DNA of 35,792 bases from Solirubrobacterales bacterium (GTDB lineage: Bacteria > Actinomycetota > Thermoleophilia > Solirubrobacterales > JACPNS01). The stretch lies in NCBI GenBank assembly GCA_016185345.1, contig JACPNS010000005.1, positions 176,425 through 212,216 on the forward strand, written 5' to 3'. The notes beneath the pieces were generated by a model, which was given only the letters and a program-made list of their open reading frames with translations, had not been told where the DNA came from and did no database searches. Positions 1-35,792 of this stretch are shown piece by piece. Numbering within the stretch: position 1 is the stretch's first letter; every line of letters begins with the position of its first letter. Made by a program: the position numbers and the translations under genes.

Positions 1-1143
1 GAGGACCAGAAGCACTTTGCCGGCGCCCTGCGCGACGACGGCTTCACCGTCCTCGAACACACCCGCCCGCGCTCGCGTTTCCGAGAAACTTGCTCGGCTC
101 TGGCGCGAAAGCCGTCCCTCTTCCGAGACGCGCTTCACCGCTCGATCAAAGAGCTGATCAGCGCCGTCTTCTGGGTGGACCTGAAGCCGCTCGTGCTCGA
201 TGAGCTGGCACAGGGCGAGTTCGATGTCGTCGTCGTCGAGAGCTCGTTCGCTGCCTTCTGGCGCGACGAAATCGATACCGAGCTTCCCGTCGTCCTCGTG
301 ACGCACGAGATCGAGAGCGTCCACCTGCTCGCCAAGGCCGCGCGGATTCAGGGCGTCGGGGGCTTCATCCGTTACCTGAACGCCGCGCGCGTCCGTCGCT
401 CAGAGCAGGAGTGGTCGGTGCGCTTTGACGCGGTCGTCGTCGTCTCGCGCGACGAGGAGCGACTGCTCGAATCGATCGTCGGCACCGGCCGACTCTCGCG
501 CACCTACGTGGTCGGCAACGGCGCCGACGTTGGACCGATCGATCAGATCCCCGCCGACCCCGACAAACATCGCGTGCTTTTCACCGGGACGATGGCCTAC
601 CCGCCCAACGCGGTCGGCGCCGAGTGGTTGGCGCGAGAGGTCTGGCCGCTCGTGCTCAGCGAAGAGCCCGATGCATCGCTGGCGATCGTCGGCTCGATGC
701 CGAGCCGCGCGACGCGCGCGCTGGCAGCATTGCCGGGGGTCTCGATGCACGCTGACGTCCCCGACATGGACCCGTATTTCGCGGACGCGTCCGTATGCAC
801 ACTGCCGATGCTCGAAGGCGGCGGAACGCGCTTGAAGCTGGCCGACGCCTTTGCCGCCTCACGCGCCGTCGTCTCGACGACGAACGGAGCCACAGGACTC
901 GAATGCCGAAACGGGCACGAACTGCTGATCGCCGACTCACCAGAGGACTTCGCACGCGCAATCGTGCGACTGCTGCGCGACAGTGAACAGCGCGCGCGGC
1001 TCGGCCGAAACGGACGGGCGCTCGTCGAACGGCTCTACGACTGGGACAAGCTCGGGGTCGAACTCGCAACATGCCTGCAAGAGGTCGTTGCAGGCAGCAA
1101 AACAACTCCGATCAGGGTCGTAGTCTCTGACGCCTATGCGTGA
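1..1143 (+). CDS. Glycosyltransferase, GT4-like (5' partial)
   Basis: The frame is open from the first base, so the gene begins before the window; a GTG at 175 is an internal codon. The visible 380 residues are most of a GT-B fold enzyme. The N-terminal half ends near 'VVVSRDEE', an inter-domain segment typical of GT4 enzymes. A linker and then 'VLFTGTMAYPPN' open the C-terminal nucleotide-sugar domain. 'PMLEGGGTRLKLADAFA' is the GT4 donor-binding E-G-G-G-T-R-L-K motif. This segment resembles transferases of exopolysaccharide clusters. It probably moves a sugar from an activated donor to a lipid-linked or surface glycan at the inner membrane face. The substrate cannot be told, and the missing N-terminus would hold acceptor determinants. 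The next gene starts 15 bases downstream and is a regulator, so this may be the end of a polysaccharide cluster. Confidence 0.85.
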   Translation, partial: EDQKHFAGALRDDGFTVLEHTRPRSRFRETCSALARKPSLFRDALHRSIKELISAVFWVDLKPLVLDELAQGEFDVVVVESSFAAFWRDEIDTELPVVLVTHEIESVHLLAKAARIQGVGGFIRYLNAARVRRSEQEWSVRFDAVVVVSRDEERLLESIVGTGRLSRTYVVGNGADVGPIDQIPADPDKHRVLFTGTMAYPPNAVGAEWLAREVWPLVLSEEPDASLAIVGSMPSRATRALAALPGVSMHADVPDMDPYFADASVCTLPMLEGGGTRLKLADAFAASRAVVSTTNGATGLECRNGHELLIADSPEDFARAIVRLLRDSEQRARLGRNGRALVERLYDWDKLGVELATCLQEVVAGSKTTPIRVVVSDAYA

Positions 1144-1158
1144 TGGACAGCACACAAG

Positions 1159-1836
1159 GTGAGCGACACCAGCGATCTTCTCGGCAGTCTCCCGCTATTT
1201 GAGACGCTCAACACGCGCGAGCTCGCAGAGCTCGTAGCAGTGGCCGTTCCGCGCTCATTCGACCGCGGCGAGGTGATCTTCCAAGAAGGCACCCAGGGCG
1301 ACGTCATGTACGTCATCCGCAAAGGGCGCATCCTGATCAAGCGCGAGCACGCTGGCGGCCGAACGATCGCTCTCACAGAGATGGGCCCGGGCGACCTCTT
1401 CGGCGAGCTGGCGATTTTCGACAAAGAGGCCCGCTCGGCTACGGCCGAGTGCATCGAGAAGACCAAGGTGGTTGCGCTCACCTCGGGTGACGTATCGCGC
1501 GTGCTCACGCGCAACCCCGAGATCGCCGTCAAGCTCCTGCAGCAGCTCAGCCGCCGCATCCGCGCAGCAAACTCACGCATCGGCGACCAGTACTTCCAGT
1601 CCACAGAAGGCCGCATCGTCAATGTCGTTCTGGGGCTTGCCGAGCAGCAGAACGGCAACGTCATGGCCGGCAGCTTCGTGCGCGCCAACCAGTCCGAGAT
1701 CGCCCAGCTTGCCAGCACTTCGCGCGAGACCGTCAGCAGGTTCCTGGCCAACTGTCAGCGCGCGGATTTGCTCACTACCTACCGTGGTAGATTGCAGCTC
1801 CGCGACCCCGAAGGCATGCGCCGAATGGTCGTGTGA
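1159..1836 (+). CDS. Crp/Fnr-family transcriptional regulator
   Basis: A 225-residue protein of normal length for the family, starting at GTG. Residues 10-115 form a cyclic-nucleotide-binding beta-barrel. The phosphate-binding cassette is visible at 81-96 (FGELAIFDKEARSATA), with the Glu and Arg that contact cyclic-nucleotide phosphate and ribose in CRP. A long dimerisation helix follows (about 115-145). The C-terminal winged helix contains 'NQSEIAQLASTSRETVSRFL', with the R-E-T-V-S-R recognition helix seen in CRP-like regulators. No N-terminal cysteine cluster is present, so it is not an oxygen-sensing FNR. cAMP is the likely but unproven ligand. The stop codon overlaps the ribosome-binding site of the ASCH gene downstream, so the two are probably translationally coupled. 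Its targets cannot be read from the sequence. Confidence 0.9.
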   Translation: MSDTSDLLGSLPLFETLNTRELAELVAVAVPRSFDRGEVIFQEGTQGDVMYVIRKGRILIKREHAGGRTIALTEMGPGDLFGELAIFDKEARSATAECIEKTKVVALTSGDVSRVLTRNPEIAVKLLQQLSRRIRAANSRIGDQYFQSTEGRIVNVVLGLAEQQNGNVMAGSFVRANQSEIAQLASTSRETVSRFLANCQRADLLTTYRGRLQLRDPEGMRRMVV

Positions 1837-1846
1837 GGAAACAACT

Positions 1847-2245
1847 TTGTACGTACTGAACTTCTACTCCCCCCTCTTTGCCGACCAGCTGCGCCACGGG
1901 CGCAAGCAGGCGACGATCCGCTTGGGCGACAAGTCGCACAAGTACAAGAAGGGGCACGTCGTGATGGTCACGCTCGGCATGGAGAACTCCGCGCGCGAGA
2001 AGATCTTCGAAGCCGTGATCGACTCAGTGATCGTGAAGAAGGTCTACGACCTCACGCCGCGTGAGATCGAGATGGACAACCCAGAATTCCGCCTGCTCGA
2101 GGACGAGCTGCGCTTCCTGGAGCAGATCTACAACCGTGACATATCAACTGAAGACCTCGTCACGGTCGTGCGCTTCTCAGCGATCATCGAGAAGCCATCG
2201 GGCATCGCCGAGTCATACGGCACCTCGCCCGGCCAGCTCAACTGA
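1847..2245 (+). CDS. ASCH-domain protein
   Basis: The longer open frame begins inside the upstream regulator, but the real start is very probably TTG at 1847. It has a GAGGAA ribosome-binding site at 1835-1840 with a six-base spacer, and the recognisable protein starts there. The product is 132 residues. Its first half (F-Y-S-P-L-F-A-D-Q-L-R-x-G-R-K-Q-A-T-I-R-L-G-D-K, then 'YKKGHVVMV') matches the ASCH fold: a short strand, a helix ending in a G-K/R-x-x-T-I-R turn, then a G-x-x-V strand. ASCH domains bind RNA or modified nucleosides; one member, YqfB, is an N4-acetylcytidine amidohydrolase. The C-terminal 50 residues are acidic and helical with no motif I recognise. The function is therefore assigned only at domain level. 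The coupling to the Crp-type regulator suggests a shared regulatory or nucleotide-sensing role (inference). Confidence 0.75.
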   Translation: MYVLNFYSPLFADQLRHGRKQATIRLGDKSHKYKKGHVVMVTLGMENSAREKIFEAVIDSVIVKKVYDLTPREIEMDNPEFRLLEDELRFLEQIYNRDISTEDLVTVVRFSAIIEKPSGIAESYGTSPGQLN

Positions 2246-2292
2246 ACGCGCTGTCTCGAACCCGCGCTGCCAAGTATCTTGTCCGGTACGAG

Positions 2293-2985
2293 ATGCCCGC
2301 CGCCAGCGAACAAACACCTTCCTTTCGCTCGACGTCCACCGAGGACTACCTGAAGGCGATTTTCAGCCTCTCGACGGCCAGCGAGACTGGCGCGTCGACC
2401 AACGACCTCGCCGAGAAGCTCGGAATCTCTGCGGGATCTGTTTCGGCGATGATCAAGCGCCTCGACGAAGACGGCCTGGTCGAGCATGTCCCCTATCGCG
2501 GAGCCCGCCTGACCGAAGAGGGCCAACGAGTGGCGTTGCGCGTACTGCGCCGCCACCGCTTGCTGGAGCTGTTTCTCACCGAAGAGCTCGGCGTACCGTG
2601 GAATCGCGTACACGAAGAGGCCGAGGTTCTCGAGCACGCGATCAGCGACGACCTGATCGACCGCATCGCCACCAAGCTCGGCGACCCGGAGTTCGATCCC
2701 CATGGGGACCCGATCCCAACGCGAGACCTGGTGCTCGAAACCCGCGCCACCGAGCTGCTCCCCGACATCCCGCCAGGCACAAAAGCCAAATTTGTTCGCA
2801 TCTCTGACCAGAACCCAGAGATGCTGAGCTATCTCTCGTCGCTCGGCATTGCCCTGGGCGACGAGATTCAACTGATCGCGCGCGAGCCATTCGAGGGACC
2901 GTGCCGCATCCGCGCCGGCGGCGAAACGCTGACAATCGGCATCCCGCTTGCATCTGCAATGCAGGTGCAGCCCCGCATCAGCTGA
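2293..2985 (+). CDS. DtxR/MntR-family metal-dependent repressor
   Basis: A 230-residue, three-domain metalloregulator. Residues 14-75 are a winged helix (S-T-E-D-Y-L-K-A-I near the start, recognition helix around 46-58). Residues 76-140 are the metal-binding dimerisation domain, and about 155-228 form a FeoA/SH3-like C-terminal domain. Likely ligands are D18, H88, E92, H107, E111, E114 and H115. Position 111 is Glu where DtxR and IdeR have Cys102, and residue 18 is Asp where DtxR has Met10. That is the MntR ligand set, which favours manganese, although the SH3 domain is DtxR-like. It would repress metal uptake genes when loaded with metal. A TATCTT hexamer at 2275-2280 could be a -10 element giving a very short leader. 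The name is left open because metal specificity is only inferred. Confidence 0.88.
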   Translation: MPAASEQTPSFRSTSTEDYLKAIFSLSTASETGASTNDLAEKLGISAGSVSAMIKRLDEDGLVEHVPYRGARLTEEGQRVALRVLRRHRLLELFLTEELGVPWNRVHEEAEVLEHAISDDLIDRIATKLGDPEFDPHGDPIPTRDLVLETRATELLPDIPPGTKAKFVRISDQNPEMLSYLSSLGIALGDEIQLIAREPFEGPCRIRAGGETLTIGIPLASAMQVQPRIS

Positions 2986-2992
2986 CAATCGC

Positions 2993-2998
2993 TATCAT
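2993..2998 (+). promoter_or_regulatory. Candidate -10 element of groESL
   Basis: TATCAT at 2993-2998 is followed about 12 bases later by the CIRCE element. A transcript starting near 3005 would put CIRCE just downstream of the start site, its usual place in HrcA-controlled chaperone operons. No good -35 hexamer is visible at the expected distance. A weaker alternative is TTGAAC at 3056-3061 with CATAAT at 3082-3087, whose 20-base spacer is long. Confidence 0.4.
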
Positions 2999-3010
2999 TG
3001 GGCGCAAGCC

Positions 3011-3037
3011 TTGGCACTCCGCACTACCGAGTGCCAA
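3011..3037. promoter_or_regulatory. CIRCE operator (HrcA binding site)
   Basis: TTGGCACTC at 3011-3019, nine bases, then GAGTGCCAA at 3029-3037. The arms are perfect inverted repeats with the diagnostic nine-base spacer of CIRCE (consensus TTAGCACTC-N9-GAGTGCTAA); each arm differs from consensus at one symmetric position. It lies 83 bases before groES in the chaperonin leader. HrcA bound here represses the operon until heat stress lowers active HrcA. The hrcA gene itself is not in the window. Confidence 0.93.
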
Positions 3038-3119
3038 AAACACTAGAAAAACCCCTTGAACAAGCCGTTTTTGCCGGATTTCATAATCCACACGGCGCGA
3101 ACGCAAAGGAACTACAGAT

Positions 3120-3410
3120 ATGGCTCTCCAGCCTTTGGGCGATCGCGTGATCGTCAAAGCATCAGAGGAAGACGAAGTAACCGCAAGCGGAATCGTCCTT
3201 CCTGACACTGCCAAGGAAAAGCAGTCCCGCGGCACAGTCATTTCAGTCGGCGAAGGCGCCTGGGATGAAGACGGCGAGAAGCGCATTCCGCTCGACGTCT
3301 CAAAGGGCGACGAGGTCCTTTACAGCAAGTACGGCGGCACCGAAGTGACCGTTGAAGGCGAGGAACTGCTGGTTCTTCGCGAGAGCGACATTCTCGCCAA
3401 AGTCGTCTAA
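3120..3410 (+). CDS. groES: Co-chaperonin GroES (Cpn10)
   Basis: 96 residues, the usual GroES length. The N-terminal '[11 protein letters not shown]' strand is typical of the family. The mobile loop around 17-35 ends in '[12 protein letters not shown]', whose I-V-L tripeptide docks onto GroEL. The C-terminal 'DILAKV' is also characteristic. An AAGGAA ribosome-binding site precedes the ATG. GroES forms the heptameric lid of the folding chamber and acts in the cytoplasm with GroEL, encoded 29 bases downstream. Control is by the CIRCE element upstream. Confidence 0.98.
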
Positions 3411-3433
3411 TCCACCCCCAGAGATTGAGGTAA

Positions 3434-5068
<1,635 letters not shown>

Positions 5069-5094
5069 TTCCCTGTCTCACCTGTTGTTTGGGG

Positions 5095-5128
5095 AAGCCC
5101 TCGGTGCCTTTGGTGCCGGGGGCTTTTT
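5095..5128 (+). terminator. Rho-independent terminator of groESL
   Basis: A 14-base-pair stem, 5095-5108 with 5112-5125, closes a three-base loop. Three of the pairs are G-U. A run of five T's ends at 5128. It starts 27 bases after the groEL stop codon, so it ends the chaperonin transcript. Confidence 0.9.
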
Positions 5129-5280
5129 CGTTTCAAGCGCTCCGTATCTGAATCACGAGTAGTGAGCGACCCCGTTCACAACTTCTTTCCGGGTTACACA
5201 ATTTTCCGCCCACCTTGCGCGGCGAGTGGCCATACGCGGCGTACTGATCGCAAGATCTCCCCATCGTGCTGCGACCCGTC
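5129..5280 (+). other. Non-coding stretch between two terminators
   Basis: This part of the 317-base gap between groEL and the next gene lies between the groESL terminator and a second hairpin. A 74-codon frame crosses it (5162-5386), but its composition is not protein-like and it has no convincing ribosome-binding site. I see no tRNA and no riboswitch class that I know. It could be the body of a small RNA or a structured leader of the gene at 5386. Confidence 0.4.
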
Positions 5281-5324
5281 GCTCCCCCGGTTCACGGCGT
5301 TGAACTGGGGGAGCGCTTTCTTTT
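5280..5324 (+). terminator. Orphan terminator or attenuator hairpin
   Basis: Bases 5280-5294 pair with 5301-5315 (15 pairs, one G-T wobble) around the six-base loop CGGCGT, followed by GCTTTCTTTT. It has the form of an intrinsic terminator, but groESL is already terminated 150 bases earlier and no credible gene lies between. It sits 62 bases before the start of the secreted delta-60 protein. It could therefore end a small RNA, act as an attenuator in that gene's leader, or be a backup terminator. Confidence 0.75.
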
Positions 5325-5385
5325 GTGAACAAGGCGATTCGCCAGCGAGTGCGAATAGCAACTTGTCCTCACTTTTAGGTTTTTG

Positions 5386-6804
5386 ATGAACATGCCTCGC
5401 CCATTTGCTCGCCTTTCGACGGCCATCACAATCGCAGCCGCGCTCGTCCTGTGCGCGGGCGCCGTCGCGCAGGCCTCGACCAAATTCGACACGAGCTACC
5501 AGAACGCTGGCACGCTTCAGCTGCCTACGATCAAGGGCCTCTACGGACAGGTCACGCAGACCTGCGACGTGAGCGGCAAGAACCTCAACATCGCAGGACG
5601 GTTCGGCTTCAACAATCCCGGCCTGCCGGGACCGTGGTCAACCGATCAGCAGCTTGCGACCACGGCGATCAAGCTGCGCCCGCGCCAGAACATGATGCTC
5701 GGCATCGCCGAGGTGAGCTGGCGCAAGCAGCGCATCCCGACCGGGCAGATCGTCCTTGCCGAGGACTTCGACAGCCAGGGTGGGTTCGCGTACGTCACCC
5801 GCTCGCAAAGGAAGTCCCTGCGCGGCGATCTCAAGCTTTTCCGCGTCCTGCCCAACGGACGCCGCGACGCCAAGTTCGGCAACAAGGGCTACATCTCAAT
5901 CACAATCGCGGGCTTTGACCGGCTTCAGCCGTTGGGCTTCCGCGTGATTGCTCTGCCGGGCAGCAAGGTCGCCGTTCTCGCGCAGACCGCTTCCAAGCAA
6001 CTCGTGCTGCGCTACCTGAGGACGGGCAAACCGGACACGGACTGGGGCGCCAAGGGCATCGTCGAACTCCCCGCCCCAGCGGCCTACGGGGGCACGCCGC
6101 TGACGGCCGTTGACTCGGCAACGATGACGCCCGACGGCGGCATGCTGATCAGCGCCAACAGTCTTCCCGGCAATCCGACCAGCGGCGTGCTGGGCGTCCT
6201 GAAGTTGACCCGCAATGGAAAGCCGGACCCGAAGTGGGCCAGGAGCGGCTACTGGACTCCGCCGGCCGCTGGCAAGCCCAAGCGCATCACTTCGGGATAC
6301 ACGACGCCCGGTCAGACGCTGATCACATCGATCCGCAAGAGCGGCGACTACGCCGTCCTCTACGCCGACGCTGCCAACACAGAGGTCGGAGTTGCCTCCG
6401 AGCTCAAGCTCGCCTACGTGGACAAGGACAGCGGCGTCACGACCCTCTTCAACGAGAAGGCCGGCTACTACTCCAACGGCGGTGACGGCGGATTTCCGGA
6501 CGCAAATCCCTGGATCCTCCGTGAAAGCAGCGCCGGAACGATCTTCGCCCACGCGCAGAGCTTCTACGGGAGTCCCGGCGGCACGCTTCTCGGCGAGGCC
6601 GCACGCTTCAGCGCTGACGCTGACCAACAGGTTACCCAACAGGATCTGAGCAACGCAGGGTTTGCGACCGGCGACTTCGCCGTTGACCCGGCAACCAAGT
6701 TCCTCTACTTCTGCGGCTCGATCGGCGTGACTTCCACCAAGACCAAAGACGCCCGGAAGCGCGAGCAGCGCAAGACGGTCGCGGTTCGCCGCATCAAGCT
6801 CTAA
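5386..6804 (+). CDS. Secreted delta-60-repeat beta-propeller-like protein
   Basis: ATG at 5386 is preferred to the TTG one codon earlier; a second ATG at 5392 is also possible. The product is 472 residues. Residues 1-28 are a Sec signal peptide: a basic start, a hydrophobic core rich in Ala/Leu/Val, and A-Q-A-S at the cleavage site. The mature protein carries several copies of the delta-60 motif, in the form 'G-x-x-D-x-x-(F/W)-G-x-x-G'. Examples are 'LPNGRRDAKFGNKGYI', 'TGKPDTDWGAKGIVEL' and 'NGKPDPKWARSGYW'. Such repeats build beta-propellers in secreted proteins of unknown substrate. No catalytic motif or anchor is visible, so it is probably released or cell-wall associated. It converges on the SDR gene, and their stop codons overlap by four bases. 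Confidence 0.8.
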   Translation: MNMPRPFARLSTAITIAAALVLCAGAVAQASTKFDTSYQNAGTLQLPTIKGLYGQVTQTCDVSGKNLNIAGRFGFNNPGLPGPWSTDQQLATTAIKLRPRQNMMLGIAEVSWRKQRIPTGQIVLAEDFDSQGGFAYVTRSQRKSLRGDLKLFRVLPNGRRDAKFGNKGYISITIAGFDRLQPLGFRVIALPGSKVAVLAQTASKQLVLRYLRTGKPDTDWGAKGIVELPAPAAYGGTPLTAVDSATMTPDGGMLISANSLPGNPTSGVLGVLKLTRNGKPDPKWARSGYWTPPAAGKPKRITSGYTTPGQTLITSIRKSGDYAVLYADAANTEVGVASELKLAYVDKDSGVTTLFNEKAGYYSNGGDGGFPDANPWILRESSAGTIFAHAQSFYGSPGGTLLGEAARFSADADQQVTQQDLSNAGFATGDFAVDPATKFLYFCGSIGVTSTKTKDARKREQRKTVAVRRIKL

Positions 6805-7682
6805 CGAGCCGGCAGCACGTCGGCCATCGGTAACGGGTCAACGCCCAGCGCCGAAAGATCCCCGGTGCCGCGAGCGCCGAGGATCGAGTCCTGCAAGAGC
6901 GCAACCTGATCCCACGTGGCCAGCGCGGCCTGGCGGAAGCGCTTCTCCTGCCAATCGAGAGCCTTGCGTGAAATACCTGTCGGCAGATGCAGCAGCGGCT
7001 TCTGCGCGCCGAAGTGGCGCATCACAATCCGGAGTATCTGATCCTGGGTGAGCGCGTCCGGACCGGCGAGCGCAATCGGCGCGCCCGGGGTTGCGATGCC
7101 CTTGAGCAGCGTCGACGTGACCGCGTCGGCTGCGTCATCGGCCCAGATCGGCTGGAAGGCCGCCTCGCCGTTTCCGATCACCGGCATCAGTGGTAGCTTC
7201 GCGAGTTCGGACATCAGCTTGATCCATGGATCATCGGGCGCGTAAATCACGCCAGCCTCGAAAATCACGGACTCAAGCTCGGACTTTCGGATCGCCTCGG
7301 TGGCGAGCGCCTGCATACGAATGAATCGGCTGGGCGAGCTCTTGGAGGCATTGAACGAGCTGACGTACACAAAGCGCTTCACTCCGGCGCGCTTGGCGGC
7401 GTTGAGCAGGCGAAACGTCGCGAGTCCGTTGAGCTCTTCGATCGTTCCGCGTTGTTGGTCGCGGGTTGTTGCAGCGAGGTGTATGACGGTGTCAACGCCG
7501 CGGAGCGCGCGGTCAAAGCCCGAGCGATCGGCCAGATTGCCGAGCGCGATCTGCACCTGCACGCGGTTCGGGCCGAGCCTGCGCGGCTCGCGAACGAGGC
7601 AGCGAACCTGTTCGCCAGATCCCAGCAGCCGCTGTAGTAGCGGCCGGCCGAGGGTCCCGGTTGCTCCAGTCATGAGGATCAT
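6801..7682 (-). CDS. Atypical SDR, NAD(P)-binding (NmrA/NDUFA9-like)
   Basis: 293 residues. The N-terminal Rossmann fold opens with 'MILMTGATGTLGRPLLQRLL', a T-G-A-T-G-x-L-G glycine motif typical of atypical SDRs. It continues with 'CLVREPRRL' (the R favours NADP), 'DTVIHLAA' and 'VKRFVYVSSFNASKSSPS'. There is no Y-x-x-x-K catalytic pair in the usual place, so it may be a cofactor-binding or regulatory protein rather than an ordinary dehydrogenase. Relatives include NmrA-like and NDUFA9-like proteins and some nucleotide-sugar enzymes. It converges on the delta-60 gene with a four-base overlap at the stops and lies downstream of the bPH/GntR pair on the same strand, 18 bases from it, so cotranscription is possible. 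Confidence 0.8.
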   Translation of the reverse strand: MILMTGATGTLGRPLLQRLLGSGEQVRCLVREPRRLGPNRVQVQIALGNLADRSGFDRALRGVDTVIHLAATTRDQQRGTIEELNGLATFRLLNAAKRAGVKRFVYVSSFNASKSSPSRFIRMQALATEAIRKSELESVIFEAGVIYAPDDPWIKLMSELAKLPLMPVIGNGEAAFQPIWADDAADAVTSTLLKGIATPGAPIALAGPDALTQDQILRIVMRHFGAQKPLLHLPTGISRKALDWQEKRFRQAALATWDQVALLQDSILGARGTGDLSALGVDPLPMADVLPAR

Positions 7683-7700
7683 CAGACGGGAGACTATGAA

Positions 7701-8171
7701 CTACGGGTTACCAGCGGCCTCAAGCGCTGCGATTGCTGCGGTGCTGTCCTCCACATTGAAGGTGACGTGCCGGCCGCTGGTCAACGTGAGCCGAATCGCG
7801 GTGCCGGATCGCAACGAGAGCTTCAAGCCGGTCAAGGGCGACCACCAGATTCCGAACATCTGGTCCCAGGGCGAGATCTCGACCGGTTCAGCTCGCTCTA
7901 TCTGCTCGAGCGACCAGTGGAAACGTGGGAATCCGAAAACGCCGAACCGCACCGAGACGCCCGTCGGGCCGATCGTTGACCGCAGGCTCGATGACGTCAG
8001 CACGCTGCTCACGACCAACAACGCGATAAGCGATGCAACGAGCAGATTGCTCAAGAGCGCGGCGCCGTTGGCAAGCGCAATGACGACCAACGGCACGGAA
8101 AGCGCCACGGAGAAAATCAAGACCGGCCAGTTCGCGGTGTGCCCGTTGTAGATCGTGCGCGTGGCGTTCAT
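7701..8171 (-). CDS. Membrane protein with bacterial PH-like domain
   Basis: 156 residues. Two hydrophobic segments, at about 15-33 and 37-59, form a membrane hairpin. A soluble C-terminal half (about 62-156) has a strand-rich pattern like bacterial PH domains: 'GVSVRFGVFGFPRFHWSLEQIERAEPVEI' and 'AIRLTLTSGRHVTFNVED', ending in a helix (A-A-I-A-A-L-E-A-A). The role of such two-helix bPH proteins is generally unknown; some act in membrane stress or lantibiotic tolerance. The start codon overlaps the stop of the GntR-type regulator by four bases, so the two form a coupled operon. The regulator may control this membrane protein, as YtrA-type regulators often control adjacent membrane or ABC genes. 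Confidence 0.65.
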   Translation of the reverse strand: MNATRTIYNGHTANWPVLIFSVALSVPLVVIALANGAALLSNLLVASLIALLVVSSVLTSSSLRSTIGPTGVSVRFGVFGFPRFHWSLEQIERAEPVEISPWDQMFGIWWSPLTGLKLSLRSGTAIRLTLTSGRHVTFNVEDSTAAIAALEAAGNP

Positions 8172-8515
8172 CGGTTCTCCCTGATCATCTGGACCAATTC
8201 GTCGTCGCTGTAGCCACTGTTGCGAGCCAGCTCGACGATGCGGGTGACGGCATCGCCGAGCGGCGGGCGACGGTCAGCGGTGGGCGCCACGCGCACGCCG
8301 CGTCCTCGCCGGAACTCGAGATCACGCGAGTCGCGGAGCTTGCGATAGGCCGCGAGCACGGTGTTTCGATCGACCCCTACGGACTCGGCCAATTCGACGG
8401 CCGGCGGGAGACGATCACCCGGCTCCAACTCGCCTTCGGCGATTGCGCGGCGCACACATCCGACGAGTTGTTGCTGAAGTGGGATTGGAGCCGATGGATC
8501 GATCTTCCACAACAT
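8168..8515 (-). CDS. GntR-family regulator, YtrA subfamily
   Basis: 115 residues, the short length typical of YtrA-type regulators. It opens with 'PIPLQQQLVGCVRRAIAEGELEPGDRLPP', the characteristic first helix and wing of GntR winged helices. 'VELAESVGVDRNTVLAAYRKL' is the recognition helix-turn-helix. The short C-terminal extension (about 80-115) has no effector domain, which places it in YtrA rather than FadR, HutC or MocR. It is the first gene of a two-gene operon with the bPH membrane protein. An inverted repeat, GTGCT-N9-AGCAC at 8517-8535, lies directly before the start codon and overlaps the candidate -10 TATAGT on the minus strand. This suggests autorepression. Confidence 0.88.
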   Translation of the reverse strand: MLWKIDPSAPIPLQQQLVGCVRRAIAEGELEPGDRLPPAVELAESVGVDRNTVLAAYRKLRDSRDLEFRRGRGVRVAPTADRRPPLGDAVTRIVELARNSGYSDDELVQMIRENR

Positions 8516-8516
8516 G

Positions 8517-8539
8517 GTGCTGATGATACTAGCACTATA
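8517..8539 (-). promoter_or_regulatory. Candidate promoter and operator of the GntR/bPH operon
   Basis: On the minus strand TATAGT (8539 to 8534) is a good -10 candidate. An inverted repeat, GTGCT at 8517-8521 and AGCAC at 8531-8535 with a nine-base spacer, overlaps it and the expected start site. A bound dimer of the encoded regulator would block RNA polymerase here. The arms are only five bases, so this is tentative. Confidence 0.4.
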
Positions 8540-8699
8540 AACGGATTATTTCTCCAGAAGTAAAGCCAGTATTGAGGAATATCGATGTCAGCGCCGAAAA
8601 AGAAACCATCATTTGACCGGCGGGATCACGATCGCTCGTCTAAAATGATCGGCCAAGCCTTTTCCCCGTCATTTCCAGTCTTGTTTTAAGGAGCATCAA

Positions 8700-8960
8700 T
8701 TGGCTTACGTAATTGCAGAACCATGTGTGGACACCAAAGACAACTCCTGCGTCGAGGTCTGTCCCGTTGACTGCATCCACCCGTCTCCCGACGAGCCTGG
8801 ATACGAGGAAGCAACACAGCTGTACATCAATCCCGACGAGTGCATCGACTGCGACGCCTGCGTCGAGGCCTGCCCGGTTGACGCCTGCTTCGCCGAGGAC
8901 CAGCTTCCCGAGGAATGGAAGAAGTACGCCGGACTGAACGCCGAGTACTTCGCCGCATAG
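8700..8960 (+). CDS. fdxA: Seven-iron ferredoxin (FdxA type)
   Basis: 86 residues from a TTG start, set by AAGGAG at 8688-8693 with a six-base spacer. The cysteine pattern is that of 7Fe ferredoxins. By comparison with FdxA and Azotobacter FdI, C9, C17 and C58 should bind the [3Fe-4S] cluster, and C21, C48, C51 and C54 the [4Fe-4S] cluster, with C25 as the free cysteine. The motif 'INPDECIDCDACVEACPV' is near-identical in style to actinobacterial FdxA. It is a cytoplasmic low-potential electron carrier, in actinobacteria often serving cytochromes P450 or 2-oxoacid oxidoreductases. A short acidic insert after 'IHPSPDEPGYEEA' is the main departure from the family. It is monocistronic, ending in the strong terminator at 8983-9021. 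Confidence 0.95.
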   Translation: MAYVIAEPCVDTKDNSCVEVCPVDCIHPSPDEPGYEEATQLYINPDECIDCDACVEACPVDACFAEDQLPEEWKKYAGLNAEYFAA

Positions 8961-8982
8961 TTCTCACTTTCAAGATCTGAAC

Positions 8983-9021
8983 AAAAAAGAGCCCCGGCGT
9001 CATGCCGGGGCTCTTTTTTTT
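8983..9021. terminator. Bidirectional intrinsic terminator after fdxA
   Basis: GAGCCCCGGC at 8989-8998 pairs perfectly with GCCGGGGCTC at 9004-9013 around the loop GTCAT. A run of eight T's follows and a run of six A's precedes. It can therefore terminate fdxA on the plus strand and also transcripts arriving from the minus-strand gene at 9142-9693. Confidence 0.95.
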
Positions 9022-9030
9022 GTCTTGGTC

Positions 9031-9091
9031 CTCTTGGGGAGAGGGATCTTGCTTTGGGGAGGATGCTGATCTCTTGGGGGAGTGATCAGCA
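9031..9091. repeat. Three 20-bp-spaced TTGGGG repeats with an inverted repeat
   Basis: CTCTTGGGGA (9031), GCTTTGGGGA (9051) and CTCTTGGGGG (9071) start exactly 20 bases apart. The last copy lies in the loop of a perfect eight-base inverted repeat, TGCTGATC at 9064-9071 and GATCAGCA at 9084-9091. There is no T-run on either side, so this is not a standard terminator. It lies between fdxA and the convergent H1-tail gene. Confidence 0.5.
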
Positions 9092-9141
9092 AATTGTCAC
9101 GCGGGCCGAGCCGCCATGACGGGGGTTAGCTTGGGAATGGT

Positions 9142-9693
9142 CTAGAAGTTCAGTGCCTTCTCGACCTGGGTCTGAGCGTCCTTCAGACGGGTCTCGACCT
9201 CGTCTGACAGGGTTGCGAGACGGTCCTCGAACTCCTTGCGCTGCTTGGTGATCGTGGTCTCAATCTCCTTGCGCTGGGTGTTGTAGGTCTTCTCGATCTC
9301 CTTGCGCTGCTTGCGGAGCTCACGCTCGGCGCGAGTGCGCTGCTTCTTCAGGTCACGCTCGACCTTGTTTGAGAAGGTCTTTCCACGCTTCTCGAACTTG
9401 TTCAGCTTCTTCTCGATCGAGTCGACGGAGCTGTACTTGTCGACGAAGTCGACGACACCGTCGCGGACCTCGAGGACGATTCCTACCGGGACGAGGGCAG
9501 CCTTCTCGGCGTACGTCTCGATCGTCTCGGTGTAGGTCTCGATGGTTGACTTAGCTTCGGCCTCTGCCTTCTTTGCAGTGGTCTTGGCGGAAGTTGCAGT
9601 TGCCTTCGCCTGAGTCTTCGCAGGTGTGGGCTTAGTTGTCTTGCGGGCCGTGGTCTTGCGTGCGGCCGGCTTCTTTGCGGTGGTGGCAGCCAT
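9142..9693 (-). CDS. Histone H1-like tail fused to a coiled-coil protein
   Basis: 183 residues in two parts. Residues 1-43 are a Lys/Ala/Thr/Pro tail with 12 Lys or Arg and no acidic residue, of the type seen in bacterial H1-like proteins (repeats of AKKPAARKTTARKTT form). Residues 44-183 are helical: 'IETYTETIETYAEKAALVPVGIVLEVRDGVVDFVDKY', then a long charged coiled coil dense in K-x-R and E-x-E heptads (about 95-180). The body resembles phasin-like or HBHA-like helical proteins. In mycobacterial HBHA the coiled coil comes first and the Lys/Ala tail last; here the order is reversed. DNA binding or nucoid association is the likely role of the tail (inference). The ATG follows GGAGGG. The gene is monocistronic. 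Confidence 0.7.
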   Translation of the reverse strand: MAATTAKKPAARKTTARKTTKPTPAKTQAKATATSAKTTAKKAEAEAKSTIETYTETIETYAEKAALVPVGIVLEVRDGVVDFVDKYSSVDSIEKKLNKFEKRGKTFSNKVERDLKKQRTRAERELRKQRKEIEKTYNTQRKEIETTITKQRKEFEDRLATLSDEVETRLKDAQTQVEKALNF

Positions 9694-9809
9694 TAGCGCC
9701 GTCCCTCCATAAGTTTGTTAGAAGTAACAATGGTCAGAACTATATACGTACCCGCCGTCACGTCGTTACACACATCCCGAGAAAAACTCCGAAATAGCGG
9801 TTTCAAGCC

Positions 9810-9864
9810 AAAAAGTCCTACAAGGTTGCGCCTTTGTCGTACGACAAAGACGCAACCTTGTAGG
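9810..9864 (-). terminator. Very long hairpin terminator of the IMPase-family gene
   Basis: A 48-base inverted repeat at 9817-9864 has a single unmatched position (9831 C against 9850 A). In the minus-strand RNA this position is G-U and the whole 24-base-pair stem can pair. Five U's follow in the minus-strand RNA (A's at 9810-9814). It begins 14 bases after the stop codon of the gene at 9879-10727, so it is that gene's terminator. The core at 9832-9849 is an 18-base perfect palindrome. Confidence 0.85.
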
Positions 9865-9878
9865 GAAAAAGCGCTTAC

Positions 9879-10727
9879 TTACGCGGTGAGGGCGTTGATC
9901 AGGAACTTGGCGCGGGTTTCGTCCCGGCCAGCGGCGACGGGCTTGTAGGGCTCAAGCGTGAGCGGTGCCACGAGAGCCTCGTCGTTGCCGAAGATCACCG
10001 TTGCGCCTGCTTCGCGAGCAATCAACTGCGCAGCAGCTGCATCAACCGACCGACACGCCCGAAGCGAAAGCATCCCGTCATACCTAGCCGCCGCCACCTG
10101 GCACAAAGTCAAAGCGATCGACCCGATCGAGCGGATGCGCTGAACGTTGCCGTCGAACGCTCCGAGCAGACCGGGCGTCAGAAACACGGGCTTTGTCGAT
10201 TCCAGTCCAACCACTTCAAGTTCATTGCCGGTCTCTGAGTGGTCAAGCCTGCGCCCGTCAACCGTCGCGCCGCCACCCTTGATCGCGATCCATTCCTCGT
10301 TGGCGCCGAAGTCGTAGACGTAGCCGTAGACAACGTCGTCCATGGTCTCGCCCGTTGCAACGGCAACTGAAAGGCTCCACGACTTTGCGACCCGCTTGGC
10401 GTTCAGCGAGCCGTCGATCGGATCGACGACGACCTTCACGGCCTTCGAACCAAAGTCGACCTCGCCGCGCTCTTCAGATAGCGCGTAGAAGTCGGCGCCG
10501 GAATCGGAAAGCGCCTTCAGCTCGGCGAATACCGCGTCTTCTGCCACCTCGTCGATGATCAGCGTGAAGTCACCGCCAGCGCCGTGACCGCTCCCAACCT
10601 TGCGCGACTCGTAGGTCGGGTACTTCACGAAGTCGGCCTTGATCCTCTCGACCATGCGCCGACAAGAGCCGGTCCAATCGGTCGTGAGCGCCAGGTTGTT
10701 TGTTTCGCTGAGGGACTCAGTTGCCAT
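9879..10727 (-). CDS. Inositol monophosphatase-family phosphatase
   Basis: 282 residues, typical for the family. The lithium-sensitive metal-dependent phosphatase motifs are present. 'ALSEERGE' (E85/E86) binds metal. 'VVVDPIDGSLNAKR' holds the D-P-I-D-G-S signature (D102, D105) that carries two Mg ions and the attacking water. 'ACRSVDAAAAQLIAREAGA' near 225 supplies the third metal Asp and the substrate-side helix. It probably hydrolyses a sugar or inositol phosphate; inositol-1-phosphate, fructose-1,6-bisphosphate, histidinol phosphate and PAP are all handled by members, and the sequence does not decide. It is divergent from the helicase-nuclease gene with only 23 bases between start codons. 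The terminator is the hairpin at 9810-9864. Confidence 0.88.
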   Translation of the reverse strand: MATESLSETNNLALTTDWTGSCRRMVERIKADFVKYPTYESRKVGSGHGAGGDFTLIIDEVAEDAVFAELKALSDSGADFYALSEERGEVDFGSKAVKVVVDPIDGSLNAKRVAKSWSLSVAVATGETMDDVVYGYVYDFGANEEWIAIKGGGATVDGRRLDHSETGNELEVVGLESTKPVFLTPGLLGAFDGNVQRIRSIGSIALTLCQVAAARYDGMLSLRACRSVDAAAAQLIAREAGATVIFGNDEALVAPLTLEPYKPVAAGRDETRAKFLINALTA

Positions 10728-10737
10728 AACGGCACCG

Positions 10738-10744
10738 TATCCTA
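10738..10744. promoter_or_regulatory. Candidate bidirectional -10 element
   Basis: TATCCTA lies in the 23-base gap between divergent genes. On the plus strand TATCCT (10738-10743) ends seven bases before the GTG start of the helicase, which would give a leaderless mRNA. On the minus strand TAGGAT (10744 to 10739) would start transcription about five bases before the phosphatase ATG. Both fit the actinobacterial T-A-N-N-N-T rule. Confidence 0.5.
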
Positions 10745-10750
10745 GAGATC

Positions 10751-13700
10751 GTGAGCGAATCCCCCGAGCTGACCACGTTGCCGCTTCCCGAGCAGGTTCT
10801 TGAAGGTCTCAACGACCCGCAGAAGGCCGCCGTGACGCACCTCGGAGGCCCGCTTCTGATCGTCGCGGGCGCTGGTTCGGGCAAGACGCGGACGCTCACG
10901 CGCAGGTTTGAGTGGCTCGTCGCCCAGGGCGTTCCGGCCGACCGCATCCTCGCGCTGACCTACACGAACGACGCCGCCGCAGAGCTGGCAGAGCGAATCG
11001 AACTGGCGCTCGGCGAGCTGCCCGAGGAGATTCACGCCACCACCTTCCACGCGCTCTGCATGGAAACCCTGAAAGACGAGTCGGCAGCGGCCGGACTCAA
11101 TCCCTTCTTCACGACCGCCACCGCACCCGACCGGGTCGCGCTGATGCTCGCACGGATAAATGAGCTGACCTTCGATCAGATCTCATTGCGCGGCAACCCG
11201 GCGGCTGCGCTCGGCGACCTGATGTCGTTGATCGATCGCCTGAAGGAAGAATGCATCTCGCCGGAGGAGCTGGCTGGCTACGCGAGTGCAGCGCTGGCCG
11301 ACGCAGTCGAGCCCGAGGATCGCGAGAAGGCTCTGCTGATGGCCGAACAGGCCGCGCTCTACGCCCAGCACGAAAAGTTCCTCCACGACGCAGCGGCGCT
11401 CGACTTCGGCGGCATGCAGTTCGAGCTGTACAAGCTGCTTTCGACCAACGAAGCGGTGCGCTCTCGCGTCGCCCGCCGCTACGAGCACGTGCTCGTCGAC
11501 GAGTTCCAGGACACCTCGTACGTGCAATTGGAGATCCTGAAGCTGCTGACACAGGACCACAGAAACCTCGCTGCCGTCGGCGACGACGACCAGTCGATCT
11601 ACCGCTTCCGCGGCGCGTCGCCTCGCAGCATCCTCGACTTCCAGCGCCGCTTCGGCGAGGCCACCCGCATCGAACTCGAGCTGAACTACCGTTCCGCGTC
11701 GCCGATCATCGACGCCGCGCGCGCGATCGTGCGGATGATCCCAGACGACCGGCGCGTGCCCAAAAACCTGACTGCCGCGATGGACAAGCCCGGCGAGGTG
11801 CTCTTCTGGCACGCCGAGTCCGAGATCGCAGAAGCGCAGGCAATTGTCACGGAGGTCGAGCGACTGATCGCCGACGCCCGAGTGCAACCGCGCGACATCT
11901 GCGTGCTCGCGCACAAGCGCGCGCACGTTCGCGTGCTGGCCGATCGACTCGGCGCCCACGACATCCCGTTCACGCTAAGCACCAAGGACTTCTTCCAGCG
12001 CTCCGAGATCCGCGTACCGCTCTCGTGGCTGAAGGTGCTCGGCAATCCGACCCTGAACGAAGACGCCTGGCGCATGCTCACCGCGCACCCGATCAACCTC
12101 GACAGCGCCGACTACGCGGGCTTGATGAAGTGGATGAAGCGCGACAAGCAACCGCACGTCGTTGAGGCGATGCGCGGCGCGGCGCGCTCGAAGCAGTTCT
12201 CGCCCGAGACGCTCGACAAGATCCGCCAGTTCATCACGACCTTCGACACGTTGAACGCGCAGTTCAATGAGCTCGGCCCCGGCGAGTTCACGATCCGGCT
12301 GATCAACGAGATTGCGATCAAGGGATCGGTGCTGCTGGAAAGCGGCAAGGACGCGCCAGACCGGCTCGCCAACCTCTCAAAGTTCCAGCGCCTCGCCGAG
12401 GACTACGAGGGGCGCAGCCCGCAGGCCAACGCCCGCGACTTCGCCAACTACATCACAGGCATGGCCGAGGCTGGATTCGATGAATCGAGCGAGTCGGCAG
12501 AGCGCGATCCGAACGCGGTGCGCCTGATGACTGCGCACGGCTCGAAGGGCCTTGAGTTTGAGTACGTCTTCGTGCCCGGCATGGTCTCTGGTCGTTGGCC
12601 AGGAAGGCGCAGCGGTGACAAGGGTGTCCCGCCCGCCCTGCTGCGCGATCCGATGCCGCCGCTCCCGGGCAAGAATCCCGAGACCGCCGCCTACCACGAA
12701 GAGACGCGCCGCCTTGCCCACGTGGCAATGACCCGCGCGCGCACCCAGCTGGTGCTGAGCTGGTTCGACTCCGACGCCCGCGGCCACAAGGTCAGCGAGT
12801 TCTACTCCGAGGCGATGCTCGCCGTTGACGGCAAGGAGCAGGAGTTCCCTGAGCGCGACTTTGAAACTGCGGACTTCGTCTACGCCGAAATGGAATCACT
12901 GCGCGGCGAGCTGATGGGCTCGATCGCCCAGGCCGGCGCGACGCTCGGCGAGATGCGCCTCGACGCGCATTCAGAGACGCCCGCAGATTTCGCCCGCTTT
13001 GCCGAACTGTTGAAGCTGAGCGCGCTGGTGCACAGGCTGCGCCACGGCCAGACGATCACCGACGCGCTTCCAGAGATCAACTCGATGCTGGTCGGGCAGA
13101 TGTCGCCCGCGCAGCGCGCCGCATACGAATCCTCCGAACTCGACGACCGCCTGCGCATCAGCGAGGAGCGCGTCGAGCAACTCGCCGGAACGATGGGCTC
13201 GATCACGCCGCAGCTCACCAACTACTTGCCGACGATCAACAACCGCCTGCGCCTCTCGGCCTCTGCGATCGGCAGCTATCAGCGCTGCCCCAAGCAGTAC
13301 GAGTACGAGAACGTGATGAAGATCCCGACGCCGGATCAAAGCCACCTGCGTCTCGGCATCACGGTCCACAATGTTCTGGAGCGATTCCACAAGGACCTCG
13401 ACGAACCGCTCGAGCCCGACGACGCCCGCAAGCGACTCGAGTACCTGCTTGAGCAATCCGTCATCACCGGCGGCTGGGGTCGCACAGACGACGACAAGCA
13501 GCTGCTCGATCGCGCTCGCAAGATGCTTGATCGCTACGCCGACAGCGAGTTCGCAAGGCCCGAAGGACCGGTCAAGACTGAAGCCGGCTTCTCACTCAAA
13601 CTCCCGCCGACCAAGCTGATGGAAACGACGCCCGTCGGCGGCAAGATCCTCGACGGAATCCAGATCAACGGAAAGATCGACCGCATCGACACGATGGCCG

Positions 13701-14038
13701 ACGGCAGCCAGCGCGTGGTTGATTACAAGACGGGCAACGACAAGAAGGGCGCGGTAGCACTGCGCAACCAGGTCGCCAAAGAGATTCAGCTGGCGATCTA
13801 CAAGTACGCCGGTGCCGAGGAACTCGGGATCGACGCGCAGGGTCTTGTCTACTACTTCCTTGAGAACGCCCAGCCCGTGATCGAGGCCGAGGCAACCGAA
13901 GAACACGTCGCCGAAGTCCGCGCGACGATCGACGAAGTAGCCGACAAGATCATCGCGCTCGACTTCACGCCAGACCCCGAGTACAACAAGTGCCGCAGCT
14001 GCGCCTTCCGGCACGTCTGCCCGGCTACTGAGGCCTAG
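10751..14038 (+). CDS. UvrD-like helicase with C-terminal RecB-type Fe-S nuclease
   Basis: 1095 residues from a GTG start. All SF1A helicase motifs are visible: the Q-motif 'LNDPQKAAV' (20-28), Walker A 'GAGSGKT' (40-46), Walker B 'LVDEFQDTSY', 'VGDDDQSIYRFRGAS', 'ELNYRSASP', 'LMTAHGSKGLEFEYVF' and 'VAMTRAR'. The C-terminal quarter is a PD-(D/E)xK nuclease with D977 and the pair D991/K993 in 'VVDYKTGND'. Four cysteines, C846 plus C1081, C1084 and C1090, match the Fe-S cluster of AddB, AdnAB and Cas4. This architecture is that of AdnA/AdnB and related recombination motors, which resect double-strand breaks. No partner subunit gene is adjacent. The gene is convergent with PAC2, overlapping by four bases. 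Confidence 0.92.
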   Translation: MSESPELTTLPLPEQVLEGLNDPQKAAVTHLGGPLLIVAGAGSGKTRTLTRRFEWLVAQGVPADRILALTYTNDAAAELAERIELALGELPEEIHATTFHALCMETLKDESAAAGLNPFFTTATAPDRVALMLARINELTFDQISLRGNPAAALGDLMSLIDRLKEECISPEELAGYASAALADAVEPEDREKALLMAEQAALYAQHEKFLHDAAALDFGGMQFELYKLLSTNEAVRSRVARRYEHVLVDEFQDTSYVQLEILKLLTQDHRNLAAVGDDDQSIYRFRGASPRSILDFQRRFGEATRIELELNYRSASPIIDAARAIVRMIPDDRRVPKNLTAAMDKPGEVLFWHAESEIAEAQAIVTEVERLIADARVQPRDICVLAHKRAHVRVLADRLGAHDIPFTLSTKDFFQRSEIRVPLSWLKVLGNPTLNEDAWRMLTAHPINLDSADYAGLMKWMKRDKQPHVVEAMRGAARSKQFSPETLDKIRQFITTFDTLNAQFNELGPGEFTIRLINEIAIKGSVLLESGKDAPDRLANLSKFQRLAEDYEGRSPQANARDFANYITGMAEAGFDESSESAERDPNAVRLMTAHGSKGLEFEYVFVPGMVSGRWPGRRSGDKGVPPALLRDPMPPLPGKNPETAAYHEETRRLAHVAMTRARTQLVLSWFDSDARGHKVSEFYSEAMLAVDGKEQEFPERDFETADFVYAEMESLRGELMGSIAQAGATLGEMRLDAHSETPADFARFAELLKLSALVHRLRHGQTITDALPEINSMLVGQMSPAQRAAYESSELDDRLRISEERVEQLAGTMGSITPQLTNYLPTINNRLRLSASAIGSYQRCPKQYEYENVMKIPTPDQSHLRLGITVHNVLERFHKDLDEPLEPDDARKRLEYLLEQSVITGGWGRTDDDKQLLDRARKMLDRYADSEFARPEGPVKTEAGFSLKLPPTKLMETTPVGGKILDGIQINGKIDRIDTMADGSQRVVDYKTGNDKKGAVALRNQVAKEIQLAIYKYAGAEELGIDAQGLVYYFLENAQPVIEAEATEEHVAEVRATIDEVADKIIALDFTPDPEYNKCRSCAFRHVCPATEA

Positions 14039-14919
14039 CTACTGCCCTCTTGGGTGCGCAGGTACCGCTGGATCTCTTTGGCGATCGCGTCGCCTGAGGG
14101 GATCGGGTTCGTGGACTCGTCATCCGCATCCGCATCGGCGTTCTCTTCAAGCGTCTTGACGTATCCAGAGATCTCATCGTCCTGCGCGACGGCCGCGGAG
14201 ACCTGCTCTTTGAAGCGGTCGGCTGCCGACTCGAGTTCTGCCGCATCAACGAGCGCGCCGGTGATGCCTTCGAACGCGCGGACGAGCGCGAGCGCTGCAG
14301 GCGGGTTCGGCGTCGCGGCAACGTAGTGCGGCACCGAGGCCCAGAGACTCACGGTCTTCAGGCCGGCTTTGGCGCAGTGGTGCTGGAGCACACCAGTGAT
14401 CCCGGTCGGCCCTTCGTAGTTGGCAGTGCGGAATCCCAGCCCGTGGGTCATCTCTTCTTCGGGTGAGATCGCGTTGATCGCAGACGAGCGCGTGTGCGGC
14501 ACATCCGCCAGCAGCGAGCCCAGCATCACGACGGTCGTGACCTCGCACTCCTGGGCGACGGTGATGATCGCGTCGCAAAAGGTCTGCCAGTGCATCGACG
14601 GCTCTTCGCCTTCAAGCAAAAGCACGCCGCCTTCAAGGCCACCGACCTCTGCCTGGTAGAAAACATTGCGCGGCCACTCGACGAAGCGCACGTCACCGTC
14701 AATAACGCTGATCTGCGGCCGATGGGACTGAAAGTCGAAGAAGTGCTCCGGGTCGATCTCGGCGATCTTGCGGCGCTCGCCGGTCTGGCCGAGGTAGCTG
14801 ACGGCTGCGCTCGCGGCGTTACCTGCGTCGTTCCAGCCCTGGAAGCTGACGACCAGTATCGGTCCTCGCGGCGTGTCCGCGTCGGACCAGACGATGCTTT
14901 CGGCTGCGCCCTCTCTCAT
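14035..14919 (-). CDS. PAC2-family (proteasome assembly chaperone-like) protein
   Basis: 294 residues. 'ILVVSFQGWNDAGNAASAAVSYL' is the diagnostic N-terminal PAC2 motif, with the G-W-x-D-A-G-x-A-A core. 'EPSMHWQTFCDAI' and 'VVMLGSLLADVPHTR' follow the family pattern, and 'GPTGITGVL' continues it. The tail (about 245-294) is acidic and low in complexity. In eukaryotes and archaea PAC2 homologs help assemble proteasomes. Actinobacteria carry both PAC2 proteins and 20S proteasomes, but direct chaperone function has not been settled for bacterial members. The gene shares its last four bases with the helicase-nuclease gene. Confidence 0.85.
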   Translation of the reverse strand: MREGAAESIVWSDADTPRGPILVVSFQGWNDAGNAASAAVSYLGQTGERRKIAEIDPEHFFDFQSHRPQISVIDGDVRFVEWPRNVFYQAEVGGLEGGVLLLEGEEPSMHWQTFCDAIITVAQECEVTTVVMLGSLLADVPHTRSSAINAISPEEEMTHGLGFRTANYEGPTGITGVLQHHCAKAGLKTVSLWASVPHYVAATPNPPAALALVRAFEGITGALVDAAELESAADRFKEQVSAAVAQDDEISGYVKTLEENADADADDESTNPIPSGDAIAKEIQRYLRTQEGSS

Positions 14920-14989
14920 TCACAACAACGCTACTCGGTCTGGCCCGTTTCGGCAATCGGTCACGGACATTTGCTGATGCTCTGCGGCA

Positions 14990-14995
14990 TAGACT
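14990..14995 (+). promoter_or_regulatory. Candidate -10 of a leaderless promoter
   Basis: TAGACT ends six bases before the GTG at 15002, so the predicted transcription start coincides with the start codon. There is no Shine-Dalgarno sequence before this GTG, which supports a leaderless message. Confidence 0.45.
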
Positions 14996-15001
14996 GGGGC
15001 C

Positions 15002-15859
15002 GTGACCACGATCGCCGAGTTGCTCCCGGACACCGAAGTTGATGGCGTCTTCGCCTGCACCAAAAAACAGAAACAGACGGCCCGCAACGGCTCGCCGTAT
15101 CTGATGGTCGAACTTCGCGACGCCTCGGGGAAGATCGGCGCTCGCGCCTTCAAAGACGCGAGCTTCCTGGACGCCCAGTTCGATCGCGGAGACATCGTCC
15201 ACGTGGCCGGCCGCGTCGAGTCCTTTCAGGATCAGCGCCAGATCAACTTGCGCGCAATCCGCCGCGCCGAGCCGGGCGAGGCCGGAGACCCGTCCGACTT
15301 TCTCCCCAGCGCATACCGCGACGTCGACGAGCTCGAGGGCTTCTTTGAGCACCTGATCACCGAGGTCCATCACCCCGGCTACGCGAAGTTGCTGAACACA
15401 ATGCTCGCGGACCGCGAACTGCGCGATGCGCTGCGCACGGCGCCCTGCACGATCGGCGGTCACCACGCCTACCTCGGCGGCCTGCTCGAGCACACTGTTG
15501 CCGTCGCGACGCTTGCCAAGGAGACTTGGGATCTGCACCGCCGGCTCGACAGCGACCTGCTGATCACCGCGGCGCTGCTGCACGACATCGGCAAGACCCG
15601 CGAGTTCGTCTACGGCGCCGAGATCACGCAGAGCGAGGGCGGCAGGCTGCTCGGCCACCTCGAGCTCGGCGTGCAGCTCATCCGCGAGTACTCGATCAAG
15701 TCCGGTGGGCTCGATCGGTCCAGCGAACTAAAACTTTTGAGCTGCGTCCTGAGTCACCACGGTCCGGCCGGGGGCGCCTCGACATTCGCCAACGCAGAAG
15801 CATTGGCGCTCTACAGAATCAACGCACTGGATGCAGGAATCAAGGGGTATCTCGAATGA
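15002..15859 (+). CDS. YhaM-like 3'-5' exoribonuclease (OB fold plus HD domain)
   Basis: 285 residues from GTG. Residues 8-95 form an OB-fold (D-G-V-F-A-C-T-K-K-Q ... 'RGDIVHVAGRVESFQDQRQI') as in YhaM. Residues about 130-270 are an HD domain: 'GGHHAYLGGLLEHTVAVA' provides two His-containing helices, 'AALLHDIGKTREF' is the H-D metal pair, and 'LSHHG' gives further His. YhaM trims RNA from the 3' end, and single-stranded DNA in some assays, with divalent metal. It is best known from Firmicutes. The downstream SDR start codon overlaps its stop (ATGA), so the two are translationally coupled. It is divergent from PAC2 across 82 bases. Confidence 0.85.
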   Translation: MTTIAELLPDTEVDGVFACTKKQKQTARNGSPYLMVELRDASGKIGARAFKDASFLDAQFDRGDIVHVAGRVESFQDQRQINLRAIRRAEPGEAGDPSDFLPSAYRDVDELEGFFEHLITEVHHPGYAKLLNTMLADRELRDALRTAPCTIGGHHAYLGGLLEHTVAVATLAKETWDLHRRLDSDLLITAALLHDIGKTREFVYGAEITQSEGGRLLGHLELGVQLIREYSIKSGGLDRSSELKLLSCVLSHHGPAGGASTFANAEALALYRINALDAGIKGYLE

Positions 15860-16707
15860 GCAGTGTTCTGATCACAGGTGCGGGGCGCGGCATTGGGCGC
15901 GCGACTTCGCTTCGCCTGGCCAAGGCTGGGTGGGAAGTACATGCCGGTGTTCGTAAGCCCGAGGACGGTGCGGCGCTGGTTGAAGAGCTGGGAGATGGCG
16001 CAGCTGGCCCGATCGTCCCTGTCACGCTCGACGTGACTGACGATGCATCGATCGCGGCCGCAGCAGAATCGCTTCCCGCGCAACTCGACGCTGTGGTCAA
16101 CAACGCCGGGATCGTGGTCGACGGTCCAGTCGAATCCCTGACGCGCGAACGCCTGACCGAGCAGTTTGATGTGAACGTCGCCGGCGCCGTTGCCGTCACG
16201 CGCGCAGTACTGCCGAAGATCCGCGCCGCCAAGGGCCGCGTGGTCTTCGTCTCTTCAGTCAGCGGACGCATCTCCACTCCGTGGACCGGCGCCTACAACT
16301 CCTCCAAGTTTGCCGTCGAGGGCATGGCCGACGCGCTGCGCCTGGAGCTGCGGCCGTGGAAGATCAAGGTCTCGCTCGTCGAGCCCGCCAACACCCAGAC
16401 CGACATGTGGGGCGGCGCGCAGGACATGTTTGACGAAGGGGTGAAGGCACTCACTCCGGACGAGCACGCGCTCTACAACGGCCACATGAAGGGCATGCGT
16501 CGCACGCTCGGCCTCATGCAGAAGACTGCTGCGCCGGTGGACGGCGTCGCCGGAGCGATCGAGTCAGCGCTCACTGCGAAGCGGCCACGGGCTCGGTATG
16601 TCGTCGGGATCCCAGCGAAGGTGCAAGTCATCGCGGCGGGCCTCACGCCGCGACCGATCCTCGACTTCGTGCTCGCCAAGGCGACTGGCGTGCCGCGCAA
16701 GGCCTAA
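15856..16707 (+). CDS. Classical short-chain dehydrogenase/reductase
   Basis: 283 residues from the ATG that overlaps the previous stop. 'VLITGAGRGIGRATSLRLA' is the cofactor-binding T-G-x-x-x-G-I-G motif. 'VNNAGIV' is the N-N-A-G element, and 'VFVSSVSGRISTPWTGAYNSSKFA' gives the catalytic Ser and the Y-x-x-x-K pair. 'LVEPANTQTDMW' is the post-catalytic P-x-x-x-x-T loop. The usual NAD(P)H-dependent oxidoreductase activity is therefore likely; the substrate cannot be told. The C-terminal 60 residues include 'RARYVVGIPAKVQVI', as in human 17-beta-HSD1- and RDH-like SDRs. It ends convergently with the TauE/SafE half-gene, sharing CTAA. Confidence 0.88.
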   Translation: MSSVLITGAGRGIGRATSLRLAKAGWEVHAGVRKPEDGAALVEELGDGAAGPIVPVTLDVTDDASIAAAAESLPAQLDAVVNNAGIVVDGPVESLTRERLTEQFDVNVAGAVAVTRAVLPKIRAAKGRVVFVSSVSGRISTPWTGAYNSSKFAVEGMADALRLELRPWKIKVSLVEPANTQTDMWGGAQDMFDEGVKALTPDEHALYNGHMKGMRRTLGLMQKTAAPVDGVAGAIESALTAKRPRARYVVGIPAKVQVIAAGLTPRPILDFVLAKATGVPRKA

Positions 16708-17096
16708 GAAGCTTCGAGCTCCGGCGTAGGCGCCGGCTTGATCGCGCGCCGAGCCATGCGAAACGCCACGTACAGCGCAAAGGCCACGAACATCAGCTGC
16801 AGTACCCGCTGCGGCAGCTCGTTGGCGACAAACGCAGCAAGCACCGTCGCCGGCAAAGACACAACACCAATCCATACACCCTCGCGCACAGCCAGGTTCC
16901 CGTACTTCTTCTGTCGATAGCTGCCCACGAGCGCGACCGGCACGATCGCCAGCAGCGAGGTTGCGTTGGCCTCTGCCTGGGTCATGCCAAAGATGAACAC
17001 CAGCGACGGCACGAATATAACTCCCCCGCCCACGCCAAAGAGACCCGAAACCGTCCCGGCCAGGAATCCCACGAGGATGATCTCGGCGGTCTCCAT
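16704..17096 (-). CDS. TauE/SafE-family permease, half-length unit B
   Basis: 130 residues; the open frame extends much further upstream, but only the part from ATG at 17096 is a real protein, since the upstream part runs out of phase through the other half-gene. It opens with 'LVGFLAGTVSGLFGVGGGVIFVPSL', the TauE/SafE repeat signature (G-x-x-G-x-x-x-G-x-x-G-G-G). Four hydrophobic segments follow to about residue 115, then a short basic tail. Full TauE/SafE permeases of sulfite, sulfonate or other organic anions have two such repeats in about 250 residues; here each half is its own gene. Its ATG shares one base with the stop of unit A (TGATG), so the halves are coupled and probably form a heterodimer. 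Confidence 0.8.
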   Translation of the reverse strand: METAEIILVGFLAGTVSGLFGVGGGVIFVPSLVFIFGMTQAEANATSLLAIVPVALVGSYRQKKYGNLAVREGVWIGVVSLPATVLAAFVANELPQRVLQLMFVAFALYVAFRMARRAIKPAPTPELEAS

Positions 17097-17497
17097 CACT
17101 TCACCAGGTACAGGGCGACGATGAACATCATCAACACGGCGAACATTCCGCTCAAGACCCGGTCCGTGATCCGTTGCTGGATCCAGGTGCCGAAGATCAC
17201 GCCAAGGACGGCCGGGATTCCGATCAGCAGTCCCGTGAGCCAGTCGACAGTTCCGAAGAAGGCATAACTGATCACCGCATACGCCGCAATGATCACGATC
17301 GCAAGCAGCGAGGTGCCGGTGGCCTTCTTCTCGTCGAAACCGCGCCAGAGCACGAGCATCGGGACCATCACCGTCCCGCCACCAACGCCAAACAGCGCGC
17401 TGAATGCCCCAGCCATCAGGCCGATCACTGTCAGCTGCCCGGCATCGCGGCGCGATGGCGGCCAGCTCGTCAACTCTTTCTGATCGCCGGCGGCCAT
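17096..17497 (-). CDS. TauE/SafE-family permease, half-length unit A
   Basis: 133 residues. After a 20-residue basic cytoplasmic start comes 'VIGLMAGAFSALFGVGGGTVMVPML', the same repeat signature as unit B. 'KKATGTSLLAIV' has the family's A-x-x-T-S-L pattern, also seen in unit B as 'ANATSLLAIV'. Four transmembrane segments reach to the C-terminus 'FIVALYLVK'. The protein is half the usual family length and ends exactly where unit B begins. The pair should work as one permease. The substrate is not predictable; no sulfur gene is adjacent. The divergent trehalose-phosphatase gene begins 20 bases away. Confidence 0.8.
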   Translation of the reverse strand: MAAGDQKELTSWPPSRRDAGQLTVIGLMAGAFSALFGVGGGTVMVPMLVLWRGFDEKKATGTSLLAIVIIAAYAVISYAFFGTVDWLTGLLIGIPAVLGVIFGTWIQQRITDRVLSGMFAVLMMFIVALYLVK

Positions 17498-17505
17498 TGG
17501 TCAGC

Positions 17506-17512
17506 GATACTA
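17506..17512. promoter_or_regulatory. Candidate bidirectional -10 element
   Basis: GATACTA lies in a 20-base divergent gap. On the plus strand GATACT ends six bases before the ATG at 17518, predicting a leaderless otsB message. On the minus strand TAGTAT (17512 to 17507) is a T-A-N-N-N-T -10 positioned ten bases before the ATG of TauE/SafE unit A. Confidence 0.5.
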
Positions 17513-17517
17513 ACCCG

Positions 17518-18339
17518 ATGTCCGACGGCCACGAAGTCACCAACCAGCAGCTGGCGCCACTTGCCGCATGGCTTGCTGCTGCCCATGCCCGGCCCAAAGA
17601 CTGCGCGCTTTTCCTTGACGTCGATGGCACCCTGGCCCCAGTCGTCGAGCGCGCGGACGACGCGCGGGTGCCAACTGACGTCAGTCGCATCCTCGGCCAC
17701 CTCTCGGCGCGGCTCGGGATGGTCGCCTGCGTCTCCGGGCGCGCGGCAGCCGACGCCAAGCGCCTGGTCGGCGTTGGAGGGATCGTTTACGCGGGCGCGC
17801 ACGGCGCAGAACTTCTTGATCCCGCGACCGGCCAGGTCGAGCGCGCACCAGAACTCGAGGCATGGCAGAAGCCGGTGCGAGACTTCGTCGCCACGATCGA
17901 CCACGCCGAGATGAGACGAGTGGGCGTGCGGCTTGAGGACAAGGACTTCATACAAGCGCTGCACTGGCGCGGCGCCGAACTCGAGGAAGAAGCAGAAGCA
18001 CTGGTGCGCAACGCCGAAGCCGGCGCGCGTGAGCTCGGCTTCGAGATCCACCACGGCCGCAAGGTGCTCGAGATCCGCCCGCCGATTCACTTCAACAAGG
18101 GAATAGTCGTCACGCGGCTCGTCAAGCAGTCCGGCCTTCAGTACGCCGCATACGTTGGCGACGACAACACCGACGTCGATGCCTTCGAGGCCCTTCTCGA
18201 GCTGCATGAGCACGGTGACATTGAGGTCGCGCTCTGCGTCGGCGTCGCCTCGGAAGAGGCGCCTGCCCAGCTCGTCGCGCGGGCCGACACGATGGTCGAG
18301 GGTCCCGCAGGCGTCAACCGTCTGCTGCAAGAAATCTAA
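17518..18339 (+). CDS. otsB: Trehalose-6-phosphate phosphatase
   Basis: 273 residues from the ATG at 17518; upstream in-frame sequence belongs to the other strand's gene. It is a HAD-type phosphatase. 'ALFLDVDGTLAPVVERADDA' holds the nucleophile and acid-base Asps of motif I, followed in the usual OtsB way by a conserved Pro and acidic residues. 'VACVSGRAAAD' is motif II. 'GLVYAGAHGAEL'-type sequence (here GIVYAGAHGAEL) and 'VLEIRPPIHFNKG' are OtsB-specific, the latter giving the motif III lysine. 'YVGDDNTDVDAFEAL' is motif IV. It converts trehalose-6-phosphate to trehalose, an osmolyte and, in actinobacteria, a lipid carrier. otsA is not adjacent. A membrane protein gene follows after 14 bases. 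Confidence 0.93.
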   Translation: MSDGHEVTNQQLAPLAAWLAAAHARPKDCALFLDVDGTLAPVVERADDARVPTDVSRILGHLSARLGMVACVSGRAAADAKRLVGVGGIVYAGAHGAELLDPATGQVERAPELEAWQKPVRDFVATIDHAEMRRVGVRLEDKDFIQALHWRGAELEEEAEALVRNAEAGARELGFEIHHGRKVLEIRPPIHFNKGIVVTRLVKQSGLQYAAYVGDDNTDVDAFEALLELHEHGDIEVALCVGVASEEAPAQLVARADTMVEGPAGVNRLLQEI

Positions 18340-18353
18340 AACGCTCTGCCCCG

Positions 18354-18845
18354 ATGCGTTACTGCGACTACCTGCACTCCAGCGTTCTGATGATCGGTTC
18401 GAGCGCGGTTGCCTTGATACTGATCAGCGCGGGTTCGCTTGCGCGCGACGGCAGCATGACGTTGATCGTCCTCAGCACTGCCTGGCTGGCCATCTGCGTC
18501 GTTGTCGGGCTGTGGCAGGGCAGCGGGCACTCCGCCCAGGATTCGGTGAGGCGTTTGCTCTCCAGATCGCGTCCGGAGCCGATCTTCCCGAAGATTGAGC
18601 CGCCGGCGGTTTTGCTTTCACGCTTGTGGCCGGTGCTTGCAATCACCCTCGTTGCCGCCTTCACCGCCTACTGGTTCCCGCAGCTCGCCGTCGCCTCGGC
18701 CGGATACGGACTGCTCTGGGCCCTCGCCTGGCGCCGCCAATCCGATGCTGTGCTCGCGATCGAGGAACGCGACACCGTCCACTTCTGGATCGTGCGCAGC
18801 TCGCCCTTTGCACCGCCGAAACTCGTGCGCGTGCCGGCGATGTGA
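18354..18845 (+). CDS. Predicted four-helix membrane protein, unknown function
   Basis: 163 residues that I do not recognise. There are four hydrophobic segments, at about 8-27, 35-54, 87-108 and 110-127. Between the second and third is a 30-residue cytoplasmic-type loop rich in Arg and Pro (R-R-L-L-S-R-S-R-P-E-P). The last 35 residues are soluble. There are no conserved catalytic motifs. It lies between otsB and a polyprenol-phosphate mannosyltransferase on the same strand with short gaps, so a role in cell-envelope glycan or lipid work is possible but unproven. Confidence 0.7.
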   Translation: MRYCDYLHSSVLMIGSSAVALILISAGSLARDGSMTLIVLSTAWLAICVVVGLWQGSGHSAQDSVRRLLSRSRPEPIFPKIEPPAVLLSRLWPVLAITLVAAFTAYWFPQLAVASAGYGLLWALAWRRQSDAVLAIEERDTVHFWIVRSSPFAPPKLVRVPAM

Positions 18846-18867
18846 TCGCGGTTAGTCTTCAGCGCCA

Positions 18868-19635
18868 ATGCCGCACCGCGAACCCGTAGACGCAAACGTC
18901 TGGCTGATCCTGCCGACTTACAACGAGGCCGAGAACATCGGTCCGATTGTCGCCGCCGTCGTGCAGCGTCTGGACGAGGTCGCGCGCGAGCACACGGTCC
19001 TGATCGTCGACGACAACTCGCCTGATGGGACCGGCGATGCAGCCGACGTGTTGTCCAAGAACTACCCGAGCGTGCGGGCGCTGCACCGCGAGGCCAAAGG
19101 CGGCCTCGGCCGCGCATACCTGGCTGGCTTTGACGTGGCGCTCAAGGCCGGAGCCGATCTCGTGATCGAGATGGACGCCGACTTCTCGCACGATCCTCGC
19201 GACGTGCAACGGCTCGTACGCGCCGCTTACTCAGAGTGCGATCTGGCGATCGGATCGCGCTACGTACCAGGCGGCGGCGTGCGCGACTGGACCTTCATGC
19301 GCAAACTGATCAGCCGCGGCGGTGGCATGTACGCCCGTAAGCTGCTCGGCGTAAATGTTCAGGATCTCACGGGCGGATTCAAGTGCTTCCGTCGCGAAAC
19401 GCTCGAGGCGATCGACCTCGACAAGGTGATCAGCAATGGCTACGGATTTCAGATCGAGCTGACATACCGAGCGATCAGAGCGGGTAAGACCGTCCAAGAA
19501 GTGCCGATCTACTTCACTGAGCGACGCGCTGGCGAATCCAAGATGAGCCCGCAGATCGCGATTGAAGCGGCGCTCAAAGTGCCAGGCTTGAAGCGTCGCG
19601 TGGACGCAGAATTTGCCGCGAAAGACTCATCGTAG
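18868..19635 (+). CDS. Polyprenol monophosphomannose synthase (GT2, Ppm1/DPM1-like)
   Basis: 255 residues. 'NVWLILPTYNEAENIGPIV' begins the GT2 fold and 'VLIVDDNSPDGTGDAADVL' binds the nucleotide. 'GADLVIEMDADFSHDPRDV' contains the metal-binding D-x-D, and 'DLTGGFKCFRRETLE' and 'GYGFQIELTYRAIRAGKTVQEVPIYFTER' are typical of dolichol- and polyprenol-phosphate mannose synthases. It has no C-terminal membrane domain, so it is the soluble DPM1 type, needing an association with the membrane. It makes polyprenyl-phospho-mannose from GDP-mannose for lipoglycan or protein mannosylation. A TAGTCT hexamer at 18853-18858 could be its own -10. No clear ribosome-binding site is seen. Confidence 0.9.
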   Translation: MPHREPVDANVWLILPTYNEAENIGPIVAAVVQRLDEVAREHTVLIVDDNSPDGTGDAADVLSKNYPSVRALHREAKGGLGRAYLAGFDVALKAGADLVIEMDADFSHDPRDVQRLVRAAYSECDLAIGSRYVPGGGVRDWTFMRKLISRGGGMYARKLLGVNVQDLTGGFKCFRRETLEAIDLDKVISNGYGFQIELTYRAIRAGKTVQEVPIYFTERRAGESKMSPQIAIEAALKVPGLKRRVDAEFAAKDSS

Positions 19636-19641
19636 GGTCGC

Positions 19642-19658
19642 TATACTTTATGAAGTAT
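19642..19658 (+). promoter_or_regulatory. Candidate promoter and operator of trxA
   Basis: TATACT at 19642-19647 is a good -10 about 43 bases before trxA. It is overlapped by the inverted repeat ATACTT-N4-AAGTAT (19643-19658), which could be an operator. No matching -35 is evident. Confidence 0.45.
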
Positions 19659-19689
19659 TAGAGATCGACTCAGGAGAAAAGCGATAGAT

Positions 19690-20016
19690 ATGGCCGACAT
19701 CACCACAGTCACAGACGACAACTTCCAGTCCGAGGTGGTCGAGAACGACACCCCCGTACTCGTCGACTTCTGGGCGCCCTGGTGCGGTCCCTGCCGCATG
19801 GTCGCTCCGGTCCTCGAAGAGATCGCCAAGGAGCGCGGCGACGACCTGCAGATCGTCAAGCTGAACATCGACGAGAACCCGCAGACGGCCGCCAAGTACC
19901 AGGTCATGTCGATCCCGACCCTGATCCTCTTCAAGGATGGCGACGTTGCCCACAAGGTGATCGGCGCGCTGCCCAAGCGCCGCCTCGATGCCGAGCTTGA
20001 GCCGGTTCTGGCATAA
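19690..20016 (+). CDS. trxA: Thioredoxin
   Basis: 108 residues, standard length. The active site is 'WAPWCGPCRMV', with the canonical W-C-G-P-C. 'PVLVDFWA' strand, 'LNIDENPQTAAKYQVMSIPTLILF' with the cis-proline, and 'GDVAHKVIGALPKRRL' complete the fold. It is a cytoplasmic disulfide reductase working with thioredoxin reductase, which is not in the window. The start ATG follows a weak AGGAG-like segment at 19672-19676. The tautomerase gene starts 12 bases downstream and has its own AAGGAG, so the two form an operon. Confidence 0.97.
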   Translation: MADITTVTDDNFQSEVVENDTPVLVDFWAPWCGPCRMVAPVLEEIAKERGDDLQIVKLNIDENPQTAAKYQVMSIPTLILFKDGDVAHKVIGALPKRRLDAELEPVLA

Positions 20017-20028
20017 AGGAGCCTGACT

Positions 20029-20214
20029 ATGCCCGTTGTCACGATCAAGTTGTTTGAAGGCCGCACCCGCGAGCAAAAAGACGAAATCGCAAAGCAGGTG
20101 ACGCAGACGCTGGTCAGCGTCGCCGGCGCCTCAGAGGACCACTGTTGGGTGGTCTTCGAGGACATGAAGAAGGGCGACTTCGCAATCGCTGGTCAGCTTC
20201 AGGACGAAGTCTGA
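20029..20214 (+). CDS. 4-oxalocrotonate tautomerase-family protein
   Basis: 61 residues, the small-subunit size of the family. Met removal leaves the catalytic Pro1 ('PVVTIKLFEGRT'). Arg11 is conserved in E-G-R-T, and Phe50 in 'KGDFAIAG' is also present. Arg39, which polarises the substrate in Pseudomonas 4-OT ('SVRVIITEM'), is replaced by Trp in the aligned 'HCWVVFEDM'. The enzyme may thus tautomerise a different enol or ketone. It probably forms hexamers or trimers in the cytoplasm. It sits downstream of trxA, so a link to redox or detoxification is possible (inference). It is close to, and convergent with, the DUF2149 gene. Confidence 0.88.
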   Translation: MPVVTIKLFEGRTREQKDEIAKQVTQTLVSVAGASEDHCWVVFEDMKKGDFAIAGQLQDEV

Positions 20215-20227
20215 CCCGCTGACCCGG

Positions 20228-20674
20228 CTAGGGACCCGTCGACCCGCCAGGCGAACCGCCAGCGGGCGGTGTCGATGTGCCTGCGGTCGGTGGCGTTACT
20301 GAACCAGTACCAGCGGTCGGTACGGCGGTTCCAGCAGTAGCGCCACCGGCGGTGGCGCCTGTGGCGCCGCCGATCTTCGCTGCGCCTTGCGGCGCAAACA
20401 CGTACGAACCGTCCTGCAGGCGGTAGACGGTGCCGACCGCCGTACCTTGACCCTGCGCGGGTTTGCCGCCGCTGGGCTGCCCGGGGATCGGCGTGCCCGC
20501 TCCAGAGGGTCCCGCAACCAGGCCAACCACGCCGGCCGAGGAAAGCGCAGCGAGGAGGAGGCCTACTGCGAGTACCAGCGAGAGGTCAAAGAGGTTGACA
20601 AGCCCCTCAAGCGGATCGCCTGCACGATCAATCCGGCGCCCTGAGACGCTTCCGGGTGTCGGCGTGACCTTCAT
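20228..20674 (-). CDS. DUF2149 protein, ExbD/TolR/MotB-like channel partner
   Basis: 148 residues, last gene of the ExbB operon. A short basic N-terminus leads to 'GDPLEGLVNLFDLSLVLAVGLLLAAL', one transmembrane helix. D30 lies where ExbD D25, TolR D23 and MotB D32 carry protons (compare P-F-I-D-V-M-L-V-L). The extracytoplasmic part has 'GTVYRLQDGSYVF', which fits the DUF2149 pattern (G-x-x-Y-R-L-x-D-G). It ends in about 60 residues of Gly/Ala/Thr/Pro low complexity, which is unusual. ExbD-like proteins form dimers inside ExbB pentamers and transmit proton-driven motion. The start is three bases after the ExbB stop. The family assignment rests on recognised sequence style, not a search. Confidence 0.7.
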   Translation of the reverse strand: MKVTPTPGSVSGRRIDRAGDPLEGLVNLFDLSLVLAVGLLLAALSSAGVVGLVAGPSGAGTPIPGQPSGGKPAQGQGTAVGTVYRLQDGSYVFAPQGAAKIGGATGATAGGATAGTAVPTAGTGSVTPPTAGTSTPPAGGSPGGSTGP

Positions 20675-20677
20675 CGA

Positions 20678-21736
20678 CTACTTGTCCCGGTCGGCAGGCG
20701 GCTCGAAAGGCGGAGCGGCGGCCGGGATCGTCGTAGCTGGCGGGGGTGGAGGCGGGAATGCCGGCCCTGCCGGAGCGGCCGGGGTCTTCGGGGACTTCTT
20801 TTTGAGGCCGAACTTCTTCTTCGGAGCCTCGGGTGCGAGCGGCGGCGGATATGCCGGAGGCGCTGCGCCCGGCTGTGCAGGCGCAGCGGGGGCGGGGGCA
20901 GGGGCAGGGGCCGAAGCCGGTGCCGGAGGCGCTGCCGGAGCGGCGGGAATAGTGCTACCTGCGGGTGCTGAGACTGGCTGGCTGGCAGGATGGACCACGG
21001 TCTCGTCCGGTGAAATCCGGGTACTCGCAGTCGGCTGGTCGGTCGCGCTGTGGTGCGAAGGCGAGGCCGCCGAAGGCTGCGCAACGGTCGCGGGCAGGAT
21101 CGTCACGGCGTCGCCGCGGAGCTCACGCAGGAACTCGAGGTCGGCGAGGTCCTTGGTGTAGAAGCGCTCGCGGATCAGGGCGATCGTGAATGCGACGAGT
21201 CCGACGAGCACACCGACGACGGTGACCGAGAATGCAGTCTGCAGCTCGTCGGCGAGAACGTTGGGCTGGCCCTTGCCGAGCGCAGCAAGCGCAGGTGAGA
21301 GCGGGATCAACGTTCCCATAAGACCAAGAGCCGGGCCGGCGCGAACCAGAAGGCGAACTCGGTCAAGACGCTTCGAGACGTACAGGTCGTACTCGATGAC
21401 TGCGCGTTGCGCGTCGATCCCATTGGCTGCGAACAGCGTGCCGACGGCGGCGCTCTGAAGGTTGTCGTTGTAGGAGTAGGACTTCAGCGTTGCCTGGGCA
21501 CCAGCGCTGTCGCCAGCACGTGCCTGCGCCATCGCCTGACCAGCCACCTGGCTGAACTTCGCGTTGGGCAACTGGCTGCGCTTCCACGCCTCCACTGCGA
21601 GGCGGCCGAGCTCGTATGCCACGAGCAGCAGCGCCAGCATCGCGGTGATCAGCACTGGATAGCGCAGCGCCTCGGCCACGTCAGCAACGCTCTGCGTAAT
21701 TGTGTCCCCGACCGAAGCCGCGTAAATCAATGTCAC
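20678..21736 (-). CDS. MotA/TolQ/ExbB proton-channel family protein
   Basis: 352 residues. The first 215 are a channel subunit with three membrane helices: about 27-45 (PVLITAMLALLLVAYELG), about 133-152 with 'GPALGLMGTLIPLSPALAAL', and about 168-190 'AFSVTVVGVLVGLVAFTIALI'. The G-x-x-G-x-x-G-T-x-x-P stretch in helix 2 is diagnostic, and the Thr residues facing the pore are retained. The C-terminal 135 residues are Pro/Ala-rich with a Lys patch (K-K-K-F-G-L-K-K-K); in the usual topology they would be cytoplasmic. It should form the proton-conducting ring around the DUF2149 protein. Its start overlaps the stop of the surface-protein gene by four bases, so translation is coupled. Confidence 0.85.
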   Translation of the reverse strand: MTLIYAASVGDTITQSVADVAEALRYPVLITAMLALLLVAYELGRLAVEAWKRSQLPNAKFSQVAGQAMAQARAGDSAGAQATLKSYSYNDNLQSAAVGTLFAANGIDAQRAVIEYDLYVSKRLDRVRLLVRAGPALGLMGTLIPLSPALAALGKGQPNVLADELQTAFSVTVVGVLVGLVAFTIALIRERFYTKDLADLEFLRELRGDAVTILPATVAQPSAASPSHHSATDQPTASTRISPDETVVHPASQPVSAPAGSTIPAAPAAPPAPASAPAPAPAPAAPAQPGAAPPAYPPPLAPEAPKKKFGLKKKSPKTPAAPAGPAFPPPPPPATTIPAAAPPFEPPADRDK

Positions 21737-23088
21737 GGTTTAACCCACTCCCTTACTGCCCCAGAAAAAGTAAACGCGAACAGTAACGCGAGCAAATACA
21801 CCCAGGCGTCGTCCACGTCATCGACCGGTTGAAAAATTGAATTGATTTGATCGGCGACCGCCGGGGGTAACGCCGTGATCGCAGCGGCGCCGCCTGATTC
21901 TCCTGCCGGCGCAGCCGTCGGAGACGAGAGCAGCACGCCGGTGACTGTCCTCAGTCCGCCGGTACCTGACACGTTCTGCGCAACATTCGTGATCGCTGTG
22001 CTGTCGATCGTTGACGTGGAGGTTGACTCGGTCGGCGCGGTCGTTGTCGGCGCTGAGGGCTCCGCCACGGCGGATTGCGATGAGCTGGGCGGCGCTGGGG
22101 TAGTAGAGGTGTTCGGGAGCGTGTTCACCGCTCCGCCGCCGAGCGCTCCGGTGCCGGCTCCGGTGCCTGTGCCTGTTCCAGCTCCAGTGTTGTTTCCGGT
22201 CGTCGGCGTCGGGTCTGGATACGGATTCTTGGTTGCGCCCTTGGCCTTCTTGCGCGAGGTGTACTCCACTGAACCGGCCCCGGTGGAACCGCTGCCACGC
22301 TCAGTCACAACCACGCTGACGGCGTGTTGAGCGGTTCCGCTGGTGGCGTTGTTGGTAACCATCGAGGGGCCGGTCTGACCAGCGACAGGCTTGCCCTTCG
22401 CGTCGTAGGTGTACCACTGGTACTCCTTGGCGCCCGAGCCACCGCCACTGACCTTGGCGGAGAACGTGTACTCGCCGTTCTTACGCTTCTTTGAAGAGAT
22501 CCTGACGGTCATGATCTTCGCGCCAGGCGCTCCGGGGATGATCTTCAGGCGCGGTCCCTTGGTGGAAAACGGGACGAAGCTCGATTCGCTCAGGGCCGTC
22601 GAAAGGTCGGGCTGACCGGGAACCACAGCCGGCGTGTCAAACGGACCACGGCCGGGGGCCTTGCCACCGCCGAGGATGATCGGTGGACGCTCGGTGTCGG
22701 CCTGGTTCAAGGGGACGAGCGAGATCAAACCGTCGTTGGTGGTGCCGTAGCGGATCTTCACGAACTGGACGTTGTCGGTGTTCACGCCACCGGCCTTCAG
22801 GAACTCGATCAATGGCACGCCGCTGAGGCCCACCTTTGTTCCCTTCTTCTGGCCGCGCAGGATCACGTTGTAATCCACGTTGTTGATCTCGGGCAGACCC
22901 TTGAGATCGACGGTTGCGGGCGCGCCATCCTGTTCGGCTCCGGCGCTGTCGAATACATCGACTTTGGCGGGCAAGTCCGCTTCGGCGCCGGTCGGTCGAA
23001 ACATCACGACAAGCAGGCTCAGCACGAGTCCTGAAATCAGCACGACATGCGAGTAGTTGAGTTGGCGTAGTGAGCTTGCGCGGTTCAT
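21733..23088 (-). CDS. Membrane-anchored surface protein with sulfite-oxidase-like and PKD-like domains
   Basis: 451 residues. Residues 14-32 are a hydrophobic N-terminal segment (signal or anchor). Residues about 45-190 resemble the Moco-binding fold of the sulfite oxidase family: 'VDLKGLPEINNVDY', 'LSGVPLIEFLKAGGVNTDNV', 'NDGLISLVPLNQAD' and 'TKGPRLKIIPG' correspond in order to its typical strands. There is no Cys in the whole protein, so the catalytic Mo ligand is absent. About 190-285 is PKD-like ('EYTFSAKVSGGG', 'YQWYTYDAKGKPVAG'). A 130-residue Gly/Thr/Ser/Pro linker reaches a C-terminal transmembrane helix ('WVYLLALLFAFTF'). The protein is probably extracytoplasmic, anchored at both ends, and coupled to the ExbB gene. 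The domain calls are from pattern only and moderate. Confidence 0.5.
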   Translation of the reverse strand: MNRASSLRQLNYSHVVLISGLVLSLLVVMFRPTGAEADLPAKVDVFDSAGAEQDGAPATVDLKGLPEINNVDYNVILRGQKKGTKVGLSGVPLIEFLKAGGVNTDNVQFVKIRYGTTNDGLISLVPLNQADTERPPIILGGGKAPGRGPFDTPAVVPGQPDLSTALSESSFVPFSTKGPRLKIIPGAPGAKIMTVRISSKKRKNGEYTFSAKVSGGGSGAKEYQWYTYDAKGKPVAGQTGPSMVTNNATSGTAQHAVSVVVTERGSGSTGAGSVEYTSRKKAKGATKNPYPDPTPTTGNNTGAGTGTGTGAGTGALGGGAVNTLPNTSTTPAPPSSSQSAVAEPSAPTTTAPTESTSTSTIDSTAITNVAQNVSGTGGLRTVTGVLLSSPTAAPAGESGGAAAITALPPAVADQINSIFQPVDDVDDAWVYLLALLFAFTFSGAVREWVKP

Positions 23089-23144
23089 GATCTCTGGTCA
23101 CGTGGCAGGGCGGTCAGCGGCTGATCTCCACACAGAAGAAACAG

Positions 23145-23197
23145 ATTAACGCGCGAATTGGATGAGGCCAAGGGCTTGGAGCGGGCATTAACGCGCG
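23145..23197. repeat. Two 11-base direct repeats, 42 bases apart
   Basis: ATTAACGCGCG occurs at 23145-23155 and 23187-23197, start-to-start distance 42 bases, about four helical turns. Both lie in the 133-base gap between the toroid gene and the surface-protein gene of the ExbB operon. They could be paired sites for a regulator. No intrinsic terminator or promoter is obvious in this gap. Confidence 0.4.
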
Positions 23198-23221
23198 CAC
23201 AGTCTGAAGTAAAGCGGTGAT

Positions 23222-24175
23222 TCAGACGCAGCTTTTGCCCGCTTTGGAGCGCGCGACAACTGGATAATGCTGTCCGCTCAGCGCCAGGACTGCGTTTGTC
23301 GTCGAAATCGTCGGGTAACTGCCAGCCGCAGATGGCGAAGAGCGGAACGATCCGCCCTTCTTCTGCAGGGCGCGAAGAGCGCGCTTGGCCTTCGAGGTGC
23401 CGGCGCCGATCGTGTCGGCCGCGCGGATCACATATGAAGTGGCGTCGGCCTGCGTCTCGCCGTTGGGCGTGTCGGGGTTGTAGCCGCCGTCGATATTGCG
23501 CTGGAAGGTGATCCACTTGTAGGCGGACCGCAAGCCGCTCTCCTTCCTGGAAACTCCGGCCGACCGCAGTGCCTCGATCATCAGGGCGCTTGATTCCACA
23601 TCGTCGCCGGAGTTCTTGGACATTGCGAAGTTCCAGCCGTACTGGCCGCGGCGCGATTTGGCAAAGCCGATCGCCTTGGACGGAATCTTCTGGTAAGCCG
23701 CCTTCAGGGCGAGCAGCGCGAGTGCCTGGTCAAAGGAAGTCTTTCCATACTGACCGCTCGAGCTGTTGTAGAAGGATTTCAGGATGTTGTAGAGATCCGA
23801 CTCTTCGTTCTTGGGTCCAAAGCAACGCGGGTTGCGGCCTGTCGCTGCGGCAGCAAGAATCAACTTCGCGGTCGCGCCTGCGGTGATCGCGTAGCTCGAG
23901 GTGTCTTCCTCGACCGAGCTGAGGATGCCGTCCCGCGTCGAGCTCGGGACGCTCACGCCGATCTTTTTCGCGGCGGCAAGTGCGGAGAGCGTGTCGGCTT
24001 TGAATCCCGTGCCGCCCGACGGAAACTGAGAAAGCCCGGACTTGCGGATCCAGCTGACGCCGTTCTTCACGGCTCCCTTGTTGGTGCTGGCGGCCTGCGC
24101 GATCGCGGCGCCGCCGAGGAACGCAGCCAGCGATGCCAGCGCGACGAGTACATGTGTCTTGGAAAAGTTCTTCAT
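23222..24175 (-). CDS. Secreted alpha/alpha-toroid protein (transcobalamin/prenyltransferase-repeat type)
   Basis: 317 residues. The N-terminal 28 residues are a Sec signal ('VLVALASLAAFLGGAAIAQAA'-like core, cut near A-Q-A-A). The rest is a series of helix-pair repeats with the Q-x-x-x-G-G/W-style turns of alpha/alpha toroids: 'RRGQYGWNFAMS', 'FQRNIDGGYNPDT', 'LQKKGGSFRSSP', each followed by 'ETQADATSYVIRAADTIG'-type D-x-x-S-x-x-x-x-x-A-L helices. This is the fold of squalene cyclases, prenyltransferases and the cobalamin-binding domain of intrinsic factor and transcobalamin. No DxDD or prenyltransferase zinc motif is present, so a binding role is likelier than catalysis. Two cysteines (C118, C316) may bridge. 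A GGAG site lies before the ATG. It is 42 bases downstream of ileS. Confidence 0.75.
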   Translation of the reverse strand: MKNFSKTHVLVALASLAAFLGGAAIAQAASTNKGAVKNGVSWIRKSGLSQFPSGGTGFKADTLSALAAAKKIGVSVPSSTRDGILSSVEEDTSSYAITAGATAKLILAAAATGRNPRCFGPKNEESDLYNILKSFYNSSSGQYGKTSFDQALALLALKAAYQKIPSKAIGFAKSRRGQYGWNFAMSKNSGDDVESSALMIEALRSAGVSRKESGLRSAYKWITFQRNIDGGYNPDTPNGETQADATSYVIRAADTIGAGTSKAKRALRALQKKGGSFRSSPSAAGSYPTISTTNAVLALSGQHYPVVARSKAGKSCV

Positions 24176-24217
24176 TGCTCCGTTGATAACCCCGTGATGC
24201 GCAAAAAGTTCTTGCGT

Positions 24218-27200
24218 TTATGCCTTTACGACTTGGATACGCAGGTCCATTCCCTCTACTGAGGCAACTTCTCCTGAGTCTTCTTCTGCGACCCCGATCC
24301 CCACGCTGGTCGCAAGCGTCTCCGCAGCAAGATACTGCTCGTGCTCGGTCGCCGCGGCCATCAGCGCCTCGTCCCCGCCGAGTTGGAGGATGATCCTGTC
24401 TTCGACTGCGAGGCCGGTGTCCTTTCTGACCTGCTGCACGGCGTGGACGATCTCGCGGGCGAGGCCCTCGCGCTTCAGCTCATCGGTCACCGTCAGATCA
24501 AGCGCGACTGCGTGTGTGCCCTCGCGTTCGAGCTGGTATCCGTCGAGTGGTGCAAGGACGACCTGCACGTCCTCGGGGCCGAGCAGAAACTCTTCGCCAG
24601 CGACGCCAAGGCGGATCGGCTCGCCGTTCTTCAGGTTGTCGTTTGCCTTGGCGCCGTCGAGCGCGGCGATCGCCTCTTTGGCCAGCGGCATGTTCTTGCC
24701 CAGGCGAGGCCCGAGCGCCTTGAAGTTGGGCTTGATCTCGAAGCGGGCGAGCTCGTCGGCGTCGGTCACGTAGCGGACGGTCTTCACGTTGAGCTCGCCG
24801 AGGATCAAGCCCTCAAAGCGTGCGATCGCCTCCTGCTCCTCGCCACTCGCGACGACAACGATCTCGCCGAGCGGCTGGCGGATCTTCACCTTGGCCTGGG
24901 CGCGGGCGGCGCGGGCGAGCTCAACTGCCTGTCGGGCGGTGGCCATGTCGGCTTCGAGCTTTGCGTCTGCGAGTGCTTTGTCTGCCTGCGGGAAATCGGT
25001 CAGGTGGACTGACTCCGCGCCACCCGCACCAGCGAGCTTCGAGTAGATCTCGTCGGCGATGAAGGGAGTGAATGGGGCGATCAGCTGCGAGATCGTCGTG
25101 AGGCACTCCCGCAGCGTTGCGATCGCGTCGGGATCGGCGTCCCAGAAACGGCGGCGCGAGCTGCGCACATACCAATTGGAGAGATTGTCAACCAGGTCGT
25201 CGATCGCCTTGCCGGCCGCGGTCGCGTCGTAGTCATCGAGGCGCTCGGCAACTGTGTCTACAGTTGACTGCAGGCGGCTGAGCGCCCAGCGGTCGAGGTC
25301 GCTGCGCTCGGCCGGCGGGTTCGCGGTCGATCCATCCTGATCGCCGGTGTTGGCGTACATCACGAGGAACCCGAAGGTGTTCCAGAGGGTGAGCAGGAAC
25401 TTGCGCACGGACTCGCCGACGGTCTCTGAACTGAAGCGGTAGCCCGCCCACGGCTCTTTGCTGGTCAGGTAGTACCAGCGGAAGGCGTCCGCGCCGTGCT
25501 CCTCGATCACCTCCCATGGGGCGAGGACGTTGCCGCGACTCTTGCTCATCTTCTGGCCGTCTGGGTCGAGGATCAGGCCGAGGCAGAGCACGGTTTCATA
25601 GGACGGCTTCTCAAACAGGAGCGTGCTGACGGCGAGCAGGCTGTAGAACCAACCGCGCGTCTGGTCAAGCGCCTCGCAGATGTAGTCCGCCGGGTAGCGC
25701 TGCTCGAAGAGCTCTTTGTTCTCAAAGGGGTAGTGCCACTGCGCGAAGGGCATCGAGCCGCTGTCGTACCAGGCGTCGATCACCTCGGGGACGCGGCGCA
25801 TGGTGCCCTTGCCCGATGGCGCGGGGAACGTGAACTCGTCGATGTAAGGACGGTGGGGATCCTCGACCGGGCGGCCGGCGAGCTTTTCCAGCTCGGCGTA
25901 GCTGCCGATCACGATCACTTCCTCCGGGTCCTCATCGTTGATCCAGACCGGGAGCGGCGTGCCCCAGTAGCGCTCGCGGCTGAGCGCCCAGTCGATGTTG
26001 TTCTCGAGCCAGTTGCCGAAGCGCCCCTCTTTGATGTGTGGCGGATACCAGCTGATCTCTTCGTTGCCGGCGAGCATGTCGTCGCGAATGGCCGTGGTCT
26101 GGATGTACCAACTGCCCTTCGCGTAGTAGATCAGCGGAGTTCCGCAGCGCCAGCAGTGCGGGTAGGAGTGTTCGTACTTGAAGGAGCGGAAAAGCATCCC
26201 GCGCGATTCGAGCGACCCGATCAGTTCCTCGGTCAGCTCCGGGTCCTTGACAAAGCGACCTTCGAAGCCGACGACCTGGTCGGTGTAGTTGCCGTCGAGG
26301 CCGACTGGGTTGTAGAGCGTGTCCTGCCGGGTCGGGTCGAAGATGCCGTGAGCCGATGCGACGGCGTAGTCGTCCTCGCCGAAGGCCGGGGCGATGTGCA
26401 CGAGGCCGGTGCCGTCGTCGGTGGTGACAAAGTCGCCGGAGATGACGGGGCTCGGAGTCTGCGGGCGATCGCTCAGCTCGAAGACTGGACCGTCGTATGT
26501 GAGATCGGTGAGTTCTTCACCGGTGAGCGTCTCAGTTGTGGTCGCGGCTTCGCCGAGGACCTTCTCGATCAACGCCTCGGCGAGAATCAGCGTCGCGCCC
26601 TCATGCTCGACCTTCGCGTAGGTAACGCCTGGATTTGCGGCGACCGCGACGTTGCCCGGGAGCGTCCACGGCGTGGTGGTCCAAACAAGAAGGTGGGTGT
26701 TCGGCTCGCCGGTGACCGGCAGTTTCACGTAGACCGACGGGTCCTCGACGTCCTTGTACCCCTGAGCGACCTCGTGGCTCGACAGCGCGGTTCCGCAACG
26801 CGGGCAGTAGGGAACGACGCGATGGCCTTCGTAGAGGAGACCCTTGTCGTGGATCTCCTTGAGCGACCACCAGACCGACTCCACGTATTCATTGGACATC
26901 GTCTTGTAGGGATCGTCGAGGTCGATCCAGAAACCGATGCGCTCGGTCAGTGCGTTCCAGTCCTCTACGTAACGCAGCACGCTGTCGCGGCACTTCTCGT
27001 TGAAGGCAGCGATTCCGTAGTTCTCGATCTCGTGCTTGTGCGAGAGACCGAGGTCTTTCTCAAGCTCAAGCTCGACGGGCAACCCGTGACAGTCCCAGCC
27101 GGCCTTGCGGTCGACCTTGAAGCCCTGCATCGTCTTGTAGCGCGGGAAGATGTCCTTGAAAACGCGCGAGAGAACGTGGTGACTTCCCGGGCGGCCGTTG

Positions 27201-27355
27201 GCGGTCGGCGGGCCTTCGTAAAAGACGAATCGATCGGCACCTTCGCGCCCCTCGAGCGACTTCTCGAAGACGCCGAGCTCCTTCCAGCGACGCAGGATCC
27301 GCTCTTCGATCTGGGGGAAAGACTCCCCCCGCTTGATTGGCTCAAAGACAGTCAT
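24218..27355 (-). CDS. ileS: Isoleucyl-tRNA synthetase
   Basis: 1045 residues. The class I HIGH motif lies in 'PTANGRPGSHHVLSRVFKD' (51-69) and KMSKS at 602-606 ('QKMSKSRGNVLAPWEVI'). The editing domain (about 190-390) and 'GWDCHGLPVELELEK' are intact. 'EGPPTANGRPG' and the overall length and C-terminal layout point to the eukaryote-like class II IleRS (IleS2 form) that is usual in actinobacteria and tends to resist mupirocin. It charges tRNA-Ile in the cytoplasm and hydrolyses mischarged Val. The start follows no strong SD. The toroid gene of the ExbB operon lies 42 bases downstream with no clear terminator between, so partial cotranscription is possible. Confidence 0.96.
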   Translation of the reverse strand: MTVFEPIKRGESFPQIEERILRRWKELGVFEKSLEGREGADRFVFYEGPPTANGRPGSHHVLSRVFKDIFPRYKTMQGFKVDRKAGWDCHGLPVELELEKDLGLSHKHEIENYGIAAFNEKCRDSVLRYVEDWNALTERIGFWIDLDDPYKTMSNEYVESVWWSLKEIHDKGLLYEGHRVVPYCPRCGTALSSHEVAQGYKDVEDPSVYVKLPVTGEPNTHLLVWTTTPWTLPGNVAVAANPGVTYAKVEHEGATLILAEALIEKVLGEAATTTETLTGEELTDLTYDGPVFELSDRPQTPSPVISGDFVTTDDGTGLVHIAPAFGEDDYAVASAHGIFDPTRQDTLYNPVGLDGNYTDQVVGFEGRFVKDPELTEELIGSLESRGMLFRSFKYEHSYPHCWRCGTPLIYYAKGSWYIQTTAIRDDMLAGNEEISWYPPHIKEGRFGNWLENNIDWALSRERYWGTPLPVWINDEDPEEVIVIGSYAELEKLAGRPVEDPHRPYIDEFTFPAPSGKGTMRRVPEVIDAWYDSGSMPFAQWHYPFENKELFEQRYPADYICEALDQTRGWFYSLLAVSTLLFEKPSYETVLCLGLILDPDGQKMSKSRGNVLAPWEVIEEHGADAFRWYYLTSKEPWAGYRFSSETVGESVRKFLLTLWNTFGFLVMYANTGDQDGSTANPPAERSDLDRWALSRLQSTVDTVAERLDDYDATAAGKAIDDLVDNLSNWYVRSSRRRFWDADPDAIATLRECLTTISQLIAPFTPFIADEIYSKLAGAGGAESVHLTDFPQADKALADAKLEADMATARQAVELARAARAQAKVKIRQPLGEIVVVASGEEQEAIARFEGLILGELNVKTVRYVTDADELARFEIKPNFKALGPRLGKNMPLAKEAIAALDGAKANDNLKNGEPIRLGVAGEEFLLGPEDVQVVLAPLDGYQLEREGTHAVALDLTVTDELKREGLAREIVHAVQQVRKDTGLAVEDRIILQLGGDEALMAAATEHEQYLAAETLATSVGIGVAEEDSGEVASVEGMDLRIQVVKA

Positions 27356-27392
27356 TTGCAGGGGGTGAGTCTATGTGGCAGGTGTGATCGAG

Positions 27393-27797
27393 CTACCGGC
27401 GCGCGGCGCCGACGAGCTTGGCACCCTCCAGCCGGGCGAGCGCTTTGTCCGTGGTGAGCAGGACCTCTGCTTTTTCCACGACTGCAGTGGCGGCGATCAA
27501 GGCGTCGGGAAGGCGAAGGGACCGCCGCCTCGATCGAAGCTCGCCGGCAACGTCAGCGACGCTTGCGTCGACTGGCACGAGTGCATGTTCACCGAGCAGT
27601 TCGATGAATCCGAACACGTCATCCCTTCGCCGACTGCGTCGATCCATCAAGAGTTCGGCGAGTGAAATCGTCGAGAGCTTGAAGCTCGCACCAGACTCAC
27701 GGTACGGCCCAACAGCCTTCATTGCAGCGACGTGATGGACATCGTCAGGGTCCAGCACGCCGATCACGACGCCGGTATCTAGGAGGACCGATCCCAT
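27393..27797 (-). CDS. PIN-domain toxin (VapC family)
   Basis: 134 residues. The PIN acidic set is visible: D7 in 'VLLDTGVVIGVL', E48 in 'SLAELL', D98 in 'LPDALIAATA' and D117 in 'LLTTDKAL'. These bind the metal used for RNA cleavage. The length and the Leu-Pro-Asp-Ala-Leu-Ile-Ala-Ala motif are typical of VapC toxins, which cut tRNA or 23S rRNA. Its first 19 bases overlap the 3' end of the antitoxin gene, the usual translational coupling in such pairs. The gene ends 37 bases before ileS. Confidence 0.88.
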   Translation of the reverse strand: MGSVLLDTGVVIGVLDPDDVHHVAAMKAVGPYRESGASFKLSTISLAELLMDRRSRRRDDVFGFIELLGEHALVPVDASVADVAGELRSRRRSLRLPDALIAATAVVEKAEVLLTTDKALARLEGAKLVGAARR

Positions 27798-28048
27798 TCG
27801 TCCCTCGAGCTCTCGATTGCATGTCGGTCAAAGGCCCCGGGCATGGTCCCGGCGTATTTGTCGAATGCATCGCTGAGCACCTCAAGAACAATCCGGCCAC
27901 TGCGGTCCGTGCTCGCCTGCAGCCGATCGCCTTTTTTGATTCCGGCCTCACGCATCACCTGCGCCGGGATCGAGACCTGACCCTGGGGCGTGACTTTAAC
28001 GCGCCCATCGCGTTTCCGCGTCTTCTTATTCATTACTTTAGTTGCCAT
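27779..28048 (-). CDS. AbrB/MazE-type antitoxin partner of the PIN toxin
   Basis: 89 residues from ATG at 28048; an upstream TTG at 28087 is possible but has a poorly placed ribosome-binding site. The N-terminal half is a swapped-hairpin DNA-binding domain ('GRVKVTPQGQVSIPAQVMREAGIKKGDRLQAS'), with the V-x-x-x-G-Q-x-x-x-P motif of AbrB/VapB proteins. The C-terminal part is acidic ('SSRDEWDRSS') and should wrap the toxin. It would neutralise the toxin and repress the operon through its N-terminal domain. It overlaps the toxin by 19 bases. Confidence 0.85.
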   Translation of the reverse strand: MATKVMNKKTRKRDGRVKVTPQGQVSIPAQVMREAGIKKGDRLQASTDRSGRIVLEVLSDAFDKYAGTMPGAFDRHAIESSRDEWDRSS

Positions 28049-28090
28049 ATCTACCGTCAGTGTACCCCCAAGCCGGTTGCGATACAAGAC

Positions 28091-29410
28091 CTAAATCGAA
28101 AGATTCTGTGACGGTCCTGAACCAACCCAGCGACCGGACAGCACACGCGCGCCATTGCCGATCAAGCGCACGAAGTTCAGAACCGAGAACGCGATCCAGG
28201 CACCAACGATTGCGTGCGGCGCGTCGATCAGCAAGTAGGCAACTGGAAGGCATGCGCTCGTGGCCGCGAGGAGCACGAGCATCATGTAGCGCGAGTCGCC
28301 GCCGCCGAGCAGCACGCCGTCCCAGCCGTAGACGAGCGAGCTGAAGAGCACGTAGATCACGAAAAGCCACCAGACCCGGTCGACCTGGGCGAGTACCGCG
28401 GCGTCACTCGTGAAGGCCTGCGGCAGCAGATTGTTTCCCGCTGCCAACAACAGCGCCAGGCCGATCCCGGCATAAAAGGAGAGAGCTGTCACGCGCAACG
28501 CATACGACTGCGCCGACTCTCGCGCAGCCGCGCCGAGCTCGCGACCGATCAACGTCTGGCCCGCGATCGCGATCGAGTCCATCACGAGCGCCAGGAAGAT
28601 CATCATCTGGAAGAGGATTTGATTCGCCGCGAGGTCGGTGGCTCCCTCGTGGGCAAGCAGGGCGTTGATCGCGTTGAAGCAGACCAGCATGAGGCCCGTT
28701 CTGATGAAGAGGTCTCCACCGACGCTCATCAGCGCGCGCATCCGCTCGCGCACAATCCGCATGTGGCCGGCGAGCACGTCCCGCATCACCCACACGAACG
28801 CCACCGCCGCGCCGGCCTGCGCGATCACAGTTCCCCAGGCGCTCCCGGCTATTCCCCAGCCAAAGCCATAGATGAAAACGACCTCGAGGATGAGGTTGGC
28901 GATGTTGCTCGAGACCAGGATCTTCAGCGGCACGTTCATGCGCTGGGTTCCGCGCGCCCAGCCTTGACCGGCGAGCGCAATCATCACGAATGGGGCGCCG
29001 AGGGCACTGATGCGGATGTAGGTGGTTGCTTGATCGGCGACCGTGCCTTGGGCTTGGAGTATTCCCGCGATCGGGCCCGCGAGCGCTACGCCGAGCACTG
29101 AAAGCACGATTCCGATTCCAACGGCCAGCCAGACCGCCTGCCCGGTGATCGAGCCCACGTCCTCTGGTCTGCCGGCTCCGTGAGCGTTCGCCACGTGAGT
29201 CGTGGTCGCGTTGGCGAGGAAGTTGAAAAGCCAGAAGATGCTGGCGAGAAACGTGGCGGCCAAACCGAGCGCCGCCAGCTGCACGGTGCCGAGGTGACCG
29301 ACTACCGCGGTGTCGATCAGCAGGTACGTCGGTTCCGCGGCCAGCGCTCCGAGCGCTGGCAGTGCGAGTCGGACGATGTCGCGATCAAGGGACCTGTTTG
29401 CGAATGGCAC
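28091..29410 (-). CDS. MATE-family efflux transporter (DinF-like)
   Basis: 439 residues from GTG at 29410; the open frame runs on upstream into the decayed sigma-factor locus, but that part does not resemble a MATE protein. The protein starts with 'RDIVRLALPALGALAAEPTYLLIDTAVVGHLG', typical of DinF-type MATE transporters (an A-x-P and a conserved D-T-A-V-V-G). About twelve membrane helices follow, including 'LGAPFVMIALAGQGWARGTQRM' at the mid-protein signature. Members export cationic or polyaromatic compounds by Na or H antiport. The substrate is not predictable. No good ribosome-binding site is visible at the GTG. Confidence 0.88.
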   Translation of the reverse strand: MPFANRSLDRDIVRLALPALGALAAEPTYLLIDTAVVGHLGTVQLAALGLAATFLASIFWLFNFLANATTTHVANAHGAGRPEDVGSITGQAVWLAVGIGIVLSVLGVALAGPIAGILQAQGTVADQATTYIRISALGAPFVMIALAGQGWARGTQRMNVPLKILVSSNIANLILEVVFIYGFGWGIAGSAWGTVIAQAGAAVAFVWVMRDVLAGHMRIVRERMRALMSVGGDLFIRTGLMLVCFNAINALLAHEGATDLAANQILFQMMIFLALVMDSIAIAGQTLIGRELGAAARESAQSYALRVTALSFYAGIGLALLLAAGNNLLPQAFTSDAAVLAQVDRVWWLFVIYVLFSSLVYGWDGVLLGGGDSRYMMLVLLAATSACLPVAYLLIDAPHAIVGAWIAFSVLNFVRLIGNGARVLSGRWVGSGPSQNLSI

Positions 29411-29420
29411 AGGCCGGAGG

Positions 29421-29991
29421 CTATTTGGCCTGGGGCAGCGATTCCGCCTCTTCGACTCCTCGCGTTGCAGCTCCGGGCACTGCACCCGGGGCAGCGAGTT
29501 CTTCGTCACTGCGCCCACCGGCTTGGCGTACGAATCCGATCGTGTCGTTCCCGTTGGGGTCAGTAGTGCGGCCGAGGGTCTGCACACCCGGGACCAGGGC
29601 CAATGCCCCGACAAACGCAGCACGCCGTTCCGGAGTCAGCTTCGGAGTGCCACCGTCCATCGCTCGAACTCGTCGGCCGCAACGACCGTTGATCAACCCC
29701 CAACCTCTCCATCGCGCGCCGCTCGATAGCCCCGCTCCTGAAGTACTGCTTCAGAAGATTGGTCGCAATCCCGAACAGCCACGAGCTCGCTTCGGCCTCG
29801 CTCGTACCACGGTGTCGCCGCCGCTGCTCGAACGCAACCGCGAAGGTTTCTCCGACCACATCGACCGAGGCCTGCGCGTCGAAAGTCCGCCGCATGGCGG
29901 ACTTCCAGATCGCCTCGGAGTGCGATTCATAGAGAGCGGAGATGTCAGTTGCGGTGAGCTGCATGAGCGTCCGTACACACGTTGGTTGCAT
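29421..29991 (-). pseudogene. Decayed ECF sigma factor fused out of frame to a C-terminal remnant
   Basis: From the ATG at 29964 (or 29991) residues such as 'LYESHSEAIWKSAMRRTFDAQ' and 'ASSWLFGIATNLLKQYFRS' are the region-2 core and linker of an ECF sigma factor. After 'RRAMERLGVDQR' the frame turns into non-protein-like sequence, and region 4 is absent. In another frame, 29696-29421, there is 'GGTPKLTPERRAAFVGALAL' then 'VPGVQTLGRTTDPNGNDTIGFV', like the C-terminus of the CU044_5270-type proteins that often sit next to such sigma genes. A deletion has apparently joined the start of one gene to the end of the next and added a frameshift. It ends ten bases before the MATE start. Confidence 0.65.
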
Positions 29992-30006
29992 TCACAACGA
30001 TTTTTC

Positions 30007-30072
30007 TGACAGTCGAGACTGTGAACTACTGTCACAGGCAGGTTTTTTGGCGCTGACACAACTGTCGCGCCC
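30007..30072 (+). promoter_or_regulatory. Cluster of ACAGTC/GACTGT half-sites before fumarase
   Basis: ACAGTCGAGACTGT at 30009-30022 is a perfect six-base inverted repeat. Nearby are CTGTCACAG at 30029-30037 and a further GACA/TGTC pair around 30054-30070. Together they form a dense set of ACTGTC-type half-sites in the divergent gap between the sigma remnant and fumarase. They may be operator sites. Confidence 0.35.
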
Positions 30073-30115
30073 GCCATCCATCCCCACCCTCAGCACGAAT
30101 CCAAGGAGAACCACA

Positions 30116-31555
30116 GTGCCCGCCGCGAAGAAGAAGGCTCCGGCCACCAAGCCTGCCGCCAAGAAGACTGCCTCCGCAGCCAAGACACCGCCGACGCGAA
30201 GCAGCAGCACGCGCGCATCCGCCACAAAGCCAGCGCGCAAGCCAGTCGGCAAGAAGCTCTGGGGCGGAGAGACCGACAAGGCCGTCGCGAACTTCCCGGT
30301 CTCCGGTCACCCGATGCCGCTGCCGGTGATCCGCCAGCTCGGCTTGATCAAGGCCTCGGCCGCGCGCGCCAACAAGGACCTTGGACTGCTCAAGCCCGGC
30401 ATCGCCAAGAAGATCGCCGACGCCGGTGACGAGATCGCCAATGGCCGTCACGACGGCCAATTCCCGATCGACGTCTTCCAGACCGGCTCCGGCACCTCGA
30501 GCAACATGAACACCAACGAGGTCATTGCGAACATCGCCGGCGAGGGCGTTCACGCCAACGACCACGTCAACCTCGGTCAGTCGAGCAACGACGTATTCCC
30601 GAGCGCCGTGCACATGGCCGCGCTCGCCGAGATCGACAACAAGTTGATCCCAAACCTGAAGACGCTCGAGAAGTCGCTGGCCAGGAAGTCACGCCAGTTC
30701 AAGAACTCCGTGAAGTCCGGCCGTACTCACCTGATGGACGCCGTCCCTGTGACGCTGGGTCAGGAGTTCGGTGGCTACGCCGCGCAGGTCCACCTCGGCA
30801 TCGAGCGCGTCGAGTCAACGCTTCCGCACGTGCGTCAGATCCCGCTCGGCGGCACCGCGACCGGCACCGGCTTGAACACGCACAAGCGTTTCGCCCAGCT
30901 AACACGCAAGTACATCAAGCAGGGTTCGGGCATCAGCGTTCTGCCGCCGCAGGATCCGTTCGAGGCGCAGGCAAACCGCGACGCGCTGGTCGAGCTTTCG
31001 GGAGCTTTGAAGGTCTTGGCAGTCAGCTTCACGAAGATCGCCAACGACCTCGCGCTGATGGGCTCGGGCCCGCGCGCAGGCATCGGCGAAATCTTCCTGC
31101 CCGAGCTGCAGAAGGGCTCGTCGATCATGCCGGGCAAGGTCAACCCGGTCATCCCTGAGGTCGTGCTTCAGGTCAGCGCGCAGGTGATCGGCAACGACAC
31201 GGCGATAACCGTCGGCGGCATGCAGGGTCAGTTCGAGCTGAACGTACGTATTCCATTGATCGCGAAGAACATTCTGGAGTCGATCCAGCTCCTTTCAAGC
31301 GCTGCCCACCTTCTGGCGACCAAGTGCGTTGACGGCATCGAAGCAAATAAGGAGGGCCTGAAGAACTCTGCCGAGAACACCCTCGCGGCAGCCACCGCGC
31401 TGAACCCACACATCGGTTACGACAAAGCTGGCGAGATCGTCAAGCACGCCGCCAGCAGCGGCCGCAGCTTGAAGGACGTAGCGATGGAGCACGGCGTGAC
31501 CGCGAAGGTCTACGCCGAGGCGATGAACCTGAAGAAAATGGCGCTGGGGGATTAG
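30116..31555 (+). CDS. fumC: Class II fumarate hydratase with histone-like N-terminal tail
   Basis: 479 residues from GTG, set by AAGGAG at 30103-30108 with a seven-base spacer; a longer open frame upstream lacks protein-like sequence. The enzyme body is intact: 'FQTGSGTSSNMNTNEV', 'HVNLGQSSND', 'SGRTHLMDAVPVTLGQE' and the signature 'GSSIMPGKVNPVIPE'. It catalyses fumarate to malate in the TCA cycle. Residues 1-47 are Lys/Ala/Pro/Ser/Thr-rich with 14 Lys or Arg and no acidic residue. They replace the usual short N-terminal segment R-x-E-x-D-x-x-G-x-x-x-V-P, so the homologous part begins at 'LWGGETDKAVANFPVSG'. A similar tail is on the protein at 9142. The stop codon lies in the loop of a hairpin at 31541-31565. 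Confidence 0.93.
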   Translation: MPAAKKKAPATKPAAKKTASAAKTPPTRSSSTRASATKPARKPVGKKLWGGETDKAVANFPVSGHPMPLPVIRQLGLIKASAARANKDLGLLKPGIAKKIADAGDEIANGRHDGQFPIDVFQTGSGTSSNMNTNEVIANIAGEGVHANDHVNLGQSSNDVFPSAVHMAALAEIDNKLIPNLKTLEKSLARKSRQFKNSVKSGRTHLMDAVPVTLGQEFGGYAAQVHLGIERVESTLPHVRQIPLGGTATGTGLNTHKRFAQLTRKYIKQGSGISVLPPQDPFEAQANRDALVELSGALKVLAVSFTKIANDLALMGSGPRAGIGEIFLPELQKGSSIMPGKVNPVIPEVVLQVSAQVIGNDTAITVGGMQGQFELNVRIPLIAKNILESIQLLSSAAHLLATKCVDGIEANKEGLKNSAENTLAAATALNPHIGYDKAGEIVKHAASSGRSLKDVAMEHGVTAKVYAEAMNLKKMALGD

Positions 31556-31565
31556 CCCCCAGCGC
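31541..31565. terminator. Hairpin spanning the fumC stop codon
   Basis: GCGCTGGGGG at 31541-31550 pairs perfectly with CCCCCAGCGC at 31556-31565. The loop ATTAG contains the TAG stop codon (31553-31555). There is no T-run, so it would be a terminator of the U-less kind described in actinobacteria, or a translation-coupled RNA structure. It separates fumC from the convergent secreted-protein array. Confidence 0.6.
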
Positions 31566-31573
31566 CTCGCGCG

Positions 31574-33321
31574 CTATTTGCAGACCTTGAACTTCACGGT
31601 TTTCTTGGAGATCGTGCCGTCATCGTAAGTTGCCTCCAGCTCGATCCTGTGCGTCTTCTTCGGCTTGAGCTTGAGCTTCTTGATCTTCAGTTCGAAGCGG
31701 AACGGAGTCTTCTTGACCGTCCCCTTCCTCTTGCCGTCGATCTTCAGCACGACGTTCCTCACGCGGACGCGTGACTGGTAGTTCGGCCGGATCGGGAGCT
31801 TGTTCCTCAGGCACTTCTTGTACTTCTTCAGCGTCTGGATGCCGAAGCAGTTCGCGAGATTCGTCGGCGTCGTGACGGACTTCGTCGCGCCGGTGTAGGC
31901 GAAGAAGTTGTAAGTGAAGTTCGGCAGTGCCGGCGCCTTGTTGTAGGTCGGGCAGGCGAGCGAGCGCAAGAGGCCCTGCGGTCCGCCATCGAGACGGAAG
32001 ATCAGTTTGCTGAATCCAACCTGCGGGATGTTTTCGAAGGTCGTTTCGATCTGGGGTAGACATCGCCGGTCAGGCCAGTGCGAATCAGCGGCGTCTCGAT
32101 CTTCACCGACCCGACGCGCGCGGACGTGGTGCAAGAATCTGCGTTGAAGTCGCCGATCGCGCACGTGCGTCCGAGCTGCTGGACGTCAACATTTATCGCA
32201 GCGGGAATTGTCGTGACGATCTTTTTCGGGCTCGTGGAAGCCTGACCATCGCCCTGCACTCCGGGGTTCGTGATCGTGAAGTCGAATGCCGGGGCGAAGT
32301 CACGCGCCGGCGTGTCGATGGCGACCGCTCCATCGATCGGGAAGGGCACCGCGGCTGCATTCGAGCAGTCGGGGTCGACCGTCGAGGTTCCGGCCGAGAC
32401 GTATTCCGGCGCTCCGCCGAAGGGATTGCTGTCCCAGTTGCTCGTGCCAAACCACGCGGTGGTCCAGGCCCGCGTCTGCCAGGGCTGACAGCTGCTGGAG
32501 TTGGTCATGAAGTTGCCGCCGTTGGCGAGCTTGCCGAAAAGCTTGATGCGCATGCGCTCCAGGCGGAAGTCCTGCCACCCGTTCATATTGAAGTTGTAGA
32601 TCTCCTGAGGAACCGGGTCGAGCGTCACCGTGCGCAGTCGCAGGTCCTCGCTGGTCACGGGATTCACATTCAGTCGCAAACGAACATCGCCGATGTTGAC
32701 CGGACCCTTTGCACGGATGCCGATCTGCGCGGGAACTTCGGGGTCTGTCTTGAGCAACGAGACCTGGGTGAATCCGGAAGAAGGACCGCTGTATCCGGTG
32801 CGCGTCGAGGGGCCGAGCGGGGTGATGGCGAGAGTCCCCGGACTTTCGGCCGTACCTGTGACGAGCGAATACTGCAGCCAGACCTCGCCGACGATCGAGG
32901 ATTGCGGGCAGTCGCCAGCCTGAAAGACCGAAGGATCGCATCGCTCTTCGTACGGAATTGCGTTTGGATTTCCGATCAGTCCCGGAGGGCTCTCAACGAC
33001 GATGTCCTTGACTGTCTCGCGGTAATCGGTGCCGGCCGGGTAGGTGTCTGGATCTTCGCGACCGCCGCTGACCAAGCCAGTCGCTCCGTATTCGAACGTC
33101 ATGTCGACGTTGTAGTCGGCATGCGCAGCGAGCAACGGAGCGCCCGTCTCGCCGGTTGTCGAAATCACGTCCCAGCCGCCGACTTTGGCAATATCGGTCT
33201 TGCCCTGCGTGAACGAGGATGTGACGGTCGGCAAAATGTTTGCCCCCGCACCAGTAACTGCGAAGGCGCTCACCGCCACGGCCAAACTTGCAACGAGAAT
33301 GCTTCGGTACTTCACCGCCAC
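31574..33321 (-). pseudogene. Secreted family protein, copy 1, frameshifted by a short deletion
   Basis: From GTG at 33321 (GGGAGGA ribosome-binding site) runs a 439-codon frame with a signal peptide. It then loses frame after 'GLTGDVY'; the homologous C-terminal part ('QIETTFENIPQVGFSKLIF' onward) continues in another frame down to 31574. Compared with intact copy 2, about 37 residues are missing at the junction near 32055 and the net loss is not a multiple of three. Otherwise both parts are well conserved, including 'YPAGTDYRETVKDIVVESPP', 'VTSEDLRLRTVTLDP' and the C-terminal Lys-rich Ig-like domain. The junction lies beside a 141-base segment that is repeated at the window end, so an assembly artefact must be excluded before calling it a true pseudogene. 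Confidence 0.75.
31914..32054. repeat. 141-base exact repeat, copy A
   Basis: Identical base for base to 35652-35792, the last bases of the window. The first mismatch on the left is 31913 (A) against 35651 (G). The flanking coding sequence on the left is clearly diverged between the two paralogs, so identity is confined to this block. Confidence 0.97.
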
Positions 33322-33409
33322 GTTTCAGTCCTCCCAAACTTGAAACAAGAATTCATCGGATGCTCGACTGCCCGCGCATCCGACTCTGAGCTCAGTGCCC
33401 AGCAGCTTA

Positions 33410-33440
33410 CCTATCGGCGAACAGAGTTGTTCGTTATAGG
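33410..33440. repeat. Inverted repeat between copies 2 and 1
   Basis: CCTAT/ATAGG and CGAACA/TGTTCG pair around a four-base loop, with a small internal loop. It begins six bases after the copy 2 stop on the minus strand. There is no U-run, so it may be a weak terminator or an mRNA 3' end structure. The rest of the 124-base gap holds a second, seven-base inverted repeat (CGGATGC/GCATCCG) near 33358-33383. Confidence 0.5.
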
Positions 33441-33445
33441 GGCAA

Positions 33446-35311
33446 TCAGCACTTTTTGAACGTCGCGGTCTTTCTCGAGACCGTGCCGTCGTCATACGTT
33501 GCCGTGAGCTCGAAGCTGTGCCTTCCCCGCTTGAGCTTCTTTATCGGCACGTCAAAACGAAACGGGCGCTTTTTGGCCGAACCCTTTCGCCTCTTGTCGA
33601 TCTTGAGCGAGACGATCTTCAGGCGCGAGCGCGACTGATAATTGGGGTGGATCGGGAGCTTCTTGTACAGGCAGCGCGGATACTTCTTGAGTTCTTGGAT
33701 GCCGAAACAGTTCTTCATGTTCAGCGGCATGCTGCTCGACGCTGTCGCACCACTCCACGCGGTGAAGCTGTAGGTGAAGTTCGGTAGTGCCGGCGCCTTG
33801 TTGTAGGTCGGGCAGGCGAGCGAGCGGAGCAATCCGTTGGTTCCCCCGTCGAGATGGAAGATCAGCTTGCTGAAACCCACCTGCGGGATATCGTCGAAGG
33901 TCGTCTCGATCTGATTGTTCCTTGCCCCGATGTATCGGTTCGACCCGAGCTGCGTAAAGGTGATGGCACCACGCACGCGCAGGCCGAGATCCGGAAGTCC
34001 TGACGTGGCGTTGCGCTTGACGAGATAGACATCACCGGTCAGGCCTGCCTTGATCAGAGGCGTTTCGATCTGCACCGATCCGACTCGCGTGCTTGCGGCG
34101 CAGGCGTCCGCGTTGAAATCGGCGAGCTGACAGGTACGGCCGAGCTGTTGCACGTCCACGTTGAGCGAGGCGGGGATCGTCGTGACGATCTTTCTGGGGC
34201 TGGTTGAGACGTTGTCATCGAGCGCCTGGACACCCGGGTTGGAGATCGTGAAGTCAAAGGCCGGCGAAGTGTCCCGGTCGGGGCTGCTGATCGAGACGTT
34301 GCCGCTCGCCGGGAACGGGACGGACGCTGCATTCGAGCAGTCGGGCAAGATCGTCGAGCGCTCGGGGCCGACGTATGGCGTGGGGCCGGCGCCGGGTAGC
34401 GGCGGCGGCGTGGCATTGGTGTTCGAGTAGGTGGCGTTGGACCAAGCGGTCGAGGTCCAGGGTTGGCAGCTCGTCGGGCTGGTCATGAAGGCATTGCCGT
34501 TTGCGAGCTTGCCGTAGAGCTTCAGCTTCATGCGCTCGAGGCGGTAGTCGCGGGCGACGGTGATGATGTTGTCGTTCTCGTCCACTTCACGAACCGAGAC
34601 CTTGTTCGGGATGCCGCCAACTGTGATCGCGCGCAGGCGCAAGTCTTCACTGGTGACTGGATTGATTTCGAGCTTGATGCGCAGCGGCAGATAGCCGATC
34701 GGACCGCGCACGTAGAGACCGATCTGGGCCGGGACCTCGGGGTCGGTCTTGAGCAGTGACACCGTCGTGTAGCCGGAGTCAGTGTTCACGTAGCCGGTCC
34801 GCGTCTTCGGCCCAACGGCGAGAAGCGACAGCGCGTTCGGCTGACCGATCGACGCGAAGAAGTCCATGATCGAGTACTTCACCCAGATCTCACCAACGGT
34901 CGCGCTCTCCGGGCATGTGCCGGTCTGGAACGTCGCCTGGTCACAGCGCTCAGCAAACGGAACTGCGTTCGGATTCCCAAGCAGCCCGGGCGGGATGTCC
35001 ACCACGACGTTTTTGGCGGTCTCGCGGTAGTCGGTGCCCGCCGGGTACGTCGCTGGATCCTCAACGCCGGCCGAGGTCAGGCCAGTCGCGCCGTAGTTGA
35101 AGCGCATGTCTACGTTGAAGTCAGCGTGTCCGCCGAGCCTTGTCGCCGGTATCTCTTGCGACGAATCAATTCCGTCCGGCAGGACGCTGGCGTTGTAGTC
35201 CGTCCTGCCGTTGGTGAGCGATGTGCTCAGCGAAGGGATGACGTCGGCGGAGGCGCCGCTGGTCAGCGCCAGACACGCAGCTATGGCCAGGAACGGAACG
35301 AGCTTCTTCAA
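33446..35311 (-). CDS. Large secreted protein, intact array copy 2
   Basis: 621 residues from TTG at 35311, directly after the stop of copy 3 (TAGTTG). A signal peptide ends near 'TSGASA-DV'. The mature protein has no known catalytic motif. Its conserved parts are 'YPAGTDYRETAKNVVVDIPPG', paired Cys ('ERCDQATFQTGTCPESA', 'DCSNAAS', 'GRTCQLADFNADAC', 'LACPTY', 'NCFG', 'RCLY'), 'INPVTSEDLRLRAITV' and a Lys-rich C-terminal Ig-like domain ending 'ATYDDGTVSRKTATFKKC'. About eleven Cys suggest disulfides in an exported protein. I recall similar secreted hypotheticals only from Solirubrobacterales-type genomes. A surface adhesin or wall-associated structural role is possible, but none is shown. No LPxTG or C-terminal anchor is seen. 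Confidence 0.8.
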   Translation of the reverse strand: MKKLVPFLAIAACLALTSGASADVIPSLSTSLTNGRTDYNASVLPDGIDSSQEIPATRLGGHADFNVDMRFNYGATGLTSAGVEDPATYPAGTDYRETAKNVVVDIPPGLLGNPNAVPFAERCDQATFQTGTCPESATVGEIWVKYSIMDFFASIGQPNALSLLAVGPKTRTGYVNTDSGYTTVSLLKTDPEVPAQIGLYVRGPIGYLPLRIKLEINPVTSEDLRLRAITVGGIPNKVSVREVDENDNIITVARDYRLERMKLKLYGKLANGNAFMTSPTSCQPWTSTAWSNATYSNTNATPPPLPGAGPTPYVGPERSTILPDCSNAASVPFPASGNVSISSPDRDTSPAFDFTISNPGVQALDDNVSTSPRKIVTTIPASLNVDVQQLGRTCQLADFNADACAASTRVGSVQIETPLIKAGLTGDVYLVKRNATSGLPDLGLRVRGAITFTQLGSNRYIGARNNQIETTFDDIPQVGFSKLIFHLDGGTNGLLRSLACPTYNKAPALPNFTYSFTAWSGATASSSMPLNMKNCFGIQELKKYPRCLYKKLPIHPNYQSRSRLKIVSLKIDKRRKGSAKKRPFRFDVPIKKLKRGRHSFELTATYDDGTVSRKTATFKKC

Positions 35312-35792
35312 CTATCGGCACACCTTGAAGGTCGCGGTTTTCTTGGAGACTGTCTTGTCGTCGTAGGTCGCCTTGAGCACGAACGTGTGCTTCTTCTTCG
35401 GCTTCAGCTTGAGCTTCTTGATCGGAAGGTCAAAACGAAACGGACTGTTCTTGCGCGACGCCTTGCGCTTTCCGTCGATCGAGAGCACCACGTTCTTCAC
35501 GCGCGAGCGCGACTGGTAGTTCGGGTGGATCGGCAGGATCGAGTGGAGACACTTCTTGTACTTCTTCAGCGTCTGGATGCCGAAGCAGCTGGCCATGTTG
35601 AGCGGAGTGATGCTCGTGGCCTGCGCGCCGGTCCAAGCGGTGAAGTAGTAGGTGAAGTTCGGCAGTGCCGGCGCCTTGTTGTAGGTCGGGCAGGCGAGCG
35701 AGCGCAAGAGGCCCTGCGGTCCGCCATCGAGACGGAAGATCAGTTTGCTGAATCCAACCTGCGGGATGTTTTCGAAGGTCGTTTCGATCTGG
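35312..35792 (-). CDS. Large secreted protein, copy 3 (5' partial)
   Basis: The last 159 residues of a third paralog; its start lies beyond the window. The frame opens at 35791 with 'QIETTFENIPQVGFSKLIF' and continues through 'RSLACPTYNKAPALPNFTY', 'SCFGIQTLKKYKKCLHSI', then the Lys-rich Ig-like domain to 'KTATFKVCR'. Similarity to the C-terminal parts of copies 1 and 2 is clear. It ends in TAG immediately before the TTG of copy 2, so the two are cotranscribed. Its first 141 bases are identical to part of copy 1. Confidence 0.85.
   Translation of the reverse strand, partial: QIETTFENIPQVGFSKLIFRLDGGPQGLLRSLACPTYNKAPALPNFTYYFTAWTGAQATSITPLNMASCFGIQTLKKYKKCLHSILPIHPNYQSRSRVKNVVLSIDGKRKASRKNSPFRFDLPIKKLKLKPKKKHTFVLKATYDDKTVSKKTATFKVCR
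35652..35792. repeat. 141-base exact repeat, copy B, at the window end
   Basis: Identical to 31914-32054 and cut off by the window end. A length of exactly 141 equals the largest default k of the MEGAHIT assembler, so this may be an overlap at a graph branch rather than biology. Confidence 0.97.

What the first reader, a model, noticed from the sequence alone, without database searches (positions are those of the whole stretch)
20228..24175. ExbB/DUF2149 proton-channel operon with toroid and sulfite-oxidase-like surface proteins
Four minus-strand genes lie in order: secreted alpha/alpha-toroid protein, doubly anchored surface protein, MotA/TolQ/ExbB channel, DUF2149 protein with an ExbD-like Asp (D30). 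The last three are coupled by overlap or three-base spacing. ExbB/ExbD motors normally serve TonB across an outer membrane, while this window looks like a monoderm actinobacterium. The toroid fold is shared with the cobalamin-binding domain of transcobalamin and intrinsic factor. I infer a proton-driven surface apparatus, perhaps for capture or uptake of a corrinoid or another ligand. The genes are recognised; the system and its ligand are inference.
Basis: partly seen in the sequence, partly recalled or inferred. Interest (0 to 1): 0.85.

Follow-up and report, generated by a model that had tools for sequence, protein, structure and literature searches.

The report
Proton-motor gene cluster for B12 capture
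A bacterium that seems to lack an outer membrane carries a small proton-driven motor next to surface proteins that most likely help feed vitamin B12 to its importer; the same motor and tether are reused for heme and tungstate elsewhere, so a TonB-like machine may exist where none was expected.

Summary
The four minus-strand genes are real, in the stated order, and syntenic in all five genomes of the genus. The toroid fold, the ExbB channel and DUF2149 with Asp30 hold up. The "sulfite-oxidase-like" label does not: gene 2 belongs to a PKD-domain surface family with an unassigned N-terminal domain, a disordered linker and a C-terminal membrane helix. The corrinoid guess is now well supported. The closest toroids outside the genus sit in cobalamin-riboswitch ECF-transporter operons. 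The window's own genus has that same riboswitch operon with the toroid missing. In the ExbB tree the window genes are sister to ExbBs of cobalamin-riboswitch clusters (100/98). ExbB-DUF2149 is a general pair: in Actinomycetota it also goes with heme and tungstate importers, and in other phyla with the CobN/HmuS dechelatase. Its partner proteins (toroid, PKD protein, CobN) share a C-terminal module, [VI]xGxx[LVIM] plus spacer plus membrane helix (29 of 33 families versus 2.7 expected). I propose a PMF motor that pulls or cycles a tethered surface protein to hand cobalamin to the ECF importer, a TonB-like job in a monoderm. Transport, ligand and energy coupling are untested.

The parts
23222..24175 (-). 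Secreted (alpha/alpha)6 toroid protein, 317 aa, with Cys118 (NPRCFG) and Cys316
   Evidence: AF2 pLDDT 87.9; SHC Z 25.9, intrinsic factor Z 20.9; homologous over 261 columns to toroids of cobalamin-riboswitch clusters; no DxDD cyclase motif
21733..23088 (-). Gene 2: doubly anchored surface protein (PKD family), candidate tether/transducer
   Evidence: Family hits PKD in 17/21 members; model with N-helix 7-29, beta domain 42-185, Ig/PKD domain 190-282, disordered linker, C-helix 428-449
21928..21945 (-). VTGVLL motif of the shared C-terminal module (residues 382-387)
   Evidence: [VI]xGxx[LVIM] before a C-terminal membrane helix in 29/33 client families, 2.7 expected
21742..21807 (-). C-terminal membrane helix ending GAVRE
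   Evidence: Model helix 428-449; G443 invariant and E447 nearly invariant in the family alignment
20678..21736 (-). ExbB-type proton channel with a Pro/Ala-rich cytoplasmic tail seen only in this genus type
   Evidence: PF01618 E 3.4e-8; near-invariant GPALGLMGTLIP core in 13 relatives; tree; tail
20228..20674 (-). DUF2149 protein, ExbD-like single-pass partner
   Evidence: PF09919 E 3.1e-10; DUF2149 lies directly downstream of ExbB in 96/101 loci
20585..20587 (-). Codon of Asp30 of DUF2149, in the membrane helix

Best explanation
The cluster is the surface and motor half of a cobalamin (corrinoid) uptake system. The other half is the riboswitch-controlled operon elsewhere in the genome (DUF4430-like a, DUF4430 b, CbiQ, double ATPase, ECF S component). 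Proposed working: the secreted toroid, with the DUF4430 proteins as the separate beta-domain half of a transcobalamin-like clamp, binds cobalamin outside the membrane. ExbB and DUF2149 form a proton-driven motor of the 5:2 type. Gene 2 is anchored by its C-terminal helix next to ExbB, its VxGxLL strand docks on the extracytoplasmic part of DUF2149, and its long linker and PKD domain reach to the toroid. Motor cycles pull or reorient that tethered protein, so that the toroid releases its ligand to the ECF importer. Shown: gene content, conservation, family kinship, riboswitch link, shared C-terminal module. Inferred: proton flow, docking of the motif, ligand, direction of force.
For: Cobalamin riboswitches at 9 of 15 distinct loci of the sister ExbB clade and at 0 of 13 heme, tungstate and metH-type loci. 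Nearest window-type toroids outside the genus end riboswitch-DUF4430-ECF operons, beside a PduO-type cobalamin adenosyltransferase. All five genus genomes have that operon without a toroid. ExbB tree: window clade sister to the riboswitch-type clade, 100/98. Toroid profile match 97.9%, E 3e-13. The shared C-terminal module is present in toroids that sit beside ExbB and absent from toroids of genomes that lack DUF2149. The genome has B12-binding proteins.
Against: No riboswitch in the window, even at a lax threshold, so co-regulation with the ECF operon is not shown. The sister genus runs toroid plus ECF with no DUF2149 at all, so the motor is not needed everywhere. The genome also encodes CbiC, so it probably makes cobalamin. 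The motif was found in the same data set in which it was counted. Deep ExbB branches are long (0.5-0.6), so the sister grouping could be an artefact despite its support. No ligand or proton data.
Confidence: 0.62

Rival explanations
1. The module is a general PMF motor that drives tethered metallocofactor-handling surface proteins, but the window copy serves another ligand (heme, a siderophore or a tungstate-like anion) rather than cobalamin.
For: Related trios sit with heme FecCD/HtaA/HugZ-like genes in the same genome and with TupA/TupB-like importers in other Actinomycetota. The gene-2 family is shared with those clusters.
Against: Window ExbB and toroid both group with the cobalamin-riboswitch type, not with heme or tungstate types. 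No riboswitch at heme or tungstate loci.
Confidence: 0.18
2. The motor powers a chemical step on the bound tetrapyrrole (stripping or exchange of the axial ligand or metal), as it may for the CobN-like dechelatase HmuS, rather than mechanical delivery.
For: ExbB-DUF2149 stands near CobN in nine Gram-negative plasmid loci, and CobN there has a C-terminal membrane anchor, in six of nine with the same motif. HmuS works outside the cytoplasm and does not require ATP (PMC12583661).
Against: No CobN in the window cluster. The window toroid lacks the DxDD cyclase motif, and I found no other catalytic signature.
Confidence: 0.15
3. The cluster is a relic without a transport role; ExbB genes of monoderm actinobacteria are vestigial.
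For: A 2025 survey calls Ton systems in monoderms, incomplete ones in Actinobacteria included, likely non-functional (PMC12204202). DUF2149 is rare in the phylum, 13 of 396 genomes.
Against: Intact and syntenic in 5/5 genomes at 48-69% toroid identity, with conserved motor residues. Gene couplings are tight. ExbB clades follow transporter type.
Confidence: 0.05

Closest known systems
Bacteroidota Hmu system (HmuY-HmuR-HmuS-HmuT-HmuU-HmuV)
   Same: HmuU is an ExbB-type channel and HmuV a DUF2149 protein, adjacent as here; tetrapyrrole uptake; the membrane-anchored partner HmuS has a C-terminal helix (PMC10434189, PMC12583661, PMC13227078)
   Different: Works in diderms with a TonB-dependent receptor and a CobN-like dechelatase. 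The window has neither, but a toroid and a PKD-family surface protein.
TonB-ExbB-ExbD
   Same: ExbB-family channel, single-pass partner with a membrane Asp, a linker protein anchored next to the motor
   Different: The partner matches DUF2149 and not ExbD; no TonB_C and no Omp85 in relatives. The candidate transducer is anchored at its C-terminus, the reverse of TonB.
ECF-type cobalamin importer with DUF4430/toroid proteins (Actinomycetota)
   Same: Toroid homologue, DUF4430 proteins, CbiQ, double ATPase and S component under a cobalamin riboswitch
   Different: In this genus the toroid is not in that operon but sits with gene 2, ExbB and DUF2149.
Transcobalamin and intrinsic factor
   Same: (alpha/alpha)6 toroid, Z 20.9 to intrinsic factor; a DUF4430 protein is encoded in the same genome
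   Different: Separate bacterial proteins instead of one chain. Many unrelated toroids score as high or higher, so the fold alone says little.

Membership tests
ExbB-DUF2149 (HmuUV-type) motor | ExbB-family channel gene directly followed by a DUF2149 gene | tested here: met
   Window and 96/101 related loci
ExbB-DUF2149 (HmuUV-type) motor | Conserved membrane Asp in the DUF2149 helix | tested here: met
   Asp30; D in 83 of 90 readable sequences
ExbB-DUF2149 (HmuUV-type) motor | Proton conduction and 5:2 stoichiometry | not testable with these tools
   No complex modelling or physiology available
Ton system (TonB-ExbB-ExbD) | TonB C-terminal domain protein | tested here: not met
   0 of 21 genomes, own included
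Ton system (TonB-ExbB-ExbD) | ExbD/TolR family partner | tested here: not met
   The partner matches DUF2149 only
Ton system (TonB-ExbB-ExbD) | Outer membrane (Omp85/BamA) | tested here: not met
   0 of 21 genomes, own included
Hmu heme system | CobN/HmuS partner in the cluster | tested here: not met
   The four genes have other identities and no CobN-sized unassigned ORF lies beside them
Riboswitch-controlled ECF cobalamin system | Toroid family member of such operons | tested here: met
   Nearest homologues outside the genus lie in three riboswitch operons
Riboswitch-controlled ECF cobalamin system | Cobalamin riboswitch at the cluster itself | tested here: not met
   None in the window; one at the ECF operon of the same genome
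Transcobalamin / intrinsic factor | (alpha/alpha)6 toroid fold | tested here: met
Transcobalamin / intrinsic factor | DUF4430-type beta domain in the same chain | tested here: not met
   The window toroid has no such domain; DUF4430 E 5e-10 is on a separate protein, L137:7877-8770
Transcobalamin / intrinsic factor | Binds cobalamin | not testable with these tools
   Needs a binding assay
Squalene-hopene / class II terpene cyclase | Catalytic DxDD motif | tested here: not met
   Absent from the window toroid
Sulfite oxidase fold (gene 2) | Oxidored_molyb domain | tested here: inconclusive
   No Pfam hit in 21 members; residues 42-185 were not searched as a separate model

The most novel reading that the evidence does not exclude
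Single-membrane Actinomycetota have a TonB-like system of their own: an ExbB-DUF2149 proton motor that works on exchangeable surface proteins through a common C-terminal tether module ([VI]xGxx[LVIM], spacer, membrane helix ending in a Glu). It serves cobalamin, heme and tungstate importers, and the same tether links the motor to CobN-type dechelatases in diderms.
Probability: 0.5. Interest if true: 0.9.

Novelty: new variant of a known kind. Interest (0 to 1): 0.78.

Why it matters
ExbB-family motors are best known for acting on an outer membrane or on flagella and similar machines. Intact, conserved ExbB-DUF2149 sets in monoderms, tied by gene order to cobalamin, heme and tungstate importers, challenge the view that they are vestigial there (PMC12204202). 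The shared C-terminal module gives a concrete handle on what HmuU and HmuV do in gut Bacteroidota, which recent papers leave open (PMC12583661, PMC13227078). It also adds a likely motor to bacterial cobalamin scavenging and a split, transcobalamin-like capture pair.

Tried and rejected
Sulfite-oxidase domain in gene 2: no Pfam, PDB sequence or fold support. Toroid as terpene cyclase: no DxDD. Flagellar or Tol identity of ExbB: only weak scores against MotA models, far below cut-off, and it sits in a family defined by a DUF2149 neighbour. Riboswitch in the window: none, also at E up to 1 for the cluster. Riboswitch at metH-neighbour loci: none. SCO2321, the nearest named toroid family: no useful paper. 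Literature on DUF2149 with ExbB: one paper, on hmu operons. Promoter and terminator scan of the cluster: nothing above chance.

Full report
Observation. Gene 2 and ExbB overlap by four bases, ExbB and DUF2149 are three bases apart, toroid and gene 2 are 133 apart; the toroid starts 42 bases after ileS. ExbB and DUF2149 pass Pfam cut-offs. The toroid hits cyclase and SCO2321 models only weakly by sequence, but AlphaFold2 gives a confident (alpha/alpha)6 toroid (pLDDT 87.9), close to squalene-hopene cyclase (Z 25.9) and, among many toroids, intrinsic factor (Z 20.9). The cyclase motif DxDD is missing. Gene 2 is not supported as sulfite-oxidase-like: none of 21 family members hits that domain and 17 hit PKD. 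Its model has an N-terminal helix, an unassigned beta domain (42-185), an Ig/PKD domain (190-282), about 120 disordered residues and a C-terminal membrane helix.

Conservation. The cluster is syntenic between ileS and trx in the genus: G002, G003, G004, the window, and the fifth genome, whose contig ends just after exbB. Toroid identities to the window of 48-69% show that this is not mere recent copying. The genus genomes lack Omp85 and TonB_C, as do 16 further genomes of the order, which fits a monoderm.

A second copy points to function. The same genome has another ExbB-DUF2149 pair on contig C18, divergent from an IsdE-like binding protein, FecCD permease and ATPase, an HtaA-domain protein, a PKD surface protein of the gene-2 family and a HugZ-like protein. 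That looks like a heme uptake locus, and it is kept in three more genus genomes. In Bacteroidota the pair is HmuU-HmuV of the heme operon (PMC10434189).

A wider family. A scan of 84,980 species genomes with the ExbB alignment gave 219 relatives, best 80 kept, all Actinomycetota by record title. DUF2149 follows ExbB in 96 of 101 loci. Neighbours fall into types: heme importers, TupA/TupB-like importers, ECF transporters with DUF4430 and toroid proteins, metH neighbours, and others (the metH label rests on the reading of the neighbour's N-terminus and length). In nine Gram-negative plasmid loci the pair is near CobN, in heme, corrinoid and nickel/hyp settings; CobN also accompanies it in some other actinobacteria of the phylum.

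The shared tether. The protein encoded just before ExbB (or elsewhere in the heme clusters) ends in the same way whatever its front half: a low-complexity linker, a short [VI]xGxx[LVIM] motif, 20-55 residues, and a membrane helix that in actinobacteria usually ends in a Glu. It is found on PKD proteins, on ECF-cluster toroids and on most CobN proteins. Counted over 33 families it is present in 29, against 2.7 expected from shuffled sequence; for the nine CobN alone, 6 against 0.3. Of 71 control ORFs in the loci with a hydrophobic C-terminus, 10 match, and at least two of these are in fact toroid clients. The pattern was drawn from the same data and widened once, so the probability given by the script should not be taken literally; the contrast is the point. 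Toroids from genomes without DUF2149 lack the module. I infer that the module is what the motor holds, in the way that TonB contacts ExbB and ExbD; this is analogy, not a result.

The ligand. Cobalamin riboswitches stand at 9 of 15 distinct loci of the ECF-type ExbB clade; among the six without, several are partial contigs or do not show the full cluster. They stand at none of six metH-type loci and none of seven heme or tungstate loci. The nearest toroids outside the genus, in three genomes of a sister genus, close an operon of riboswitch, DUF4430-like a, DUF4430 b, ECF genes and toroid, beside a PduO-type adenosyltransferase. All five genus genomes have this riboswitch operon but with no toroid in it; the toroid is in the window cluster. 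Window-type and ECF-type toroids align over 261 columns (97.9%, E 3e-13). In a 96-row ExbB tree the window clade is sister to the ECF clade with 100/98 support, apart from the heme, most tungstate, metH and CobN clades. Two proteins of the cluster thus point to cobalamin separately. The genome has three B12-binding domain proteins and CbiC, so it uses and probably makes cobalamin; uptake would be salvage.

Mechanism. Shown: parts, order, kinship, riboswitch link, shared module. Inferred: ExbB-DUF2149 turns proton flow into motion; gene 2 carries it outward; the toroid with DUF4430 proteins captures cobalamin and, when pulled or turned, releases it to the ECF S component. A chemical role, as for HmuS, is a real rival. 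That gene 2 is a direct partner of the toroid rests on gene order, and on the fact that in ECF-type clusters the tether is part of the toroid itself.

Limits. No riboswitch in the window, no expression data, no ligand data; the sister genus manages without the motor; long branches in the ExbB tree; few genomes for the window type; the beta domain of gene 2 is unexplained. Gene calls in the related loci come from a simple ORF script, not a trained gene finder.

Noticed in passing
L004 1617-8634 (own genome, contig C18:31616-38633): Second ExbB-DUF2149 pair in a heme-uptake-like locus with FecCD ABC genes, HtaA-domain protein, HugZ-like protein and a PKD surface protein.
   Followed up: yes
L083, L086, L098, L104, L126 and others: TupA/TupB-like ABC genes (checked by family model in L044) interleaved with a PKD client, ExbB and DUF2149 in Nocardioides, Frondihabitans, Galbitalea and Solirubrobacterales.
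   Followed up: partly
L035, L057-L060, L065, L066, L082, L085, L100: A well-supported ExbB-DUF2149 clade often placed beside a metH-like gene, with no tethered client next to it and no cobalamin riboswitch in the six loci tested; its partner is unknown.
   Followed up: partly
window 20678-21121: Window-type ExbBs carry a cytoplasmic tail of about 145 residues, rich in Pro and Ala, with a conserved KKKFG[LI][KR]KK patch; other ExbBs of the family lack it.
   Followed up: no
L062, L072, L081, L087, L089, L095, L110: A Thermoleophilia clade whose client ends in VTGxP or VSGxP plus a membrane helix without the final Glu; front domains unidentified.
   Followed up: no
L147 (Runella plasmid) 2267-16525: ExbB-DUF2149-CobN with a TonB-dependent receptor inside a hydrogenase maturation (hyp) gene set, suggesting a nickel role for a CobN-like protein.
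   Followed up: no
L040, L041, L038, L067, L106, L119, L093: Pairs of cobalamin riboswitches on opposite strands close together at one locus, the second apparently driving large secreted proteins away from the ECF operon.
   Followed up: no
window 32002-35311: Two adjacent minus-strand secreted proteins (439 and 621 aa) that look like paralogues from their N-termini.
   Followed up: no
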